Shown: positions 1 through 64,000 of the stretch, in pieces
Position numbering within the stretch: the stretch's first letter is position 1
Layout of the letters: every line of letters begins with the position of its first letter
Assembly: GCF_014524565.1 (NCBI RefSeq)
Contig: NZ_CP060139.1
Coordinates: 3,541,501 to 3,605,500 of the forward strand
DNA length: 64,000 nt
DNA from: Croceimicrobium hydrocarbonivorans
Lineage (GTDB): Bacteria > Bacteroidota > Bacteroidia > Flavobacteriales > Schleiferiaceae
Direction of reading: 5' to 3'
The notes under the pieces: generated by a model
What the model was told of the DNA's origin: nothing
Seen by the model: the letters and a program-made list of their open reading frames with translations, nothing else
Databases searched by the model: none
Translations under genes and position numbers: made by a program

Positions 1-435
1 AAACTCAAAATAGTCTTTGGAGTACTATTGATCGCTGGCCTTTCCTCATTCATTAGATCAGAATCAAAGCCAATTCCTGAAAGGGAAAGGTTTTATACCA
101 ACGAATTACAGAATGGCGATTCATTAGTAATAATTAGTTCTTTTTCGGGATGTTTTTCTGAAAGCGGTTTTACACTTGAAATTTTCATGGAATCAGATCA
201 GATTCACCTTTCCTATCAGGAAGGTGGCAAGTCTGAACTAATAAGCAAAACGCTTCCGCTTACCTTTAAAAAGGAACTTTCTGATTTTGAGTTAAGGACA
301 GTTCCAAATATGGCCTATGGCATAGGAACTAGCTGTAAGATGATCTTCAAATTTAATAATGAACGATTCGATACCATCAGGGAGTGCCCTCAAGAGAAAT
401 ACTATTACAGGCTTCTAGAAAGAATAAAAAACTAG
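1..435 (+). CDS. Hypothetical secreted protein, 5' end cut by window edge
   Basis: The reading frame is open from base 1. The first in-frame codons read KLKIVFGVLLIAGLSS, a basic residue followed by a hydrophobic run, which is the core of a signal peptide. The true start therefore lies just upstream of the window, and the TTG at 28 inside the hydrophobic run is not a credible start. The mature part is about 120 residues, looks beta-rich and has three cysteines (contexts SGCFS, TSCKM, RECPQ). I do not recognise the family. It probably acts in the periplasm or at the cell surface. The next gene is about 680 bp away, so it seems to end its transcription unit. Confidence 0.6.
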   Translation, partial: KLKIVFGVLLIAGLSSFIRSESKPIPERERFYTNELQNGDSLVIISSFSGCFSESGFTLEIFMESDQIHLSYQEGGKSELISKTLPLTFKKELSDFELRTVPNMAYGIGTSCKMIFKFNNERFDTIRECPQEKYYYRLLERIKN

Positions 436-1114
436 TTAGGAGGCTAGGCTTTTGGAGGGTGAATGGACTAGCTGAAAGCGGGGCTTACGGAGAGCAACCA
501 GGCTTGGCTTTGGTGGGCGAAAAGCTGCTTCGAATTGGAAATCAGCACAGCTAAACCGCCACAATCCTTATCGGTAGCTATTCACCTTGTAGCTAAAAAA
601 GTCCCTTGGACTCTAAAAGCGCGTTAACCTATATTGGCATCTAGATCTAAATTCCCCGCCTTTTTATCAATAAGATCAGGATCATAAATCCCTAAGCGAC
701 CTTACCAAGAAAAAGAAGCGGAGGTTCTTTTTTGACTATGCTGATCTTCGCTCCCAAATATGCTGATGATTTGACTCAAACATGCTGATGGTTGCCTTCA
801 TTCATGCTGATGTTTGGATTAAAACATAAGTATGTTTTTAATGAATGTCTCGATTCTAGGCTTTTGCTTAGCCGGAGATGGATGGCCAATATTCATTTAT
901 TGAATGCAGCAAGGAACTGGCGATTGAAGGCCTCGGTTTGGCTTTATAAGGATATTTTGCTTTTTGAGGCCGTGGAATGTGATGGGATAAAAATGTAATT
1001 TTAGGGGAGCTAAAACCTGAATTTAATCGCAATCTAGAAGCTGCATTTTTCTGAGCTGGATCTTAGTATTGCTGAGCTTGGGTTTTGGCGTGTAATCCAT
1101 GGTCCTCAGTAGAA
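436..1114. other. Long non-coding stretch with a possible transposon-end relic
   Basis: This is the longest gap in the accessory region. I see no convincing gene: the one open frame (about 792-998, 68 codons) starts inside repeat units and has no recognisable protein character. The notable content is a run of four 22-bp units at 738-825, listed separately. The part before the repeats (436-735) contains short G-rich and GCTAAA-like stretches but no clear hairpin or terminator. The gap may be the scar of a lost mobile element or a decayed gene. Confidence 0.5.
738..825. repeat. Four 22-bp repeat units with ATGCTGAT core
   Basis: The octamer ATGCTGAT starts at 738, 760, 782 and 804, an exact 22-bp period. 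Three of the four copies continue with G, and the rest of each unit is only loosely conserved. A period of about two DNA helix turns would place four binding sites on the same face. Repeated protein-binding sites of this kind are known at the ends of IS21- and Mu-type elements, whose transposases bind several sites per end. No istA or istB gene is present here, so a relic of one end is an inference; a repressor array is the alternative. Confidence 0.5.
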
Positions 1115-1924
1115 ATGATAAACTTCAAATTAAAAGATACAAAAAGCTATAAGCCAGTGGGGTCATCTACCGGCTTAAGCATGAGTTGGTATTGGCTTAC
1201 TGAGGGTGATTTGTGGATTGATTTAGGAGATTCAAGCTTGTATGAATATTCGCCTAAGGCACAAGAGTATTTCGGGGGCTTGAAATCTCAATACAATGAA
1301 TATCAAATCATTCGATTTATTGAAGATTTCACCGCATTGTTTGAAGTTATTAGTGAATCAATTCCCAATGATATTTATCGGTTAGCAGAGAACTCCGCGA
1401 AATTCCTACAGGATGCTCAAAAATGGTTGGATTTAAATGATGCTGAGGAAGACCAGCAAGATGATTTCTATTTTGAGAAATATGACAAATTAATTTCTTG
1501 GATAAATAGGAGGAGTTTGGATTCCGGTCATTTAGTTGGAGGTCCTAAGCTCTCATTCTTTAGAAATAAAGACAAAATAAGAGTCACTTGGCAAGCAGAT
1601 TATAAGCTTGAAAATGGAATTGACCTGTGGACGGCTGGAGAGGGGAGCATCGAATTTTCTTATTCGGAATTTATAAATGATGTTAAAGATTTTGGAGATA
1701 GATTCTTTAAACAAATGCAAGAACAGGTCGACTTAGCAGTTGAAAAGGAATGGAATGGCATTCAGATCGATAAGCAAAGATTGTTGGCTGAGCATAGTGA
1801 AAGAGAAATTGATTTTTGGAAACAGTTCAAGCTATTAAAAGGAAAGTCACCATCAGAAACAAAGTGGGAACTTATACGAGAACTGAAATCTCAAATGGAT
1901 GAGGAAATAAAAAGGAAAGCCTAA
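1115..1924 (+). CDS. DUF5984-like protein
   Basis: This 269-residue soluble protein has no signal peptide. The N-terminus (INFKLKD, then MSWYWLTEGDLWIDLGDSSL) follows the pattern I associate with DUF5984: a short beta strand, a W-x-x-LT-x-G-x-x-WI motif, a Y-S position and a later acidic 'EDF' helix. The frame is open back to a TTG at 1085, but that extension (MACNPWSS...) does not look like the family start, so the ATG at 1115 is chosen. DUF5984 is of unknown function and is often found among small genes near polymorphic toxins; an immunity role here would be inference. The C-terminal third is charged and helical. Confidence 0.65.
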   Translation: MINFKLKDTKSYKPVGSSTGLSMSWYWLTEGDLWIDLGDSSLYEYSPKAQEYFGGLKSQYNEYQIIRFIEDFTALFEVISESIPNDIYRLAENSAKFLQDAQKWLDLNDAEEDQQDDFYFEKYDKLISWINRRSLDSGHLVGGPKLSFFRNKDKIRVTWQADYKLENGIDLWTAGEGSIEFSYSEFINDVKDFGDRFFKQMQEQVDLAVEKEWNGIQIDKQRLLAEHSEREIDFWKQFKLLKGKSPSETKWELIRELKSQMDEEIKRKA

Positions 1925-2023
1925 TAAAGTCTTGTTCCTTGAGTAGATAAAGTCAAAAGCAAAACAAATTGCTTCGAATCAACCTAGACTCAATTCCTAG
2001 ATTCTTAAACACTAATTGAATAA

Positions 2024-2245
2024 ATGAAATACCTGTTCATAATTGGACTTATTCTTGGACTAACAAATTGTTCGCTTAGTCAAGATAAACTCGCGGAGCA
2101 CAAGGCTTTTAGGGAAACCTTTTCTAAAACAGAAATTGAAGATCTGCAATATCATCTGGGTTTTACAGTTGGTTTTAAGTTTCTTGTGCTTAAGGAAATT
2201 TCAACAAGGTCCTTTGGAGTGGGTCTGGAGAAAATTAACCTATAG
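2024..2245 (+). CDS. Small lipoprotein, possibly a truncated gene
   Basis: The N-terminus has a short basic start, a hydrophobic run and a lipobox-like GLTNC, so Cys16 could be lipidated. Only about 57 residues follow. The stretch FRETFSKTEIEDLQ resembles the opening of longer secreted Bacteroidota proteins in which an amphipathic helix precedes a larger domain. The abrupt end after 73 codons suggests a truncated copy. Flanking genes are unrelated and on the same strand. It is a real small gene or a gene fragment; I cannot decide which. Confidence 0.4.
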   Translation: MKYLFIIGLILGLTNCSLSQDKLAEHKAFRETFSKTEIEDLQYHLGFTVGFKFLVLKEISTRSFGVGLEKINL

Positions 2246-2315
2246 CAATTTTGATAGATCAAATTAAAAGGAGGAGAAGCGATATTAAGAACAGCTTTGC
2301 TGCAGGCTGAAAAAG

Positions 2316-2825
2316 ATGAATGCTAAAGACAAACAGAAAGAATTTATAAAGTCTTATTTGAAGCCGAAACTCCGTGAAGAAGGTTTTAGGACCACTGGGC
2401 AAACCTGGTGGAAGATTATGGATGATTTCTTTATCCTGATTAATCTTCAAAATTCACAATGGAATACTAAAGAGAGCTTAAGCTTTTGCTTCAATGTCGG
2501 AATTGGCTTAACCGAGAACCTGAAAGACCCAAACAAGAAAAGGGCGACCTATTTTGACCTAGCGACGCCATTACGGGAAGGAGCCTACTTGTCGGATAAA
2601 CGGGATAAGCACAAGTATCGACGGGACGCTTCGCTTGGCTATCTGATTACCGAGAAGACAGAGCTTGAAGATTTCAAAAATGAACTTAGGATCGATTTTG
2701 AGAATGATATTCTACCAAAATTAAATCGACTAAAGACGCTTCAAGACTGTTTAGAATTCTATCGACCATTTACCTTTTGGGGAGAGCGACTTCAAAAACA
2801 GGTGAACGATCTAAAGAAAAGCTAA
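2316..2825 (+). CDS. DUF4304-family protein
   Basis: This 169-residue cytosolic protein begins with a helix ending in K-x-x-LKPKLREEGF, followed by W-W-K and FILINLQNSQWNTKES, then a FNVGIG strand. This order (LKP-x-L-x-x-x-GF, a hydrophobic strand with LQ-x-SQW, then N-x-GI) is the signature I know for DUF4304. The family has no assigned biochemical function and is widespread as single small genes in bacteria, frequently in accessory regions. Length fits the family. The purine-rich stretch AAAAGGAGGAGAAG lies about 45 bp upstream, too far to act as a ribosome binding site. Confidence 0.75.
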   Translation: MNAKDKQKEFIKSYLKPKLREEGFRTTGQTWWKIMDDFFILINLQNSQWNTKESLSFCFNVGIGLTENLKDPNKKRATYFDLATPLREGAYLSDKRDKHKYRRDASLGYLITEKTELEDFKNELRIDFENDILPKLNRLKTLQDCLEFYRPFTFWGERLQKQVNDLKKS

Positions 2826-2970
2826 AATATCGGCCACTAAGTTCTGTTTATGTAAATGCAGCTAGTACGCCTTCAGATGCCCCAGCCTTAGATGATAATA
2901 AAATCACCTTTCCCTTGCTAAGCGCCAACAACTGCACTTATTTAGCTAAAATCTTAGCACCACTTGATTA

Positions 2971-3468
2971 ATGACAGAGGAACAGAAGATACTTTGGACC
3001 AAGATTGAAGAATTCGAGATAGATGACATAGACTCGAGCTTCACCTTTACAGATCGACTTGCAAGAGAAAATGGCTGGACTATAGAGTTTTCACTGCGGA
3101 CGGTAGAGGAATATAAAAGGTTCATCTTTTTAATCTGTATAGCAGACCATCCCTTAACTCCATCTGATCAAGTTGACCAAGTTTGGCATTTACATTTGAT
3201 ATATACCCAATCTTATTGGATTGACTTTTGTAAAAACACAATCCATCGAGACATTCATCACGGCCCTACGAAAGGAGGGCAACAAGAAAAGGACAAATAC
3301 AAGGATTGGTACGCGGAGACGAAAACACTTTATCAAAGAATATTTCAAACACGCCCTCCTGAAGACATTTGGCCATCAAGTCAAATTAGATTTGGTGAAT
3401 TGAACTATACGAGAGTCAATAGACATAGAAACTGGATAGTTCCTAAACCAAAGCTAAAAACAAACTAA
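2971..3468 (+). CDS. GRDP-like (DUF1399-type) protein with His-rich motif
   Basis: The 165-residue protein carries the hallmark of glycine-rich-domain-containing (GRDP/DUF1399-like) proteins: VDQVWHLHLIYTQSYW followed by IHRDIHHGPTKGG and then an E-x-x-K helix with Y-x-x-F and PP-x-x-x-WP. His73 and His75 (the H-x-H), His92, His96 and His97 are well placed for metal binding, but no catalytic activity is established for this family as far as I know. There is no signal peptide. Its TAA overlaps the next gene's ATG (TAATG at 3466-3470), which implies translational coupling to the Cys/Gly-tailed protein, so the two probably act together. Confidence 0.7.
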   Translation: MTEEQKILWTKIEEFEIDDIDSSFTFTDRLARENGWTIEFSLRTVEEYKRFIFLICIADHPLTPSDQVDQVWHLHLIYTQSYWIDFCKNTIHRDIHHGPTKGGQQEKDKYKDWYAETKTLYQRIFQTRPPEDIWPSSQIRFGELNYTRVNRHRNWIVPKPKLKTN

Positions 3469-4262
3469 TGGAATTACTCTCAAAACTTACGCCTGCGGAA
3501 ACCTATTTGCTTCTTGAAAGCTCAAATGCGGACCTAAAAAAATTATTGAAATACACCTTTATGGACTTGCTTCTCAAGCGAGTCCTTAAAACAACAGAGC
3601 TTAAAAAACAAAGTCATCGTAAGGACCGTGTTCGGGTATACAATTATGTAATTGCGGCTAAGAACTTCCCTAAGTACAAACCCTTAGCTCATGAAATGAT
3701 TTATCTAAGCCCATATTACAGAAGTAAGTCCATGAAAATCCTTTTTCGAAACTTGGTAGCTATGGGCTTTCAAAATGCTGGCGGTAAAAAAAGGTTCATC
3801 CGAAATTATCTGGTGACATCACCAAATCTTGAAGGATACTTTAAAAGCGGATTATTCAATTACTTGTTTGCTGAGCTCAAGTTGACTGATAAAGGCTTTG
3901 ATGCACAACAAAAAATTAAATTGAAAATTGCTCAACTTGAAAAGGAGCTGCCAGAGATTCTTCAGGCTGATAAGAAAAAAGCACTTGAAATTCTCCTCAC
4001 TATAAAGGGTAATATTTTCCTGCTAAAGGACCTTGACTTTGATTTATTGAAACAAATCGACAGACAATTAATGGAAGAATTCCAGCGGCAAAACAGAGAC
4101 TATGACACTGGATGTTACGGCTGTGCGACCTGGGATACTTATGACAGCTATGAAGATTCCTTCGATAGCAGTTATGACTCGGCTGACTCAGGAGGAGGAG
4201 ACAGCGGGTGTAGTAGTTGCAGTGGGTGCAGCGGTTGCGGAGGCTGTGGGGGTTGCAGTTAA
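3468..4262 (+). CDS. Protein with Gly/Ser/Cys-rich C-terminal tail (TIGR04222-like context)
   Basis: The 264-residue protein has a basic, helical N-terminal part (about 1-210) without a clear transmembrane segment. It is followed by an acidic Tyr/Asp/Ser linker and a low-complexity tail, SGCSSCSGCSGCGGCGGCS, with six cysteines in CxxC spacing; two further Cys (GCYGC) lie about 35 residues earlier. Low-complexity Gly/Cys tails are a known feature of proteins around the TIGR04222 'near_uncomplex' domain. Coupling to the GRDP-like gene upstream supports a two-gene unit. The tail could bind metal, be cross-linked or be modified. Function is unknown; a natural-product precursor role is speculative. 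Confidence 0.6.
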   Translation: MELLSKLTPAETYLLLESSNADLKKLLKYTFMDLLLKRVLKTTELKKQSHRKDRVRVYNYVIAAKNFPKYKPLAHEMIYLSPYYRSKSMKILFRNLVAMGFQNAGGKKRFIRNYLVTSPNLEGYFKSGLFNYLFAELKLTDKGFDAQQKIKLKIAQLEKELPEILQADKKKALEILLTIKGNIFLLKDLDFDLLKQIDRQLMEEFQRQNRDYDTGCYGCATWDTYDSYEDSFDSSYDSADSGGGDSGCSSCSGCSGCGGCGGCS

Positions 4263-4508
4263 GAAGAATAGAAATAATAGGAGGGCTTAAAGGAATTTGG
4301 GAGATGAGGAAAAATATTCTTCGGTTTGATATCGGAGAATAGACCTAGCTCTAGAACCTTTAAATTGAAAACTAATAAATCGCCTAGCAATTACAGGCAG
4401 TTTTAAAGCAGCTAAAGCGTTTGCGGTCGTCTAAACCTTAGTAGACCCTAAATAGCACTGTTTCAATGATTACCGCGACACCATATTTATTATTAGCGTA
4501 ATTAAAAA

Positions 4509-5081
4509 ATGAAGGACTTCGAAAAACAAATGACTCAATATTGGATGAAAGAATTTCCTAGTGTTTGGTCATTTTTAGGGTCGCCTGAAGAAGCAGGAAA
4601 AATTCCAACTGAACATAAGGACCAGATTCACTTCCTAAATGAAAAGGGGACTGTGCTGATTGAGCAGTTTCTGGAAAGTTCAAAAATGACAAAAGGCTTT
4701 CCTTTTAAGCCATTTAATGATTATTTCAAAAGGATTGAAGATTTCCGGATCACGGAAAATTGCGATACTGAAATAAAAGAGTGGTTATATAACAAAGGAA
4801 TACCCTTTTCAAAGTACGTTTTCATTGATTACGACCGAAGTGGACATGCGCTAATGTTGACTTGGAAAATGATACTAAAATATTGGGAAGGAATATTTTT
4901 CGCTGAGGACCTTTTAGTTTTCGACAGTGCCTTGCAATGGGGACTGTTTTATTACCATGGAGATCAACTCTGGTTTGGCTCAGAAGTGATTTTTAAGCCG
5001 AAAGCAGAAGCTCAAAGGACCATTGAAATGAACGAAATCCTAAAAAGCTTAAGCAATGCCAATAAAGGGTATGAAGCATAG
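4509..5081 (+). CDS. Hypothetical cytosolic protein
   Basis: The 190-residue protein lacks a signal peptide. A Trp/Phe/Tyr-rich central block (contexts LTWKMILKYWEGIFF, FDSALQWGLFYYHGD, LWFG) alternates short hydrophobic strands. It recalls small single-domain proteins of the immunity-protein type, where such a block forms a sheet, but I cannot name a family. The ATG at 4509 is the first in frame and sits after an AT-rich leader. It stands alone, with about 250 bp before and 120 bp after it. Confidence 0.5.
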   Translation: MKDFEKQMTQYWMKEFPSVWSFLGSPEEAGKIPTEHKDQIHFLNEKGTVLIEQFLESSKMTKGFPFKPFNDYFKRIEDFRITENCDTEIKEWLYNKGIPFSKYVFIDYDRSGHALMLTWKMILKYWEGIFFAEDLLVFDSALQWGLFYYHGDQLWFGSEVIFKPKAEAQRTIEMNEILKSLSNANKGYEA

Positions 5082-5202
5082 GTCAGGCAGTGGTTTCGAT
5101 CTCTTTGCAAGCTTTGTCATGGGCAACAATTGAACCTGTTCGTACTATTTTAATGAGTTCATTTTTAGGGAAGTTTACAGTTAACGAGATCCTTAAAGCA
5201 AA

Positions 5203-5853
5203 ATGGAATTAATGACTAAAGAAGAAGTCAATTACATACTCAATTATTTCAGCCACTTAATGCCCCAGGATGATAGGTTGACGCTTAAGTATCATATGTA
5301 TACCCATAGCAAGTCTGATGATCCAAAATTGCAGAAAGCAATAAATGAAAGAGCGGAGACTAGTGAAAAAGTAGAAAATCAGGAAATACTAGGGAAGGCT
5401 TATGAAGAGTTTGAACTGGGGGTGGCTAAAAAGATAGTGAATCAGTATCCTGATAAGCTGTACTTCAATCGGTGTCCAAAATGTAATTCACTTGCAAGAA
5501 CGCCTTATGCCAGGCAATGTAAAAGTTGTGGATTTAATTGGCATGAGAATGCTTTAGCGCGTTTTAAACTTGAAAGATCCTTTCAGCTCACTGGAAGACA
5601 ATTTTTTCTTCTAGGTGAAATAACAAAAGGAGAGATTAAGATTGGTCAGTTTATTGACCTAAAGATGCTAGGCCTAAGCAGAAGAGCTAAAATTGAAGCA
5701 GTAGAATTTTATGATAAAGGGGATAATGGTGAAGTCCAAGCAGGTATTGGTCTCGGACTAGGAGAACTAAGCGAAGAGGAAAAGGACTTTATTAAAAGAC
5801 TAGGTTCATTCGAAACTCCAATAGACATATTCGTGAAAAAATTAAATGGCTAA
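5203..5853 (+). CDS. Zinc-ribbon protein with EF-Tu domain II-like C-terminus
   Basis: In the 216-residue protein, Cys91-x2-Cys94 and Cys106-x2-Cys109 (CPKC and CKSCGFNWH) form a four-Cys zinc ribbon. The C-terminal segment from about 125, with LTGRQFFLLGEITKGEIKIG followed by a G-x-x-I-DL strand, resembles the beta-barrel of translation-factor domain II (a 'GRV..GxV..G.I..G' pattern). The N-terminal 90 residues are helical. I know no characterised protein with this order. It may bind nucleic acid or a protein partner, but that is inference. A second in-frame ATG (residue 4) could be the start. Confidence 0.5.
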   Translation: MELMTKEEVNYILNYFSHLMPQDDRLTLKYHMYTHSKSDDPKLQKAINERAETSEKVENQEILGKAYEEFELGVAKKIVNQYPDKLYFNRCPKCNSLARTPYARQCKSCGFNWHENALARFKLERSFQLTGRQFFLLGEITKGEIKIGQFIDLKMLGLSRRAKIEAVEFYDKGDNGEVQAGIGLGLGELSEEEKDFIKRLGSFETPIDIFVKKLNG

Positions 5854-5885
5854 AATAGTCTTGAGTATATAAACCTTAGCTTAAA

Positions 5886-6872
5886 ATGAATATGAGAACA
5901 ATCGGAACAACTTTTCTAATTCTAAGTTCCCTAACAAGCTTTGGACAATTCAGTGAACAGAATATTGAAACAGATTCGTCCTACATTGAAATAATCCGAA
6001 ATTCAGAATATCATATTTACGAAGAGACGTACAAGGAAAAGGACTCCGTCTGGTATAGTGTGCATTTCATTGATGACACCACAAGATTGAACACTGAAGG
6101 CTGGAAAACCAAAGATGACCAAGCACTTGGTGTGTGGCGAGAATACAATTTTAAAGGAGATCTGCTTTACACCCGTGACTATGATCAAGCAAGCTGTATT
6201 GTAAACAAAGACTTTTATCCTTATCACGACCTGGTAGAGCAAATGAAATCAAAGGCAGACAGCTTAATCATTTCAACCTACAGCCGCGAGTTTTTTAACA
6301 AGCATGTTCGTTTTGATTTCAACTGTAATTTTTATGATGATCAAGGATATGTAGGCACTTGGATTGAACCAATTGAAAGAAAGCCTACAAAATTCGTGTT
6401 CAGATATAGCGTGAAAATTGGAGAATCTAATTGGTATCCAGAAATGATAGGAATACAATTGGACTCAGTTGGGAATTACCAACCTACTCGTGGCTATTGG
6501 AATAACTCTGGTTTTGAAAATGTAAAGTCCCAAAATAGAACCTTTCAAATTGACAAGGTGAAAGCTATGGAAGCAGCCAAAGAGCATGGGCTAATGACCA
6601 CCGACCCCAATAAGGTTACTGAGTATCTAAATTGGGAAAAGTTTAGGAAAACAGAATTTTACAATGGACAATTCAGATACTACATTGCTGAATTAAGAGA
6701 GGAGATTAAGGACCTAAAGGAAAATGGTCGTTCGAGTGTTGTTTACAAATTCAATGTTTATTCCTTTAATCCTTGGACTGGAGAATTTGTAGAATTGAAA
6801 AAGATGAAAAACATTCATTCTTGGGGAGAAAGCAGTGGGTCTTGGTCAGGGTTAATTCCAGACAATAATTGA
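5886..6872 (+). CDS. Hypothetical secreted protein
   Basis: The N-terminus MNMRTIGTTFLILSSLTSFGQ is a typical Bacteroidota signal peptide ending in Gly-Gln. The mature part (about 305 residues) is rich in Trp, Tyr and Asn; the segment near residue 75-100 (GVWREYNFKGDLLYTRDYD) resembles MORN/'antitoxin-like' WREY-x-x-x-G-x-L repeats that occur in exported Bacteroidota proteins. I cannot assign a function. The gap to the preceding gene is only about 30 bp, so co-transcription with the zinc-ribbon gene is possible. Confidence 0.55.
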   Translation: MNMRTIGTTFLILSSLTSFGQFSEQNIETDSSYIEIIRNSEYHIYEETYKEKDSVWYSVHFIDDTTRLNTEGWKTKDDQALGVWREYNFKGDLLYTRDYDQASCIVNKDFYPYHDLVEQMKSKADSLIISTYSREFFNKHVRFDFNCNFYDDQGYVGTWIEPIERKPTKFVFRYSVKIGESNWYPEMIGIQLDSVGNYQPTRGYWNNSGFENVKSQNRTFQIDKVKAMEAAKEHGLMTTDPNKVTEYLNWEKFRKTEFYNGQFRYYIAELREEIKDLKENGRSSVVYKFNVYSFNPWTGEFVELKKMKNIHSWGESSGSWSGLIPDNN

Positions 6873-6980
6873 AAAGCTAAAGTGCAACCTCAAAATTCTA
6901 GATAGCACCTGCATCAGAAATAGGTTTCAAAGCCGGGCCGTTGCCGAACCTAATAGAACTAATGATTCAATTAAATCTAA

Positions 6981-7682
6981 ATGAGCATTTTCTCTTATCA
7001 TTTAGTCGAACTTCCTTTTTTTGTTGCCTTAAAAGGAATATTCTCGAATCCCATTTCTGAAAATACAGAAGGACTTATTCATTCGGAAACCATGACGGCA
7101 ATGACTCTAGGTTCTCCAATTCTTTCACCCTCCAGAGTTTTAATAGGTCAAGTAGCCCTATTTATGCAATGGGAAAATGAAAAGGCCCTTGAAAACTTTT
7201 TAGAACAAGACCGCTTTGGAAGAACCTTAGCCAAAGCGTGGCATGTACGCTTGTCTTTTGTTCGAGAATGGGGAAAGTTTAGTGGATTTAAGATTCCAAA
7301 TGATAAGGCCCAATTAGAAAGTTCAAATTCACCAGTGGTTGCTGTAACCTTGGCAAGAATGAAGCCTTTAGCAGTTCCTAGGTTTATACATTGGGGTAGA
7401 CCGGTTGAAAAACTGGTTAGAGACCATCCGGGAACTACTCTTTCCTTAGCCTCAGTTAAATTTCCCAATACGGTATCAACTTTTTCAATTTGGAAAACTG
7501 AAAAGGAAATGACTGATATGGTTCATGGTCATAGTAAGGTCGAAAGACCGAAAAGGCACTCAAATGCAATGAAAGAGCGAGAAAGAAAAGACTTTCATTT
7601 TGAGTTTAGCACTCTTCGATTTAAGCCAATAGCCGAGTATGGAACATGGAAAGGTCAATCAAATTTTCTTCCCAACAATTAA
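6981..7682 (+). CDS. Spheroidene monooxygenase (CrtA)-like protein
   Basis: The 233-residue protein matches the layout of CrtA-like proteins. These consist of two ferredoxin-like alpha/beta units with 'Q-x-ALFMQWENEKALENFL', then 'W-HVRLSFVREWG-x-(F/W)-x-G', 'LARMKPLAVPRF', a P-G position before an A/G-S-V strand, and finally 'STFSIWKTEKEM' with a His-rich helix. CrtA itself is a heme carotenoid oxygenase in phototrophs, but relatives outside phototrophs have unknown substrates. No carotenoid genes are near. The gap to the next gene is 15 bp, which indicates an operon with the 301-residue protein. Confidence 0.65.
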   Translation: MSIFSYHLVELPFFVALKGIFSNPISENTEGLIHSETMTAMTLGSPILSPSRVLIGQVALFMQWENEKALENFLEQDRFGRTLAKAWHVRLSFVREWGKFSGFKIPNDKAQLESSNSPVVAVTLARMKPLAVPRFIHWGRPVEKLVRDHPGTTLSLASVKFPNTVSTFSIWKTEKEMTDMVHGHSKVERPKRHSNAMKERERKDFHFEFSTLRFKPIAEYGTWKGQSNFLPNN

Positions 7683-7697
7683 ATCCTATTTAGGGAG

Positions 7698-8603
7698 ATG
7701 GGAGTAGCTAAGAAAAATCAAAGTATCCAAGACTGGATTAGCCAACAATGGGTTATTCTAACTGGAGAAAGAATTGACGAGGCAGCATACCAATGGCTTA
7801 TTGGCCCATTTGGTGGTACAAAAGGAATAGGGTTGAAATTCATCAAGCACTTGGTTAAGGATGAAGACTTAGTGATTGATGATCAAAGAGAAAAAAAGGG
7901 ATTACTGAATTCAATTAGGGACCTAGGACTATCAGAGGAAGAACTAAGCAGGCTTTCTTTAGATGTAATCGACTTTTATGAAAACACAGCAAATTATGAC
8001 CTGCTTTTGAAGGTGAAATGGAATCCAATCTTTAAAGTTTTCGGAACCGTACTAAAAAGAGTCTTCAGTAATAGAATTGAACAATTGAATGTTCCAATTG
8101 AAAACTTAAAAGATGCTTCTGGCCTTACAAACGAAATCCTAAAACTAGTCGATATCAAGACCAACGATGTTAAAAGAACAGTTTGGCTAAGGACTTTTAA
8201 ATCGACTGGTCAAATGGTGTACTCGGGAGTTTATGAAACATGCACATTACCCAATCAACAGATTTGCATTAAAGCAATTTTCCCTTTACCAAATGGAAGC
8301 GCCACGGTACTGCTAAGTCCTCGTGTTGGTGAAAATGGAGAGCTCATTTTGGATTCATCTGGCAAAAGAATAGGAGATAGCGGTTTTTACTTCTTACTAA
8401 GGGATTCAAAAGGTCAATTATGGACTAAATTTATCAAGTCCTTCAGAGATAAATTGGTCGTAAAAACTATTCAAGATAAAATTACAGCGATTCAAACTTT
8501 GACTTTGTGGAATTTAAAAGTTCTTGAATTTGAATACGAAATAAAAAAAAGACAAAACCTCAGAAAAGTTCCTGCGCAAAGCCCTTCGGGATTTGACGTC
8601 TAA
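7698..8603 (+). CDS. Uncharacterised protein, operon partner of CrtA-like gene
   Basis: The 301-residue soluble protein begins GVAKKNQSIQDWISQQWV. The central stretch, with FYENTANYDLLLKVKWNP and then NRIEQLNVP, is a pattern I associate with an unnamed family also seen in actinobacteria and firmicutes. The C-terminal half (residues about 155-270) looks like a beta-barrel or lipocalin-like sheet with repeated short strands and an 'LSPRVGENGELIL-SSGKRIGDSGFYF' turn. Function is unknown. It follows the CrtA-like gene by 15 bp, so both probably work on the same, unidentified, small hydrophobic substrate; that is inference only. Confidence 0.45.
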   Translation: MGVAKKNQSIQDWISQQWVILTGERIDEAAYQWLIGPFGGTKGIGLKFIKHLVKDEDLVIDDQREKKGLLNSIRDLGLSEEELSRLSLDVIDFYENTANYDLLLKVKWNPIFKVFGTVLKRVFSNRIEQLNVPIENLKDASGLTNEILKLVDIKTNDVKRTVWLRTFKSTGQMVYSGVYETCTLPNQQICIKAIFPLPNGSATVLLSPRVGENGELILDSSGKRIGDSGFYFLLRDSKGQLWTKFIKSFRDKLVVKTIQDKITAIQTLTLWNLKVLEFEYEIKKRQNLRKVPAQSPSGFDV

Positions 8604-8628
8604 CCAAAACCTTATTCCAAATCACAAA

Positions 8629-9120
8629 ATGAAATTGAGAAACTTAGCGATACTCTTTGTTGTCTTAACAATGTTTAGTTGTCAAACTACCGGCTCAAAA
8701 AATGAAAGTTCCGAAGCGGCAAAAACTCAGCAATCAGAACCAAATTTTGAAGCGGCACTTAAGTTTATAAATGACTACCTCGACTTTATAAATGGCCCAA
8801 AGTCTGAACTTGCTTATTTCGAATGGTTGGACCAACGAAATGATGTGACCCTTGGTTTTAAGAATGAACTGAAAAGAATAATAGATGAAGCCGAAAGAGC
8901 TGATCCAGAGTACGGCTTAGGCTTTGATCCCATTCTTGATGCTCAAGACAGTCCAGATGAATTTGTGCTTGATACAACTGACTCGGAATATTTGACGGTG
9001 AAGGGAAAAGATTGGCCAGATTTTAAGCTGACCTTAAAAGTGAAATTAGTAAATGAAAAGTGGCTTGTTGAAGGATCAGGTATAATAAACATTCCAGAAA
9101 ACAAGAGAATAGAAAGATAA
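8629..9120 (+). CDS. Lipoprotein with DUF3828-like domain
   Basis: The ATG at 8629 gives MKLRNLAILFVVLTMFSC, a signal peptide with lipobox MFSC (Cys18). The frame's TTG at 8593 lies inside the preceding gene and would bury this signal, so it is rejected. The mature domain (about 50-160) has 'FINDYLDFIN', 'WLDQRNDVTLGFKNEL', 'GFDPILDAQDSPDEF' and a terminal 'KWLVEGSGIINIP' strand, the pattern I know for DUF3828-type proteins with a cystatin/NTF2-like fold. Probable site is the inner face of the outer membrane or the cell surface. Function is unknown. Confidence 0.6.
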   Translation: MKLRNLAILFVVLTMFSCQTTGSKNESSEAAKTQQSEPNFEAALKFINDYLDFINGPKSELAYFEWLDQRNDVTLGFKNELKRIIDEAERADPEYGLGFDPILDAQDSPDEFVLDTTDSEYLTVKGKDWPDFKLTLKVKLVNEKWLVEGSGIINIPENKRIER

Positions 9121-9293
9121 AGGACGGTGCCCAAGGCAGCTTTTAGAGTATAAGAGCTAAAGGTCTACCGGCAAGGCTGCCCCTGGTGTATTCGCTTTCC
9201 TATTTATCGCCCAGATGGAAAGGGTTTTGAATTGTAAATGAATGCAGCTAAATCGCCTTAATCAAAAGCAAACCCTTTGAGTATAGATATAAA

Positions 9294-9671
9294 ATGAAGG
9301 ACCCCAAAACCGACAATACGATTCAGTTTAATGAGAACTTTTGTACTCACTTAGAATATCAGCTTGGACGGAGCTTTGGAAATTCTGATCGACAAGATCT
9401 CAAGGGTTTTTGGTGTGATGGAGTTTCTTGGGATCCTATTCCCGACCAATTGACAAAGAAAAGTGTGCAGGAAACCAGGCAAATTGTGACTAAAGCTTGG
9501 ATAGGAAAAGACGGACAAGATGAGTATGAAATGACTATCCGACTTGGTCAATCCGCCTTGGGTAGATGTGCGAAAGGAGCTGAAATGCTAGACTGCATTC
9601 CAAGTTCAGACTCTATGAATTGGATTGACATTGAGCCTCAGAACAGGAGAATAGTAATAAGATTGAAGTAG
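9294..9671 (+). CDS. Hypothetical small protein
   Basis: The 125-residue cytosolic protein is not recognised. It has five Cys (contexts NFCTHLE, FWCDGVSW, GRCAKGAE, LDCIPSS) and ends with a basic beta strand, RRIVIRLK. The predicted structure is mixed alpha/beta. It stands 170 bp after the DUF3828-like lipoprotein and 27 bp before the next gene, so it may be co-transcribed with the membrane-anchored protein downstream. Confidence 0.4.
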   Translation: MKDPKTDNTIQFNENFCTHLEYQLGRSFGNSDRQDLKGFWCDGVSWDPIPDQLTKKSVQETRQIVTKAWIGKDGQDEYEMTIRLGQSALGRCAKGAEMLDCIPSSDSMNWIDIEPQNRRIVIRLK

Positions 9672-9698
9672 AATCCAAATCGAGGCACCAAGATCATA

Positions 9699-10346
9699 AT
9701 GCGAATAATTAAACTCATCCTTTTCCTAATTACCGGACTATTAATGACTTACCTAATTGTTGCCGGATCAATTTCAGAGCTATTTTTAGAAGGATATCGA
9801 ATGCCTTTAAATGGACAGAGAGCTGAAATGGGACTGCAACAAATGGCGGGAAATTGGCATCTGGACAGCACAGAACTTATTGGATACGGGAATTACAGTA
9901 TTTCAGAATTGGAAGACATAGCCCCATGGAGACTCTGGTTGGAGGATGAAAAATTCCTTTGTGAATATTGGTCTCCTAAAGCTCAAACTAATCCAAGCTA
10001 CTATAAAAGAATATGTTATGTACAGAGCAGATGGTTTTGGAAAAACCGGGTCCTTTTTGAATTTGACCACTATAAGAGGGATCTGAAAGGATCAAAATCA
10101 GCTGAATTAGCCATTAAGTTTGACTTTAGCCGAAATAAAATCGCAGCTTATTTAGACAGCCTGGACCATCAAAAAGAAATGGTCAGCTTAAATGAAGGGG
10201 CCGAGAAAAAGGGATATTGGTATTGTGGTACTGGTTTAGATGACAATAATAAGCTTCACTCAGACTATAGTATTATTGACATTGAACGAGCCCATTCGAT
10301 TTTGAAAGATTGGAAGGAACTCTCGACCTGGAAGGAGGGAGAATAA
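9699..10346 (+). CDS. Hypothetical membrane-anchored protein
   Basis: One N-terminal transmembrane segment (RIIKLILFLITGLLMTYLIV) is followed by about 190 extracytoplasmic residues with many Trp and Tyr (MAGNWHLDST, PWRLWLEDEKFLCEYW, RWFWKNRVLFEFDHY). The 'GNWHLDS' opening recalls lipocalin-like proteins in which a beta-barrel begins with a G-x-W motif, a weak resemblance. I cannot assign a function. Confidence 0.45.
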   Translation: MRIIKLILFLITGLLMTYLIVAGSISELFLEGYRMPLNGQRAEMGLQQMAGNWHLDSTELIGYGNYSISELEDIAPWRLWLEDEKFLCEYWSPKAQTNPSYYKRICYVQSRWFWKNRVLFEFDHYKRDLKGSKSAELAIKFDFSRNKIAAYLDSLDHQKEMVSLNEGAEKKGYWYCGTGLDDNNKLHSDYSIIDIERAHSILKDWKELSTWKEGE

Positions 10347-10488
10347 AAAAGAAGAAGACCTGATAGGGTCTAAATAAATAGGGCTTGAAGTCTTAAAATG
10401 AAGATCTTAGATCTAAAATTATATTCTCTCTGGTGTCTCTACATAGTTTTGGGGAATGTGCCCATAGAAGGCCTTGGTCGACTATGAA

Positions 10489-10516
10489 GAAAATGAAAGG
10501 AGCTAAATTGTGACGA
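10489..10516. repeat. 28-bp intergenic repeat, copy 1
   Basis: This stretch matches 11911-11938 at 25 of 28 positions (shared core GAAAATGAAAGGAGC-AAATTG). Both copies sit about 40 bp upstream of a + strand start codon and after an unrelated gene. Similar GCTAAA-containing pieces occur in the leaders of other genes of the array (near 6877 and 9248). It may be a duplicated promoter or leader element, or a junction left by gene insertion. Confidence 0.4.
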
Positions 10517-10556
10517 GTCTTTATTAAAGGCTTATTTGTGCTATGGAAAAAGAACT

Positions 10557-11384
10557 ATGCTAAGAATCAAAGCTCTAATTATCCTGGGTCTGCTAAGCAG
10601 TTTAGTTTATGGCCAATCAGATTCTGATTTTCCAGCAGAGCTTATCAAGGAAGCCCAAATTGATTCATGCATAATAAAGTGTGAGTCTGCAGCCAATTAT
10701 CCTCAAAAATATTCATTTGATAAAGAGGGGAGAATCAAGACATTTTCATTTCCAACAGCTTATCACCCTCAAAGTGATTCTTCCATAAATGGAAGAAGTA
10801 TAAGCACTTATTATTATGATACCGAAGGTAGATTGCTGAAAAAAACAGAAAGATCAGACTTTGGTGAAAGCTCAATTAAATTCCAGGAAAAGCTATCGGA
10901 ATGTTTTATATATGACCTCAATAATAAGTTGATAAGCCACTTATTTTACTATTCTACTTTGAGTAAGCTAATAAGCTATCAGTATGATGAAAACCAGCTG
11001 ATTTCGGAAATCACTTATAATTTTAGTGGTAATTCAAAGTCGGAGCAGCCAGAGGTTCAAACCACTAAGGTTTTCTACCGGGGTACAGATTGGATTAGTT
11101 ATGATAAAGAGGCTAAGATCCAAGATAGTTTAGTGAGTATCGTAGATTCTTCGAATTTCAAGGAAACTACTTTTAATTATCATTTTAAGAATGGTAGGCT
11201 TGTCAAAGATCACACTGAAGAATGGATTGCCTTCTTTAACAAGAACTGGCAAATGATCGAACTCCTTCATAAAAGACGTGGCCTCCAATGGACTACTAAG
11301 ATTTACAGAGCCGAAACTGGACTAATCACAAAAATAGTGCAGCTTGGTGAAGATACTACTGAATACAGCTTTGAGTATAAATAG
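10557..11384 (+). CDS. Secreted protein with YD/RHS-like repeats
   Basis: The ATG at 10557 gives MLRIKALIILGLLSSLVYGQ, a clear signal peptide; the upstream TTG at 10536 would precede it with a polar stretch and is rejected. The mature part contains YD-repeat-like units: 'KYSFDKEGRIKTF', 'YYYDTEGRLLKKTERS', 'FIYDLNNKLISHLFYY' and 'YQYDENQLISEITYNF'. Such units form beta-strand spirals in RHS and teneurin proteins; short exported versions are common in Bacteroidota with no known role. Length is 275 residues, with no toxin-like C-terminus visible. Confidence 0.6.
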   Translation: MLRIKALIILGLLSSLVYGQSDSDFPAELIKEAQIDSCIIKCESAANYPQKYSFDKEGRIKTFSFPTAYHPQSDSSINGRSISTYYYDTEGRLLKKTERSDFGESSIKFQEKLSECFIYDLNNKLISHLFYYSTLSKLISYQYDENQLISEITYNFSGNSKSEQPEVQTTKVFYRGTDWISYDKEAKIQDSLVSIVDSSNFKETTFNYHFKNGRLVKDHTEEWIAFFNKNWQMIELLHKRRGLQWTTKIYRAETGLITKIVQLGEDTTEYSFEYK

Positions 11385-11468
11385 GACTAACACTTGATGG
11401 CTTTGGAGCTAAGGAATCGCTCCTATACCTCTTTAGCCATCTACACTTTTAATTATTAAACTTTCAAA

Positions 11469-11897
11469 TTGAACCTGAAACTTAAACTATCCCCGAATCT
11501 CATCCTGGCTATCAGTATTGGCCTTATATATCTCTGGTTCGGAATCTTGAAGTACTTTCCAAATCTTAGTCCTGCAGAGGATTTGGCTCAAAACACAATA
11601 GGCTTGCTGACTTTTAATTTGATCTCTCCTAGGCTATCGATAATCCTTCTTGCGACTTGGGAATCGCTGGTGGGCCTTCTATTTCTATTGAATATTTTCA
11701 GGAGAACAGCCATTATTCTGGCCTTAATACACATGACTTTCACCTTTTTCCCTTTGCTATTCTTTAGGGATCAGGTATTCGGTAATATTCCACTACAACT
11801 CACCTTATTAGGTCAGTACATCATTAAAAATTTGATCATTATAGCTGGTCTATTAGTCCTGTATAAACTGCCTATAAGCAACCCAAAACCGCAGTAA
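11469..11897 (+). CDS. DoxX-like membrane protein
   Basis: This 142-residue protein has four predicted membrane segments (about 10-25, 50-75, 80-100, 110-132). The opening 'YLWFGILKYFPNLSPAEDLAQ' and the later 'WE-x-x-VGLLFLL' with 'RRTAIILALIHM' fit the DoxX/DUF417-type family of small four-helix membrane proteins. No ATG is available: a TAA lies in frame four codons upstream, so the TTG at 11469 is the best start. Family members are linked to thiosulfate or quinone redox chemistry in a few organisms, but no such context is seen here. Confidence 0.6.
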   Translation: MNLKLKLSPNLILAISIGLIYLWFGILKYFPNLSPAEDLAQNTIGLLTFNLISPRLSIILLATWESLVGLLFLLNIFRRTAIILALIHMTFTFFPLLFFRDQVFGNIPLQLTLLGQYIIKNLIIIAGLLVLYKLPISNPKPQ

Positions 11898-11910
11898 AGG
11901 CCTCTGGATT

Positions 11911-11938
11911 GAAAATGAAAGGAGCGAAATTGCAACGA
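11911..11938. repeat. 28-bp intergenic repeat, copy 2
   Basis: Second copy of the element at 10489-10516 (25 of 28 identical). It begins 14 bp after the stop of the DoxX-like gene and ends 36 bp before the start of the YeeZ-like gene. The shared position before a start codon suggests a leader or promoter element rather than a random duplication. Confidence 0.4.
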
Positions 11939-11973
11939 ACTCTACTCAAACCCTTGTATCGTAAGGAATATAA

Positions 11974-12738
11974 ATGAATCAAAAGATTAGCATATTAGGA
12001 TGTGGCTGGCTTGGTTTAGCATTAGCCAATGACCTGCTTAACAAAGGCTATGATGTCAGTGGTTCAACTACATCTAAGGACAGAATAAAGGAACTTTCTG
12101 ATTACGGAATCAGCCCATATCTTATCGATATAGCTTCGATAGATTCTGTTATACATGAGTTTTTGAATTCCGACCTTTTAATAATCGCAATTACTTCGAA
12201 AAGTGTTGACCACTTTAAAACACTGGTGAAATATATTGAAAAGTCTCAGGTGCAAAAGGTCATTTTCATTAGTTCAACTTCGGTTTATCCATACACAAAT
12301 GGGATAGTAGATGAAAATTGTAATACTTTAAATAAACCTCTTGTTGAAATAGAAAAATTATTCACTTCAAATCCTTCATTTAAGACGACTGTTTTGAGGT
12401 TTGGAGGTTTGTTTGGCTATGACCGAAAACCAGGATTGTTTATTAAACAAAAACCTATTATTGAAAACCCTCAAGGCTATGTGAATTTGATACATAGAGA
12501 TGATTGCATAGAAATCATTGAGCAAATTATTATGAAGAACCTGTGGGCTGAAGTACTAAATGCCTGTGCAGCTGATCACCCAAGCAGACGAGATTTTTAC
12601 CTTAAAGAATCTAGGAAGATTGGACTTGAGTCAATTTCATTTGATGAAAATTCAAATAATGAGTACAAAATTATTAGCTCTGAAAAATTAAAAAGTTTAT
12701 TGAACTACCAGTTTAAATATGCTGATTTAATGATTTGA
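11974..12738 (+). CDS. YeeZ-like NAD(P)-dependent SDR/epimerase-fold protein
   Basis: The 254-residue protein has an N-terminal Rossmann motif, ISILGCGWLGLALA (GxGxxG form), then 'VIFISSTSVYP' at the position of the extended-SDR active-site strand and 'VLRFGGLFG'. This order is typical of YeeZ-type atypical SDRs. The canonical Y-x3-K pair is not seen after the SSTSVYP strand, so catalysis is uncertain. Relatives are annotated as nucleoside-diphosphate-sugar epimerases without proof. It has the most conserved look of any gene in the accessory block. Confidence 0.75.
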   Translation: MNQKISILGCGWLGLALANDLLNKGYDVSGSTTSKDRIKELSDYGISPYLIDIASIDSVIHEFLNSDLLIIAITSKSVDHFKTLVKYIEKSQVQKVIFISSTSVYPYTNGIVDENCNTLNKPLVEIEKLFTSNPSFKTTVLRFGGLFGYDRKPGLFIKQKPIIENPQGYVNLIHRDDCIEIIEQIIMKNLWAEVLNACAADHPSRRDFYLKESRKIGLESISFDENSNNEYKIISSEKLKSLLNYQFKYADLMI

Positions 12739-12817
12739 CATGAGTGAAAAAATGGTCTAACGGTAAGCCCTAAGATCAATAGACTTGATTTACTACTGGC
12801 ATATAATTTCCTGAGAA

Positions 12818-13798
12818 ATGAAAATCAGATCCTTAATTAGTGTATTAGGCTTTATCTACGCTTTAACCGCTTGCGAGGGCAGTACCCAAAAGGATACTGA
12901 TTACAGGATCTATCATGCAAGGATTATAGAAGCGGAAGAACTAATTAGTCAGGAAAATTATCAAGCAGCTTTGACTCAGTATGAAGACTTGTTTGCCGAC
13001 TATGATTTCATTTTTCTGCGTGATTATAAAATAGCGGCTCAAATTTCCTTCCTGATTGGAGATAAGGAAAAAGGCTTGCTCTACCTTAAAAAAGCAATTG
13101 CCAATGGCTGGGAATGGACTGAGTTCAAAGAGCATAAATTCTTAAATCAGCATCTTTTGGCTGCAGACTGGAAATCCATTGAAGACCAATATGAGGACCT
13201 GCGTAGTCAATTCCTAAATAGAATAGATGTAAGCCTTAGAGCCAGAGTTCAGGCCATGTTTGAAAAGGATCAAGAACTTGCCTATGAGGCTTACATAATT
13301 GAAGATGAGCAAGAACAAGAGAAATTCATAGCGGAGAATTTCCCAAGGCATAGCGAAGTACAATTAGCTAAGCTTTTGGAGATTCTGGAAACGAAGGGCT
13401 ACCCCGGGGAGTATCTAATAGGGAATGATTTCTGGGTATCCACGATATTGAGTCATCATAATTCCCAGGGCCTGGAATATGTTAAAACGGATTCCCTATT
13501 TGATTTCATCAAGCCAAAACTGAAGCAATACTTAAAACTGGGCTATATATCGCCCTATGAAATGGCTTTGCCGGAAGATTGGAAGGGAACAATACTATCT
13601 GAAGGGGAGGATTCGCCCTATGGCTATCTGGTACCGCCCAAGAGATCCAATATTTCCCGAATTAACAAAGCCAGAAACGCCATTGGCTTAGGCTCGGTTG
13701 AACTAAGAAATAAATTGATAGCCATTGAAGCTAAAACGGGTATCAGTCTTTATTTACCAGATTGGGTGGAGGGAAAAATTGAAATCAAAGGGAATTAA
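12818..13798 (+). CDS. Lipoprotein with TPR-like and DUF6624-like parts
   Basis: The N-terminus MKIRSLISVLGFIYALTAC is a signal peptide with lipobox (Cys19). Residues about 25-110 form helical pairs like TPRs ('AEELISQENYQAALTQYEDL', 'GDKEKGLLYLKKAIANGW'). The second half includes 'LLEILETKGYPGEYLIG', 'HHNSQGLEY', 'GYISPYEMAL' and 'EDW', a layout I associate with DUF6624-type proteins, in which a His-rich helix follows a GWP-like turn. Function is unknown. It is probably anchored to the outer membrane. Confidence 0.5.
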   Translation: MKIRSLISVLGFIYALTACEGSTQKDTDYRIYHARIIEAEELISQENYQAALTQYEDLFADYDFIFLRDYKIAAQISFLIGDKEKGLLYLKKAIANGWEWTEFKEHKFLNQHLLAADWKSIEDQYEDLRSQFLNRIDVSLRARVQAMFEKDQELAYEAYIIEDEQEQEKFIAENFPRHSEVQLAKLLEILETKGYPGEYLIGNDFWVSTILSHHNSQGLEYVKTDSLFDFIKPKLKQYLKLGYISPYEMALPEDWKGTILSEGEDSPYGYLVPPKRSNISRINKARNAIGLGSVELRNKLIAIEAKTGISLYLPDWVEGKIEIKGN

Positions 13799-13840
13799 TT
13801 ACTTGGCAGCTTTACTTATTAGATCGAATAAGAATTGAAA

Positions 13841-13889
13841 ATTGAATCGAAATTGCAATTCTAATTGAATCGAAATTGCAATTCGATTC
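13841..13889. repeat. 21-bp direct repeat with inverted-repeat character
   Basis: ATTGAATCGAAATTGCAATTC occurs at 13841-13861 and again, exactly, at 13864-13884, a 23-bp step. The second copy runs into GATTC, so 13867-13889 is a near-perfect palindrome around TGCA. It lies about 20 bp upstream of the TPR gene start. This could be a pair of operator sites for a dimeric regulator or the base of a hairpin in the leader. Confidence 0.5.
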
Positions 13890-13907
13890 TTAATTAATAC
13901 AAGAAGA

Positions 13908-14945
13908 ATGACCGCAATCTCAGCCAAAGAGCTTAAGTCATTAATAGCAGATTTAGAAAAAGACCCCACTAATCTAGACCTGATAAATAAAGTGGCTATT
14001 GGATACTTTGAGAATTACGAACAAAAATCTGATAAGGAAGATTATGACTTCTTTAAAAGAGCTTACACTCTGAAGAAGACCGTTAAATCAACGCACAATT
14101 TCGCTTGGTTCCTCTACTTTGAAAGGGCTGAATTTGAAGGAGATTGGAATGAAAGTTCTGCTGTAAACCAAGCCCTTAAGGTGCAAAATGAGTGTATTCA
14201 ACTCAATCCAAAGTCTTATTATCCCTATTCTCTATACGGCTATATGCTCTTAGATCAAAAGCGATATCGAGAAGCAATTCCATATTTTGAAAAGGCAAAT
14301 AAGATTGAAAAACGCAGAGAATTCACTCATGACCTTGCTTACTGTTATTTTCAGCTTCAAGACTATCACTTAGCTTATGAACTATTTGACATTTCAGCCC
14401 AGGCGGATGATTTAGAAAGTGTAAGTCTTTTCAACTTGGCTTTAGCTTGTTTCAAGACTGATAGATTAGATCAATTGAAATCAATTGCTGAGAGGCTGAA
14501 GGCTGAGATAAGCTGCCATAAGATTGTAAGCGGCTATGAAATTGCTTTTCTTTTCTATTTACTGGAGGATTATTCATTGGCGACTGCCTGCCTGCTTGAG
14601 CAAGGAATTGATAGAATTGACTTATTTGAATGGCCTGAACTTTCGTATTCCCTTTTCTTAAGTGATTCAGATTTATGGCGTAAGGAAATCACTCGAAACC
14701 TAAATAGAAGAATCGATTGGATTGCAGAAATAGAAGGTGATCATGAACGATGGGCTGATTTCTCAACAGCAGAAAAAAGCGAAGGTCTTAATGAATTTAA
14801 AAGTGAGGTAGCGGCTTTAACTGATACACTGGAAAGGGGTATGAAAAAACCCCAATCAGATTTATTAGGATTTCTTTTGGTGGAGTATTGTGGATGTTTA
14901 CTCTTTGACTGCAGTCGGCATGGAAATCTCGAAAATGACGAATAA
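13908..14945 (+). CDS. TPR-repeat protein
   Basis: The 345-residue protein has no signal peptide. Helical pairs with TPR spacing are visible at about 85-125 ('LKVQNECIQLNPKSYYPYSL', 'MLLDQKRYREAIPYFEKANK') and 140-175 ('AYCYFQLQDYHLAYELFDI'), with weaker units flanking them. TPR domains bind proteins or peptides. No catalytic domain is evident; the C-terminal 80 residues are acidic and end in a Cys-containing hydrophobic segment. The partner is unknown. A direct repeat lies just before its start. Confidence 0.6.
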   Translation: MTAISAKELKSLIADLEKDPTNLDLINKVAIGYFENYEQKSDKEDYDFFKRAYTLKKTVKSTHNFAWFLYFERAEFEGDWNESSAVNQALKVQNECIQLNPKSYYPYSLYGYMLLDQKRYREAIPYFEKANKIEKRREFTHDLAYCYFQLQDYHLAYELFDISAQADDLESVSLFNLALACFKTDRLDQLKSIAERLKAEISCHKIVSGYEIAFLFYLLEDYSLATACLLEQGIDRIDLFEWPELSYSLFLSDSDLWRKEITRNLNRRIDWIAEIEGDHERWADFSTAEKSEGLNEFKSEVAALTDTLERGMKKPQSDLLGFLLVEYCGCLLFDCSRHGNLENDE

Positions 14946-15026
14946 ATAGCAGAGGGAGTACCAATAGCCAGGGCTAATTTTAGTTTGATGTAAGGTGCTT
15001 ATCGCCAATCCCTTAACCTAAATATA

Positions 15027-15221
15027 TTGACAGTATACTACATCTTAATTGGATTGCTTTTTGGCGTCGGACTCCTAGTTTATTTCAGATACTATAGGCC
15101 ATTGAGATCGAAAGAGGCCGGGTTTGAATATGTATATGTCAATGAGGACGGAACTGTTAGTGAGTTAAATGGCGAAGACAGTTATTTTTTAGCAAAGCAG
15201 ATACATGAAAATGCTGCCTAA
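15027..15221 (+). CDS. Small single-pass membrane protein
   Basis: 64 codons from a TTG start; no ATG is available. Residues 3-20 (VYYILIGLLFGVGLLVYF) form one membrane helix, followed by a basic RYYRPLRSK and then an acidic tail with 'EYVYVNEDGTVSELNGED'. A 'G-x-x-Y-V-x-EDG' tail of this sort is seen in small conserved Bacteroidota proteins. The basic stretch after the helix predicts a cytoplasmic C-terminus. It is the last + gene before the strand switch. Confidence 0.4.
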   Translation: MTVYYILIGLLFGVGLLVYFRYYRPLRSKEAGFEYVYVNEDGTVSELNGEDSYFLAKQIHENAA

Positions 15222-15339
15222 AAACAACATGAGTAAACTATAAATCAACCAAAAATTGTCCGAAACATTGGGGGTCGCAGGCCAGCATACTTAGGCTTTG
15301 ACTAATTAAAAAGTAAATGAGGAATATTTCCCTTAGTCC

Positions 15340-17073
15340 TTAGGTATTCAGATAGCCTTGCACAGCATGCAATAGCCCAGCTCTATCACCGGCACTAAGA
15401 ACTTGCACTTGCTCCGAAGCTTTGATTCCACAAGCTGTGGTCGTTATGATTGGAATACCTTTGGCGATGGCCTTGAGGATAGTTCGAGGTTGATGTTCGA
15501 TATAGGTGGGGTAAATAATCAATCCTATTTGATCGTAATCACCGTCAAAACTCTGAGTATTCAATCCATCCCAGAAATTAGCAGCCTCTATACTTCGACC
15601 CGATACCATGAATTCTAGATTGAGTTCGCTGGCAATCTCCTTCATTTCATAAGCTCCTTTGCGGCCAAGCGCCGATGCTGGAAATAAAATCTTCCTCCCT
15701 TTGGGTTTATCAGTGGCAATTGGATCATGCTGCCAGTTTAAAGGCGAAGCTTTAGCACTAAAAAGATTCACTATTTCCTGATGTGGGCTTATAATTTTTC
15801 GAGCGCGATTAAGCGCCTTGTTTTCCCAATCGATAAGGTAGGAGGGAGCACGAAAGTCTTTTAAAGTGGGACTTCCAGGATGTTTGGCGAAGGCCCGGTC
15901 CAGCTTTGCATGCAGGCTTTCCATGGGGAGTCGGGTCATCAGTACATCATAAGTTCCACCGCCCAAAGCTCCGCTTTTATAGAGGAAGGGAAGCAAATTT
16001 TGACTGATCACCAAATGTTGGGAATCGATGGGGATTTTAGCCGCCGCCTTTCTAGCTAGTTTTTGATCCCATTTCAATTGCAGTTCAAAAATATTGCTTG
16101 ATCCGTATTTTGCCGCCCGGCGTAACTGTACAGCCCGAGCAATGCTCGCTAAACTGTTATACCTTGTTTTTTTATGGTTTTGAGCCGCCCGCCATTTATA
16201 TCGATCACTAGAAACTACTTTGTTTGGGGCGAGGGGAAGAATAAAACTATCGGATTCTCTTTTTATGGATTGAATATACTGGTCGAATTCCGGCCATCGC
16301 TCATCCAGGATGAAACAGCTACTGGCAGTTTCAGCTTTTTCTGGTTCTTGCTTAGGATGTTTAAAGCATGCCACATTGCCGCAAGAGTAGCAATCGTTAA
16401 TTAGCGAACTATGGCGTAGCGCGGTTCTTTTAGCATTGCTTTCAACTGAAGCCTCAGCGCTTTTAAAGCTCACAATGAGCTTATCAGCTGTTAGCTTCAC
16501 TTCAATTCTAAAATCAAAGGGGGCTTTAAAACGGAGGTCAATATAATTCCACTTAACCGTGGCATCGCGATCTTTTTCAGCTAAGGAACCCTTGATGACC
16601 TTGGTATGTCGATGGCGCTCAACAATATCCAGATTCGCTTTAAGGGCTGCATCGTACAAGGCATTGGAGAGCTGACATAAGCCTCCGGCAATGGTAGGAA
16701 CCACACAGCCTTCTCTAATTTCTCTACCTATAACATAGCCTTTGCCAAAATTAGGATTGCCCAAATGCTTCCAAAAACTAAATACTTGATTGGCCTTCAC
16801 CTCAATGCCATCGAGTAGCTGACTGGCAATACGCAGATTCTCAATCTTTCCGGCGGTTAAAATCCAATTTTTAGCATTGTCATTAGGGTTCCAAAGTTCA
16901 CTTTCAGAAATTGCAAGGATCGGAGCATTGCAAAGCTGATTGTCGTCTTGAAATTTGGGAAGAGGAGCTTTCAGATTCTTATATAAGCGAATTCCGCTTA
17001 AAGCCAGCATTTTAGACCTAAACAAACTATCCCTAATAAAACTGTGCTTCTCCTTGAGTTCTTCCTGCTCCAT
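15340..17073 (-). CDS. VanW domain-glycosyltransferase fusion protein
   Basis: In 577 residues, a VanW-type domain occupies about 75-210, with the characteristic 'IAGGLCQLSNALYDAALKA' and 'IVERHRHT' motifs. A Cys-rich segment follows near 225-260 (CYSCGNVACFKHP), then a conserved linker with 'LVISQNLLPFLY' and 'DVLMTRLPMESLH'. The C-terminal third has GT4-like features ('KILFPASALGRKGAYEM', 'YPTYIEHQPRTILKAIAKG', 'TACGIKA'). VanW's function is unknown; it accompanies vancomycin resistance clusters but is not required there. The long VanW-GT form may occur in other phyla. It is 13 bp downstream of the LRR gene and could share its transcript. Confidence 0.7.
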   Translation of the reverse strand: MEQEELKEKHSFIRDSLFRSKMLALSGIRLYKNLKAPLPKFQDDNQLCNAPILAISESELWNPNDNAKNWILTAGKIENLRIASQLLDGIEVKANQVFSFWKHLGNPNFGKGYVIGREIREGCVVPTIAGGLCQLSNALYDAALKANLDIVERHRHTKVIKGSLAEKDRDATVKWNYIDLRFKAPFDFRIEVKLTADKLIVSFKSAEASVESNAKRTALRHSSLINDCYSCGNVACFKHPKQEPEKAETASSCFILDERWPEFDQYIQSIKRESDSFILPLAPNKVVSSDRYKWRAAQNHKKTRYNSLASIARAVQLRRAAKYGSSNIFELQLKWDQKLARKAAAKIPIDSQHLVISQNLLPFLYKSGALGGGTYDVLMTRLPMESLHAKLDRAFAKHPGSPTLKDFRAPSYLIDWENKALNRARKIISPHQEIVNLFSAKASPLNWQHDPIATDKPKGRKILFPASALGRKGAYEMKEIASELNLEFMVSGRSIEAANFWDGLNTQSFDGDYDQIGLIIYPTYIEHQPRTILKAIAKGIPIITTTACGIKASEQVQVLSAGDRAGLLHAVQGYLNT

Positions 17074-17086
17074 TCAAGCTATTAAT

Positions 17087-17731
17087 TTAAGCTGGTTTTT
17101 GTTTTAAATCGGCACCACCCCGATGTGCTTCAGCAATGTGATATTCTGCTCCTTGCGGTAATTTCAACTCACATTCTTTGGAGCAGAGCATCACTAGTAA
17201 GGGCATTACATCTGTAGCTACATTAATTGAAATCCACATTTGATAACTAGTCTCGTAGCTAATTTCTTGCGCACAGACACTGCAATGAAGTTTTTCGCCT
17301 TGATATCGCACAGGATTATGGTCTAAACGAGGGAAGCCTTTGCGGTTTTTAATATTGCCGTATAGGGCCCGGGTGCTTATGCGACTTTTCTTCAAATTCT
17401 TGCAATGACTTATTTCAAATGGCAGCCATTTCAGGTCATAAGAGGTATAGAGGTCAATTTCTTCCAATGCTTCCATTTGACCTATTTCTGGAGGTATTCG
17501 TACCAGTTTACTGCCATAGAGTTCAATTTGGCGAACTTGCTTAAGTTGACCGATGGATTCCGGTAATTCCTGAATTTGTAGATACAGCTCATCACCCAGT
17601 GCTTCCCGGGGATCAAAAACGCTGCCTCCCGATTTTGCCAACTCTTCCACATAGGAACAAAGCTTTAACCACGCTTTGCTATTGCGATCCTGCACATTAT
17701 TCTTAATTCTGGAAATCCTATTGGGGTTCAT
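17087..17731 (-). CDS. Leucine-rich-repeat protein with Cys-rich tail
   Basis: In the 214-residue protein, residues about 50-120 contain three to four LRRs ('IQELPESIGQLKQVRQIELY', 'LVRIPPEIGQMEALEEIDLY', 'LKWLPFEISHCKNLKK'). The C-terminal part has 'LHCSVCAQEISYE' and 'LCSKEC', four cysteines in two pairs that could bind zinc. It has no signal peptide, so it is likely cytosolic. The LRR plus zinc-knuckle order suggests a protein-interaction module. It precedes the VanW-GT gene by 13 bp on the same strand. Confidence 0.6.
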   Translation of the reverse strand: MNPNRISRIKNNVQDRNSKAWLKLCSYVEELAKSGGSVFDPREALGDELYLQIQELPESIGQLKQVRQIELYGSKLVRIPPEIGQMEALEEIDLYTSYDLKWLPFEISHCKNLKKSRISTRALYGNIKNRKGFPRLDHNPVRYQGEKLHCSVCAQEISYETSYQMWISINVATDVMPLLVMLCSKECELKLPQGAEYHIAEAHRGGADLKQKPA

Positions 17732-17755
17732 TCTTTTCTGTCTGAATTTTAGGCT

Positions 17756-17926
17756 TTAATGAAATGAGTCCTGTGCCGAAGCACCTGAATCTGCCACAAA
17801 GGAAAACATCGTTTCATCCTGATTAGCATATAAGCAGACCCCAAAAGGGGAGGGCAAATTAGAAATCACCAAAGTCCGGTACTCATTGTAAAAACTGTTT
17901 TTTGGAGTGATCAAGCTTTTAATCAT
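17756..17926 (-). CDS. Very small ORF overlapping the preceding gene's stop
   Basis: 56 codons from an ATG at 17926-17924, which sits inside ATGATTAA, where the preceding gene's stop codon (TAA, 17921-17919) also lies. Such an 8-nt overlap is typical of translational coupling. The peptide opens with MIKSLITPKNSF and includes 'PSPFGVCLYANQDETMF'; no family is recognised. It may be a real small protein, a C-terminal extension split off by a frameshift from the 213-residue protein upstream, or chance. Confidence 0.3.
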   Translation of the reverse strand: MIKSLITPKNSFYNEYRTLVISNLPSPFGVCLYANQDETMFSFVADSGASAQDSFH

Positions 17927-18560
17927 TCTCAAAAAATTGATAATCAGGATTAAAGATATTCTCCGATTCTTCATCCACCCGGATCAAATTTCGGGAGTTC
18001 ATTTGATTGGCCAGTTCATCTAAATCTGCTTGTAATTCCGTTTTGCTCTTATGCTTTCTCGATTCCAAGCAAAGGGCAATTAACTCTTGCATTAGTAGGC
18101 TGAATCTTTCGAGGTTTCCATGATCTGCTTGATAAGTATAGCCAAAGAGATCTCCATGGTGTCCCCAAAAGCTGCAACGAAGATATTGATGACTGCCATC
18201 CTTATAACCCGTATTTGTAGGACGGTATTCTACATGCAAAAGGGCAATTACAAATAGCCTATGTAGGCTTTTCGCCAGGCTTGTATCAATCGCTTTGCTA
18301 ATGCTTAAAATAGTATCCCTTTCAATGCGCTTATACTGCAATTGATATATTCCATTCAACTGCACTAATTCCAAACTTTCATCTGGACCCACTAAGCTTT
18401 TATCCAAATACCAGGAACAATAACTAGGGTCGGACCAATAGGTTTGAGTTCGCTCTAAATGCTGCTCAGAGATGGGATAGGGTTCAAAATTAGCCTGTGA
18501 CCAAAGGCTGAAAGGCAAGCAGACGATTACGAGGATTTGGAGCTTAAGGGAAGGGTTCAT
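17919..18560 (-). CDS. Hypothetical secreted protein
   Basis: The N-terminus MNPSLKLQILVIVCLPFSLWSQ is a signal peptide. The mature part (about 190 residues) contains a His/Tyr/Trp-rich middle, 'YLRCSFWGHHGDLFGYTYQ', and a Lys/Glu helical end. No family is recognised. It ends in the 8-nt overlap with the small downstream ORF. Confidence 0.5.
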   Translation of the reverse strand: MNPSLKLQILVIVCLPFSLWSQANFEPYPISEQHLERTQTYWSDPSYCSWYLDKSLVGPDESLELVQLNGIYQLQYKRIERDTILSISKAIDTSLAKSLHRLFVIALLHVEYRPTNTGYKDGSHQYLRCSFWGHHGDLFGYTYQADHGNLERFSLLMQELIALCLESRKHKSKTELQADLDELANQMNSRNLIRVDEESENIFNPDYQFFEND

Positions 18561-18616
18561 GGGTAGATTGCAGATCTCGTCCTCTAATATCGTAAATGAT
18601 TTAGAAGACTAGGCAT

Positions 18617-19159
18617 TTATTCCATTCCAGACTTCCAGCTTTCTGAAGGGATCTTTTGTAGAGCGCTGCGCATTTGATCGATGAGCTGCACTTTAGGATG
18701 TTCTTCATTCCCTAATCGTTCATAGTCCTTAATCCTATATTCGATGGACTGACTTGCGAATTGGATCCGAATCAGCTCAAAGGCATAGGCACTTAAAACA
18801 TAATTGGAGGAGTTCAGACTGCTATCGGCGATGCTCTTTCGATTTGCCATTAGATAGGCCATTGGCGGCTCATAATCTTTCAAAGTTTGATAGCGAGCTT
18901 TAGAGGTGAATTTCCGCAAATTCCAATGCCCTTCGGAATACCAGTAGATAGCATATTGTCGGTTGAAATTTCGAGAGCAATCGCTGCATCCGCTATAATA
19001 GGCGATTAGGCTGTCGGTGCCATTGCTGATTAAGCTATCTATAAATTGATCACCTTCAATTCTGGAGTTCAAGTGCACCACAGTTTGGATTTGCGACTTC
19101 TTAGTAGAACAAGCGGCTAGGACCAGGACTAAGCTTATAATTTTTAGGGCAATGCGCAT
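18617..19159 (-). CDS. Hypothetical lipoprotein with CxxC motif
   Basis: The N-terminus MRIALKIISLVLVLAAC is a lipoprotein signal (Cys17). The mature part has 'YYSGCSDCSRNF', a CxxC pair preceded by a strand, 'DSLIAYYSG', which could be redox-active or bind metal; it does not otherwise look like thioredoxin. The rest has basic and Tyr-rich helices. Function is unknown. Confidence 0.5.
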   Translation of the reverse strand: MRIALKIISLVLVLAACSTKKSQIQTVVHLNSRIEGDQFIDSLISNGTDSLIAYYSGCSDCSRNFNRQYAIYWYSEGHWNLRKFTSKARYQTLKDYEPPMAYLMANRKSIADSSLNSSNYVLSAYAFELIRIQFASQSIEYRIKDYERLGNEEHPKVQLIDQMRSALQKIPSESWKSGME

Positions 19160-19297
19160 GGAGGAATGTTTGATGGCTGGAACTGTTTAAATAGCTCTTT
19201 GCTTTGGTGATTGGTGTTTTTTGGGTTCAGGATGGTAGCAATTTTTTTGCCAGAATAAGCTTGGGCGCATTTTTCTGGATTCTAATCAAAAAAGTCT

Positions 19298-19864
19298 TTA
19301 ATGGTATAAAATAATTTCTTCGCTTTTCGACTCAATACTGCCTGTCCAAACCTTGTACTCTTTGGCTTCTGAACTTTTGCTAATTTCAAAAAGAGCCGTC
19401 ATTTTGCAAGTTATTGGAGTGACAGGGAGGCTTAAGGGGGAATCAGTCCAATATTCTGGCTGACTAGAGTCATTAGCAAAGTTCACCTCAAAAACAGCAT
19501 GGCCATGGGGCGGTATTTCCATCCAATCCGGGAAGTTCTTATCCCAGTCAGTCCTTTGTTTTTTAGGATAGAGAATTTTACCATCGGCTAATTCGATCTT
19601 AAAAGAAAGGGAAAAATAACCCCAAGAGCACCATTCCTTCCAAATCCGAATAGGTTTTTCACCCTTGTTGGTCAGGAGAACATGAAATTTTTGTCGTTCT
19701 GGATAATAAAGTGAGATGGATGCCGGATTAAAGTTATCGGCGTATGTATGAGGGATAATTTCGAGGCTTAACTCAGGGTTTTTAGGGGAGCTAATTGCAA
19801 GATCATTTGAATTAGTAGCGGATAGGCTAAGTAATAAGCTGAGTAGGTATTGGGCGAAGATCAT
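19298..19864 (-). CDS. Hypothetical secreted protein, Ig-like beta domain
   Basis: The ATG at 19864 gives MIFAQYLLSLLLSLSATNS, a signal peptide; a TTG two codons earlier is possible. The mature part has 'YPERQKFHVLLTNKGEKPIRIWKEW' and 'DWMEIPPHGHAVFEVNF', a pattern of an immunoglobulin-like beta-sandwich of the type found in exported Bacteroidota proteins with 'NxG.kpi.i' strands. There is no catalytic motif. Function is unknown. Confidence 0.5.
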   Translation of the reverse strand: MIFAQYLLSLLLSLSATNSNDLAISSPKNPELSLEIIPHTYADNFNPASISLYYPERQKFHVLLTNKGEKPIRIWKEWCSWGYFSLSFKIELADGKILYPKKQRTDWDKNFPDWMEIPPHGHAVFEVNFANDSSQPEYWTDSPLSLPVTPITCKMTALFEISKSSEAKEYKVWTGSIESKSEEIILYH

Positions 19865-20079
19865 AAGCAAGATATTTAGCTAGAGATAAAAGAGGCAATG
19901 GAAGCAGGATTAAGGATTTCCTTCTGACCCACTGCCGATGTTTATTGAATTGACAAAGATGCTGAGGTATTTCACTTCTAATCTTTTTCTATCCTTTTAG
20001 ACTAAATTTTAATTCTTCAGTTGTCCTTGTTTAAGAGCAATTATCTGTTTCCGAAAGAGTAAATGCGCGAATCTATAAG

Positions 20080-20661
20080 CTAATTTTTCAGTGGAATGAT
20101 TTCTAAGGATTTCAGTGAATGAATCAGCGCGGACATTCTGGCCTCTAAACTATCATTCTCCCTTGCCACAGCACTTAAATAATAAAAGCAAGTGTCATTT
20201 TCCGTATTCAAAATAAAGGTGATGACTCGGCTTTTCTCACTCCCTTTCTTTAGTACTTGGCTATGAATAAAGTAAGCTTCATATTTCAAAATATCAGTGG
20301 GGCCAGATTCTAAAATCTCTACAGGAAAGTACCCACTTTGGAGGCTTCGCAGCGCATATTTATACTCCGAACCTAGAGATATCGAACTATTGAAGCTCTT
20401 AATTCTTTGAATCTGAATATATTCCAAACTATCCTTTAAGGATGATGGAGCCTGAAGCATTAAACTGAATTCTATGTTTTCAGAATCAAATTTTTCAGGA
20501 TAAACTTGATAGGACTCGGGTAGGGCGATCCTGATTTGATCATGAATCTTCTGGCTTTTATTGCTTTCGGATGGTCTAGACTTGAAATCATCCAAATAAA
20601 GAAATTGATTAGTGCAGGAGCCCAAAAGGAATAAGACCAGCAGTTTTAGATATCGGGGCAT
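20080..20661 (-). CDS. Hypothetical lipoprotein
   Basis: The N-terminus MPRYLKLLVLFLLGSC is a lipoprotein signal (Cys16). The mature part of about 178 residues alternates polar strands and helices; 'FILNTENDTCFYYLSAVARE' near the C-terminus looks like the core strand of a small alpha/beta domain of the type found in PsbP-like proteins. That resemblance is weak and no role can be given. About 200 bp upstream and 100 bp downstream are non-coding. Confidence 0.45.
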   Translation of the reverse strand: MPRYLKLLVLFLLGSCTNQFLYLDDFKSRPSESNKSQKIHDQIRIALPESYQVYPEKFDSENIEFSLMLQAPSSLKDSLEYIQIQRIKSFNSSISLGSEYKYALRSLQSGYFPVEILESGPTDILKYEAYFIHSQVLKKGSEKSRVITFILNTENDTCFYYLSAVARENDSLEARMSALIHSLKSLEIIPLKN

Positions 20662-20761
20662 TAAGCAATTGGCATCAGGGTGTGAGTATTGGTCAAAGAT
20701 TTAGAAACAGAACTCCCGACCATGGACTTAATTGTATTTCTCCAAAATTGGCATAAAGGCA

Positions 20762-21205
20762 TCAATTCTTGTGCAGGGAATAGGTTTTAAAATTACGACC
20801 CTTACTAAAGTGAGTTTTTACCATAAAACCCTCCATTTTCATTGCTTTTAAAGCGGATAGAGCGAGTTTGCGTAGCGGGTTCCAATCTTCTCGATATTTC
20901 TCCAAATCTTTCCAAAACTCAGGGTCTTTCTCGCTTGACCATTTTACGCTTAAAGCGCCGATTTCATCAAGGATATTCCTGCTTTTTTCAGAAATCAATT
21001 CCTCCTCAAGCATTCGTTCTTTGATAGCCGAATAATAATCATCAAAGTCAAGCAGCATTTCATCCCCTGGAATGGTACCTTCTCCATAAAACTGAATTTG
21101 TTCATGGGGCTCATAAGTCATCGCAATAAGCGTAATGACCAAGCACTCAAACTGAATCCTAAGTGGATTCTTTGGGTCTAATTCTGTATAATCCTTAATC
21201 TTCAT
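20762..21205 (-). CDS. Hypothetical cytosolic protein
   Basis: The 147-residue, mostly helical protein has no signal. Context includes 'DEMLLDFDDYYSAIKERMLEEELI' and 'KALKMEGF'-like C-terminal helices. The size and acid-rich make-up fit the small-protein flavour of this region. I do not recognise it. Confidence 0.4.
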   Translation of the reverse strand: MKIKDYTELDPKNPLRIQFECLVITLIAMTYEPHEQIQFYGEGTIPGDEMLLDFDDYYSAIKERMLEEELISEKSRNILDEIGALSVKWSSEKDPEFWKDLEKYREDWNPLRKLALSALKAMKMEGFMVKTHFSKGRNFKTYSLHKN

Positions 21206-21245
21206 TTTCTCAGAGACTTTAAAGCTAGCATGGGCATGGTAATTT

Positions 21246-21665
21246 CTAGAGCCTATTCCTTTTTTTTAAGCCTAAATAAAGTTCAAAACATCCCAGAATA
21301 AAAACCAGGCCTATTTCAATTCCAAAATAGAGCTTTCCATAAATAGTAGGAGAACTTAGATCTTGAAAAATGAGTTTAAAGCTTAACCCACAGTAAGCCA
21401 GGTTGAGGAGGGCAATGAGTATCAAAAACCAGTCTATTCTCTTAGGTTTGATGAGATAAACCCCCCAATCATAAACCGCATAAAACAGCGGGATACTAGC
21501 CAGGCAATAAAGCGTATCCGAAGGAACACCAAAGAATTCTTCAAAACTCGGCAACAGCAATCCCAAGAGGAGGGCTGATGCCATAGCACCGAGGCCATCG
21601 ATAAGAAATGCCCTTTGCGGTTCAGTAATTACCTTATTTAACAGAGACTTTTCCGGTAATTTCAT
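21246..21665 (-). CDS. Hypothetical four-helix membrane protein
   Basis: The 139-residue protein has four predicted transmembrane helices at about 25-42, 50-68, 78-100 and 112-132 ('ALLLGLLLPSF', 'LYCLASIPLFYAVYDW', 'FLILIALLNLAYCGLSF', 'FGIEIGLVFILGCFELYL'). The topology resembles small uncharacterised Bacteroidota membrane proteins. It is oriented with the rest of the minus block but separated by 40-80 bp gaps. Confidence 0.5.
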   Translation of the reverse strand: MKLPEKSLLNKVITEPQRAFLIDGLGAMASALLLGLLLPSFEEFFGVPSDTLYCLASIPLFYAVYDWGVYLIKPKRIDWFLILIALLNLAYCGLSFKLIFQDLSSPTIYGKLYFGIEIGLVFILGCFELYLGLKKRNRL

Positions 21666-21746
21666 AGTGAGCTTTACCTTGCCTTGGTACCGGATAACAA
21701 TATACGAGCTTAGCTCCCTTCTAATTCAAGTGCTTAAAAATGGGGG

Positions 21747-22640
21747 CTATCTTTTAGCCTTTGTAAATAGAGATTCCAGTACTTCTTTCTTTTGGGAGTA
21801 AGGATAGTAATTGGATTCATTCAGGATAGATCCTAGAAGCAAATCCATTCGTTCTTCCTTCTGCCGTTTCTTCTGGCTTAAGCAGGCCAAATGCGAGAGA
21901 AGGCAATCGTAGTATTTATTGATATAATAGGCTTTGTAACTCTCCGGATCTTTACCTTCTTCAATTTGCATTTCAAAATCTTTGAAGCTGAAATCGAGAT
22001 ATTGATAATAGGGTTGTCCATTAAATTTCGGGAACTTCTCAATAAATGCTAGAGCCTTCTTATAATTAGGTGGTTTAACAATATTCATATAACCCCAAAT
22101 CGAAGTTCCACAAAGATCCATGGCTTTTAAGAAGAAGATGCCTTTTTCAGTATTGTCCTGCAACTTGTATTCGTTTATTTTAAAATCCAGCTCCGAAAGG
22201 TCGAAAGGCTGATTTTTATTTCCGATGCCCGTAAAAAGCATGTCATAATAATTGTCAATTAGCTCGTAACGTTGAATGGAACGGTTACTTAATTCAGAAA
22301 TGAGGGTATCATTATTACGAGGTTCAGCTTCTCGAAGGTTCCAATTGATTCGTCTAATGATGTAGATGTACTTCATTGTTGACTCATCTGGTAGGCTAAG
22401 AAATTGTGCATCAGTAAGTTTATTTTCACTGCTAATACATTCCTTTATAAAAGCTTTGCTTCCTTCTAATTCAACTGATTCTATATGATCAATTTCCTTT
22501 AAGGAGCTTTCCGTAGGATTATTACGAAACATAAAGCTCCGATAGATTTCTGCCAAGGCTACCATATCCTTATTAAGCTCTGAGGCAATGAGACTGCTAC
22601 TTATTAATGTGACAAAGAGAATGATAAATCGGATTTTCAT
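21747..22640 (-). CDS. Hypothetical secreted protein
   Basis: The N-terminus MKIRFIILFVTLISSSLIAS is a signal peptide. The 275-residue mature part is helical and rich in Tyr, Lys and Glu ('YYQYLDFSFKDFEMQI', 'YKAYYINKYYDCLLSHLACL'), which suggests a TPR-like or coiled helical repeat without clear consensus. No family is recognised. It ends 107 bp before the next gene on this strand. Confidence 0.45.
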   Translation of the reverse strand: MKIRFIILFVTLISSSLIASELNKDMVALAEIYRSFMFRNNPTESSLKEIDHIESVELEGSKAFIKECISSENKLTDAQFLSLPDESTMKYIYIIRRINWNLREAEPRNNDTLISELSNRSIQRYELIDNYYDMLFTGIGNKNQPFDLSELDFKINEYKLQDNTEKGIFFLKAMDLCGTSIWGYMNIVKPPNYKKALAFIEKFPKFNGQPYYQYLDFSFKDFEMQIEEGKDPESYKAYYINKYYDCLLSHLACLSQKKRQKEERMDLLLGSILNESNYYPYSQKKEVLESLFTKAKR

Positions 22641-22692
22641 ATCTAAGGTTTATTTTTTCTGGATTAAAGATTTTCTTGGCGGAGCACTAATA

Positions 22693-23232
22693 TTATTCTA
22701 ATCTAGTTGAAGTCTCTTCGTTCATTTTTAAATGCTTTCTTACCAAGTCGTTATAACAAATAAGGTTTGAATCAAATAAACAGCCCATATGCCAAACTTC
22801 TAAATCATATCTGGTTCTCAAGTATATGGTTTCCATTTCATCAGCTGCTATTCCGAAAGTAAAGTATTTTAAATCGTCATTCTTGAGGTCTATTTTAAAC
22901 TGTTTCTCTGCCATTTCACAGCTGCTAATTTTTTCAATTTCAGACCTTTGGGAATTATGTTCTTCTATCAAGCCCCAAAGAGAAAGGAGCAGTATGGATG
23001 AAACTAAAAGAAAGGAGTTCAATAAAAGGGTAATACGGTAGGCTAGTCGGTTTTTTTTCAGTCGAAAGATTATAAAGGATCCCCAAGTGCCTATGAGGAA
23101 TAGATAACTCATAGCTTTAAGCCATATGCCAATTTCAGTTTCAAATCCAGTGCCTAAAAGGAAATGGGCGAGCCAAAGGATCATTGAGCTTCCTAATAAC
23201 CAATACAATTTTCTATTGCGTTTAGTCGCCAT
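22693..23232 (-). CDS. Hypothetical three-helix membrane protein
   Basis: The ATG at 23232 (MATKRNRK) overlaps the stop of the upstream gene (ATGGCGACTAA), so the two are translationally coupled; the earlier start at 23253 lies inside that gene. Three hydrophobic helices are seen (about 10-25, 38-55, 65-85), then a polar domain of about 90 residues containing two Cys. It is predicted to sit in the inner membrane. The role is unknown but probably shared with the preceding gene. Confidence 0.5.
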   Translation of the reverse strand: MATKRNRKLYWLLGSSMILWLAHFLLGTGFETEIGIWLKAMSYLFLIGTWGSFIIFRLKKNRLAYRITLLLNSFLLVSSILLLSLWGLIEEHNSQRSEIEKISSCEMAEKQFKIDLKNDDLKYFTFGIAADEMETIYLRTRYDLEVWHMGCLFDSNLICYNDLVRKHLKMNEETSTRLE

Positions 23233-23920
23233 TGTACTGTTTATAGGGCTCACTTAAGTCATAACTTTTGTTCGACTTACGCCAGATTAGTAATTCCTCA
23301 ATGCCGAGCATTTCCAAGTATTCTCTTTCGAATAATGCTTTAATTCTCTGTTCAAAGTTTTCCAGGATGATCTCAGTACTTTGGATTGCCAGCCTTAGTT
23401 CATCTATACTAAGCTTAAAGCTGCGTTCGGTAGGGCAGGGACAGAAATCTTCAGAGCTGTCTTCCATATTCAAATCGAAGTAAAGCCATTCTTTTTCAAA
23501 TCGAAGCTTTGGCTGTGGATGCCCATTTTCAAAAGATATTTTACTCATAGAAAGGTCCTTCCAATATTGAATATCTCCCAAGTCACTACAGCATTGAGGG
23601 TAGAGCAATTTTCTAGCACCAAGCTCCAAAATATAACCGCCATAAAAGGGTACTATTTCATCGCGGTTTTCTAATCCTTTTCTATAATCTTCGGTATAAT
23701 CCAAAACAATTTTTTTCAGGTCCGCATCACTCAGCTCCGCCAAAGCAAAGAATGAAGATCCTGCTTCAATGGCTTGGAGAGACTCCGAAAAACCAGCGCT
23801 TTTCAAACACTTTAAATGGTATTCATCCCATTCCTTAGGATACTTCCAGTACGGGCCTTCTTCAGGCATGGCAATATCTTCATTATAGTAGCTTAGTTCT
23901 AGTACAGGGATGAGTTTCAT
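23222..23920 (-). CDS. Hypothetical cytosolic protein
   Basis: The 232-residue protein has no signal. It opens 'KLIPVLELSYYNEDIAMPEEGPYW' and holds 'LYPQCCSDLGDIQYW' and 'FCPCPTER', two Cys clusters that might bind metal. The size, strand-rich start and Trp/Tyr content fit proteins seen in immunity-type arrays, but I cannot name a family. It is the first gene of the minus block, divergent from mtaB, and coupled to the membrane protein downstream. Confidence 0.5.
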   Translation of the reverse strand: MKLIPVLELSYYNEDIAMPEEGPYWKYPKEWDEYHLKCLKSAGFSESLQAIEAGSSFFALAELSDADLKKIVLDYTEDYRKGLENRDEIVPFYGGYILELGARKLLYPQCCSDLGDIQYWKDLSMSKISFENGHPQPKLRFEKEWLYFDLNMEDSSEDFCPCPTERSFKLSIDELRLAIQSTEIILENFEQRIKALFEREYLEMLGIEELLIWRKSNKSYDLSEPYKQYNGD

Positions 23921-24037
23921 GCGAATGAAGTGCTAAGGTCTTAGCGATTAACAGTAACCTCAAATATCGCATTCTTCGGTGGCTATTCAATAGAAATCCC
24001 CAATATCTTCTCCGCCCATCCATCGCCCCAATTCCCT

Positions 24038-24045
24038 TACCTTTG
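24038..24045 (+). promoter_or_regulatory. Bacteroidota -7 box for mtaB
   Basis: TACCTTTG fits TAnnTTTG exactly. It ends only 4 nt before the ATG at 24050, so the transcript would begin at or next to the start codon. The mRNA would be leaderless, or translation may begin at the second ATG, 24056. No clear -33 TTG was found. Confidence 0.5.
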
Positions 24046-24049
24046 CCGC

Positions 24050-25390
24050 ATGGAAATGAATGGGAAAAAGGTGGCCTTCCACACCTTAGGATGTAAACTG
24101 AATTTTTCAGAAACGGCAACCATCGCCCGCGATTTTAAAGATCAGGGTTTTGCCCAGGTAGATTTTGAGCAAGCGGCTGATGTTTACGTAATTAACACCT
24201 GCTCGGTAACCCATAATGCCGATAAGGAATGTAAGCTTTGGATACGCAAGGCCAAGGAGGCCAATCCTGATAGTTTGGTGGTAATTGTAGGTTGCTATGC
24301 CCAATTACAGCCCGAAGAAATTGCGGCCATGGAAGGAGTTGATCTAGTTTTAGGGGCTACTGAAAAATTCAAGATCACCGATTACCTCGATGGTCTCACC
24401 CAAAGTGATAAGGGGGAGGTGCACTCCTGCGAAATCAATGAGGCCGATTTCTATGTAGGCGCCTATTCCATTGGCGATCGTACCCGTGCCTTCTTAAAGG
24501 TTCAAGATGGCTGCGATTATAAATGTACCTATTGTACCATTCCGCTGGCTCGCGGTATTTCCCGTTCTGATATCCTGGATAATGTGTTGGCCAATGCCCG
24601 CATGATTGTGGAGGAAGGAGCTAAGGAAATCGTTTTAACCGGGGTTAATATTGGCGACTATGGTAAAGGGGAGTTTGGCAATAAACGCCATGAGCATACC
24701 TTTTTAGAATTAGTGCAAGCCCTGGATGAGGTGGAAGGCATCGACCGTTTCCGGATTTCATCCATTGAGCCTAATCTCCTAAAAAATGAGACCATCGAAT
24801 TTGTAGCACAGTCCAAGCGATTTGTGCCGCATTTCCATATTCCACTACAAAGTGGAAGCAATAAGATTCTCAAGAAAATGAAGCGTCGCTACCTCCGCGA
24901 ACTCTATGCAGAGCGGGTAGCGAAAATCCGGGAAGTTATTCCTCATTGTGCCATCGGCGTTGACGTAATATGTGGCTTCCCAGGCGAAACGGAGGAAGAC
25001 TTTATGGAAACCTATAACTTCCTTAAAGATCTTGATATTAGTTACTTGCATGTCTTCACCTACAGTCAGCGTCCTAATACGGAAGCCGACGAAATGGAAG
25101 CGCAAGTACCTTATGGCGAGCGAAAAAAGCGCTCTAAAATGTTACGTGTTCTAAGCGCTAAAAAGCGTCGTTCCTTCTACGAATCGCAATTAGGAACCCA
25201 GCGAGAAGTGCTTTTTGAGGATAATTTTAAAGAGGGATACATCACTGGTTTTACCGAAAATTATGTGAAAGTAAAAACCACCTGGAATCCCGAACTCATT
25301 AATCAGAAAGCCAAAATCAGCTTAAAAGATATTGATGAAGATGGCCTGGTTCGTTTTGACTACCTCGATAATGTGCCTATCTTAGTCTAA
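24050..25390 (+). CDS. mtaB: tRNA (N6-threonylcarbamoyladenosine37-C2)-methylthiotransferase
   Basis: The 446-residue radical SAM enzyme adds a methylthio group to t6A37 in tRNAs decoding ANN codons. The N-terminal MTTase domain has the cluster cysteines in 'LGCKLNFSET', 'NTCSVT' and 'VGCYAQL'. The radical SAM motif is CDYKCTYC (C-x3-C-x2-C) near residue 155. A C-terminal TRAM-like segment follows after about 380. 'GCKLNFSE' with N-x-x-S-E is the MtaB/RimO-type form, and the order and length fit MtaB rather than MiaB. The next gene overlaps its stop (TAATG). The ATG at 24050 is close behind a -7 box; the ATG at 24056 is an alternative. Confidence 0.9.
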   Translation: MEMNGKKVAFHTLGCKLNFSETATIARDFKDQGFAQVDFEQAADVYVINTCSVTHNADKECKLWIRKAKEANPDSLVVIVGCYAQLQPEEIAAMEGVDLVLGATEKFKITDYLDGLTQSDKGEVHSCEINEADFYVGAYSIGDRTRAFLKVQDGCDYKCTYCTIPLARGISRSDILDNVLANARMIVEEGAKEIVLTGVNIGDYGKGEFGNKRHEHTFLELVQALDEVEGIDRFRISSIEPNLLKNETIEFVAQSKRFVPHFHIPLQSGSNKILKKMKRRYLRELYAERVAKIREVIPHCAIGVDVICGFPGETEEDFMETYNFLKDLDISYLHVFTYSQRPNTEADEMEAQVPYGERKKRSKMLRVLSAKKRRSFYESQLGTQREVLFEDNFKEGYITGFTENYVKVKTTWNPELINQKAKISLKDIDEDGLVRFDYLDNVPILV

Positions 25391-25698
25391 TGTTCGCAAG
25401 CCTTATCCAATACCGCCTTAATCCGATTTTTAAAGCCGATTTTTTCCGCTATTGGAAAGAGCATCGTCAGTATTTAATGGATCTTAAGGTCTTGGAATAT
25501 GCAGTTTTACATCGCGAAACGCCAATTGCCTATCTAAGCTATGCGCATTGGTCGGATCGCAAGGAATTCGAAAATCATATCATCGACCCCCAAGGTCCTA
25601 CCTGGACATTTCAGCAAAAGATCGAAGAATGCTGCAATGATGTACGGGTTTTACACCGAATGGATATTATCAAAGATTCTCCCCTCTATGAATCCTAA
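25390..25698 (+). CDS. ABM-like small protein
   Basis: The 102-residue protein has a ferredoxin-like fold pattern: 'ASLIQYRLNPIFKADFFRYWKE', a middle strand, 'AYLSYAHWSDRKEFENHI', and a final helix-strand. This is the layout of antibiotic-biosynthesis-monooxygenase/DUF6176-type proteins. No catalytic residue is visible. The start overlaps the mtaB stop and its end overlaps the next gene by 11 bp, so the three genes form one operon, though a link to tRNA modification is not obvious. Confidence 0.55.
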   Translation: MFASLIQYRLNPIFKADFFRYWKEHRQYLMDLKVLEYAVLHRETPIAYLSYAHWSDRKEFENHIIDPQGPTWTFQQKIEECCNDVRVLHRMDIIKDSPLYES

Positions 25699-26488
25699 TT
25701 GGAAGCAGCTCCTACAAGAAGCCGCTGATCTTTGCCGGGAAACCGGTCAATTTATCGCCTCACAACGTCGCCAAGTAAGTGGCAATCAAGTAGAAGTTAA
25801 GTCCTTAAACAGCTTGGTTTCCTATGTAGATCAGGAAGCGGAACGTCGCCTCGTGGAAGGCCTTTCCAAAATATACCCTGAAGCAGGTTTTATTACTGAG
25901 GAAGAAACGGTAGCCCAAGAACGCAAGGAGTGGAATTGGATTATCGATCCCTTGGATGGTACCACCAATTTCTTATTCGATCTTCCCATCTTCGCGGTAA
26001 GCGTAGCCTTATATCAAGGCGATCGTCCGCAATTAGGAATCGTCTACGAAGTAGGTCAGGATGAGATGTTCACCGCTGCTGCAGGATTGGGAGCCTGGTG
26101 TAATGATCGACCGATTAAGGTTTCCGACGAAAGTGAGTTCAGCAAAACTCTCTTAGCTACCGGCTTCCCATATTATGATTTTGATCGTCTGGAGCCTTTC
26201 AATAAGCTTTTAGCGCATTGTTATACTCATACCCGTGGGGTACGCCGCTTAGGCTCAGCTGCTACCGATTTGGCCTATGTCGCAGCCGGTCGTTTTAATG
26301 GCTATTTCGAATACGGACTTAGTCCCTGGGATGTGGCAGCCGGAATCCTCTTAGTGCAAGAGGCAGGAGGGAAGGTAACTAACTTCAGCGCTGGTCCGGA
26401 TGCGGTATTCAGCGGCGAAATTGTAGCTTCCGCGGATGCGATCTTTAATGAATTTCAGGGCCTGGTAGCCGAGTATATGCTTCCCTAA
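25688..26488 (+). CDS. Inositol monophosphatase family protein
   Basis: The ATG at 25688 (MNPNWKQLL) is chosen; the frame extends further upstream but that would overlap the ABM-like gene fully. Metal-binding motifs of the family are present: 'GFITEEE' near 75, 'IIDPLDGTTNFLF' near 90 (D-P-x-D-G-T) and 'SPWDVAAGILLVQEAGG' near 220 (W-D-x-A). These bind the Mg2+ ions that hydrolyse inositol-1-phosphate or a related sugar or nucleotide phosphate; SuhB-type or CysQ-type substrates cannot be told apart. Length is 266 residues, standard. It ends in a 4-nt overlap with the convergent gene. Confidence 0.85.
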   Translation: MNPNWKQLLQEAADLCRETGQFIASQRRQVSGNQVEVKSLNSLVSYVDQEAERRLVEGLSKIYPEAGFITEEETVAQERKEWNWIIDPLDGTTNFLFDLPIFAVSVALYQGDRPQLGIVYEVGQDEMFTAAAGLGAWCNDRPIKVSDESEFSKTLLATGFPYYDFDRLEPFNKLLAHCYTHTRGVRRLGSAATDLAYVAAGRFNGYFEYGLSPWDVAAGILLVQEAGGKVTNFSAGPDAVFSGEIVASADAIFNEFQGLVAEYMLP

Positions 26489-26979
26489 GCGATTGGAAGC
26501 CAGTCTTTATGCCAGCTATTGCTGATAATGGTTTCCCATTTCTTTTCCATCTCACCTTTGGTGGCCACCAAGTTATTGAAGACCACTGTATTCTGATCTA
26601 AATCTCCATTTTCCAAAGCGGCACGGAAATCCATCATATGCATGGTTTCAATCATGGAGTTATGGTCGCGGAAGGCAATCTGAGTGCGATCTAATAGAGA
26701 GATATTTAATTCGCGCTCCAGATTTTGCATATGCTGCACCAGCTTGTCAATGCTGCAACCGGTCGCTTGATAAGAAGCTTCATCCAGGCTCACCACGATA
26801 AAACGATCGTAAATGATGGTAAAACTGGCATTTAGGGGATGACCGTGGGCCTTCCAATCATCGAGAAAATTCATGAGGCGGGCGGTAATGCGCTCCACCT
26901 TTTCAAACTCCAAGAATTCCGTACTCTGGTAAATCCAAATACGGGCATCCTCATTCATTTCGTCAAATGCTGAATACAT
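26485..26979 (-). CDS. Conserved Bacteroidota protein often labelled 'ABC transporter ATPase'
   Basis: The 164-residue cytosolic protein includes 'RIWIYQSTEFLEFEKVERI', 'FLDDWKAHGHPLNASFTIIY' and 'ATGCSIDKLVQHMQNLE'. This is the family annotated in flavobacteria as ABC transporter ATPase, yet there is no Walker A (GxxxxGKT), Walker B or LSGGQ motif, so the label is unsupported. It is the last gene of the minus operon beginning with the amidase and follows the CCG Fe-S gene by 9 bp, a neighbourhood I believe is conserved in the phylum. Function is unknown. Confidence 0.7.
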   Translation of the reverse strand: MYSAFDEMNEDARIWIYQSTEFLEFEKVERITARLMNFLDDWKAHGHPLNASFTIIYDRFIVVSLDEASYQATGCSIDKLVQHMQNLERELNISLLDRTQIAFRDHNSMIETMHMMDFRAALENGDLDQNTVVFNNLVATKGEMEKKWETIISNSWHKDWLPIA

Positions 26980-26988
26980 AGTCTTCGT

Positions 26989-27780
26989 TTAGAGGTCTTC
27001 GGCGCTAGCGATTAATTCGGCAAGGTCTAATACGGGTAAGTCGCCTTCGCGGGAACTGTGCTTCACTCCGTCGGTCATCATGGTATTACAAAAGGGGCAA
27101 CCGGCCGCAATAATATCGGGCTTGGTTTCCAGGGCTTCCTCAGTACGCTCGATATTGATGTCTTTATTACCCGCTTCGGGCTCCTTAAACATCTGGGCAC
27201 CACCGGCACCACAGCATAAAGCATTGCTTTTACAACGACGCATTTCCACCAGCTCGGCATCCAGTTTTTGGATAAGCTCACGCGGAGCTTCGTATACCCC
27301 ATTGGCCCGACCTAAATAACAAGGATCGTGGAAGGTGATTTTCTTGCCTTTGTATTGGCCTCCTTCAATAGTGAGGCGACCATCCTTTAAAAGCTGATTG
27401 ATAAATTGGCTATGATGTAATACTTCGTATTTACCACCCAATTCAGGATATTCATTGGCCAGGGTATTGAAGCAATGCGGGCAAGTAGTAACAATCTTCT
27501 TTACCTCATAAGCATTTAAGACCTCAATATTCTGCATGGCTTGCATCATAAATACAAACTCATTCCCAGCTCTTTTAGCGGGATCTCCGGTGCAGGACTC
27601 TTCGGTACCTAAAACACCGAATTCAACGCCGGATTTATGTAAAATCTTAACAAAAGCCTTGGTTATTTTCTTAGCACGGTCGTCGAAACTACCGGCGCAT
27701 CCCACCCAAAATAATACTTCGGGGAGTTTATCGCTGGCGGCCAACTCGGCCATGGTGGGGACTACTAATTGTTCTTCCAT
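26989..27780 (-). CDS. CCG-domain Fe-S oxidoreductase subunit (HdrB/LutA-like)
   Basis: The 263-residue protein has two Cys-rich CCG modules. The first has 'WVGCAGSFDDRAKK' and 'ESCTGDPAKR' with 'TTCPHCFNTL'; the second has 'DPCYLGR', 'LCCGAGGAQMF' and 'AGCPFCNTMM'. CCG domains bind a non-cubane Fe-S cluster in heterodisulfide reductase and similar electron-transfer enzymes. It lacks the CxxCxxC ferredoxin clusters, which are in the 438-residue membrane protein of the same operon, so the two are probably subunits of one complex that moves electrons between a quinone and an unknown substrate. Its start ATG overlaps the upstream stop (TAATG). Confidence 0.85.
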   Translation of the reverse strand: MEEQLVVPTMAELAASDKLPEVLFWVGCAGSFDDRAKKITKAFVKILHKSGVEFGVLGTEESCTGDPAKRAGNEFVFMMQAMQNIEVLNAYEVKKIVTTCPHCFNTLANEYPELGGKYEVLHHSQFINQLLKDGRLTIEGGQYKGKKITFHDPCYLGRANGVYEAPRELIQKLDAELVEMRRCKSNALCCGAGGAQMFKEPEAGNKDINIERTEEALETKPDIIAAGCPFCNTMMTDGVKHSSREGDLPVLDLAELIASAEDL

Positions 27781-28403
27781 TAGTCAATCAATTCATAAAG
27801 TTTACCACTTTGGGTTCTAAAGCCCACTAAGCCTTTGCTTAGGTTAAAGTAGTACATCCTATTTTCGGTGGGATCTTGCACAGTAGGACCAAAAACCTCC
27901 GTAAAGGTTTTGGAAATTAAGCTTAAAGAGTCCGCATAAAAGACATTAGCAGAATTCAGATAGAGACTATCATTGCGATAGCTGAACTGAATTTGATCTG
28001 CTAAAACACTGCTGGAATCTTGCAGTTCCAGGCTTAAAATATCAGAATAGCCGCGGGCATCACTGGCCGTAGATTGGAGGTAAAAGCGATAGGTGAAATA
28101 AATTTCAGGATCGCTATTATAGAGTTGATAGGTTCGCTTTTCCGCTTCAATACGATCGGTACCTCCGAAGGATCCCAAATTGGTGGAGCCTTCAAAGTTT
28201 TCGAATTCCTGCAAGTTCTTAATCAGATTGAGGGAGGTAGTATCGCCCTCATCATTAGCAAAGCGCTTACTGTACTTCTTGGCGGGTTTTAAAGAAAGAA
28301 AGGCATTATTGAGCACCAGGCTTTGACTCGATTCGGTTTCACAGGCAGTGGCCGAAATCAAGATACCCAGTATCCAAACGTATATGCCCAGCCTATTTTT
28401 CAA
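27780..28403 (-). CDS. Hypothetical lipoprotein
   Basis: The 207-residue protein opens MKNRLGIYVWILGILISATAC, a lipoprotein signal with Cys21, from a TTG start at 28403 that overlaps the HAD gene's end by 11 bp. The mature part is beta-rich. Its place between a phosphatase and an Fe-S subunit is likely a conserved operon arrangement, but no domain is recognised. Probable location is the inner leaflet of the outer membrane. Confidence 0.6.
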   Translation of the reverse strand: MKNRLGIYVWILGILISATACETESSQSLVLNNAFLSLKPAKKYSKRFANDEGDTTSLNLIKNLQEFENFEGSTNLGSFGGTDRIEAEKRTYQLYNSDPEIYFTYRFYLQSTASDARGYSDILSLELQDSSSVLADQIQFSYRNDSLYLNSANVFYADSLSLISKTFTEVFGPTVQDPTENRMYYFNLSKGLVGFRTQSGKLYELID

Positions 28404-28827
28404 AAACCTGAATCTTTACTTCGCGTTCAACTAAATCGGTGAATTTACCCTTATAGCGAGTGGCTTTTACCAGGTGATTGTCAATCCAATGGTAGTTACC
28501 TCCACGAGGTTTTCCCATCAACATACCATGGTATTTAAAGCCTTTTTCGTTGAGCCATTTTTCGGTTACTTCTCGGTGTTCCTCTGTTCTGGAGGTAAAG
28601 AAGTAAATAATATGCCCCTGATCGTACCAGCGGTTTAAGGTTTCTAAAGCATCCGGATAATGATTGGCAGTGGCCATTCGCTCTGGCTCCTCATTGGGGA
28701 TATCATCGCATACGGTGCCATCGATATCAATGAGGTAGTTTTTGATCCCCTTGGGTAATTGGGGACTTAACTTTTTCCCATCGACCTCCAGTTCCTCTAA
28801 TTCTACATTCTCTTTGGTCTTGGACAT
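28393..28827 (-). CDS. HAD-family phosphatase
   Basis: The 144-residue protein has motif I 'LIDIDGTVCDDIP' (DxDGT), motif II 'IIYFFTSRTEEHR' (Ser/Thr after a strand) and a late 'YHWIDNHLVKATRY' that could hold motif III/IV acids. The size suits the small capless HAD type similar to polynucleotide-kinase 3'-phosphatase or LNS2 folds. The substrate is not deducible. It lies in the minus operon downstream of the 438-residue Fe-S protein by 9 bp. Confidence 0.75.
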   Translation of the reverse strand: MSKTKENVELEELEVDGKKLSPQLPKGIKNYLIDIDGTVCDDIPNEEPERMATANHYPDALETLNRWYDQGHIIYFFTSRTEEHREVTEKWLNEKGFKYHGMLMGKPRGGNYHWIDNHLVKATRYKGKFTDLVEREVKIQVFEK

Positions 28828-28836
28828 ATCTCTATT

Positions 28837-30153
28837 TTATTCGTTGATCCAATTGGCACGATCTGCCTGTGCATAGGCCCAGGGCGCCGCATTGTTCTCA
28901 ATATTGGTCATCATGGTGTTGAGCGCAGGATTGGCAGCAGATTCTTCCATCACCAAATAGCGACGCATTTCAACAATGATTGACATAGGGTCGATGTTTA
29001 CCGGACAGGCCTCAGCACAAGCATTACAAGTGGTGCAGGCCCAAATTTCTTCGCGGCTGATATAATCGTCGAGCAGGCTTTTGCCATCCTCCTCAAATTT
29101 TCCTTTGGCATCTACAATGGCACTCACTTCTTCTAAGCGATCGCGAGTATCCATCATAATTTTACGAGGCGATAATTTTTTCCCAGTTTGATTGGCGGGA
29201 CAGGATGAAGTACAACGGCCACACTCTGTACAAGAGTAGGCATTCATCAATTGTACGCGGTGCAGGTCCAAAACATCTTTGGCTCCAAATCGTGAAGGTT
29301 CTTCGGCAGCATCACCTTCTGCAGGAGCGGCAAAAGGATCTGCATTAGGGTCCATCATTAATTCCACCTCCTTCTTCACGCTTTCCATATTCGTGAACTG
29401 TCCGGCAGGCTCTAATTTGCTGTGCCAAACATTAGGAAAAGCCATAATAATGTGGAAGTGCTTAGAATAGGGGAGGTAATTTAAAAAGGCCAAAATACCC
29501 AGGATGTGGAACCACCAGGCAAAGCGCTCAATGGCATGCAAGGTTCCTTGATCCATACCACTAAAAATGGGCGCCAATTGGGAGCTTACTATCCATCCAT
29601 CCACACCATTACCTTCAATATTGGCCTCTGCGGCACCTAAAAGTAGGAGGGCAGTCATTAATACCAATTCAATGTAAAGGATATTATTCCCGTCTCTTTT
29701 GGCCCAGCCTTTTAATTCTTTAAAGCGATCTACCTTCTGAACATTTCTTCTCCACAGGAAAATCAAACAGGCGATAATCACCATTACCGCCAGGATTTCG
29801 AAGAAGTGAATAGCGGCATCATATACCGGTCCTAAAAAGGGACGAAACATGCGATGACTACCTAAAATGCCATCCAGTAAAATTTCAGCTACTTCGATAT
29901 TAATCAGCAAGAAACCGGCATATACAATAACGTGAAAGAAGCCGGCAACAACCTTGCGCTTTACCATTTTACTTTGGCCCAGTGCTACTCGCGTCATCAG
30001 CGCCCAACGCTCATTAGGGCGATCATTGCGCAGCACGGCTTTGCCCAGATTGATATTACGCCAAACCTTCCCGAAATTTTTAGCGAAAAAATAGGCTGCT
30101 AGGCCCAATGCTACCAGAAAGAGGATGTTTTGGATGCCGAAATGTAGTTCCAT
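28837..30153 (-). CDS. Membrane-bound 4Fe-4S electron-transfer protein
   Basis: In the 438-residue protein, the N-terminal half has several transmembrane helices (about 5-25, 70-90, 115-140, 155-180, 210-235) and His residues suited to heme b, as in nitrate-reductase gamma or HdrE-type subunits. The C-terminal half has two 4Fe-4S motifs, 'CTECGRCTSSCP' and 'CTTCNACAEACP'. This layout fits HdrE-HdrC-like fusions. With the CCG protein (26989-27780) it would make a quinone-linked heterodisulfide-type oxidoreductase; the soluble substrate is unknown. The HAD and lipoprotein genes lie between the two. Confidence 0.85.
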   Translation of the reverse strand: MELHFGIQNILFLVALGLAAYFFAKNFGKVWRNINLGKAVLRNDRPNERWALMTRVALGQSKMVKRKVVAGFFHVIVYAGFLLINIEVAEILLDGILGSHRMFRPFLGPVYDAAIHFFEILAVMVIIACLIFLWRRNVQKVDRFKELKGWAKRDGNNILYIELVLMTALLLLGAAEANIEGNGVDGWIVSSQLAPIFSGMDQGTLHAIERFAWWFHILGILAFLNYLPYSKHFHIIMAFPNVWHSKLEPAGQFTNMESVKKEVELMMDPNADPFAAPAEGDAAEEPSRFGAKDVLDLHRVQLMNAYSCTECGRCTSSCPANQTGKKLSPRKIMMDTRDRLEEVSAIVDAKGKFEEDGKSLLDDYISREEIWACTTCNACAEACPVNIDPMSIIVEMRRYLVMEESAANPALNTMMTNIENNAAPWAYAQADRANWINE

Positions 30154-30174
30154 ATACCTTAAATTTTACAGTCC

Positions 30175-31188
30175 CTATTTAGACGAATCCTCGCTTTGCT
30201 CGCGCTTGGCTTTGGCCTCTTCTTCTTTGGCCAGGATTTCCTCCTCACTGTATTCATCACTTCTGCCAAAAAGCGAAAAATGAACATAGCGCTTGGGATT
30301 GTATTTCAGATCGAGTAATACCAAATTAAGCTGTTCGGTAACCTTAACCAAATTGGCGTAGAGCTCCGGATCATTAACTAGGGCACCAGCGCTACCGCTA
30401 CCGGCGTCAATCTTGGTCATAACGGCATTGGCCCGCAACAGGGTGCTATCCAAATTTTCTACGGTGCGCTTAAAGTTTACATGCGCTAGGCTATCACTCA
30501 AGGATGCTAAGTTGGTGAAAATCGCATCCAAATTGGCGCGGTTTTCTTCTACGGTAGAGGTAATTTTACTCAGATCATCTACCGAGCTTACGATATCTTC
30601 TTCACTGCGTTTTACCGCGCGGTTTAAGCCTTCTACAACCTCTTGTAATTTACCAAAGGTGCTGCGGAAATTATCACGAGTTTCTTCATTCAAAAAAGCG
30701 GAAGCCAGCACCATTACGGTATCTATGGAGCCAATGAGTTTTTCCGCCTTCTCCTTAATCGGGCGTACCTGCTCATTTACTTCATCCGCTAAGCTCAATT
30801 GAACTTTAGACTCCAAGGTGTCGCCGGCAACCAGGGCATTAGGGCTTTTACCCAGAATTAATTCGATCGAACGATTACCTAATAGATCGGAGGAGATGAG
30901 CGCCACGCTATTATCCGGAATCGGGAAGTCGGTAGTGATATTCATCGCTACCATTAAAGTGCCCGAGCCATTGGGGTGGAAATAAATTTTATCCACCTGA
31001 CCTACTTTTAGCCCGTTTATAGTTACCGGACGAGCAGGGGAAAGACCGTCAACAGTCTTATACTCAGCGTAAATGATGGATCTTGAACTAAAAAGGTCCT
31101 GACCTTTTAAGAATTCGATACCCCAGTATAATGAGGCGAGAGCGGCTAAGGTGATTAGCCCTACTTTAAATTCGCGAGATAACTTCAA
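30175..31188 (-). CDS. MlaD-like MCE-domain protein
   Basis: The 337-residue protein has an N-terminal membrane anchor (FKVGLITLAALASLYWGIEFL) and then an MCE domain (about 35-115) with 'YAEYKTVDGLSPARPVTING' and 'GQVDKIYF', followed by a long helical segment with heptad-like spacing. MCE proteins form tunnels that carry lipids between the membranes; MlaD moves phospholipids toward or from the outer membrane. MlaE and MlaF partners are not in this window. It is the second gene of the operon begun by the amidase and is separated from it by 35 bp. Confidence 0.85.
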   Translation of the reverse strand: MKLSREFKVGLITLAALASLYWGIEFLKGQDLFSSRSIIYAEYKTVDGLSPARPVTINGLKVGQVDKIYFHPNGSGTLMVAMNITTDFPIPDNSVALISSDLLGNRSIELILGKSPNALVAGDTLESKVQLSLADEVNEQVRPIKEKAEKLIGSIDTVMVLASAFLNEETRDNFRSTFGKLQEVVEGLNRAVKRSEEDIVSSVDDLSKITSTVEENRANLDAIFTNLASLSDSLAHVNFKRTVENLDSTLLRANAVMTKIDAGSGSAGALVNDPELYANLVKVTEQLNLVLLDLKYNPKRYVHFSLFGRSDEYSEEEILAKEEEAKAKREQSEDSSK

Positions 31189-31223
31189 GAAGAAAGCTTT
31201 TTAAGCCCACAAAGATTAAAAAT

Positions 31224-32462
31224 TTAGCGCAGCTTTTTACGGGCTTCGGTGGCACTAATTTTCCTGCCATTGTCTAAGCCTATCACAAAGGCCCCTTTAA
31301 AGCCTAGGGCTTGCATACGTTTGGCTGTAGCCTGAGCTTCATTAAAATTATCCGTTAGCCCGGTATAATATTTAAAGAGTCCACTCTCTTCAATTTGACC
31401 AATGCCATTTTGCCCTTTAAAAATGGGGTCTCCCGCTTTTTTAGCACTGCTCAAGGTGAGTATTTGCACCGCAAATTTTACGCCTTGAGTATTGAGCTTT
31501 TCCTCTTCCTTCTTAATCGTTTGGGCATGAGGTTCCACCTTTAAAGGTTCTTGGGCTTTGGGCTTAATATCCTCTTTGGGCTTGTTTTTATCAGAATCAG
31601 TACTGGTTTTTTCTTCCTTAGGCTTTTCGCCGGATGCGCCTTCACTGGCACCTTGGTTGGCAATAGCATCGGCAATCAATAAATCTTGTTTCTCCTTGAA
31701 ATCGCGAATCGCACGGAAAATAGCAGAAGCCATATAAGATTGTCCACGTTCTGAGTTCAAGAAATCTTCTTCAGCAGGATTGGTTAAAAAGCCCAATTCA
31801 ATCAATACAGCTGGCATGGCGGTACGACTGGTTACATATAAAGGTTGTTGTTTAACCCCGCGATCCTTGCGTTGTACGCGTTCCCGAAATTGATATTGAA
31901 CCGCACTGGCAAATTCTACACTTTCATTTAAATAGGTTTGCTGCATCAGGTTCAAACCGATATAAGACATTGGGTTCTTGGGATCAAAGCCTTCGTAGCG
32001 TTGCTCGTAGTTTTCTTCCAAAAGGATGGCGGAGTTCTCAATAATCGCAATCCGGTTTTCATCATCATGATTTTTCCCTAAAACGATTGTTGTACATCCG
32101 TTTACAGAGCTTTTGGTAAAAGAGTCACAATGAATACTGATAAAGAGATCACCCTTGGCTTCATTGGCGATTTCCGCCCTTTTCTCCAGAGTAACTGAGG
32201 TATTGCTGGTACGAGTGTAAACCACTTTAACGTCGGGTAAATTCTCTCGAATGTACTCTCCTAATTTGAGCGTAACTGCCAGAGTAATATCTCTTTCTAC
32301 CGTTTTATAGCGTTTGGTTCCCAGGTTTCCGGGGTCCCGGCCTCCGTGCCCGGCATCTAGTACAATTGTGCGTATCCCGCCTAAGTCCTGTTGTGCATAG
32401 GCTGGAGCCCAAAAACAGGATAGAAAGAATAAAGCGAGGAATAGCGTCGTTCTAGAGTTCAA
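31224..32462 (-). CDS. N-acetylmuramoyl-L-alanine amidase (AmiC type)
   Basis: The 412-residue protein starts at a TTG with signal peptide 'TTLFLALFFLSCFWAPAYAQ'. The amidase_3 zinc domain spans about 28-260, with 'VLDAGHGGRDPGN' (first zinc His), the Glu of 'VERDITLAV', 'LFISIHCDSF' (second zinc His) and 'ELGFLTNPAEEDFL'. A Lys/Glu/Pro-rich linker follows (about 270-330), and the C-terminus 'KFAVQILTLSSAKK' with 'GFKGAFVIG' looks like a SPOR-type peptidoglycan-binding domain. It cleaves the lactyl-peptide link of peptidoglycan in the periplasm during division. It is transcribed divergently from lptD from a nearby -7 box. Confidence 0.88.
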   Translation of the reverse strand: MNSRTTLFLALFFLSCFWAPAYAQQDLGGIRTIVLDAGHGGRDPGNLGTKRYKTVERDITLAVTLKLGEYIRENLPDVKVVYTRTSNTSVTLEKRAEIANEAKGDLFISIHCDSFTKSSVNGCTTIVLGKNHDDENRIAIIENSAILLEENYEQRYEGFDPKNPMSYIGLNLMQQTYLNESVEFASAVQYQFRERVQRKDRGVKQQPLYVTSRTAMPAVLIELGFLTNPAEEDFLNSERGQSYMASAIFRAIRDFKEKQDLLIADAIANQGASEGASGEKPKEEKTSTDSDKNKPKEDIKPKAQEPLKVEPHAQTIKKEEEKLNTQGVKFAVQILTLSSAKKAGDPIFKGQNGIGQIEESGLFKYYTGLTDNFNEAQATAKRMQALGFKGAFVIGLDNGRKISATEARKKLR

Positions 32463-32478
32463 TGGCGCGAATTTTGAT

Positions 32479-32486
32479 TAGTTTTG
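32479..32486 (+). promoter_or_regulatory. -7 box for lptD
   Basis: TAGTTTTG fits TAnnTTTG. A TTG at 32484 that could be read as the lptD start lies inside this box, which argues for the start at 32532 instead. The box lies closer to the amidase gene than the amidase's own box does, so the two promoters point toward each other's territory. Confidence 0.45.
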
Positions 32487-32515
32487 GCCTCAATTTGCGG
32501 CAGCATATTTAATAG

Positions 32516-32523
32516 CAAATTTA
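32516..32523 (-). promoter_or_regulatory. -7 box for the amidase operon
   Basis: On the minus strand this reads TAAATTTG, a full match to TAnnTTTG. It lies 54 bp upstream of the TTG start at 32462. The resulting 5' leader would cross the lptD box at 32479-32486. No clear -33 element was found. Confidence 0.45.
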
Positions 32524-32531
32524 CCTTCATA

Positions 32532-35165
32532 TTGCGTCCTTCGGCCCTTAAGATTATCATTTTATTAACGTGTCTTGTTGGCATTTCTGATGCGGCAATG
32601 GCTCAGAAAGACACGTCGGCTCGAGCTCGTTCGGCAGCGGAGGATACTTTTGCTATTCCCGATCCAGTTCCCATCAAGCCGGGTGATCCCAACAAAAAGA
32701 AGTCTGTTTTAGACTATGACATTGTTTACGATGCCGTGGATAGTATTCCTTCATCTCCCGACAATAGTATTATTGAGCTCTACAATCAGGCCATTATAGA
32801 GTACGGTTCCATGAAGATTGAAGCGGGCTATATCCGCATCGAATTTGAAAAGGCCGAGATTTATGCTTCAGGCCTGCCAGACTCCACCGGGAAGATGACG
32901 CAGAAGCCCATTTTTGTAGAGGCGGGTAAAACCTATCGCGCCGATGAAATGCGCTATAATTTCGAAACCGGAAAGGCACGTATTAATAAAGTTATCACGC
33001 AAGAAGGTGAAGGATTTTTACATGGCGAAAAGGTGAAAAAGACCGGAGGCGCTGCCTTTTTCGTGAAGAATGCTGCTTATACCACCTGTAGTCATGAGCA
33101 TCCTCATTTCCGTATCCGAACGCCCAAAGCCAAGGTTATACCTGGAGAAAAGGTAGTTACGCAGTTCGCGTTTCTCGAACTTTTTGATATCCCTACTCCC
33201 TTAATGTTGCCCTTTGGCTTTTTCCCTACTACCGATAAGCGTAAGTCAGGGATTATCATTCCTACCTATGGTTCATCTCAATACCGCGGTTACTTTTTAA
33301 AGAATGGTGGTTTCTATTGGGCGGCCAGCGATTACTTCGATTTAAGTGCTACCGGTGATGTGTACACCAAAGGTGGTTTCGGCTTGCAAGGGCAAAGTAA
33401 TTATAAGGTGCGCTATAAGTTTAATGGTAACTTCAATGTTCGCTATAACTTATTAAAGTATGGTCGGGAGGAATTTGAATCGGTAGTGCCCGGGGCTTAT
33501 GATAATCGTTCCGACTTCTCAGTTACTTGGAGTCACCGTCAGGATGCCAAAGCCAATCCTTATTATAATTTCAGTGCCAACGTAAATATCGCCACCACCC
33601 AGTTTTATCAGATTACCAGTATCAATCCCGATCAGGTATTACAAAACCGATTGAACTCCAGTGTTTCTTTCTCCCGTCGTTGGGCCGGAAAACCCTATAA
33701 CTTAAACGTTACTCTGAACCACTCACAGAACAATCAAACCAAGGATATGACCCTAACTTTGCCACAGGTCAACTTCTCGGTTAACCGGATGTTCCCTTTT
33801 AAGAGTGAAGGGGGAATTGTAGGCAAGAAAAAATGGTACGAGGAAATCGGTATTACCTATACTGCCAATGCGAAGAACCAGATTCAAACGCGCATGGACA
33901 AGCCTCTGTTTACTGAAACAGTATTCCGCGATTCCAGCCGCATGGGTTTACAGCACAGCATACCTATTTCGGCCAATTACAAGGTCTTTAAGTTCTTCGT
34001 ATTTAACCCATCCATCAATTTTACCGAGCGTTGGTATCCAAACAAACTTGAATATGGTTTTGATCCTGAATTAAATCGGGTAGTGGTTACGGATACTCTG
34101 AATGGCTTTTTCGCCAACCGCGACTTTAATGCCAATGCCAACCTCTCCACCAAGCTTTATGGTTTATGGCGTTACCGCGGATTTTTGAAAGCCATCCGAC
34201 ATGTGATGACCCCTACCGTTGGTTTAAGTTATCGCCCGGATTTCAGCACGCCATTCTGGGGTTATTATCAAGAAATTCAAAGTGATACCCTGGGCAATAC
34301 CACTCTGGTGAATCCCTACAGTCGTGGTGTGTATGGATCAGCAGGGCAGGGCTTAAACGGGGCAATCACCTTCGGTATTCAGAACACTTTGGAAGCCAAG
34401 GTTCGCTCTAAAAGCGATTCTACCGGATTGAAGAAAATTAAATTGCTAGAGCGCTTTAGTTTAAATGGAAGCTACAATATGGCGGCTGAGGAATTTAAAC
34501 TCAGTACCATTCGCATGGCCGCTTCCAGCAGCATGTTTGATCGCTTAATTACCTTGAACTATAATGCTACTCTCGATCCTTATGCCTTTGATGAAGGATT
34601 GAATACCCGAGTAAATGAATATGCGATTGGGCAGGGGCAGGGCTTATTCCGCCTCACTTCCCAAAGGTTTACGGCCGGTACCCGCTTAGATGCCAGCAGC
34701 TTTAAATCCAAGGATAAGAAAAAGGATAAAAAAGAAGAGGAGGAGCAAAATGATCCCAATCAAGCGGCAGCTTTGGGCATTACTGAGGGGGATATCGATT
34801 ATTACCGCTTACCGGGCTATGTAGACTTTAATGTGCCCTGGTCTCTCAATTTGAACTATAACCTATCCTATACCAAGAATGGAGCTGCAGATCCCGTGGT
34901 GCGTCAGTCTATGGATATTTCTGGGGATATGGATTTAACCCAAGGTTGGAAAGTAGGTTTCCGCACGGGTTATGATTTCGAGGCTCAGGACTTCACCTTT
35001 ACCTCCTTTAATTTCTACCGCGATTTACACTGTTGGACCATGAGCTGCTCTTGGGTACCATTCGGATTCCAGCAATCTTATATGCTCACCATTCGGGTGA
35101 AATCGAGCATCTTGCAAGATCTCAAATTAGAGCGTCGTCGAGGCGTGGGAGATTTCCAGCGTTAA
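32532..35165 (+). CDS. lptD: LPS assembly outer-membrane protein LptD
   Basis: From the TTG at 32532 the protein is 877 residues, with signal peptide 'MRPSALKIIILLTCLVGISD..AMAQ'. A longer frame starts at 32484 but within the promoter box. The N-terminal OstA/LptA-like jelly-roll domain covers about 60-230. The 'FAFLELFDIPTPLMLPFGFF' segment and 'TTDKRKSGIIIPTYG' are typical of LptD plug/transition regions, and the rest is a large beta-barrel with many Tyr/Asn/Phe strands. It inserts LPS into the outer leaflet. The partner LptE is not visible here. It is divergent from the amidase/MlaD operon, so envelope genes cluster here. It ends 9 bp before the convergent cysteine dioxygenase gene. Confidence 0.9.
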   Translation: MRPSALKIIILLTCLVGISDAAMAQKDTSARARSAAEDTFAIPDPVPIKPGDPNKKKSVLDYDIVYDAVDSIPSSPDNSIIELYNQAIIEYGSMKIEAGYIRIEFEKAEIYASGLPDSTGKMTQKPIFVEAGKTYRADEMRYNFETGKARINKVITQEGEGFLHGEKVKKTGGAAFFVKNAAYTTCSHEHPHFRIRTPKAKVIPGEKVVTQFAFLELFDIPTPLMLPFGFFPTTDKRKSGIIIPTYGSSQYRGYFLKNGGFYWAASDYFDLSATGDVYTKGGFGLQGQSNYKVRYKFNGNFNVRYNLLKYGREEFESVVPGAYDNRSDFSVTWSHRQDAKANPYYNFSANVNIATTQFYQITSINPDQVLQNRLNSSVSFSRRWAGKPYNLNVTLNHSQNNQTKDMTLTLPQVNFSVNRMFPFKSEGGIVGKKKWYEEIGITYTANAKNQIQTRMDKPLFTETVFRDSSRMGLQHSIPISANYKVFKFFVFNPSINFTERWYPNKLEYGFDPELNRVVVTDTLNGFFANRDFNANANLSTKLYGLWRYRGFLKAIRHVMTPTVGLSYRPDFSTPFWGYYQEIQSDTLGNTTLVNPYSRGVYGSAGQGLNGAITFGIQNTLEAKVRSKSDSTGLKKIKLLERFSLNGSYNMAAEEFKLSTIRMAASSSMFDRLITLNYNATLDPYAFDEGLNTRVNEYAIGQGQGLFRLTSQRFTAGTRLDASSFKSKDKKKDKKEEEEQNDPNQAAALGITEGDIDYYRLPGYVDFNVPWSLNLNYNLSYTKNGAADPVVRQSMDISGDMDLTQGWKVGFRTGYDFEAQDFTFTSFNFYRDLHCWTMSCSWVPFGFQQSYMLTIRVKSSILQDLKLERRRGVGDFQR

Positions 35166-35173
35166 GCCGAAAT

Positions 35174-35716
35174 TTAATCTTCAAGCAAGTCACCCTCGAA
35201 ACTGGTGTACTGCATTTCTTTGCGAACGAAGCATTCTTCCTCTTCATCATAAACCCTACAAGAGTCAATAGGGCTTACATAGAGGTGTAAGGTCATAGCA
35301 CGCTCCTCACTTAAATTGTGGAGGCTGTGAAAGCCCATATCATCATTCATATAAGCCACGCGGCCTTCGCGCATCATGGCACGGCGGGTTTCCTTTAGAT
35401 CATCCTGGTCCTTTTGCTCATCAATGAGTTTAAAGCGACGCTCTTCTAGATCACCTTGAACGGAGTAAACCCAGCATTCCTCGCCATTATGGCAATGGAT
35501 AGGGGTTTCTTGACCAGGCTCCCAACAGAGAAGGATAAGTTCATAATCATCATTGCGGCTCACGCAATTTCGAGTGTAGGAATCCTCGTCCCAATGGGCA
35601 AAGGGCTCCAAGTCATCAGGCCCTAAGGATAGCTTTTTTGTGATATCTATAAACTCGGTTCCAGAACAGTGAGGCAGGACTTCAACCAACTCCTCTATAC
35701 TACTAATAGCTTGCAC
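35174..35716 (-). CDS. Cysteine dioxygenase
   Basis: The 180-residue cupin enzyme oxidises cysteine to cysteine sulfinic acid with Fe(II). Iron ligands are His74 and His76 in 'PIHCHNGEECW' and His133 in 'HSLHN'. Arg49 in 'YTRN' would bind the carboxylate. Cys81 sits where mammalian CDO has Cys93, and Tyr146 where it has Tyr157, so the Cys-Tyr thioether cofactor is possible; most bacterial CDOs lack the Cys. The gene is divergent from the PLP decarboxylase gene, and the product fits that enzyme's substrate. Confidence 0.9.
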   Translation of the reverse strand: MQAISSIEELVEVLPHCSGTEFIDITKKLSLGPDDLEPFAHWDEDSYTRNCVSRNDDYELILLCWEPGQETPIHCHNGEECWVYSVQGDLEERRFKLIDEQKDQDDLKETRRAMMREGRVAYMNDDMGFHSLHNLSEERAMTLHLYVSPIDSCRVYDEEEECFVRKEMQYTSFEGDLLED

Positions 35717-35770
35717 TTGACGGTTTTTTGACCACCTCTAAAAATGTGGAAAAACGATGAAAAATGAGGT

Positions 35771-35818
35771 GATTTTATTCAAGAATGCTCAAAAATAGCT
35801 CAATTTTATTCGAAAATG
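35771..35818. promoter_or_regulatory. Paired 17-bp repeats between CDO and decarboxylase genes
   Basis: GATTTTATTCAAGAATG (35771-35787) and AATTTTATTCGAAAATG (35802-35818) agree at 14 of 17 positions and lie 31 bp apart, about three helix turns. They sit in the shared divergent promoter region. A transcription factor controlling both genes, perhaps responding to cysteine, could bind them. No regulator gene is seen nearby. Confidence 0.35.
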
Positions 35819-35845
35819 AAGGGTTTTCGCTTAAAAATTAAAAAT

Positions 35846-35853
35846 TACATTTG
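35846..35853 (+). promoter_or_regulatory. -7 box for the PLP decarboxylase gene
   Basis: TACATTTG fits TAnnTTTG. A TTG at 35851 that begins the longest frame lies inside the box; the ATG at 35878, 25 bp downstream, is therefore the likely start. No clear -33 element was found; the T-rich stretch near 35824 is weak. Confidence 0.5.
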
Positions 35854-35877
35854 TCAAGATTTCCTCAAAAACAATCC

Positions 35878-37251
35878 ATGAATCATGATTTAGACCTCTT
35901 CCGAAGCATCGTTAATGAACTGATGAATGAGGAGGAGAAGGAGCCGGTACTTCAACCTGAAGCGCCGGAAGCTCTATTTAACAAGCTTAATATTCACCTT
36001 TCAGAAGAAGGAATCAGCGACCAGGAATTTGCTCCTTTACTGAAGGATTTGGTGCTGCATACTCCGCGTACCGCTACGCGACGTTTTTTCAATCAATTAT
36101 TTGGTGGTCGAAATTCCAAAGCCACCCTGGGCGACCTCCTGGCGGTAGTGCTCAATAATAGCATGTATACCTACAAAGTTGGCGGACCGATGGTGGGCGT
36201 CGAAAAAGAGGTTTTGAAACAAAGTGCGTCACTCTTAGGCTATCCCGCAGAAGCGGATGGTACCTTGGCTCCCGGTGGTTCCATGACCAATTTTATGGCC
36301 ATGTTGATGGCTCGCGATAAGGCTCAGGAAAGTATCCGTGCCAATGGGGTAGAAGGATCAAAAATGACCTTGTATACCTCCAAAGAATCCCATTATTCCA
36401 TTCCTAAGAACGCTGCCTTTATGGGCATTGGCCGCGATCAAATTCGCTATGTAGCGAGTGATGATCACGGTCGGATGCGAATGGATGATTTAAAGAAATT
36501 AATAGCTGAAGATCGCCAAGCGGGCTTCCAGCCCTTTTTAGCCATTGCTACCGCTGGAACCACTGTAATGGGTGCTTTTGATCCGATTGAGGAAATGGCG
36601 GATATCTGCGAAAAGGAAGGCTTATGGTTTCATATCGACGGGGCTTATTGTGGCAGCGTGATCTTCAGTGATCGCTATCGTCATTTGGTGAAGGGCGCCG
36701 ATCGAGCGGATAGCTTTAGTTATAATGCCCATAAAATGTTGGGAACTCCATTATCCTGTTCCCTAATTCTGGTGAAAGATAAGCGTTGGCTCTACGAGAG
36801 TTTTGCTAATGATGCCGATTATCTCTATCAAACCGATGGGGATGATTACAATTTAGGAAAGACTTCCCTCCAATGTGGTAGGCGTAATGATGCCCTCAAA
36901 TTCTGGAGCCTCTGGAAATCGGTGGGCACGCGTGGCTTGGCGGAAATTGTGGATCGACAGTTCGAACTAGCTGATCATGCCTTGCAATACGTTAAGAGCA
37001 ATCCGGATTATACCGTTTACAGTTATGAAAATTCGCTGGGTATCTGCTTTAATTATAAGGATATACCGGCCGATTTGCTTTGTAATCAATTGTATGAAGC
37101 CGGAGAATTGATGGTAGGTTACGGTCAGTTCCACGGCAATGAATTTGTTCGTTTGGTTACGGTAAATGCCGGCAATGAAAAAAGCGATATCGACCTCTTC
37201 TTCCAGAAAATGGAAGCCTTCGCTGATAAACTAAGCACTTCTAAAGTATAG
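35878..37251 (+). CDS. PLP-dependent group II decarboxylase, probable cysteine sulfinate decarboxylase
   Basis: From the ATG at 35878 the protein is 457 residues. PLP-binding motifs include 'FHIDGAYCG' and 'SYNAHKMLGTPLSCS', where Lys286 would bind PLP. The motif and the 'MLGTPLSCS' end resemble animal CSAD/GAD1-type decarboxylases more than bacterial GadB. 'APGGSMTNFMAMLMAR' near 135 is the typical phosphate-binding start. Its likely substrate is cysteine sulfinate from the adjacent CDO, giving hypotaurine; glutamate or aspartate are alternatives. The next gene, a symporter, follows by 3 bp. Confidence 0.8.
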   Translation: MNHDLDLFRSIVNELMNEEEKEPVLQPEAPEALFNKLNIHLSEEGISDQEFAPLLKDLVLHTPRTATRRFFNQLFGGRNSKATLGDLLAVVLNNSMYTYKVGGPMVGVEKEVLKQSASLLGYPAEADGTLAPGGSMTNFMAMLMARDKAQESIRANGVEGSKMTLYTSKESHYSIPKNAAFMGIGRDQIRYVASDDHGRMRMDDLKKLIAEDRQAGFQPFLAIATAGTTVMGAFDPIEEMADICEKEGLWFHIDGAYCGSVIFSDRYRHLVKGADRADSFSYNAHKMLGTPLSCSLILVKDKRWLYESFANDADYLYQTDGDDYNLGKTSLQCGRRNDALKFWSLWKSVGTRGLAEIVDRQFELADHALQYVKSNPDYTVYSYENSLGICFNYKDIPADLLCNQLYEAGELMVGYGQFHGNEFVRLVTVNAGNEKSDIDLFFQKMEAFADKLSTSKV

Positions 37252-37254
37252 CCT

Positions 37255-38766
37255 ATGCTCATTAACCTCATAGTACTCGGATTGTATTTCGCCATTCTTT
37301 TTGGGATTGGCATTGCGGCATCTCGCCGAATCAAGAATATGGACGATTACTATGCAGGGGGCAAAAGTTTAGGCTATTGGATGGTAGCATTCTCTGCTCG
37401 CGCTACGGGTGAATCTGGCTGGTTGCTAATTGGCTTAACGGCCATGGGAGCCTTGGCCGGAGTTTCTGCATATTGGGTAGTAGTAGGAGAGGTGCTGGGT
37501 GTTGCCGTTTCCTGGTTTTTCATGGCCAAGCCCTTTAAAAGGCTTACCGATAAATACGATTCTTTAACCGTTCCTGATTTTCTGGAGAGCCATTTCAAAG
37601 CCAAGGGCCATACCCTACGGATGGTGGCAGCCCTTTGCCTGGCCAGCTTTGTTGTGATCTATGTAAGCGCCCAGATCGATATCACCGGAAAGGCCTTCGA
37701 AACCTTTTTAAATCTGAACTACTTCACTGGTGCCATTATCGGTTTCTTGATTGTAGTGGCCTATATATTCATTGGAGGTTTCTTGGCGGTGGTTTGGTCC
37801 GATTTCTTTCAAGGACTCCTGATGTTCGTGGGTTTATTAGCCTTGCCGGTAGTGGCTTACTTTGCTTGGGATCAGCATGCGGAGCTCTTTAGTCGTTTGG
37901 AAAACATTGATCCCAATTTGGTAAATATTTGGGGTGGCAATGAAGATCCCTGGATGCAAACCGCCAAAATGCTGGGCTTTGCCTTTATTGGCTTGGGTTT
38001 CCTCGGCTCTCCTCAGGTATACGCTCGCTTTATCTCGGTGAAAAACACGGCTGAAATCAATAAAGGACGCTGGGTAGCGATTGTGTTTACGCTGATTAGC
38101 GATGCCGCCGCTGTAAGTATTGGATTATTGGCCAGGGCATTGTTTACCGATACAGGCATGGATCCCGAGGCCGCACTAGGAATGAGTGGAGAAGATACCT
38201 TGATGGTTCTATTAAAAGATACTTTCCCGGCGGTGATTATTGCTATTTATATCGCTATTATCCTCAGTGCCATCATGTCTACCATCGACTCCTTATTGGT
38301 CGTAGCCTCCAGCGCGATTGTTCGGGATCTGTATCAAAAGGTTTTTCATCCAGAGATTGGCAATGATAAGCTTACGCGGATGTCGTCCTACATAACCTTA
38401 GCCATGGCCTTATTAGCTTTAGCGGTAGCGATGTTGGTGGCCATTAATGTTCCCGGCAGAACTGTTTTTTGGTTTACGATTTTTGGTTGGTCGGGAATAG
38501 CCGCTACTTTCTGTCCGATGATTATCTACGCCCTCTTTTGGAAGAAATTCAATCAGAGCGGGGCTTTGGCTTGTATGATCAGTGGCTTCTTGGCTGTTCC
38601 CTTCTTTAAATTCTACGTTCAGGAATTGGATGGCATTGGACCTTATTTTAGGGAACTGGATGTAATGGGACCAGCCTTCGTGGTGTCCTTTATAATAGGA
38701 GGGGCCGTCAGTTTAATGATGGCAAAAAAGCATAAGATTGCAGAAATTCCAGAAGAGCAGAATTAG
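37255..38766 (+). CDS. Sodium:solute symporter (SSS/PutP-like)
   Basis: The 503-residue membrane protein has about 13 hydrophobic helices. The opening 'FAILFGIGIAASRRIKNMDDYYAGG' and 'MVAFSARATGESGWLLIG' match the SSS family (e.g. PutP), with the A-T/S-x-x-S-G sodium-site region, and 'YIFIGGFLAVVWSDFFQGLLM' is typical. 'ILSAIMSTIDSLLVVASS' is another conserved helix. It follows the decarboxylase by 3 bp and would move an amino acid or a sulfonate-type solute together with Na+. Its role may be to import the substrate or to export or recover hypotaurine/taurine. It ends with a 4-nt overlap with the convergent gene. Confidence 0.8.
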   Translation: MLINLIVLGLYFAILFGIGIAASRRIKNMDDYYAGGKSLGYWMVAFSARATGESGWLLIGLTAMGALAGVSAYWVVVGEVLGVAVSWFFMAKPFKRLTDKYDSLTVPDFLESHFKAKGHTLRMVAALCLASFVVIYVSAQIDITGKAFETFLNLNYFTGAIIGFLIVVAYIFIGGFLAVVWSDFFQGLLMFVGLLALPVVAYFAWDQHAELFSRLENIDPNLVNIWGGNEDPWMQTAKMLGFAFIGLGFLGSPQVYARFISVKNTAEINKGRWVAIVFTLISDAAAVSIGLLARALFTDTGMDPEAALGMSGEDTLMVLLKDTFPAVIIAIYIAIILSAIMSTIDSLLVVASSAIVRDLYQKVFHPEIGNDKLTRMSSYITLAMALLALAVAMLVAINVPGRTVFWFTIFGWSGIAATFCPMIIYALFWKKFNQSGALACMISGFLAVPFFKFYVQELDGIGPYFRELDVMGPAFVVSFIIGGAVSLMMAKKHKIAEIPEEQN

Positions 38767-39608
38767 CTCTTACCAACCTTTGGGAAAGATTCAGCTAAAA
38801 GGCGGATGCAAAGCTTAGAGTTAAAATCGAAATCACCGGGATGCATTTCAGGCAGCATCATTTTAGCGAATTCCATTACTCGATCTTCCAGCTGATTCAT
38901 ATAATCTTGCTCAGGTTGACCGGTAACAGTGGTGGCTACTGATATCCGTTTAAAGGTGATCAGATAGATCTTATAACCATTGAAGTCAACCCAATCCAAA
39001 GCTTGACCTTTACGTAATACGGCATCTTCTACCATACGTCTAATGGTATCCAACATCAGAGAAGTTACTTCCTGATCATCCACCGCATTGTAACGACTGC
39101 GCATTCCTAATAGGTTACGGGCGTCATTTTCGAGAACGAAGATATCGCTGATCTGTACTTTGTCTTCGCGCTTTTGTTTCTCTTCTTGTTTGATGGGATC
39201 GCTTTCGGGCAAATCCACTTTCTCTCGGTAGAGTTCGGTGGGGTCTTTGAGTTTATTGATGCGCCCAAAGCCCAGTCGATCCCGCCAGGAGCGGAAACGA
39301 TTATTAAAATGCTCACCGATCATATCGTCGATTACCGGATGCAGAGCAGCTTTAATTCTTTCGGGGTTTTCCTGGATTTCGCTTTCCAGGGTTTTATAGA
39401 AAAGATGTCCAAATTCTCTGGGGAAGTCGCGACGGAAGCGCATAAACCAATCCATAAGGATAGGCTCCATATTTTGCTCCAACTTCGCACGAACCTTTAT
39501 TTCATCTTCTAGGCGTTGCAAGTCACGCTCATAATCGTCTTGCTGAGCGCGCTCTTCACGAAGAAGCAGGTCCTTTAGGATCTCCAGGCTATTGGGTTTC
39601 TCACTCAT
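38763..39608 (-). CDS. Hypothetical cytosolic protein, partner of coiled-coil protein
   Basis: The 281-residue protein has a charged helical N-terminal part (about 1-160) and a C-terminal alpha/beta part with 'WVDFNGYKIYLITFKRISVATTVTG', a strand-helix pattern that recalls longin/roadblock-like domains seen in some cyanobacterial and Bacteroidota proteins; the likeness is weak. The start at 39608 overlaps the end of the upstream coiled-coil gene (39601) by 8 nt, so the two are coupled. Both may build a structural or cell-polarity assembly, but no evidence supports a specific one. Confidence 0.55.
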   Translation of the reverse strand: MSEKPNSLEILKDLLLREERAQQDDYERDLQRLEDEIKVRAKLEQNMEPILMDWFMRFRRDFPREFGHLFYKTLESEIQENPERIKAALHPVIDDMIGEHFNNRFRSWRDRLGFGRINKLKDPTELYREKVDLPESDPIKQEEKQKREDKVQISDIFVLENDARNLLGMRSRYNAVDDQEVTSLMLDTIRRMVEDAVLRKGQALDWVDFNGYKIYLITFKRISVATTVTGQPEQDYMNQLEDRVMEFAKMMLPEMHPGDFDFNSKLCIRLLAESFPKVGKS

Positions 39609-40674
39609 CTAACAATTGACTTAATTGTTTCAAAGTGCCTTTAATGGCTTGCAACTTAGGGTCTTCCTGAGGAGCTTGTTTGGCGGCTAATTGACGTTGG
39701 GTCATGTCAAACAAAGCATCCATCTTAGCCTCTAAGCGAATGTTATTCTCGTAAATCTTACGTTCCATATCGCTGGCCAGTTGCTTCACTTGGCTATCGG
39801 AAATACCGCTGCCACCAGGATTGTTTTGTAAGAAATTGATGATATCGTTTTCCAGAATATCCTGGATGCTGTTTACGCGGCTTTGTAATTGATTCTGCTG
39901 TTTACCAAGCTCTGCCTGCTCTTGTTTCAATTCCACTTGCTTTTGAGCCAAGTGTTCTTGGTTATCCGCTAATTTTTTGCGGCTATTGCTGGCAAAGTCG
40001 AAACGTTCATTTACCCGACCGGCTAAACGTTCCACCAAATCTTGAACGCCATCTTCAAATGCATCCTGACGCTGAGTCAGTTTCTGCTCCAATCTCTTGG
40101 GGTTCAATGATTTGATTTTAGCTTCGAGGCTGCTCAAACGAGCATCAACCTTAGCTTTATCTTCCGGACGGGCCTCACGATCCAAGCGACTTAATTTCTC
40201 TTGGGTAGCTTGCAGCTTATCTTTAAATATCTTGATGTCCTCAGACATGGCATTGATCTGCGCTTTGCTTTCGGCATGCAGAGGGTTGCTGGCCTTGAGG
40301 TCTTCTTCCAGGGTATTGATTCGTTCTTCCAATTGATTGCAAATTGCGGGATCGACTAAATTAAAGTCTTTTCTCGCATTCAGCAATTCTTGCATGCCCT
40401 TTTGTAATTCTTCACCAATTGGCTGAGAATTATTTCCGCGCTGCTGCATTTCGGTTTTCAGTTTTTGAAGCTCGTTGTTCAGGTCATCAACGGTAGCTAC
40501 AAGATGGCCGTTAGTAGATTCTACTCTGCGGCTCAATCCCCGGAAACGGTTTTCCAATCGCTCGATCTGATTCCCTACCAGAATCTTTTTGATCGCTTTT
40601 AAGCGCTGCTCCTCTTGCGATAGCTGGACAGGCTCTTGCTGATTGATGTCTATTTTAAATTCTCGCGCTTCCAT
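39601..40674 (-). CDS. Long coiled-coil protein
   Basis: The ATG at 40674 (MEAREFKIDINQQ) is preferred; the upstream start at 40710 would add 12 residues of unlikely sequence. The protein of 357 residues is almost wholly helical with heptad-like Leu/Ile spacing and many Gln/Glu/Lys/Arg ('QKQVELKQEQAELGKQQNQL'). There is no membrane segment and no SMC ATPase motif. Such proteins often act as scaffolds or spacers. It is coupled to the 281-residue protein downstream. Confidence 0.65.
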   Translation of the reverse strand: MEAREFKIDINQQEPVQLSQEEQRLKAIKKILVGNQIERLENRFRGLSRRVESTNGHLVATVDDLNNELQKLKTEMQQRGNNSQPIGEELQKGMQELLNARKDFNLVDPAICNQLEERINTLEEDLKASNPLHAESKAQINAMSEDIKIFKDKLQATQEKLSRLDREARPEDKAKVDARLSSLEAKIKSLNPKRLEQKLTQRQDAFEDGVQDLVERLAGRVNERFDFASNSRKKLADNQEHLAQKQVELKQEQAELGKQQNQLQSRVNSIQDILENDIINFLQNNPGGSGISDSQVKQLASDMERKIYENNIRLEAKMDALFDMTQRQLAAKQAPQEDPKLQAIKGTLKQLSQLLDE

Positions 40675-40831
40675 TTTGGCTTCGTTTAGAATGCAGAACA
40701 AATGTGGCAAGGACTAATGGAATTCGGGAATCTATTCGATGAACGGTCAAAAAATGCTGTTGATTTGATAATGGATGAAAATCCATTTAAATTGATGGTT
40801 TTAAATATAAAGGCTTTTTCAACAACAGTTG

Positions 40832-40839
40832 TATATTCG
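40832..40839 (+). promoter_or_regulatory. -7-like box upstream of the foldase gene
   Basis: TATATTCG matches TAnnTTTG except for C in place of the third T. It lies 27 bp before the ATG at 40866, the spacing seen at other promoters in this window. The upstream -33 region is T-rich. Confidence 0.4.
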
Positions 40840-40865
40840 CAGCCTTAAAATCCAAACTCAGATAA

Positions 40866-43043
40866 ATGGCGACATTAGAGCGTATCCGTCAACGTTCAGG
40901 TTTATTGCTAATTGTAATCGGTCTGGCCATGTTGGCTTTCATTCTTACCGATCTTTTTAGCTCTGGCAATTCTATGTTTCGCAATGATGCGAATAATGTA
41001 GGAGAGATTGATGGTAAAAAAGTTGATTACCGGGAATTTACAGCCCGTATCGAAAAGCGTATTGAATTACTGCAAAACCAAAATCCGCAGCAAGCTGCCA
41101 ATCTTTCTCGTACCGCAGTAGCCAATCAGATTTGGACGGAGTATCAAGAAGAATATTTATTGACGGATAATTTCGAGGATTTGGGTATCGAGGTTACCAG
41201 CAAGGAATTGATGGAGCGCATCGTCCAGAATCCTCAAATTCAGCAACAGGAAGGTTTCCGTGACCCAGTTACCGGAAAGTTTTCTCCCGCAAAATTGAAG
41301 GAGTATATCGATCAAATTCGTACCAATACAGATGAACAGGCTCAAAAAGCCTTCGAACAGTGGATTGGTTTCGAGGACGGAACACGTGAGCAAATCCTCA
41401 AAGACAAGTATTTAAATGCCGTACGTAAAGGTATTTACATGCCTTCTACTTTAGCTGAGTTGGATTATCAACGTCGCAATGAAGCTACCTCAATTCAGTT
41501 CTTTGGATTGGAGTATAGCTCAATTGCAGACTCCAATATCAGCGTAAGCGAGTCTGATTTGAAAGCTTATTACAAATCACATAAAGAAGACTTTAAAAGT
41601 GATAACAGCCGCGAGATTGCCTTCGTAAACTTCCCGGTTGAAGCTTCCCAAAAAGACCGTAATGTATTACGTGCCGATTTAGAGTCTTACAAACAATCTC
41701 AGGTAATCAGCAACCGTGGTAAGACCGATACTTTACCGAGCTTTGCTACTGCCAAAGATGATTCTACTTTCGCGGTAGGTCGTTCGGATCGTCCGGTAAA
41801 TCCAATTTTCCGCACTAAAAAGGAATTCTCTGCTCCTTTGGATAGCATTCTCTTCAACGAGGAAGTAGGCTTTGTTTACGGTCCTTACGAGCAAAACGGA
41901 ACTTTTTTTCTTTCCAAGATTTCTAAAATTATTGATAAGCCTGATAGTGTTCAAGCGCGTCATATCTTAATTTCTTATCAGGGAGCCAATCAAGGACGTT
42001 CTCAGTCTACTCGTCCTCCAATGGAAGCTAAAAACTTAGCCGATAGCCTTTTGGCCTTGGTAAAAGAAGATTCTACTCAGTTTGGCGCCTTAGCCATGCA
42101 GTATAGCGATGATCCTGGTTCAGGTGCAAAAGGTGGTGCATTAGGTTGGTTTAAGCCGGGTCAAATGGTACCAGCTTTTAATGACTACTCTTTCTACCAT
42201 AAAGTAGGAGATATCGGAATGGTAATTAGCCAATTCGGTTTACACATCATCCATATTCAGGATCAGAAAGGTGCTAATAAGGCTATCAAATTAATCGACA
42301 TCGTGCGTGAGATTGAGCCTTCTGATGCTACCCGCGATAGTATTTACAACTTAGCTACCGTTTTTGCTGCTAAAGCAAATGACACTAGCGACTTTGCTGC
42401 CTTAGCTGCTTCTATGGGCTATGCTGCACGTCCAGCGGCAGGAATTGAGCCTATGCAAGAAAGCATTTTAGGTATCGGTTCTAACCGTGAAATGGTAAAA
42501 TGGATTCACAATGATGAGACTCCCTTAGGAGCGATTCAGATCTTTAGCCAGGATAACTCTTCTTATGTGGTAACTCAGCTAACTGAGATTCGTCCTGAGG
42601 ATTACTTGCCATTGGATTTGGTAGAAGATCAAGTGAAAGCCGAAGTAATTAATGAAAAGAAAGCTACCCAATTAAGCGAGCAAATCAGCTCTAAAATGGG
42701 AGCCAATATTGATATCGCTTCTTTAGCTACTGCCTTCAGTAAAACAGTTCAAAACCAAAGCATCAACTTTGGAACCGCTACTCTAACTAGCTATGGAACT
42801 GAACCAACTGTAATTGGTAGTGCTACTGCAATGGCACCCGGAAGTCTTTCTCAACCTATCGCAGGTGAGCGTGGTGTATACGTGGTTTATGTAAATAGTC
42901 GTAATAAGCCTAACGAATTAAACAACTACGATTCAGAGCGTATCCGGGTTGAAACCGAAATGGCCAATGCCGCTGCTACTCGTGTGGTAGAGTCATTGAA
43001 AAACGAAGCTGAGATCGTTGACAGTCGTAAAAAGTTCTTCTAA
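40866..43043 (+). CDS. ppiD: Peptidyl-prolyl isomerase, PpiD/SurA-like periplasmic foldase
   Basis: The 725-residue protein has an N-terminal anchor 'GLLLIVIGLAMLAFILTDLF' (residues 12-31) and then a SurA-N/PpiD-like helical domain (about 35-220). The parvulin domain lies near 355-460, with 'ARHILISYQGA', 'ALAMQYSDDPGSGAKGGALG' and 'MVISQFGLHIIHIQ'. PpiD helps fold outer-membrane proteins at the periplasmic face of the inner membrane. Its length and single anchor fit the Bacteroidota 'SurA N-terminal domain' type. It is likely monocistronic: a promoter lies before it and a terminator after it. Confidence 0.85.
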   Translation: MATLERIRQRSGLLLIVIGLAMLAFILTDLFSSGNSMFRNDANNVGEIDGKKVDYREFTARIEKRIELLQNQNPQQAANLSRTAVANQIWTEYQEEYLLTDNFEDLGIEVTSKELMERIVQNPQIQQQEGFRDPVTGKFSPAKLKEYIDQIRTNTDEQAQKAFEQWIGFEDGTREQILKDKYLNAVRKGIYMPSTLAELDYQRRNEATSIQFFGLEYSSIADSNISVSESDLKAYYKSHKEDFKSDNSREIAFVNFPVEASQKDRNVLRADLESYKQSQVISNRGKTDTLPSFATAKDDSTFAVGRSDRPVNPIFRTKKEFSAPLDSILFNEEVGFVYGPYEQNGTFFLSKISKIIDKPDSVQARHILISYQGANQGRSQSTRPPMEAKNLADSLLALVKEDSTQFGALAMQYSDDPGSGAKGGALGWFKPGQMVPAFNDYSFYHKVGDIGMVISQFGLHIIHIQDQKGANKAIKLIDIVREIEPSDATRDSIYNLATVFAAKANDTSDFAALAASMGYAARPAAGIEPMQESILGIGSNREMVKWIHNDETPLGAIQIFSQDNSSYVVTQLTEIRPEDYLPLDLVEDQVKAEVINEKKATQLSEQISSKMGANIDIASLATAFSKTVQNQSINFGTATLTSYGTEPTVIGSATAMAPGSLSQPIAGERGVYVVYVNSRNKPNELNNYDSERIRVETEMANAAATRVVESLKNEAEIVDSRKKFF

Positions 43044-43066
43044 ACAGAATTTTCCGCAATAAAATG

Positions 43067-43098
43067 AAGACCGTTCCTTCTGGGGACGGTCTTTTTTT
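43067..43098 (+). terminator. Rho-independent terminator after the foldase gene
   Basis: An inverted repeat, AAGACCGTTCC with GGGGACGGTCTT around a short TTCT loop, is followed by a run of T to 43098. The stem is about 9-11 bp with one G-T pair. It lies 24 bp after the foldase stop and 14 bp before the promoter of the next gene. Confidence 0.8.
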
Positions 43099-43111
43099 AT
43101 GCGCTGCTTCT

Positions 43112-43119
43112 TAGTTTTG
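43112..43119 (+). promoter_or_regulatory. -7 box for the S46 peptidase gene
   Basis: TAGTTTTG matches TAnnTTTG exactly and follows the terminator closely. A GTG at 43119 that begins the longest frame overlaps the box, so the ATG at 43137 is the real start. Confidence 0.5.
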
Positions 43120-43136
43120 TGCAAAATCAACTTTTA

Positions 43137-45362
43137 ATGAAAAGAGTTCTATTCTTCTTAATAGCCTTAAGCATTGGCGGTTCTCTAACAGCCAAGGAAG
43201 GCATGTGGCTTCCTCATCTTATTGCCCAGCTCAATTATTCCGAAATGCAAAGGATGGGCTTGCAGATCAGTGCTGAGGATATTTATTCGGTAAATCAATC
43301 TTCTTTAAAAGATGCAGTAGTGCATTTTAATGGCGGTTGTACCGGCGAACTTATTTCCTCTCAAGGACTCTTATTAACCAATCACCACTGTGGCTATAGC
43401 CAAATCCAAAGTCATTCTACCTTAGAAGATAATTACCTAAAAGATGGTTTTTGGGCCGCTTCTCGCGAAGAGGAACTTCCCAATAGCGGATTGTATGCTG
43501 CCATCATCAAAGAAATTAAGGATGTAAGTAATGATGTCTTAGAAGGAACAACTACCGAGATGGCAGAAGCCGAGCGCGATTCTATTATTCAGTCCAATCG
43601 TCAATCGCTATTAGCTAAAATGAAAGAAGCCTATCCAAAACTTGAATTTGAGTTGAAGGATTTCTTCTTTGGCAATCAATATTTATTGATCAGTAAAACC
43701 ATTTACAATGATGTGCGCTTGGTAGGAGCTCCTCCCAGCAGCGTAGGTAAATATGGTGCGGATACCGATAACTGGGTATGGCCTCGTCATACCGGAGACT
43801 TTTCCATCTTCCGTATTTATGCGGATTCTAATAATCAACCGGCCGACTATTCTGCCGATAATGTACCCTTTAAACCTGCTCGTCACCTGAAAGTGAATAT
43901 TGCTGGTGTTAGAGAAGGCGATTTCACGATGGTTTATGGATTCCCTGGTAGTACCCAACAGTATTTACCAGCCGCAGAAGTTCAGAATACCGTAGAGCAT
44001 TATAATCCTGCCCGCATTGCCGTGCGCGATAAGATCTTGATGATTCTGGATGAAAAGATGCGTAAAGACGAAGCTACGCGTTTGCGATATGCTAGTAAAT
44101 ATGCTCGTATCAGCAATAGCTGGAAACGTTGGAAGGGGGAAATCCTTGGCATCGAAAGAACCCATGCTATTGAAGCCTTGCGCAAGGAGGAACGTCTATT
44201 TGAGCAAACTTGTAAGGCTATTCCTGAATTACAGACTGAGCAACATTTAGTAGCCGAAATGGTAGACCTCTACACCAAACGTCGTCCAATAAACATGGAG
44301 CGCTACGCTTATATCGAAGTAGGTTATTTCGGTATTGAAGCCTTCCGCCATGTATTGGGCTATGGCAAATTAGTGTCCTTGGCAGAAGCAGGACGTACGG
44401 AGGAACTCAAAGCGGAAGCCGAACGTTTAGCCAAGGCCATGGAAGGCTTTAAGAAGGATTATGATTATGATCTGGACTTAAAAGTGGCCAAGAACATCCT
44501 ACCCATGTATTTGAAAGCCATTAAAACTGAGCCCGGAGAAGAAGTGCGCGAATTGCAAGGCAAGGATATGAATGAGCAGATAGAGGAGATTGCCGAAATG
44601 TTTGAAGATGCGCCTTATTTCGCCAGTGATTTCAGTGAGAAGCTCTTAAAGGATCCCGCCAAAATGGCTAAGAAGATTGCTGATGATGATCTTTATGAAT
44701 TGAGCTGGGAGATGTATGATCATTATTTCCAGGTATTGAATGCACGGAACCGTGAGTTTGAATTGAAGATTGAAGCCCTGCAAGCTCGTTATGTGCGTGC
44801 CTTACAAAGAGCATTTCCCAAAAAGCCTTTTTATCCGGATGCGAACTCCACCTTGCGTGTAGCCTACGGCCAGGTTAAGTCTTACGAAGCGCGTGATGCG
44901 GTGATCTACCAATCTCAAACTCATTTAAGCGGAGTAATGGAAAAGTACATTCCGGGGGATTATGAGTTCGACTTGCCGCAAAAGCTTATCGATCTATACG
45001 AGAAAAAGGATTATGGTCGCTATGGCAAGGATGGAGAGATGCCAGTTTGCTTTATTGCTACCAACCATACTACTGGTGGTAATTCCGGATCTCCGGTATT
45101 AAATGCCCGCGGCGAATTAATCGGATTAAACTTCGATCGCGCCTGGGATGGCGTTATGAGTGATATGTATTTTGATCCTAGCATTTGTCGTAATGTGATG
45201 GTGGATTTACGCTATGTACTTTTCATTATCGACAAACTTGGCGGAGCCAGTTATTTAGTAGATGAAATGGATTTGGTGACCGTGCATCCCGATGATCAAA
45301 AGGAAGTAAAGGAAGATGCGGTTGAAAGTGAATCAACCGAAACCTTAAAGAAAGCTGGATAA
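43137..45362 (+). CDS. S46 family dipeptidyl-peptidase, DPP11-like
   Basis: From the ATG at 43137 the protein is 741 residues with signal peptide 'KRVLFFLIALSIGGSLTAK'. The catalytic triad contexts are His in 'LLTNHHCGYS', Asp in 'HTGDFSIFRIYA' and Ser650 in 'GGNSGSPV'. Arg668, in 'LNFDRAWDG', is 18 residues after the catalytic Ser, the position of Arg673 in P. gingivalis DPP11 that gives Asp/Glu preference; DPP7 has Gly there. It removes dipeptides from exported peptides in the periplasm, suiting growth on proteins. It is flanked by terminators on both sides. Confidence 0.88.
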   Translation: MKRVLFFLIALSIGGSLTAKEGMWLPHLIAQLNYSEMQRMGLQISAEDIYSVNQSSLKDAVVHFNGGCTGELISSQGLLLTNHHCGYSQIQSHSTLEDNYLKDGFWAASREEELPNSGLYAAIIKEIKDVSNDVLEGTTTEMAEAERDSIIQSNRQSLLAKMKEAYPKLEFELKDFFFGNQYLLISKTIYNDVRLVGAPPSSVGKYGADTDNWVWPRHTGDFSIFRIYADSNNQPADYSADNVPFKPARHLKVNIAGVREGDFTMVYGFPGSTQQYLPAAEVQNTVEHYNPARIAVRDKILMILDEKMRKDEATRLRYASKYARISNSWKRWKGEILGIERTHAIEALRKEERLFEQTCKAIPELQTEQHLVAEMVDLYTKRRPINMERYAYIEVGYFGIEAFRHVLGYGKLVSLAEAGRTEELKAEAERLAKAMEGFKKDYDYDLDLKVAKNILPMYLKAIKTEPGEEVRELQGKDMNEQIEEIAEMFEDAPYFASDFSEKLLKDPAKMAKKIADDDLYELSWEMYDHYFQVLNARNREFELKIEALQARYVRALQRAFPKKPFYPDANSTLRVAYGQVKSYEARDAVIYQSQTHLSGVMEKYIPGDYEFDLPQKLIDLYEKKDYGRYGKDGEMPVCFIATNHTTGGNSGSPVLNARGELIGLNFDRAWDGVMSDMYFDPSICRNVMVDLRYVLFIIDKLGGASYLVDEMDLVTVHPDDQKEVKEDAVESESTETLKKAG

Positions 45363-45378
45363 GCTTCTAATAATTTAG

Positions 45379-45401
45379 CCCCGCCTCGTGCGGGGTTTTT
45401 T
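45379..45401 (+). terminator. Rho-independent terminator after the S46 peptidase gene
   Basis: CCCCGC (45379-45384) and GCGGGG (45390-45395) form a perfect 6-bp GC stem with a CTCGT loop and a run of six T. It begins 16 bp after the peptidase stop codon. Confidence 0.85.
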
Positions 45402-45459
45402 GTTAATGAGCCTATCTATTTTTATACATTGCTAGGTAATACATACAATATCAGTCTTT

Positions 45460-46836
45460 ATGCGAATCATATACCCCCTTTTGAGCTTGGTCCTTTTTTG
45501 CAGCTCCCTAAGTCTTAATGCCCAAAATGCCCTCAATTTCGATGGGGCCGATGATCGCCTAAGCTGTGGCAATGATGCCAGCGTGCAATTATCAGGTTCG
45601 GCCATTAGTTTGGAAGCCTGGATTTTCCCCACTGCCTGGACCAGCCAAGTCTGGCAAGGGAATATTATCAATAAGGAGAATAATTCGCCCGATTACGGCT
45701 ATATGTTGCGCTGTGGCGATAATGGAAAATTGAATTTCAATCTCGGTAATGGCAGCTGGAATGAGTTAACCACCGCAGCCAATACCCTAAGCTTAAATAC
45801 CTGGCAGCATGTAGCAGGTACTTATGATGGCTCCATGATTCGCCTTTATGTAAACGGAATTCAAGTAGATTCTGCCAGTATGAGCATGAGCTTCTCCAGT
45901 GGTTTACAGAACCTTACCATCGGCAATTGGAGCAATACCCCCGATCGGACTTTTATGGGGAGCATTGATGAAGTAAGGGTTTGGAATGTTGTACGTACTA
46001 AAGGGGAGATTGCCGCAAATATGAATGCTGAATTTTGTACCGCACCTGCCGGTTTGGTAGCTTATTATCAATTGAATGAAGGACAAGCCGGCGGCAGCAA
46101 TGCCAACCTGAATACCGCTCCCGATTTAAGTGGGAATGGGAATACCGGCAACCTTAGCAATTTTGCCTTAACGGGATCGGTGTCTAACTGGGTAATGGGT
46201 TCACCCATCAATCCGGCTTCCGATTTTGTTCAGATAGTGGATAGTACCTGTACCGATTATCTAGGAGCAGGAGGGATCCTTTATGATTCCACCGGTATTT
46301 ATTTGGATACCCTTCAGAATAGCGATGGCTGTGATTCGATAATTGAACTAAACCTCACCGTTAACTCCGTGAATAATGCCGTAACAGCCAACAGTAATAT
46401 TTTGGTTAGCCAGCAAACGAATGGAACTTATCAGTGGGTGGATTGCAGCAATGGCAATACCTGGGTAAATGGTGCCAATAGCCAATTACTAAGCCCTCCG
46501 GATCCTACACACTCTTATGCGGTAATTGTCAATTATAGGGGATGTGTGGATACTTCTGATTGTACATTTTTGGCGGGTATTGGTTTAAGCGAACAGAGTG
46601 GGACAAGCTTTGAGGTGTATCCTAATCCGGCGCAGGGTCCAATTCAGGTTTCCCATCCCGGAATGCATGAAGGTAAACTGGAAGTAATTAGCCTCGGTGG
46701 AAAAATCCTCTTAAGCCAAGCCCTAAATGGGGAAGCGAGTACAATTGATACGGAAGAATTGGAAGCAGGATTATACCTCTTGCGATTACAAAGTGGCCAA
46801 AGCCAGCAGCTTGAAAAAATTAGAATTCTCAAATAA
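45460..46836 (+). CDS. Secreted LamG-domain protein with T9SS sorting tail
   Basis: The 458-residue protein starts 'MRIIYPLLSLVLFCSSLSLNAQ', a signal peptide. The LamG/concanavalin-like domain spans about 20-185 ('NFDGADDRLSCGND', 'ISLEAWIFPTAWT', 'QHVAGTYDGSMIRLYVNG', 'GSIDEVRVWN'). The middle has Cys-rich 'CTDYLGAGGILYDSTGIYLD'-type repeats seen in Bacteroidota surface proteins. The C-terminal domain has 'VYPNPAQG' and ends 'LEKIRILK', the type A sorting signal of the type IX secretion system. It is probably a surface or released carbohydrate- or ligand-binding protein. The gene ends 3 bp before the next start. Confidence 0.85.
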   Translation: MRIIYPLLSLVLFCSSLSLNAQNALNFDGADDRLSCGNDASVQLSGSAISLEAWIFPTAWTSQVWQGNIINKENNSPDYGYMLRCGDNGKLNFNLGNGSWNELTTAANTLSLNTWQHVAGTYDGSMIRLYVNGIQVDSASMSMSFSSGLQNLTIGNWSNTPDRTFMGSIDEVRVWNVVRTKGEIAANMNAEFCTAPAGLVAYYQLNEGQAGGSNANLNTAPDLSGNGNTGNLSNFALTGSVSNWVMGSPINPASDFVQIVDSTCTDYLGAGGILYDSTGIYLDTLQNSDGCDSIIELNLTVNSVNNAVTANSNILVSQQTNGTYQWVDCSNGNTWVNGANSQLLSPPDPTHSYAVIVNYRGCVDTSDCTFLAGIGLSEQSGTSFEVYPNPAQGPIQVSHPGMHEGKLEVISLGGKILLSQALNGEASTIDTEELEAGLYLLRLQSGQSQQLEKIRILK

Positions 46837-46839
46837 AGA

Positions 46840-47388
46840 ATGGAAAACAAAGACCTGAAACAATTACAATATCCCGTTGGTGGATATGATTGGCCGGAAA
46901 GCGTTTCTGAGGAGCAAATTCAAGAATGGCTTCAAACCATCGCTGATTTTCCGGCAGCAGTATTAAAGATTGTAAAGGAAAGTACCGCAGCTCAAAGAGA
47001 GTGGCCGTATCGCCCTGGAGGCTGGAATATTCGCCAATTGGTGCATCATACGGCCGACAGTCATTTGAACAGTCTGGTGCGCTTTAAATGGGCTTTAAGT
47101 GAAGACTGTCCCACCATTAAGGCATACGACCAAAATGGCTGGGCGGCACAAAGTGATTATACCAATACTGATCTGACTTTAAGTCTCAATTTTTTAGTGG
47201 CGCTCCATGCACGCTGGGTTGATTTAATGCGCTCTTTAACTGATGAGGAGCTCCAGAGAAAGTATAAACATCCGGATCATGATGAGTTGCGCACTTTAGC
47301 CGGAACCATTGGAGGCTACGCCTGGCATTGTCGCCATCATTTAGCTCATATGCAGCTGGCTATTAGTTCAAATGGTGATTATCAGTAG
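46840..47388 (+). CDS. YfiT/BstA-type DinB-fold putative bacillithiol transferase
   Basis: The 182-residue protein has the DinB four-helix fold with metal-binding His in 'VHHTADSHLNS' and 'HCRHHLAHMQLA'. The opening 'QYPVGGYDWPESVSEEQIQEW' with 'P-x-G-W-x-x-R-Q-L' is the YfiT/BstA form. BstA-like proteins conjugate bacillithiol to xenobiotics, and YpdA in this window is the usual partner enzyme for bacillithiol, which fits. YfiT itself is a metal-dependent hydrolase-like protein; activity is not proven. It follows the LamG gene by 3 bp. Confidence 0.8.
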   Translation: MENKDLKQLQYPVGGYDWPESVSEEQIQEWLQTIADFPAAVLKIVKESTAAQREWPYRPGGWNIRQLVHHTADSHLNSLVRFKWALSEDCPTIKAYDQNGWAAQSDYTNTDLTLSLNFLVALHARWVDLMRSLTDEELQRKYKHPDHDELRTLAGTIGGYAWHCRHHLAHMQLAISSNGDYQ

Positions 47389-47440
47389 CTAGAGTTAATA
47401 TAAATTCCGTACCTTGAGCTAGCCCCAAAATTCACCAACC

Positions 47441-48400
47441 ATGCATTTCAATTTTAATCAGGCCCAAGATGGGTTTGGAAATAAGTTGAGTGCCCAACAA
47501 AGCACCTCCCAAATTCTAATGATCCGTCCGGCTCGTTTTGGATTCAATTCTGAAACGGCAGACAGCAATAGTTTTCAAGAAAACTCAGGAGAAGAAGCAT
47601 CCGCCATTCAAAATCGAGCTTTGGCCGAATTTGATGCCATGGTGGAAAAGTTACGTTCTAAAGGAGTAAAGATTTTGGTAGCAGATGATACGGATTTGCC
47701 TATAAAACCCGATGCCATTTTCCCCAATAATTGGGTTTCTTTTCACGGCAGGGGCGTGATGGTTTTGCATCCCATGAAGGCTCGCAATCGCCGCTGGGAG
47801 AGACGTCCCGTTTTGGTACGCACCTTAAAATGTGGTTTTCAGGTTAAAACCATTTTGGATTTAAGTGAGTCGGAAAGCCGCGGAGAATTCCTCGAAGGAA
47901 CCGGCAGCTTGGTTTTGGATCGCATTCACCATATAGCTTATGCGGCCTTATCGCCTCGTACGCATATGAGTGCATTAAAGGACTTTTGCGATCACTTGGA
48001 ATATGAGCTCCATGCTTTTCATACCCTCGATTTTAAGGGGCAGGAAATTTATCATACCAATGTGATTCTAACTTTGGGAACCGACTTTGCCGTGATTTGT
48101 GCAGAGGCGATATCGGATGAAGAAGAACGAAATTCTGTGCTTAAAACTTTGCAGCAAAGTGGAAAGGACTTAATATTGATTAGTCCTGAGCAGGTGCAGA
48201 ATTATTGCGGCAATATGCTGGAAGTGCGCAGTGAAGAAGGTCGGGCTTTCCTGGTAGTTTCCGAAACTGCCTTAAAGGCTTTTGATTCTTCACAAATCAG
48301 GCAACTGGAAAAGTATGTTGAACTCATTCCGGTTAGCATCAATACCATCGAGAAGGTGGGAGGGGGGAGCGCCCGTTGCATGATGGCCGAGATTTTTTAA
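47441..48400 (+). CDS. ctlX: Citrulline utilisation hydrolase-type amidinotransferase-fold protein
   Basis: The 319-residue protein has the guanidino-group-modifying fold: 'IFPNNWVSFHGRGVM' (the FPNNW motif), 'LEGTGSLVLDR', 'YHTNVILTLGTDFAV' and the C-terminal catalytic Cys in 'GGGSARCMMAEIF'. 'QILMIRPARFGFNSETADSN' near residue 20 is the CtlX pattern. CtlX belongs to the family of arginine deiminase and dimethylargininase and is tied to citrulline use. A -7-like TACCTTGA lies at 47410-47417. It is followed by an ABM-like gene with 5-bp spacing. Confidence 0.85.
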   Translation: MHFNFNQAQDGFGNKLSAQQSTSQILMIRPARFGFNSETADSNSFQENSGEEASAIQNRALAEFDAMVEKLRSKGVKILVADDTDLPIKPDAIFPNNWVSFHGRGVMVLHPMKARNRRWERRPVLVRTLKCGFQVKTILDLSESESRGEFLEGTGSLVLDRIHHIAYAALSPRTHMSALKDFCDHLEYELHAFHTLDFKGQEIYHTNVILTLGTDFAVICAEAISDEEERNSVLKTLQQSGKDLILISPEQVQNYCGNMLEVRSEEGRAFLVVSETALKAFDSSQIRQLEKYVELIPVSINTIEKVGGGSARCMMAEIF

Positions 48401-48405
48401 GAAAT

Positions 48406-48729
48406 ATGTCCCAATTTGTATTGCATGGCTCTTTGCGAGCTCAAGATTCCAAAGCGCAAGAATTAGCAAAAACCCTTATTCAAGCCTCAGAACTAGTAGG
48501 GGCCCTAAAAGCCTGTCGCCTTTATGCAGTATCTCAAGCTGCTGAAGGAGGCAATGAAGTTTGGGTTACTGAAATTTGGGATTCTAAAGCCGATCATCAG
48601 GCTTCTTTACAAATGCCAGAAGTGCTGGCTTTAATCAGTCAGGCCATGCCCCTATTGGATGGAGCCCCGCAAGGAGGCCAGGTTTTAGATCTTTTAGGAG
48701 GCTATATCCCAGCATCTTCAAAATCCTAA
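48406..48729 (+). CDS. ABM-domain (antibiotic biosynthesis monooxygenase-like) protein
   Basis: From the ATG at 48406 (MSQFVLHGSL) the 107-residue protein has 'LVGALKACRLYAVSQAAEGG', 'NEVWVTEIWDSKADHQASLQ' and a terminal helix-strand, the ferredoxin-like ABM fold. The frame also opens at 48376 inside ctlX; the later ATG fits the fold start. ABM proteins act as small-molecule oxygenases, but no heme or cofactor site is apparent. It lies in the operon-like run 46840-51940. Confidence 0.7.
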   Translation: MSQFVLHGSLRAQDSKAQELAKTLIQASELVGALKACRLYAVSQAAEGGNEVWVTEIWDSKADHQASLQMPEVLALISQAMPLLDGAPQGGQVLDLLGGYIPASSKS

Positions 48730-48732
48730 GCC

Positions 48733-49260
48733 ATGGTTTCTGCTTATATCGAGAGCTTAAGAAAGGAGTTTGAACGCTATAAATCCTTGGGAGAAAAGAC
48801 CTTTGCCCAATTAAGGGATGAAGATTTGTTTTGGCATTTTAATGATGAGAGCAATTCCATCGCCATAATCGTGAATCACTTGGCTGGGAATATGCTATCG
48901 CGTTGGACAGATTTTCTAAACAGCGATGGCGAGAAAGAATGGCGACATCGCGATCAAGAGTTTGAGGATAAAATTAAAAGTAGAGCGGAGCTAGAAGAAC
49001 GCTGGAACCAAGGTTGGACCTGCTTATTCGAGGCCTTGGATGCGGTGAACGAAAGCAATTTTCAGCAGACCATTTACATCCGTTCGGAGGCCCATAGCAT
49101 CATCGAAGCCTTTCATCGGCAATTAGGGCATTATGCTTCCCATATTGGGCAGATTCAGTACATCGGTCGGATGATTAAAGGGGCCGACTGGCAAAGCTTA
49201 TCCATCCCCAAAGGAGAGTCGGAAAGCTTTAATGCCTATATGAAGCAAGGCAAATCCTAA
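48733..49260 (+). CDS. DinB-fold protein (DUF1572-like)
   Basis: The 175-residue protein has helices with 'SIAIIVNHLAGNMLSRWTDFL' and 'QLGHYASHIGQIQYIGRM', the His spacing of a three-His metal site in DinB/DUF1572-type proteins. The family includes thiol-S-transferases and metal-dependent hydrolases; substrates are unknown. It is the second DinB-fold gene in this run. It ends in TAATG, so the next gene is coupled to it. Confidence 0.75.
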   Translation: MVSAYIESLRKEFERYKSLGEKTFAQLRDEDLFWHFNDESNSIAIIVNHLAGNMLSRWTDFLNSDGEKEWRHRDQEFEDKIKSRAELEERWNQGWTCLFEALDAVNESNFQQTIYIRSEAHSIIEAFHRQLGHYASHIGQIQYIGRMIKGADWQSLSIPKGESESFNAYMKQGKS

Positions 49261-49676
49261 TGTCTGAATTTAAAGCTTGGGCTAAACTTTACCGCACCGG
49301 CATACTTAAGGCCTTGGTGCTAGGACAGCTTTGCATAAATCTCCCTATCCTCATTTTTATTTTCGGGGGTTTTCCATTTTTCCTAAAGGCAAACTTAGAC
49401 TGGAACTGGAAGCTAGTTTTAGCCCTTTCGAACCTAAGTTTGGGATACCTGCTTGCCAAGCTGTATTGGGCCCGAATGATTACCTGGTGGCGTCTCAAAG
49501 CATTTTCCTGGGTGGATCAAGAACACTGGTTACTCCTAAAGGATAGTGCGGAGCGTGCCTATCTAATTTATCCTCAGTTTGAAGCAGGAGAAGCTTCTGA
49601 AAAACGCAGTTTTGGGGAAGCGGAGGTGATATCCGAAATCAACGAATTTTTACAGCATTTGGAAGAGGTGGTCTAA
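49260..49676 (+). CDS. Hypothetical two-helix membrane protein
   Basis: The 138-residue protein has two hydrophobic helices (about 20-42 and 50-70, e.g. 'ALVLGQLCINLPILIFIFGG') followed by a cytosolic domain with 'WVDQEHWLLLKDSAERAYLIYPQ'. The domain is small and not recognised. The ATG overlaps the DinB stop, so they are translated together. The next gene follows by 29 bp. Confidence 0.55.
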   Translation: MSEFKAWAKLYRTGILKALVLGQLCINLPILIFIFGGFPFFLKANLDWNWKLVLALSNLSLGYLLAKLYWARMITWWRLKAFSWVDQEHWLLLKDSAERAYLIYPQFEAGEASEKRSFGEAEVISEINEFLQHLEEVV

Positions 49677-49705
49677 CAAAGCTGGATTTGGAGTCGCCCT
49701 GGCAA

Positions 49706-50161
49706 ATGGAATTCGCCCTAAAGAAAAATGACTTGATCCTGGAGCTAGCTTTAAAAATGCTCTTTCTAGGCTTAACCATTTATTACCTAATCCAGGCTAA
49801 TTACATTTTTGGAATACTAATTCTGGTTCTGATTTTAGTAATTGGCCATAAGCCCCAGATTTTCAAACTAATTCGCAGTGATGCCTATGCTTTAAAATTG
49901 AGCGAAAGCGGCCTCGACCTCAATTATCCGAAACAAGTTTATATAGCTTGGGAGCAAATGCAAGAGGTAGCGATGGATGTTCATGATGGGCTCTTGATAT
50001 TGCATTTTCATCAAGGAGAACAGGAAAAGAAACAAGAAGTAAAACTGGATATGCTGAAAATCGAAGATAAGGATCAGTTCTTTCGATTGATAAGCATTTA
50101 CCTCAGTCGACATCAAGAATATTATCTACAGTTAATGGAAAGTCAGAGCCCATGGAATTAA
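49706..50161 (+). CDS. Hypothetical membrane protein, PH/YcxB-like C-terminus
   Basis: The ATG at 49706 (MEFALKKN) is preferred; a TTG at 49688 is six codons earlier. Residues about 10-55 form two hydrophobic helices ('ILELALKMLFLGLTIYYLI', 'FGILILVLILVIG'). The rest has strands typical of YcxB-like or PH-like domains ('YALKLSESGLDLNYPKQVYIAWEQMQEV'). Function is unknown. It overlaps the next gene's start by 10 nt. Confidence 0.5.
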   Translation: MEFALKKNDLILELALKMLFLGLTIYYLIQANYIFGILILVLILVIGHKPQIFKLIRSDAYALKLSESGLDLNYPKQVYIAWEQMQEVAMDVHDGLLILHFHQGEQEKKQEVKLDMLKIEDKDQFFRLISIYLSRHQEYYLQLMESQSPWN

Positions 50162-50934
50162 TGCCAATCCAACTTTTTCAGCTTATTTCTAAGTCAACTT
50201 TACTACTCTTAATACTCTTTCAATTGGGAGCTTGTCAAAATTCGAATAGCAGCTCGGAATCAAAGGAAAAGGCCATTGAAAAAGAAGAAGATTCATCCAT
50301 TGCACCAGCATTAGACATTACAGCGGCCATGCGTAAAGTAATGTGGAAGGGAGAGCTGGAGGCCAAAATTCGTTTTGATAGCCTTAATCTGGATGACTAT
50401 TATGGCCTGGGCCCCCTGGAAGGATTAGCCGGAGAATTAATGATTTGGAACGGCAAAGTTTGGGTATCTCGCTTTATTAGTGCCGATAGCATGCAGGTAT
50501 CTGAAGACCCTCGATCCGGTGCTCCTTTCTTTGTAGGCTCTCGTATCAAAAACTGGCAAAAAATTGAGCTGCCAACCTATATAAAGGATATCCATTCTCT
50601 GGAGAAATTCCTGGATGAGCAAGCTTATTATTCTGGTCAGCCCTATGCCTTTCGCTTAGAAGGCCGACTTTCTTACGCTGATATTCACCTACAAAATCTC
50701 AAGCCGGGCTCCAAGGTATCTTCACCCGAAGAAGCTCATGCTGGGCAGACTAATTATCAACTTGAGAATATCAATGCAGATATCCTGGGCTTCTATTCCC
50801 AAGAGCATCAAGGGGTATTCACCCATCATGATTCGCATTTGCATATGCACCTTTTATCCAAGGACCAACAGTGGATGGGGCATTTGGACTCCGCTAATTT
50901 TAATCAGATTATTTTATTCATCCCAGAGAGCTAA
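50152..50934 (+). CDS. Lipoprotein acetolactate decarboxylase homologue
   Basis: The 260-residue protein starts with a lipoprotein signal ending in LGAC (Cys28). The rest has the acetolactate decarboxylase layout: 'YYGLGPLEGLAGELMIWNGK' near 85 and 'THHDSHLHMHLLSKDQQWMG' with H-x-H and a later HLD at 'MGHLDSANF', the zinc ligands (His, His, His) of ALDC. ALDC converts acetolactate to acetoin in the cytosol in other bacteria. A periplasmic lipoprotein form is odd. It may act on a different substrate or be a repurposed fold. The start overlaps the previous gene. Confidence 0.75.
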   Translation: MELMPIQLFQLISKSTLLLLILFQLGACQNSNSSSESKEKAIEKEEDSSIAPALDITAAMRKVMWKGELEAKIRFDSLNLDDYYGLGPLEGLAGELMIWNGKVWVSRFISADSMQVSEDPRSGAPFFVGSRIKNWQKIELPTYIKDIHSLEKFLDEQAYYSGQPYAFRLEGRLSYADIHLQNLKPGSKVSSPEEAHAGQTNYQLENINADILGFYSQEHQGVFTHHDSHLHMHLLSKDQQWMGHLDSANFNQIILFIPES

Positions 50935-50974
50935 GATTTGATTTTGAGTATCTTGTAGTGGTAATTACAAAGGG

Positions 50975-51373
50975 ATGAAAGAAAGTGTTGAACTCCGAAT
51001 GATTTTTCCGGTTGGGGTGGAAGAATTGTTCGACTCCTGGTTGGATGGACCCAGGCATACTGCCATGACCGGTTCTCCAGCTACGGCCAGTGATGAGCCC
51101 GGTTTCGAGTTTCGAGCCTGGGAAGATTATATCCGCGGTCGAAATTTGGAAATAGTACCCTATCGCAAAATTGTACAAAGCTGGCGAACCACCGATTTTT
51201 ATCCGGAGGATGAAGATTCGCGGGTCGAATTGTACTTTAAATCGGTTGAAGGGGGCACTGAACTCCATTTACTCCATACCCATATTCCTGAAGGGCAAAC
51301 CCAGTATCTGCAAGGTTGGCAAGAGTTTTACTTTAAACCTATGCAAGCCTATTTTTCGGAGCGCAAGAAATAA
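50975..51373 (+). CDS. SRPBCC/AHSA1-like protein
   Basis: The 132-residue protein shows the START/AHSA1 pattern: 'LRMIFPVGVEELFDSWLDGPRHTAMTG', with 'W-DYI-GRNLEIVPYRKIVQSWR', 'RVELYFKSVEGGTELHLLHTHIP' and a C-terminal helix with 'W-E-x-YF'. This family binds hydrophobic ligands or Hsp90; no catalysis is implied. It is 40 bp after the ALDC homologue and 24 bp before the DUF4287 gene. Confidence 0.75.
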   Translation: MKESVELRMIFPVGVEELFDSWLDGPRHTAMTGSPATASDEPGFEFRAWEDYIRGRNLEIVPYRKIVQSWRTTDFYPEDEDSRVELYFKSVEGGTELHLLHTHIPEGQTQYLQGWQEFYFKPMQAYFSERKK

Positions 51374-51397
51374 GTTCAGAACAATAAATTCTTTTTT

Positions 51398-51940
51398 ATG
51401 GATCAGGCTTTACAAAGTATGATTGCTAATATGCCAGAGAAAACTGGTAAGTCTTTAGAGGAGTGGAAGGCCATTCTCGCTCAGGCCAATTTGTCGAAAC
51501 ATGGCGAAATGCTCAAGCTTTTAAAATCGGAGCATGGTGTTAGTCATGGATTTGCCAATACTATTGTTAGCCTGTATCGTCAGGATTCTGAAGAGGAAGA
51601 AGATTTAGTGGCTCTGCAATATCAAGGGAAGGAAAACTTAATGCCTATTTATGAGGCCATTATGCAATTCCTTCCAAGCTTGGGAGCTGATGTGAAAATA
51701 GCTCCGAAGAAAGGTAGTGTAAGTATAATCCGCAAACGACAGTTCCTATTGATTAAGCCTGCGACCAAAAGCCGGATTGACCTGGGCTTTAAGTTTAAGG
51801 ATCGGGAAACGGGCTCTAGATTAGGTGCCTCCGGACCTTTTGGTACCATGTGTACGCATCGGGTAATTATCGAGTCGCCCGAAGAAATAGATGATGAATT
51901 AAAAAGCTGGATTAAGGAAGCTTATTCCGAAAGCATTTAA
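51398..51940 (+). CDS. DUF4287-DUF5655 protein
   Basis: The 180-residue protein has an N-terminal helix bundle (about 1-65, 'MIANMPEKTGKSLEEWKAIL', 'HGEMLKLLKSEHGVSHGFANTIV') like DUF4287 and a C-terminal domain with 'YEAIMQFLPSLGADVKIAPKKGSVSI' and 'KSRIDLGFKFKD', typical of DUF5655. The tandem is common in bacteria; DUF5655 is found in predicted nucleic-acid or transport contexts, but no biochemical role is known to me. It ends with a 4-nt overlap with the convergent DsbA-like gene. Confidence 0.75.
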   Translation: MDQALQSMIANMPEKTGKSLEEWKAILAQANLSKHGEMLKLLKSEHGVSHGFANTIVSLYRQDSEEEEDLVALQYQGKENLMPIYEAIMQFLPSLGADVKIAPKKGSVSIIRKRQFLLIKPATKSRIDLGFKFKDRETGSRLGASGPFGTMCTHRVIIESPEEIDDELKSWIKEAYSESI

Positions 51941-52572
51941 ACTAATTCCTGAATCTTTTTCAGGTTTTCATCCAATTGCTCGCGCGAAACATATCCACGC
52001 GCTAATAAATAGGCTTTGTCTTTATCTTGATACACTACGGTTGGGAAACCGGTGATGCCCCATTGTTTTACTACCTCAAATTCTTTTTGAACCAATTCCA
52101 GTCGTTCTTTGTCGACCATTAGTTTCATAAAGTCTTCGCTGTTCATTCCAAAGTCTTCGGCGCAGTGGCCATAAGTAGCAGCTTGAGCAGGAGGGAGACC
52201 TTCTTGATAAAAGGCTTCTTGCATACGCTTGGCAAAGGCCATGGCATTATCCGGCTGATAAGTGCGCAGGGTGGCCAAAGCCAGGGCACCGGGTAAAGAG
52301 CTCAATTGCGCTTCCCCTTTATCCAGCATTTCATAGAATGCAGCACTAAAAGGTCTACCGCTCATTTCTTCCACGCGCTTAAAACCCTCCTTAACGGCAT
52401 CCGGTAAATCACCTATAGCTCCTTCACGTTCGCCTAATACCATACCGCCGCTCATAATGCGGAAGTCGATACTGTCTTTATGATCTTCATGAAATTGATG
52501 CATGGTTTCGCTAAATCCATAGCACCATGAACAAAGAACATCAAACACATAATATACTACCGGTCTTTCCAT
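51937..52572 (-). CDS. DsbA-family thioredoxin-fold protein (FrnE-like)
   Basis: In the 211-residue protein, the active-site-like 'DVLCSWCYGF' (CxxC: C14-SW-C17) follows a beta strand, and 'GITGFPTVVYQDKDKAYL' supplies the cis-Pro loop. There is no signal peptide, so it is cytosolic, as in FrnE-type DsbA relatives. It could reduce or form disulfides, or act as a thiol oxidoreductase in the stress response. Its 3' end overlaps the DUF5655 gene by 4 nt. Confidence 0.8.
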   Translation of the reverse strand: MERPVVYYVFDVLCSWCYGFSETMHQFHEDHKDSIDFRIMSGGMVLGEREGAIGDLPDAVKEGFKRVEEMSGRPFSAAFYEMLDKGEAQLSSLPGALALATLRTYQPDNAMAFAKRMQEAFYQEGLPPAQAATYGHCAEDFGMNSEDFMKLMVDKERLELVQKEFEVVKQWGITGFPTVVYQDKDKAYLLARGYVSREQLDENLKKIQELV

Positions 52573-52648
52573 GCTTCTTAATTGTGGCGCAAAATTACAT
52601 AAGTCCGAAGGCTCTGCAATCTTGATTGACGCTGTCTATACGACTATA

Positions 52649-52852
52649 TTAAAGACCGAGGTCTTTGATTACGGTTCCGACCTCTTTTTCAGTGTCTCTT
52701 AATTTATCATGACAGAATTTAAGCAGCTCTGAGGCACGCTTCACCTTTTCGCTTAAGCTGTCAACGGAGATTTCCTCATTTTGCAAGGCCGACATAATCC
52801 TTTGCAATTCTTCAAAGGCCGATTCGTAATTGAGTTCTTGAGCTTCACTCAT
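52649..52852 (-). CDS. xseB: Exodeoxyribonuclease VII small subunit
   Basis: The 67-residue, all-helical protein has 'YESAFEELQRIMSALQNEEISVDSL' and 'KRASELLKFCHDKL', the XseB pattern. It forms exonuclease VII with XseA, degrading single-stranded DNA in both directions. It overlaps the end of xseA by 8 nt on the same strand, so the two are coupled. The size is typical. Confidence 0.88.
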   Translation of the reverse strand: MSEAQELNYESAFEELQRIMSALQNEEISVDSLSEKVKRASELLKFCHDKLRDTEKEVGTVIKDLGL

Positions 52853-54230
52853 TTTTCAGAATTTTTACAATTTTAGATTCCAATTGCCCATCCTGCAATT
52901 GGGTTTGGAGTAGATCACCCTCTGCCAAGCCCTCCACGGTTTTTAGGCTTTTTGTGCCCTTTCGGGTGATGGAATATCCCCGTTCTAAAGTACGTTCCGG
53001 TCTCAAGAGATCGAGGCGTTCGGAAAGGTTCAATAGATCTTTTTGAATGCGCAGTAATTGCTGCTCTCCATCGCGACTTAAACGAAGATTAAGATCCTGC
53101 AATTTCTCCCGTTGCCGGCGAATCAAGGCTGGAGCTTGCTCCTTTAGCTGACTCTGAAATCGCTCCAGGATTCTTTCATTTTCACGAAGACCTTGCGCAC
53201 TTAGGCGAACCAGCGCTCCACCACTTAAGTGAATTTCACCCCTTTGTCGACGAATTTGACTCAAGGGTAAGAGTTGCAATTTCTCCCGAAAGGAGAGGAG
53301 GATTTGATCTTCTAATTTGATCAGGTCCTTGCATTTATGTTGCAGCAGTTCGGCCAATTGTTGTAGATCCCCTTCAAAAGCCGCCATTTTATCCAAAAGA
53401 TAATCCGCTAGGGCCGTCGGGGTTTTATGCGCTTTTTGGGCGGTGAGGTCAATAACGGTCCAGTCGCTTTCATGGCCAATTCCCGTATGCACCGGAATCG
53501 GGATTTCGGCTACTGTTCTACAGAGTTCTTCATCATTAAAAGCATCTAAATCCAGTTTTGAGCCACCACCACGAATCAGCACTATAAGATCATAATTCTC
53601 ATAAGGAATCTGTTTAAGGCGAGCGCTTATCTGGCTGGCGGCTCCGCTTCCTTGCACCGGAACCGGGTAGAGGTCAGTTTGCAAGCGATAGCCAAATTCA
53701 TTTTCCTTTAAATGCTGAACAAAGTCTTGATAGGCTGCCGCTTCGGCCGAACTAAGCACGGCAATATTTTGGAAAACCATTTTAGGACTCAGCTTTTTTT
53801 GTTGGTCGAGCAGGCCTTCAGCCTTCAATCGCTCCAGAGTCTGGCGTTTGCGTTTTTCCAATTCCCCCAGCATAAAGCTGAGATCCAAATCCTTAATCAA
53901 AAGTTTGAGGCCGTAGACAGGATGATAATCTACCTGCACCTGCATCACCAATTCCTGGCCGGCCTTTAATAGTTGGCTAACCTCCGGACCATGCTTGGCC
54001 AAGATTTGCTCATAGTCTAAAGCCCAAATTACCGCCTGTATAGAAGCCAAACGGTTGCCATCGCGCTCTTGCACCAGCTCTAAATACCAATGTCCGCTGG
54101 CGGCTTGCTTTATTTGGGCGATTTCGGCCTTGAGCCCAAAAAGCCGGTTTCCGATTTTCTCTTGAATAAGGTTTCGGATCGACTGACTGAGTGCCAGTAA
54201 AGTATAAACTTTAGAGTCGGGCTGTGACAT
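52845..54230 (-). CDS. xseA: Exodeoxyribonuclease VII large subunit
   Basis: The ATG at 54230 (MSQPDSKVYTLLALSQSIRN) matches the family start; an upstream start at 54257 adds nine residues. An N-terminal OB-fold domain (about 10-110) is followed by the catalytic region with 'VIRGGGSKLDLDAFND' (here LIRGGGS, RGGG-x-x-x-DL), 'PVHTGIGHESDWTVIDL' and 'AHKTPTALA'. A long coiled-coil C-terminal part ends with 'LERGYSITRKGTK'. Residue count about 461 is normal. It processes ssDNA and mismatch intermediates in the cytosol. Confidence 0.93.
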   Translation of the reverse strand: MSQPDSKVYTLLALSQSIRNLIQEKIGNRLFGLKAEIAQIKQAASGHWYLELVQERDGNRLASIQAVIWALDYEQILAKHGPEVSQLLKAGQELVMQVQVDYHPVYGLKLLIKDLDLSFMLGELEKRKRQTLERLKAEGLLDQQKKLSPKMVFQNIAVLSSAEAAAYQDFVQHLKENEFGYRLQTDLYPVPVQGSGAASQISARLKQIPYENYDLIVLIRGGGSKLDLDAFNDEELCRTVAEIPIPVHTGIGHESDWTVIDLTAQKAHKTPTALADYLLDKMAAFEGDLQQLAELLQHKCKDLIKLEDQILLSFREKLQLLPLSQIRRQRGEIHLSGGALVRLSAQGLRENERILERFQSQLKEQAPALIRRQREKLQDLNLRLSRDGEQQLLRIQKDLLNLSERLDLLRPERTLERGYSITRKGTKSLKTVEGLAEGDLLQTQLQDGQLESKIVKILKNE

Positions 54231-54310
54231 TGGTGGCGAAGGTACTGCATATCCCAAGGAAATTTAAGATAGGAATAAGCTAAACAAGCTATTAACTTAA
54301 GGAATACTCG

Positions 54311-54318
54311 TACTTTTG
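54311..54318 (+). promoter_or_regulatory. -7 box for the SulP-cvfB transcription unit
   Basis: TACTTTTG matches TAnnTTTG exactly, 23 bp before the SulP ATG. It also lies in the region divergent from xseA, whose start is 81 bp to the left. Confidence 0.55.
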
Positions 54319-54340
54319 CCGCCTTTTATACAAAAGCTCC

Positions 54341-55933
54341 ATGCGCGAATTTATAGCCAAGCAGAAAGCCAATTTACAGAACGATGTTTTTAGCGGATTA
54401 ACCGTTGCCCTGGCCCTGGTGCCCGAGGCAGTGGCCTTTGCCTTTGTGGCGGGAGTTCCCCCGCTGGTAGGACTTTATGCCGCTTTCATGATCGGATTAA
54501 TCACCTCTATTTTTGGTGGTCGTCCCGGGATGATTTCCGGAGCTACCGGCGCTTTGGCAGTGGTAATGGTGCATCTGGTGGCTGAAGGAAATGCCATGGG
54601 TGGCGAAGGTTCCAATGCAGGATTGTACTACCTCTTTGCCACCGTCATTTTAATGGGCCTCATCCAAATGTTGGTGGGAGCTTTAAAGCTTGGCAAATTT
54701 GTGCGCCTAATTCCCCATCCGGTAATGATGGGTTTTGTAAACGGACTGGCCATTGTAATTTTCAAAAGTCAATTAGAGATGTTCACCCATCGAATAGCCG
54801 GCGAAAATGTTTGGTTGCAGGGTTATGAGCTGTATTTAATGATTGGCCTAGTGGTATTGACCATGGCGATCATGTATTTCCTGCCAAGATTAAGTAAAAA
54901 GGTACCCGCAGGCTTGATCGCAATTTTAGCGGTTTCGGCCTTGGTGATTTTCGGTGGTCTGGATGTAGCCACGGTAGGTAGTTTTATTCGCGATGGGGGT
55001 GGTGATGGTCTGAAAGGTGGCTTACCCGAATTCCAATCCGAAATTTTTACCACTATTCCCTTTAATTGGGAAACCTTGCAATTTATCTTTCCCTATGCCT
55101 TAGTTCTAGCGGCGATTGGATTGATTGAATCCTTAATGACCCTCAATTTGATCGACGAGCTAACCGAAACCCGCGGTAGTTCCAATCGGGAATGCTTAGC
55201 CCAGGGAGGTGCCAATATTGTAACTGGATTATTCGGTGGTATGGGAGGCTGTGCCATGATCGGTCAGTCTATTATCAATATCAAAGGCGGCGGAAGAACC
55301 CGCATTTCTGGCATCGTAGCGGCCTTAACCTTATTGGCCTTTATTCTTTTTGCCTCTCCACTGATAGAACTAGTTCCCATTGCTGCCTTGGTAGGAGTAA
55401 TGTTTATGGTGGTGATCGGCACCTTCGCCTGGAGCAGCTTCAGAATATTATTTAAGATTCCACTGAGCGATGCGATTGTATTAATCGCAGTTTCGGCTTT
55501 AACGGTAATCTTCAATTTGGCGGTGGCCGTATTGGCCGGAATTATTTTAAGCGCTCTGGTTTTCTCCTGGGAGAATGCCAAACGAATTCGTGCTCGCAAG
55601 CATGTGGAAGCCGATGGCACCAAGGTGTATGAAATTTGGGGGCCTTTGTTTTTTGGAAGTATTAGCGCCTTTAAGGCGAAGTTCGATCCGGCTGGAGATC
55701 CCGATAAGGTGGTTTTGGACTTTATGGAATCTCGGGTATCAGATCACTCTGCCTTGGAAGCATTGTTTACCTTAGTAGAGAAGTACCAAAGTTTAGGTAA
55801 GGAAATAAAAATTCGTCACCTGAGTACCGAATGTCAGCAATTGATGATTAAAGCCTCTCCTAAATTGGAGGCGGTAATTGAAGAGAATATTGATGACCCT
55901 CGTTACCATGTGATGGCTCAGGTGATGTCGTAA
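54341..55933 (+). CDS. SulP-family anion transporter
   Basis: The 530-residue protein has about 10-12 hydrophobic helices and 'VFSGLTVALALVPEAVAFAF' and 'GLYAAFMIGLITSIFGGRPG', the opening signature of SulP (SLC26) proteins. A STAS-like C-terminal domain (about 425-525) has 'VVLDFMESRVSDHSALEAL'. Bacterial SulPs move sulfate, bicarbonate, C4-dicarboxylates or other anions; the substrate cannot be told from sequence. No carbonic anhydrase or sulfate-reduction gene is adjacent. It overlaps cvfB's ATG in TAATG. Confidence 0.85.
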   Translation: MREFIAKQKANLQNDVFSGLTVALALVPEAVAFAFVAGVPPLVGLYAAFMIGLITSIFGGRPGMISGATGALAVVMVHLVAEGNAMGGEGSNAGLYYLFATVILMGLIQMLVGALKLGKFVRLIPHPVMMGFVNGLAIVIFKSQLEMFTHRIAGENVWLQGYELYLMIGLVVLTMAIMYFLPRLSKKVPAGLIAILAVSALVIFGGLDVATVGSFIRDGGGDGLKGGLPEFQSEIFTTIPFNWETLQFIFPYALVLAAIGLIESLMTLNLIDELTETRGSSNRECLAQGGANIVTGLFGGMGGCAMIGQSIINIKGGGRTRISGIVAALTLLAFILFASPLIELVPIAALVGVMFMVVIGTFAWSSFRILFKIPLSDAIVLIAVSALTVIFNLAVAVLAGIILSALVFSWENAKRIRARKHVEADGTKVYEIWGPLFFGSISAFKAKFDPAGDPDKVVLDFMESRVSDHSALEALFTLVEKYQSLGKEIKIRHLSTECQQLMIKASPKLEAVIEENIDDPRYHVMAQVMS

Positions 55934-56760
55934 TGGAATTAGGAAAAATCAATCAATTAAAGGCCGACCGTTTTGCTCCTCAAGGCCTGTATTTAGTGGA
56001 TGAGGAAGGCAATGAAGTGCTATTACCCAACAGTCGCTTGCCTAAAAAGCCAGAATTGGGAACCCAGCTGGAAGCCTTTGTGTACCGCGATTCTCAGGAA
56101 CGACTTATCGCTACCTTGGAGCAACCCACCGCCCAGGTAGGGGAGATTGCCAGTTTGCAAGTAATGGATGTGGCTCCCTTTGGTTATTTCCTCGATTGGG
56201 GTTTAGACAAACAAGTATTACTCCCTAAAAAAGAAGTGCGCCACGAATTGAAGGTGGGCGACTATGTGGGTGTATTCCTATATGTAGATACCCTGAGTGA
56301 GCGTATTACCGCTTCCGCTCGATTGGAGCGCCATTTTAACCATCAGATCGATCACCTTAATGAGCAAGATGGGGTGCAAGCTACCATCTTACAGAAGGAA
56401 CGACTGGGTTATTTGCTAACCTTTGGCGATCGTTTTCACGGGATGATCTATGATAATGAGATCTTTACGCCTCTTAAACCCGGCCAAAAAGTAAAGGCCT
56501 ATATCCGCAAGTTGCGAGAAGATGGCAAGGTGGATCTGATCCTTCAACCCGAAGGCATGGATCATGTAGAGCCGAGCGCCAAGGCCATTCTTGAAAAATT
56601 AGAAGCTGCTGGTGGTTTCTTGCCCTTCCATGATAAATCGGACCCCCAAGCTATTCAAGCTGAATTTGGCATGAGTAAGAAGACCTTCAAAAAAGCAATT
56701 GGCACCCTGTATCGCAAGGAGCTGGTTGTGATTGAGGAAGGGGGAGTTCGGAGGAAGTAA
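55933..56760 (+). CDS. cvfB: S1 RNA-binding domain protein, CvfB type
   Basis: In the 275-residue protein, S1-like domains are visible: 'VDEEGNEVLLPNSRLPKKPELG' (about 22-44), 'VMDVAPFGYFLDWGLDKQVLL', 'ATILQKERLGYLLTFGDRFHG' and 'VKAYIRKLREDGKVDLIL', followed by a winged-helix end ('FGMSKKTFKKAIGTLYRKELV'). This is the order of CvfB. CvfB affects virulence and RNA metabolism in staphylococci; here it is probably an RNA-binding regulator. It is translated together with the SulP gene. Confidence 0.85.
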   Translation: MELGKINQLKADRFAPQGLYLVDEEGNEVLLPNSRLPKKPELGTQLEAFVYRDSQERLIATLEQPTAQVGEIASLQVMDVAPFGYFLDWGLDKQVLLPKKEVRHELKVGDYVGVFLYVDTLSERITASARLERHFNHQIDHLNEQDGVQATILQKERLGYLLTFGDRFHGMIYDNEIFTPLKPGQKVKAYIRKLREDGKVDLILQPEGMDHVEPSAKAILEKLEAAGGFLPFHDKSDPQAIQAEFGMSKKTFKKAIGTLYRKELVVIEEGGVRRK

Positions 56761-57249
56761 CTGGATTAGGTTTTGGTCGCTGGTAGTATGTAGTTGGTAG
56801 TTGGTCGTTTGTGGGATCAGGCTTTCAAGAGAACTAATCTTTTAGCTCCGTGAGCTCTGTGTCCTCTCTGCCTCTGTGTTGAAGCAATCCAAGCATAGGA
56901 GCTTTTTTTATCTAACTAGTTATTTGTAGTTGGTAGTTGGTCGTTTGTAGTTGGTTTGAGACGATAGTAGATAGACTATAGACGGTAGATTTGATCAAAG
57001 TAGTAGTTGGTAGCAGGTAGCTGTAGGCTGGTAGTATGTAGTTTGTAATTAGTAGTTGGTGGGATTGGGCTTCCAAGAGAACTTATCTCTTAGCTCAGTG
57101 GGCTCCAATCCTCCGTGCCTCTGTGTTGAAGCAATCATTCTCCGTGAGCTCTGAGTCCTCTCTACCTCTGTGTTGAAGCAATCCTCTACCACACAGTCTT
57201 TGCGAACCTTAGCTCCTTTGCACCTTTAGCGCAGCGAGCGGTTAAAAAC
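56761..57249. repeat. Intergenic repeat region with several repeat families
   Basis: About 490 bp without genes, built from short imperfect repeats. Family 1 (GTAGTTGGTAGTTGG, with TCGTTTGT) recurs near 56790, 56926, 57003 and 57050. Family 2 is a 47-bp stretch at 56811-56857 repeated at 57059-57105 (core CAAGAGAACT, then TTAGCTC). Family 3 (CCTCTGTGTTGAAGCAATC) is at 56871-56889, 57118-57136 and 57165-57183; a wider 43-bp unit agrees at 41 of 43 positions between 56848-56890 and 57142-57184. A CTTTGCGAACCTTAGC stretch near 57198 recalls a widespread flavobacterial intergenic repeat. No ORF or hairpin with a poly-T end is evident. Confidence 0.8.
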
Positions 57250-58218
57250 CTAGCCCTTCATGCGTCTCTTCAACTCCCCGATGATCTTATCCGCATGCAC
57301 CCTCGAGTTTTCGATAAACCATTTATTGGTTTCTAAGCCCCCGCAGATAACCCCCGCCAGGAAGAGATTCGAAACAGAGCTTTCCATTGTATCTTCATCG
57401 TACAGCGGTTTATGACTGGCTTCCTCCGAGAATTCCAAGCCAATATTTTCCAGCATTTTGAAGTCGGGGCGATAGCCAGTAAGCGCCAGTACCGCATCAT
57501 TGGCAATCTCTTTGCTTTGACCTTGATGCTCAAATACAATATGGTCATCGTGAATCGCACTTAATTCCGCTTCGAAATAAGCCTTGATGGAGCCTTCTTC
57601 AATGCGGTTAATTACATCTGGGCGCACCCAATATTTAACCCGGGGTGAGATTTCACTTTCGCGGATGATCATGCTCACTTCCTTGGCACCTTTGCGATAC
57701 AGCTCCAAAGCAGCATCTACTGCGGAGTTAGCGGCTCCCACCACCGCTACCCGCAGACCAAAGTAGGGATGTGGATCTTTATAGTAATGCGCCACCTTGG
57801 GTAATTCCTCACCTGGAATATTGAGGGGATTCACCAAATCGTAAAAACCGGTGGCTAAAATCAGATATTGACTTTGGTAAGCATCTTTATCCGTTGTAAT
57901 ACTGAATCCTGCTTCGGAAGATTGCACATCTATCAATCGCTCTTGCAGATGAATATGAAGTTGATGCTTCATGCAAACCCGACGGTAATACTCCAAGGCT
58001 TCGGAGCGCGTAGGTTTGCTGTTTTGAGAAATAAAGGGAATGCCACCAATTTCCAGTTTATCGGCGGTGGAAAAGAAGGTCATGCTATGAGGATAGTGGT
58101 ACAGGCTGTTTACCAAATAACCTTTCTCAATAATCAGATACTTTAATCCGGCCTCTTGTGCCGCAATTCCGCAGGCCATGCCAATAGGGCCGCCGCCAAC
58201 AATAATCAGATCGTACAT
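57250..58218 (-). CDS. ypdA: YpdA-family bacillithiol disulfide reductase
   Basis: The 322-residue flavoprotein has N-terminal FAD motif 'LIIVGGGPIGMACGIAAQEAG' (split here to stay short: VGGGPIG) and a second nucleotide motif in 'VAVVGAANSAVDAALEL' for NADPH. No CxxC disulfide is present, as expected for YpdA, unlike thioredoxin reductase. 'YHYPHSMTFFSTADKLEIGG' is a YpdA-typical stretch. It reduces bacillithiol disulfide. It fits the YfiT/BstA-like protein at 46.8 kb and indicates a bacillithiol-using cell. It is divergent from the cytochrome-DUF3365 gene. Confidence 0.88.
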   Translation of the reverse strand: MYDLIIVGGGPIGMACGIAAQEAGLKYLIIEKGYLVNSLYHYPHSMTFFSTADKLEIGGIPFISQNSKPTRSEALEYYRRVCMKHQLHIHLQERLIDVQSSEAGFSITTDKDAYQSQYLILATGFYDLVNPLNIPGEELPKVAHYYKDPHPYFGLRVAVVGAANSAVDAALELYRKGAKEVSMIIRESEISPRVKYWVRPDVINRIEEGSIKAYFEAELSAIHDDHIVFEHQGQSKEIANDAVLALTGYRPDFKMLENIGLEFSEEASHKPLYDEDTMESSVSNLFLAGVICGGLETNKWFIENSRVHADKIIGELKRRMKG

Positions 58219-58313
58219 AATTTGAAAACCGCGTGCTTTTAAATTGGTTTAGGGAAGAGCAGACAAAGTAAAGGAATGTAACTTCTACCACCTTCTCCTT
58301 GGGCTTTCTATTG

Positions 58314-58321
58314 CATCTTTG
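58314..58321 (+). promoter_or_regulatory. -7-like box for the cytochrome-DUF3365 gene
   Basis: CATCTTTG matches TAnnTTTG except the first base. It lies 16 bp before the ATG at 58337. A TTG at 58319 that begins the longest frame overlaps it, so the later ATG is favoured. Confidence 0.35.
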
Positions 58322-58336
58322 TGCAAATCCTCATCC

Positions 58337-59242
58337 ATGTTTAAAAAGAGTATAAGTCTGGGAATTGTGCTCAGCACTTTGATGGCTTGTCAATCCGGAA
58401 GTCCAGCGCCCAGTGAAAGTACTGCTGCTGAAGAGCATAGTGCCACAGCCGAGTTTATGCGCATCAATTGTGAATCTTGTCATTCACCCGCGGCCAATTC
58501 AAGTACTCGCTTAGCACCACCCTTTTTTGCCATTCGCAAGCATTATTTGAAGGAGTATCCCGCCCAAGCGGATTTTCAAGCGGCCATGCAATCCTTTTTA
58601 ATTAAGCCGGAAGAGGAACATGCCTTGATGTTGGGAGCGGTGGAGAAATTTGGCTTAATGCCTCCCATTTATGTGGAGGAGGAACAGCTTAAAGCCATCA
58701 CCGAATATTTGTTCAGCGTAGAACAGCCGCATCCTCAGCATGAAGGTGGTGGAAAAGGCCGAGGCGCTCGGGTAAAGGAATTAGCCTTGAGCACCAAAAA
58801 GGTTTTGGGTAAAAACCTAATGGGAGCCCTAAAGGAAGGAGGGAAGGAGCATGCCTTGCCCTTTTGTAATGAAAGAGCTTTGATCCTCACGGATAGCATG
58901 TCGCAGCACTTGCATCATAAAATACGCCGAGTAAGTGATAAGGCCCGTAATCCATCAAACCAGGCGGATTCTTTAGAATTGAGCATCCTGGCAGAATATG
59001 CGGCACTAATCGCTGAAGGTCAGGAAGCAGGGCCAATACTTCGAGAAACAAAATTTGGCAGTCGCGGCTATTTCCCTATTACTACCAATGCCATGTGTTT
59101 GCAATGTCATGGAAGCTTGGGAAAGGAATTAGATGCTGATTTCTACCCTAAAATTCAAAATTTATATCCTCAGGATAAGGCGATTGGTTATGGAGCCGGC
59201 GAACTGCGAGGCATGTGGGTGGTAGCTTTGGATTCTTTGTAA
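58337..59242 (+). CDS. Cytochrome c-DUF3365 lipoprotein
   Basis: From the ATG at 58337 the protein is 301 residues with a lipoprotein signal 'SISLGIVLSTLMAC'. The N-terminal cytochrome c part has CESCH (heme c) with a likely Met ligand in 'FGLMPPIYV'. The C-terminal domain has 'IRRVSDKARNPSNQADSLEL' and a second heme motif CLQCH, the pattern of DUF3365/Tll0287-like periplasmic heme sensors. Two heme c sites could form an electron or redox-sensing module on the outer face of a membrane. The next gene follows by 20 bp with a strong AGGAGG. Confidence 0.8.
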   Translation: MFKKSISLGIVLSTLMACQSGSPAPSESTAAEEHSATAEFMRINCESCHSPAANSSTRLAPPFFAIRKHYLKEYPAQADFQAAMQSFLIKPEEEHALMLGAVEKFGLMPPIYVEEEQLKAITEYLFSVEQPHPQHEGGGKGRGARVKELALSTKKVLGKNLMGALKEGGKEHALPFCNERALILTDSMSQHLHHKIRRVSDKARNPSNQADSLELSILAEYAALIAEGQEAGPILRETKFGSRGYFPITTNAMCLQCHGSLGKELDADFYPKIQNLYPQDKAIGYGAGELRGMWVVALDSL

Positions 59243-59262
59243 TTTAGGAGGAAAATCCACCT

Positions 59263-60180
59263 ATGCTCAGAGGCCTCTTATTGGGATTTTGTGTATTGAC
59301 TTTCAATATGGTCAATGCCCAATCGCTGGATACCTTGATTAGTCACTTTAATCGGGATATTGCTTTGTATGAATCGGTATATCCTTTTCAAGAGCCCATA
59401 CCCTTGGACAGCGCTAGATTAAGTGCCGAGGAAGCGGCGGAATTCTTTGAGAACTTTGCTGCTTCAGATGAAATCTATCCACCGGATTTACAATGGGCTT
59501 ATCTCAGTCGACTGAATAAATCAATTACAGCCTTATTTGCACATCCGGATTTATACAGTCTGGATTTGAAAACCGAACTCAATGCTGAGGTTCAGTTTAC
59601 TGATGATGGTCGCCTCCTTCAGATTTCCTTCGAAGAAAATACCGGGGGTACTTATCGCAGCCAGGTGGTTTATTATCACTATCGCGGCAGTCAGGGACAG
59701 TTTAGTTCCATTTATATGCAGGAAGGTCCACAGAAGATTGAATTAAAATCGGATGGTTATTCCAGCATCATTCCCCTCGGGACTAAAAATGACAGTACTT
59801 ATTATTTCTTTACGGCTTATGTAAGGGGCTGTTCCTATTGTTTTGAAGAATCTTTCGGATTGATTCTGGTAACGGAGGAAGGAATTAAGGAAGCATACAA
59901 TTACACTATCGATAGCAGATCCTGGGGTGAGAAAATCGATGTAGATTTTAGTGAAGAAGGGGATAGCCTGGTGAAAGTGCTTTATCTGCCAGATGACCTA
60001 AATGCAGGTTGCCTATGTGGAAGTTTGGAAGAAGGCAGCACCCATCCGGATCAAGAGGGCTATCCGACACAAGATCGTTTATGCAAATTGCTATTTCGTT
60101 ACCATCAATTTCAGATCTATCTGATTGAAGAAGGCTGTATCTATCAAGATCCTTTGGGGCAGCCTTTAGAAGAGTATTAG
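59263..60180 (+). CDS. Hypothetical secreted protein
   Basis: The N-terminus MLRGLLLGFCVLTFNMVNAQ is a signal peptide. The mature part (about 285 residues) has 'CSYCFEES' and 'CLCGS' cysteine clusters and a Tyr-rich beta-strand make-up. No family is recognised. An AGGAGG at 59246-59251, 11 bp before the ATG, is unusual for this phylum, in which Shine-Dalgarno sequences are rarely used. It lies 20 bp after the cytochrome gene, so the product may serve as its partner. The 3' end overlaps the convergent DASS gene by 15 nt. Confidence 0.5.
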   Translation: MLRGLLLGFCVLTFNMVNAQSLDTLISHFNRDIALYESVYPFQEPIPLDSARLSAEEAAEFFENFAASDEIYPPDLQWAYLSRLNKSITALFAHPDLYSLDLKTELNAEVQFTDDGRLLQISFEENTGGTYRSQVVYYHYRGSQGQFSSIYMQEGPQKIELKSDGYSSIIPLGTKNDSTYYFFTAYVRGCSYCFEESFGLILVTEEGIKEAYNYTIDSRSWGEKIDVDFSEEGDSLVKVLYLPDDLNAGCLCGSLEEGSTHPDQEGYPTQDRLCKLLFRYHQFQIYLIEEGCIYQDPLGQPLEEY

Positions 60181-61587
60181 CGGCATCACATAATAGCTAT
60201 ACACTGTAATTATGGCAATGCTGAAAAGGTTAAAGACCAATCCGGCCCGAGCCATATCCTGAGTTTTAAGAAAGCCACTGCTGTACACAATGGCATTAGG
60301 TGGGGTGGCTACCGGGAACATAAAAGCGCAGCTGGCACCCAGAGTGAGTGGTACACTTAAGGCCCAGGCATCCATTCCCAATTGAGAGGCGATTATAAAG
60401 GCCACCGGGATGAAAACCGAAACCAGGGCTACATTACTCATTACTTCGGTGAGGAAAACGGCAAAGGCACAGATAATTAAGCTAATTACGAATAGCGATT
60501 GCCAACCACTAGCCATTACCATTTGGGCTAAACTTTGCACCACCTCAGTTACTTCCAAGGCTTTAGCTAGGCTTAATCCACCTCCAAAAAGAAGAATGAT
60601 ATTCCAGGGTAGCTTTCCTAAATCATGTTCGCGCAAAAGGGCTTTTTCGGCAGTGGAAGAAGGGATAAGGAAAAAGGCAACCATACCGGCAATGGCAATA
60701 ATAGTATCACTTAATTGACTGAGATAAGAGATGGCATTTAGTTGGGAACGGAATATCCACAGTACTGCCATGGAGGCTAATACAATCGCCACTCTTTTTT
60801 CGGCTGCCTGCATGGGGCCTAATTTGGCTAATTCTTCCTTCAGCATGGGTTTAATGCCTCCGAGTTGAATCTCCTTACTAGGGAACAATACCTTGCTCAG
60901 GAAAAACCAAACCACAAAAAAGAGCAGGGCACTCAGGGGCAAGGCGAAAATTAACCAATCGGCGAAAGCCACTTCTCGATTGAGGCTACTGCTGCTTAAA
61001 CTGGCGAATACCAAATTGGGTGGAGTGCCAATTAGAGTGGCCATTCCTCCGATATTGGCCGCGTAGGCGATTCCCAACATTAGAGCGATGCCAAAATTAC
61101 GCGCGGCTTTACCAGAGCCCAGTTTTGTTTCCAGAAGTTTATAGAGGCTTACGCCGATGGGCAACATCATTACCGTGGTGGCGGTATTGGAAATCCACAT
61201 GCTCAATAGTGCGGTAGAGGCCATGGTCCCTAAAAGAATTCGCTCTGGGGCGGCGCCGCTAATCATCAGGATATTAAGTGCTATTCTTCGATGTAAATGC
61301 CATTTTTCGATCGCTAAACCCAAAGCAAAACCACCCAGAAATAAGAAGATGATCGGATGCCCATATAGGGAGCCCACGGTTTTAGCATCTAAAATGCCAC
61401 CCAAAGGGAAGATCAACATCGGTAATAAGGCAGTAACCCCAAGTGGAATTAAATTACTCATCCACCAGCTTAGCATCCAAGCCAGGGTGCCCAATACTAA
61501 GGACTGGTCGCCATTGAGTTGCGGAATTCCCTGTACCGCCAAAAAGGCTAAGGGACCTGAACTAAGGTAGAGGAGACGTCGGTTCAT
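60166..61587 (-). CDS. DASS (SLC13)-family sodium:anion symporter
   Basis: The 473-residue membrane protein has about 11-12 helices. Family motifs include 'IIFLFLGGFALGLAIEKWHLH', 'MWISNTATTVMMLPIG' (the S-N-T sodium/anion site) and 'LTEVMSNVALVSVFIPV' (the second S-N-x site) near the C-terminal half. The family moves di- and tricarboxylates or sulfate with Na+. The substrate is not clear. It is convergent with the preceding gene (15-nt overlap) and divergent from the histidine kinase. Confidence 0.85.
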   Translation of the reverse strand: MNRRLLYLSSGPLAFLAVQGIPQLNGDQSLVLGTLAWMLSWWMSNLIPLGVTALLPMLIFPLGGILDAKTVGSLYGHPIIFLFLGGFALGLAIEKWHLHRRIALNILMISGAAPERILLGTMASTALLSMWISNTATTVMMLPIGVSLYKLLETKLGSGKAARNFGIALMLGIAYAANIGGMATLIGTPPNLVFASLSSSSLNREVAFADWLIFALPLSALLFFVVWFFLSKVLFPSKEIQLGGIKPMLKEELAKLGPMQAAEKRVAIVLASMAVLWIFRSQLNAISYLSQLSDTIIAIAGMVAFFLIPSSTAEKALLREHDLGKLPWNIILLFGGGLSLAKALEVTEVVQSLAQMVMASGWQSLFVISLIICAFAVFLTEVMSNVALVSVFIPVAFIIASQLGMDAWALSVPLTLGASCAFMFPVATPPNAIVYSSGFLKTQDMARAGLVFNLFSIAIITVYSYYVMPLILF

Positions 61588-61666
61588 GCTGGCAATTTAG
61601 CAGAAAGCTTTGACCTGAATTATTGACCATTCCTCGAATTTCAAAGCTTTGATTCTATGCTTTCCT

Positions 61667-61674
61667 TAATTTAG
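61667..61674 (+). promoter_or_regulatory. -7-like box for the histidine kinase gene
   Basis: TAATTTAG differs from TAnnTTTG by one base and lies 18 bp before the ATG at 61692, similar to other starts in this window. Evidence is weak. Confidence 0.3.
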
Positions 61675-61691
61675 TCTCAATCCTAGCGAAA

Positions 61692-64000
61692 ATGCACCCA
61701 CAAGAAATCCCTCAAGGTATTGATCTAATTTATCGCTTCGACCCGCAAGGCCGCTTCACCTATGTAAATGAGAAGGCACGGGCGCTTTTCGATATGGATA
61801 TCGATGCCATTTTAGGGCAGCCCTATTACAGCTTTGTTCGGGAAGATTTTCAGGAAAAGGTGGCCGCCTTCTATGCGCTGCAAATTGAGAAACGTCAGGC
61901 CTCCTCTTATTTTGAGTTTCCCTTTATTGCGGATGGCAAAGAAATATGGATTGGTCAAACCATTGAATTGGTTTGCGAGAATAATAAGGTGGTTGAACTT
62001 TTGGGAGTGGCGCGACCCATCACCGAATTACGAAAGGTTAAGGCCGATCTTAAGGAAAGCGATGAGCATCTATTGGCCTTACTCAAGCATTTGGATGCGG
62101 CCATTTTAATTGAAGATGCCCAAGGCAAGATTCGCTATGTAAACGATAATTTCTGTCGTTATTTCCGATTAGATTCCAGTCCAGCTGAATTAGCTGGTCA
62201 AGTATGCGCCGAAGTGGGTGCTGGTATTAGCCACCTTTTTAAGAATCCGGAGGCATTTGGGGCTGGCATTGGTCGTTGTTTGGAAGAACAAGTGATTCGC
62301 CGCAGTGAGCGCATAGCCATGGCCGATGAGCGGGTTTTGGAAAGGGACTATATCCCCATGCTTATCGACGAGCAAAACAGAGGGAATTTGTGGGTATACC
62401 GCGATGTTACCATGCGTTACCTAACGGAACAGGCCCTAATTGAAAGTGAGAAAAAATACCGAGAGGTTATTCAGAATATCGACCTGGGTTTGATGGAAGT
62501 AGACAAGGATGAAACCATTCTTTGGGCTAATGATTCCTTCCTAAAAACTACGGGGCACGAATTAAAAAATTTACAAGGCAAAAATGCCAAAGACACTTTT
62601 TTAACTGAGGAGGATATAGCTTTTACAGCAAAACGCTTGAAAGAAACTCAGCATTTGCGAGAGCGCGGTGAAAGCAGCGTTTATGAGCTTCCCATTCGCC
62701 ATAAGGATGGGAGTCAATTGTGGATGCAAATCTCTGGAGCTCCTATTAAGGATATCAGTGGTAAGGTGATTGGCTCTTTGGGAATTCATCACAATATTAC
62801 CCCTTTAAAGTCATTGCAAAGTCAATTGGAATACCGCCTCACCTTGCAGGCAATCCTATTGGATTTGGCGAATGATCTGATTTTCCTGAACCCCGATAAA
62901 GAGAACGAAGTAATCCAAAAGGCCCTGGGCAGATTGGGGAGCTTTGTAAATGCCGATCGGGTTTATATTTTCGATTATCATTTGGATGAAAACTATACCA
63001 CCAATACCTATGAATGGTGTGCGGAGGGTATCAGTCCAGAAATAGAGAATCTTCAGGAAGTACCTTTGGAAGCCATCCCCGAATGGTTTGAAACCCATGA
63101 GCAGGGTAAGCCCATGATTTATGATCGGGTGGCCGATTTGCCAGAAGGACATCCAGTTAGGGAGATCCTCGAACCTCAGGGTATTCAATCGATTATAACC
63201 ATGCCGGTTTTGGGCAATGGCAGGCTTAGAGGCTTTATTGGCTTTGATGCGGTGCGCACTCAAAAAAGCTGGAATGCGGATGAAAAGGAGCTATTGGAGT
63301 TTATGGCCCAAATGCTGGCCGCTCACAATATTAAAAATGAGTTTGAGAATCGTTTAGGTGCCAGTGAGTATCGCATGCGCACGGTTTTGGAGAATGCTTT
63401 GGATGCCGTAATCACCATCAACGAAAGTGGTCTGGTAGAAGATTGGAATCATCAGGCGGAGCAGATGTTCAAATACAAAGAAGCGGAGGTTATTGCTAAG
63501 TCCTTAAGTGGATTAATTATTCCTGAAAAATATGCAGCAGCGCATGAACGCGGCATGGAACATTTTTTAGCTAGTGGAGAAGGTCCGGTTTTAAATCGCA
63601 GGATTGAGTTAATTGGTCATGATAAGGAGGGGCGTCATTTTCCGCTGGAGCTGAGTATTATCCCCTTTAAGATTGAAGGGCACTATTATTTCTCGGCATT
63701 CTTACGGGATATTACCGCACGCAAGCAAGCGGAAGAAGACATGAACATTGCCCTGGAGCAGCAGAAGGAACTAGCACGCATGAAATCGAGATTGATTTCC
63801 ATGGCCTCACATGAATTCCGCACTCCCCTTACTACCATTAAAGCTAATGCGGAGATGCTGGAACTTTGGGCCACTAAAATTCCGGAAGAACATCGGGAAA
63901 AGGCCAACCGCTACTTAGAGCGTCTAAACCGCGAAACCAATCGACTTAGCAATATCATGACCGACATTTTAATGTTAGGTAGGCTAGAGTCGGGGCGCTT
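61692..64000 (+). CDS. Multi-PAS/GAF sensor histidine kinase, 3' end beyond window
   Basis: The frame from ATG 61692 has no stop before the window end (769 codons so far). Domains in order: PAS about 8-110, PAS 125-240, PAS 250-370, GAF 385-530 ('GSFVNADRVYIFDY', 'MPVLGNGRLRGFIGFDAV'), PAS 545-665 and HisKA from about 690. The phospho-acceptor is His707 in SMASHEFRTPLTTIKANAEML. The ATPase (HATPase_c) domain would lie outside the window. No signal peptide or transmembrane helix is seen, so this is a cytosolic sensor. GAF and PAS suggest a redox, light or small-molecule stimulus. It is divergent from the DASS transporter gene, but the link is unproven. Confidence 0.9.
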   Translation, partial: MHPQEIPQGIDLIYRFDPQGRFTYVNEKARALFDMDIDAILGQPYYSFVREDFQEKVAAFYALQIEKRQASSYFEFPFIADGKEIWIGQTIELVCENNKVVELLGVARPITELRKVKADLKESDEHLLALLKHLDAAILIEDAQGKIRYVNDNFCRYFRLDSSPAELAGQVCAEVGAGISHLFKNPEAFGAGIGRCLEEQVIRRSERIAMADERVLERDYIPMLIDEQNRGNLWVYRDVTMRYLTEQALIESEKKYREVIQNIDLGLMEVDKDETILWANDSFLKTTGHELKNLQGKNAKDTFLTEEDIAFTAKRLKETQHLRERGESSVYELPIRHKDGSQLWMQISGAPIKDISGKVIGSLGIHHNITPLKSLQSQLEYRLTLQAILLDLANDLIFLNPDKENEVIQKALGRLGSFVNADRVYIFDYHLDENYTTNTYEWCAEGISPEIENLQEVPLEAIPEWFETHEQGKPMIYDRVADLPEGHPVREILEPQGIQSIITMPVLGNGRLRGFIGFDAVRTQKSWNADEKELLEFMAQMLAAHNIKNEFENRLGASEYRMRTVLENALDAVITINESGLVEDWNHQAEQMFKYKEAEVIAKSLSGLIIPEKYAAAHERGMEHFLASGEGPVLNRRIELIGHDKEGRHFPLELSIIPFKIEGHYYFSAFLRDITARKQAEEDMNIALEQQKELARMKSRLISMASHEFRTPLTTIKANAEMLELWATKIPEEHREKANRYLERLNRETNRLSNIMTDILMLGRLESGR

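What the first reader, a model, noticed from the sequence alone, without database searches (positions are those of the whole stretch)
2971..4262. GRDP-like protein translationally coupled to a protein with a CxxC-repeated Gly/Cys tail
The first protein has a conserved H-x-H and HH motif; the second ends in six cysteines spaced as CxxC in a Gly/Ser background. The TAATG overlap says they are made together. Neither protein has a known biochemical role. The pair could be a metal-handling or peptide-modifying system, in which the tail is the substrate.
Basis: partly seen in the sequence, partly recalled or inferred. Interest (0 to 1): 0.7.

Follow-up and report, generated by a model that had tools for sequence, protein, structure and literature searches.

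The report
Conserved protein paired with cysteine tail
Two overlapping bacterial genes make a well-conserved small protein and a partner that ends in a string of cysteines; in nearly all relatives examined the two sit side by side or are fused, which suggests that the first protein works on, or with, the cysteine tail, although what it does there is not known.

Summary
ORF A (2971-3468, 165 aa, WHLH and HH) overlaps ORF B (3468-4262, 264 aa) by one base. B ends in six CxxC-spaced cysteines, plus a separate CYGC. Both look soluble.

Among the best 80 of 549 A-encoding loci, 58 carry stand-alone A, and 55 of these have B directly downstream, mostly overlapping. In the other 22, A is fused to membrane segments and, in 20, a tail with three or more Cys. 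The tail's end is B's most conserved stretch.

Natural experiment: whole-genome searches found B in 10 genomes. All 7 B genes beside A have the tail; all 3 without intact A lack it, one with a decayed A remnant upstream. Divergent A relatives precede an unrelated tailed carrier (2 loci), carry their own short Cys tail, or sit in a grasp-with-spasm peptide cluster (1 locus).

So A and tail are probably one functional unit, with the tail as A's client. Metal-thiolate handling is my best guess; enzymatic tail modification is the main rival. MNIO modification is unlikely, since this genome has no MNIO match. It is a split variant of the GRDP-like/TIGR04222 Cys-tail architecture, whose function is unknown.

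The parts
2971..3468 (+). ORF A, 165 aa, all-helical GRDP-like-related protein
   Evidence: 77 rows aligned; AlphaFold2 mean pLDDT 91.7, helices only; the A' profile finds it at E 5.5e-18
3184..3195 (+). W72-H73-L74-H75 motif of A
   Evidence: W72, H73, H75 invariant in 77 rows; W and H73 also invariant in the 7 divergent relatives, H75 kept in 1 of 7
3229..3231 (+). C87 of A, candidate ligand or active-site thiol
   Evidence: invariant in 77 rows and in 7 divergent relatives
3256..3261 (+). H96-H97 of A
   Evidence: H97 invariant, H96 at 90% or more; H97 equivalent invariant in 7 divergent relatives
3466..3470 (+). TAATG stop/start overlap of A and B (1 base)
   Evidence: sequence; in 58 named loci with stand-alone A the offset to the next gene is -1 in 6 and -4 in 27, one of the latter being L121's TIGR04222 neighbour
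3468..4262 (+). ORF B, 264 aa, soluble tail carrier (two winged-helix-like units and a helical bundle, then the tail; the fold reading is mine from the helix/strand order)
   Evidence: 49 rows aligned; AlphaFold2 mean pLDDT 84.4, blocks of the tail at 47-56
4113..4124 (+). C216-Y-G-C219 of B, an additional CxxC not in the finding
   Evidence: sequence
4191..4259 (+). Cys/Gly/Ser tail of B, residues 242-264, six Cys spaced CxxC
   Evidence: residues 253-264 are the most conserved block of B, 3.51 bits; Cys density 17.3% in the last 30 residues vs 0.3% in the core, 49 proteins

Best explanation
A and the Cys/Gly tail are one functional unit that acts in the cytoplasm. A is the tail's dedicated partner and B is a soluble carrier that presents the tail; in other bacteria the same partner and tail are joined in one membrane-anchored protein. 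The inferred chemistry is that the tail's evenly spaced thiolates bind a soft or transition metal, and that A, through its conserved D69/H73/C87/H97 set, docks on the tail and forms, loads or unloads that metal site. The gene overlap would keep A and its client in proportion. Shown by comparison: co-occurrence, overlap, conserved tail, absence of the tail without A, swapping of carriers. Inferred: same-side topology (from charge rules) and physical contact of A and tail. Guessed: metal as the cargo.
For: 55 of 58 named loci with stand-alone A have B directly downstream; the offset is -4 or -1 in 33 of 58, L121's TIGR04222 neighbour included. 20 of 22 fused loci have 3 or more Cys in the last 30 residues; L117 has a single CxxC and L122 runs off its contig. 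The end of the tail is more conserved than any other block of B. In whole-genome searches B occurs in 10 genomes: 7 beside A, all with the tail, and 3 without intact A, all without it. In one of the three, decayed A letters lie upstream of B. Two divergent A' genes precede an unrelated 367-374 aa protein ending in SSC repeats. Other A' proteins end in their own short Cys-rich tails. No other ORF cluster recurs beside the loci at comparable frequency: A in 76, B in 52, next 9 of 80. In 23 fused proteins with a hydrophobic hairpin or segment, the stretch before it is net positive in 23 and the one after it in 17, which places A and tail on the cytoplasmic side in most. D69, W72, H73, C87 and H97 are invariant in 77 rows and their equivalents in 7 divergent rows. 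Plant AtGRDP2 has the same order: DUF1399, then a C-terminal Gly-rich domain with interspersed Cys (PMC4299439, passages read).
Against: Nothing shows metal binding. No recurrent neighbour stands out as metal-related (at most 9 of 80 loci; examples read by eye, no models run). The number of Cys in the last 30 residues of B varies from 1 to 8, loose for a defined cluster. L112 has A without B; L118's A is broken and without B; L121 has A beside a TIGR04222 protein without a Cys tail. L022's neighbour has no Cys tail. L021, a second A copy, has no tail of its own. The 6 of 23 fused proteins whose C-flank is not net positive leave their topology open.
Confidence: 0.42

Rival explanations
1. A is an enzyme that covalently modifies the tail's cysteines (a RiPP-like or protein modification), in trans on B or in cis in the fusions.
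For: Same dependence of tail on A. A divergent A' gene overlaps by 4 bases a grasp-with-spasm ATP-grasp maturase gene (TIGR04192, E 3.2e-102, over its cut-off), followed by a SPASM maturase (TIGR04193, E 3.7e-91, over its cut-off) and a peptidase/exporter-type ABC gene (models below their cut-offs), with a GG-containing small ORF on the other side, in G586. Another A' follows a 65-78 aa Cys-rich ORF with a GG motif in G483. Invariant Cys and His in A could be an active site.
Against: No cofactor-binding or catalytic family matched in A. Only one A' was found inside a recognised peptide-modification cluster, and BLAST with MNIO, ATP-grasp and SPASM queries found none among 839 neighbouring ORFs of the 80 loci; distant relatives could escape BLAST.
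Confidence: 0.25
2. A and the tail form a structural or assembly device: the Gly/Ser/Cys tail is a disulfide-linking or sticky oligomerisation segment, or a membrane or target anchor, and A is its binding scaffold.
For: Variable Cys number and low complexity of the tail; fused forms tether A and tail to the membrane; AF2 leaves the tail unstructured.
Against: The compartment is predicted to be cytoplasmic, where disulfides are not favoured (general knowledge). C254, C257 and C260 with their Gly neighbours are at 90% or more in 49 rows, more than a mere linker needs.
Confidence: 0.22
3. The tail is a substrate of an MNIO (DUF692) enzyme, as proposed for a subset of TIGR04222 proteins, and binds copper after modification.
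For: TIGR04222 proteins with C-terminal Ser/Gly/Cys regions are often encoded beside MNIO genes (PMC12452194, abstract and passages read); some A fusions contain bona fide TIGR04222 domains.
Against: No MNIO match in the window's genome nor in G025 and G178, which carry the same pair; 10 of 15 genomes with A have none (G025 is only 83% complete). No MNIO relative by BLAST among 839 neighbouring ORFs of 80 loci. Of the five MNIO loci I read ORFs around three (L027, L028, L030): none shows A or B within about 1.5 kb, and L028 has a precursor-like ORF with GKCGE/EGKCG repeats.
Confidence: 0.05
4. The pairing is incidental: adjacency and tail have no joint function.
For: The pair is patchy: A in 20 of 196 genomes of the order, B in 3 of 196 plus one spurious match, and 0 of 4 congeners in that search have A.
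Against: 55 of 58 adjacency over several phyla, fusion, tail conservation and joint absence.
Confidence: 0.03

Closest known systems
GRDP-like / DUF1399 (PF07173) glycine-rich domain-containing proteins, e.g. Arabidopsis AtGRDP2
   Same: An N-terminal conserved domain of about 140 aa followed, in AtGRDP2, by a C-terminal Gly-rich domain with interspersed Cys, consensus [CG]GGGCGG[GC] (PMC4299439, passages read). 25 of 77 bacterial A rows match PF07173 at E<=0.01.
   Different: In the window the domain and the tail are on two overlapping genes. The window's own A does not reach the Pfam model. I did not compare plant sequences themselves.
TIGR04222 (near_uncomplex) membrane proteins, putative MNIO substrates
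   Same: Low-complexity Ser/Gly/Cys C-terminus; in cyanobacteria and some Flavobacteriales the A domain is fused to a TIGR04222 or TIGR04222-like domain; in L121 a TIGR04222 protein takes B's place.
   Different: Window B has no membrane segment by hydropathy, and 0 of 49 B proteins match the TIGR04222 model at E<=0.01. Core-to-core profile similarity is not significant. No MNIO match in the genome. The tail is predicted cytoplasmic here, whereas the review predicts a periplasmic tail for TIGR04222 proteins.
Grasp-with-spasm peptide clusters (TIGR04192/TIGR04193)
   Same: One divergent A' is encoded inside such a cluster in G586, overlapping the ATP-grasp gene.
   Different: Reading the ORFs around the window pair, without running models on all of them, shows no such gene set.
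Bufferins and EGKCG/oxazolin copper-chelating peptides
   Same: Cys-containing tails or repeats; metal handling is a possible shared theme (PMC12452194, abstract and passages read).
   Different: No signal peptide by eye and no MNIO match in the genome; the partner here is A. DUF2063 partners were not searched for.

Membership tests
GRDP-like (PF07173) | score above the Pfam gathering cut-off (22.7 bits) | tested here: not met
   window A: no match at E<=1; the five relatives whose scores I saw reach 16.0-19.5 bits; 25 of 77 rows match at E<=0.01, best 3e-5. I call A GRDP-like-related, not a member.
GRDP-like (PF07173) | N-terminal domain plus C-terminal Gly-rich, Cys-containing region in one protein (as in plant AtGRDP2) | tested here: not met
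   in the window the two halves are separate ORFs; met in most fused relatives (20 of 22 with 3 or more Cys in the last 30 residues)
TIGR04222 | score above the NCBIfam cut-off (43 bits) | tested here: not met
   window B: no match at E<=1; 0 of 49 B proteins at E<=0.01
TIGR04222 | transmembrane segments | tested here: not met
   highest 19-residue mean hydropathy of window B is 1.0; of 49 B proteins 3 pass 1.6, marginally, at most 1.71. No membrane-protein predictor was run.
TIGR04222 | homologous core | tested here: inconclusive
   hhalign without tails: B vs the TIGR04222-like membrane set E 0.031, vs the bona fide set E 0.42; control B vs A 0.77. The earlier E 1.6e-10 did not survive removal of the tails.
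MNIO-modified RiPP precursor | MNIO (PF05114) gene in the genome | tested here: not met
   0 matches at E<=0.001 in G000, completeness 99.97%; the control rings in Caulobacter vibrioides and Deinobacterium chartae
MNIO-modified RiPP precursor | modified Cys residues | not testable with these tools
   needs mass spectrometry
Grasp-with-spasm RiPP system | TIGR04192 and TIGR04193 maturases encoded beside the pair | not tested
   met for the A' of G586; for the window only the ORF lists were read and a few neighbours scanned
Metallothionein-like or metal-handling protein | metal binding by the Cys tail | not testable with these tools
   needs purified protein

The most novel reading that the evidence does not exclude
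The GRDP-like domain is a widespread, uncharacterised tail-maturation domain (enzyme or metal inserter) whose dedicated client is a C-terminal CxxC/Gly tail. Bacteria place this tail on the domain itself, on membrane anchors, on TIGR04222 proteins, on soluble partners such as B, or on an unrelated carrier B', and one branch has been recruited into peptide natural-product clusters. Plant GRDPs would then be the same machine in cis.
Probability: 0.28. Interest if true: 0.82.

Novelty: new variant of a known kind. Interest (0 to 1): 0.56.

Why it matters
GRDP-like proteins occur in plants and bacteria and have phenotypes in Arabidopsis, but I saw no biochemistry for them; TIGR04222 Cys tails are suspected peptide-modification substrates with no MNIO enzyme in a third of their genomes (PMC12452194). 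The split A/B pair separates domain and tail into two apparently soluble proteins. This makes the open question (does the GRDP-like domain act on the tail, and how?) directly testable by co-expression, which is harder with large fused or membrane forms. The joint absence of A and tail names the dependency to test.

Tried and rejected
B core as a TIGR04222 relative: the first hhalign run gave E 1.6e-10 and another 3.8e-11 (aligned on the tails only). With tails cut off the values are 0.031 and 0.42, so I do not claim homology; only the Flavobacteriales fused core vs the bona fide TIGR04222 set stays significant (1.9e-10).

Viral contigs: a scan with the B alignment found no relative. The one phage-collection hit of A (H10/L181) is an unverified metagenomic record whose next ORF reads like a glycosyltransferase, so I take it as probably bacterial (the reading is mine).

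Fold searches: A and B have no PDB match with E <= 0.001; VIA-align 2 on A gave Z at most 3.1 and was not run on B. These show neither a new fold nor a known one.

PDB by sequence: A none at E<=1; B 8 weak matches, best 0.0083 to a focal adhesion kinase/paxillin construct, taken as chance.

Integron or repeat array around the pair: the repeat finder on 1-20000 listed two direct-repeat families, neither near the pair.

Tree of A: split vs fused needs 4 changes on the quick tree, but for the 'pair' label well-supported branches force only 1, so independent fusion events are likely, not shown.

In one search the queries built from L028 to L031 were wrong reading frames or strands and are void; one search repeats the test with three correctly read MNIO proteins (L027, L028, L030).

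Literature: searches (listings seen) showed no paper that treats the bacterial A/B pair; 'grasp-with-spasm' had 0 papers.

Full report
What is there. B's six tail cysteines lie at residues 248 to 263 with exact CxxC spacing; a further CYGC lies at 216-219. B is the only ATG-initiated ORF of at least 60 aa in the window with 4 or more Cys in its last 30 residues. Pfam and NCBIfam give no match over a cut-off for either protein.

Distribution. In 196 genomes of the order, A was found in 20 and B in 3, plus one match with three internal stops that I discard. In 395 genomes of the phylum, A was found in 20 and B in 2. The window's 4 congeners lack A. So the pair is patchy, an accessory trait. They are mainly Bacteroidota, with Spirochaetota, Cyanobacteriota, Planctomycetota, Pseudomonadota, Bdellovibrionota and Verrucomicrobiota (labels). 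L054 and L062 appear to be the same contigs as L002 and L003, by equal contig lengths.

Coupling. Of these 80, 58 have stand-alone A (139-182 aa) and 22 have A fused into a longer protein. Of the 58, 55 have B directly downstream: 51 read whole, 3 cut by the contig end (L053, L098, L099) and 1 with a broken frame in a metagenome assembly (L080). The 3 exceptions are L112 (no B), L118 (A broken, no B) and L121 (a TIGR04222 membrane protein instead). With the starts my script chose, the offset is -4 in 27 and -1 in 6 of 58, L121 included; the other offsets depend more on start choice. Apart from A (76 loci) and B (52 loci) no ORF cluster recurs in more than 9 of 80 neighbourhoods, some of which are cut short by contig ends. 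Bacteroidota are reported to lack Shine-Dalgarno sequences (PMC6847099, start of abstract in the listing), so such overlaps may matter for expression; this is inference.

The tail. In 49 aligned B proteins, the window's included (3 further complete B, in L065, L072 and L082, were left out, and their tails can be seen), 47 have 3 or more Cys in the last 30 residues (exceptions L073, L123) and 46 have CxxC in the last 40. Cys density is 17.3% in the last 30 residues and 0.3% in the core. The last 12 residues are the most conserved block (3.51 bits; blocks before residue 241 range from 0.92 to 2.91). Among the 22 fused proteins, 20 have 3 or more Cys in the last 30 residues, L117 has 2, and L122 runs off its contig. 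Of 654 unrelated neighbouring ORFs, 9 have 3 or more Cys there and 0 of these are also Gly/Ser/Cys/Asp-rich; 46 of 49 B proteins meet both conditions.

A natural experiment. Whole-genome searches with B (order; phylum; Flavobacteriaceae) found it in 10 distinct genomes. In seven (G000, G025, G178, G570, G583, G599, G697) A lies directly upstream, overlapping B by 1 or 4 bases, and B has its tail. In three (G471, G561, G567) no A is found, and B keeps its core (28-39% identity to the window's B) but has at most 1 Cys in its last 30 residues. In G567 the 274 bases upstream of B still hold recognisable letters of A's C-terminus, broken by stops and frame changes. 7 of 7 against 0 of 3 is a small sample of related organisms, and G025 and G178 also occur among the 58 loci above. 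It suggests that the tail is kept only while A is present and that B's core has a role of its own. The Fisher value printed mixes samples and I do not rely on it.

Other carriers. A profile of seven divergent A' proteins finds the window's A at E 5.5e-18, so A' and A are related. In L148 and L051 an A' gene is followed, 6 and 20 bases downstream, by a 374 and a 367 aa protein that ends in repeated SSC; a third A' (L022) is followed by a 343 aa protein without such a tail. Other A' proteins end in Cys-rich segments of their own (L145, L146, L159, L181). In G586 the A' gene overlaps by 4 bases a grasp-with-spasm ATP-grasp maturase gene (TIGR04192, E 3.2e-102); a SPASM maturase (TIGR04193, E 3.7e-91) and an ABC gene of the peptide-exporter type follow, and a small GG-containing ORF precedes it. 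In G483 an A' follows a Cys-rich small ORF with a GG motif; its only Pfam hint is E 0.081. These two are leads, not proof, that the domain serves peptide modification.

Architecture and topology. Fused forms have either a hydrophobic hairpin (about 240-290 aa proteins) or a TIGR04222/TIGR04222-like membrane domain (about 380-560 aa). Two cyanobacterial fusions score 136 and 148 bits against a cut-off of 43, L121's separate neighbour 97, and three further fusions stay below it. In a crude hydropathy scan of 23 hairpin-type proteins (15 of the 22 fused named loci and 8 others; L115 shows one segment, L117 and L131 have long loops) the N-flank is net positive in 23 and the C-flank in 17, so A and tail probably both face the cytoplasm in most; the window's A and B show no membrane segment. 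The review of TIGR04222 places those tails in the periplasm (PMC12452194, abstract and passages read); the hairpin forms examined here argue for the cytoplasm.

Structure. A is predicted with high confidence as all-helical (pLDDT 91.7). D69, W72, H73, Y82, C87, H97 and others are invariant in 77 rows; D, W, H, T, Y, C, G and H are invariant in the seven A' rows. Neither A nor B resembles a solved structure at a useful level.

Mechanism. Shown by comparison: A and the tail are kept together in cis or in trans and are missing together. Inferred: they lie on the same side of the membrane, and A contacts the tail. Not shown: the chemistry. I favour thiolate-metal handling (0.42 for the whole statement) over covalent modification (0.25) and a structural role (0.22). 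MNIO modification is unlikely here because the genome has no MNIO match and BLAST finds no MNIO, ATP-grasp or SPASM relative near the 80 loci.

Relation to the known. Plant AtGRDP2 combines DUF1399 with a C-terminal Gly-rich domain with interspersed Cys (PMC4299439, passages read), and many TIGR04222 proteins have Ser/Gly/Cys C-termini (PMC12452194). The window's pair is a split, soluble variant of that architecture. A fails the PF07173 cut-off and B fails TIGR04222, so I file neither as a member.

Noticed in passing
L149:6497-9452 (G586): A divergent GRDP-like gene lies inside a grasp-with-spasm peptide cluster and overlaps the ATP-grasp gene by 4 bases; a small ORF with VKGGCCGW precedes it. 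A possible new component of such clusters.
   Followed up: partly
L150:8682-9448 (G483): A divergent GRDP-like gene follows a 65-78 aa Cys-rich ORF with a GG-leader look and precedes a hydrolase-like ORF (reading mine).
   Followed up: partly
L148:1369-2940 and L051:1426-2981: GRDP-like gene followed by an unnamed 367-374 aa protein ending in SSC repeats; no NCBIfam match at E<=0.01 or Pfam match at E<=0.1.
   Followed up: partly
L138:1-1078 (G567): Decayed A gene upstream of an intact B core whose Cys tail has degenerated.
   Followed up: yes
L021:1357-2620 (G139): A second, tail-less A copy; the gene just upstream ends in SCGCGG.
   Followed up: no
L015 and L018: The about 460 aa fused form lies directly beside a TPR/SH3 membrane protein that looks like BatE of the aerotolerance operon (name recalled, no model run).
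   Followed up: no
window 2316-2825: DUF4304 protein (Pfam E 1.3e-10) just upstream of the pair.
   Followed up: no
window 5203-5853; L058:4189-4620: Downstream protein with a zinc-ribbon-like CxxC pair and weak EF-Tu similarity; a similar CPKCN-LARTP segment is encoded near the A/B pair in L058.
   Followed up: no
window 13908-14945; L155:152-1186: A 345 aa protein of the window has a similar-looking relative directly upstream of the divergent A' of G178 (compared by eye).
   Followed up: no
L181 (MT837770.1): A record labelled unverified bacteriophage encodes a GRDP-like protein with its own CxxC tail beside a glycosyltransferase-like ORF; probably bacterial sequence.
   Followed up: partly
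window 2777-2971: A 64 aa TTG-start ORF ends in TAA overlapping A's ATG (also TAATG); probably not a gene.
   Followed up: no
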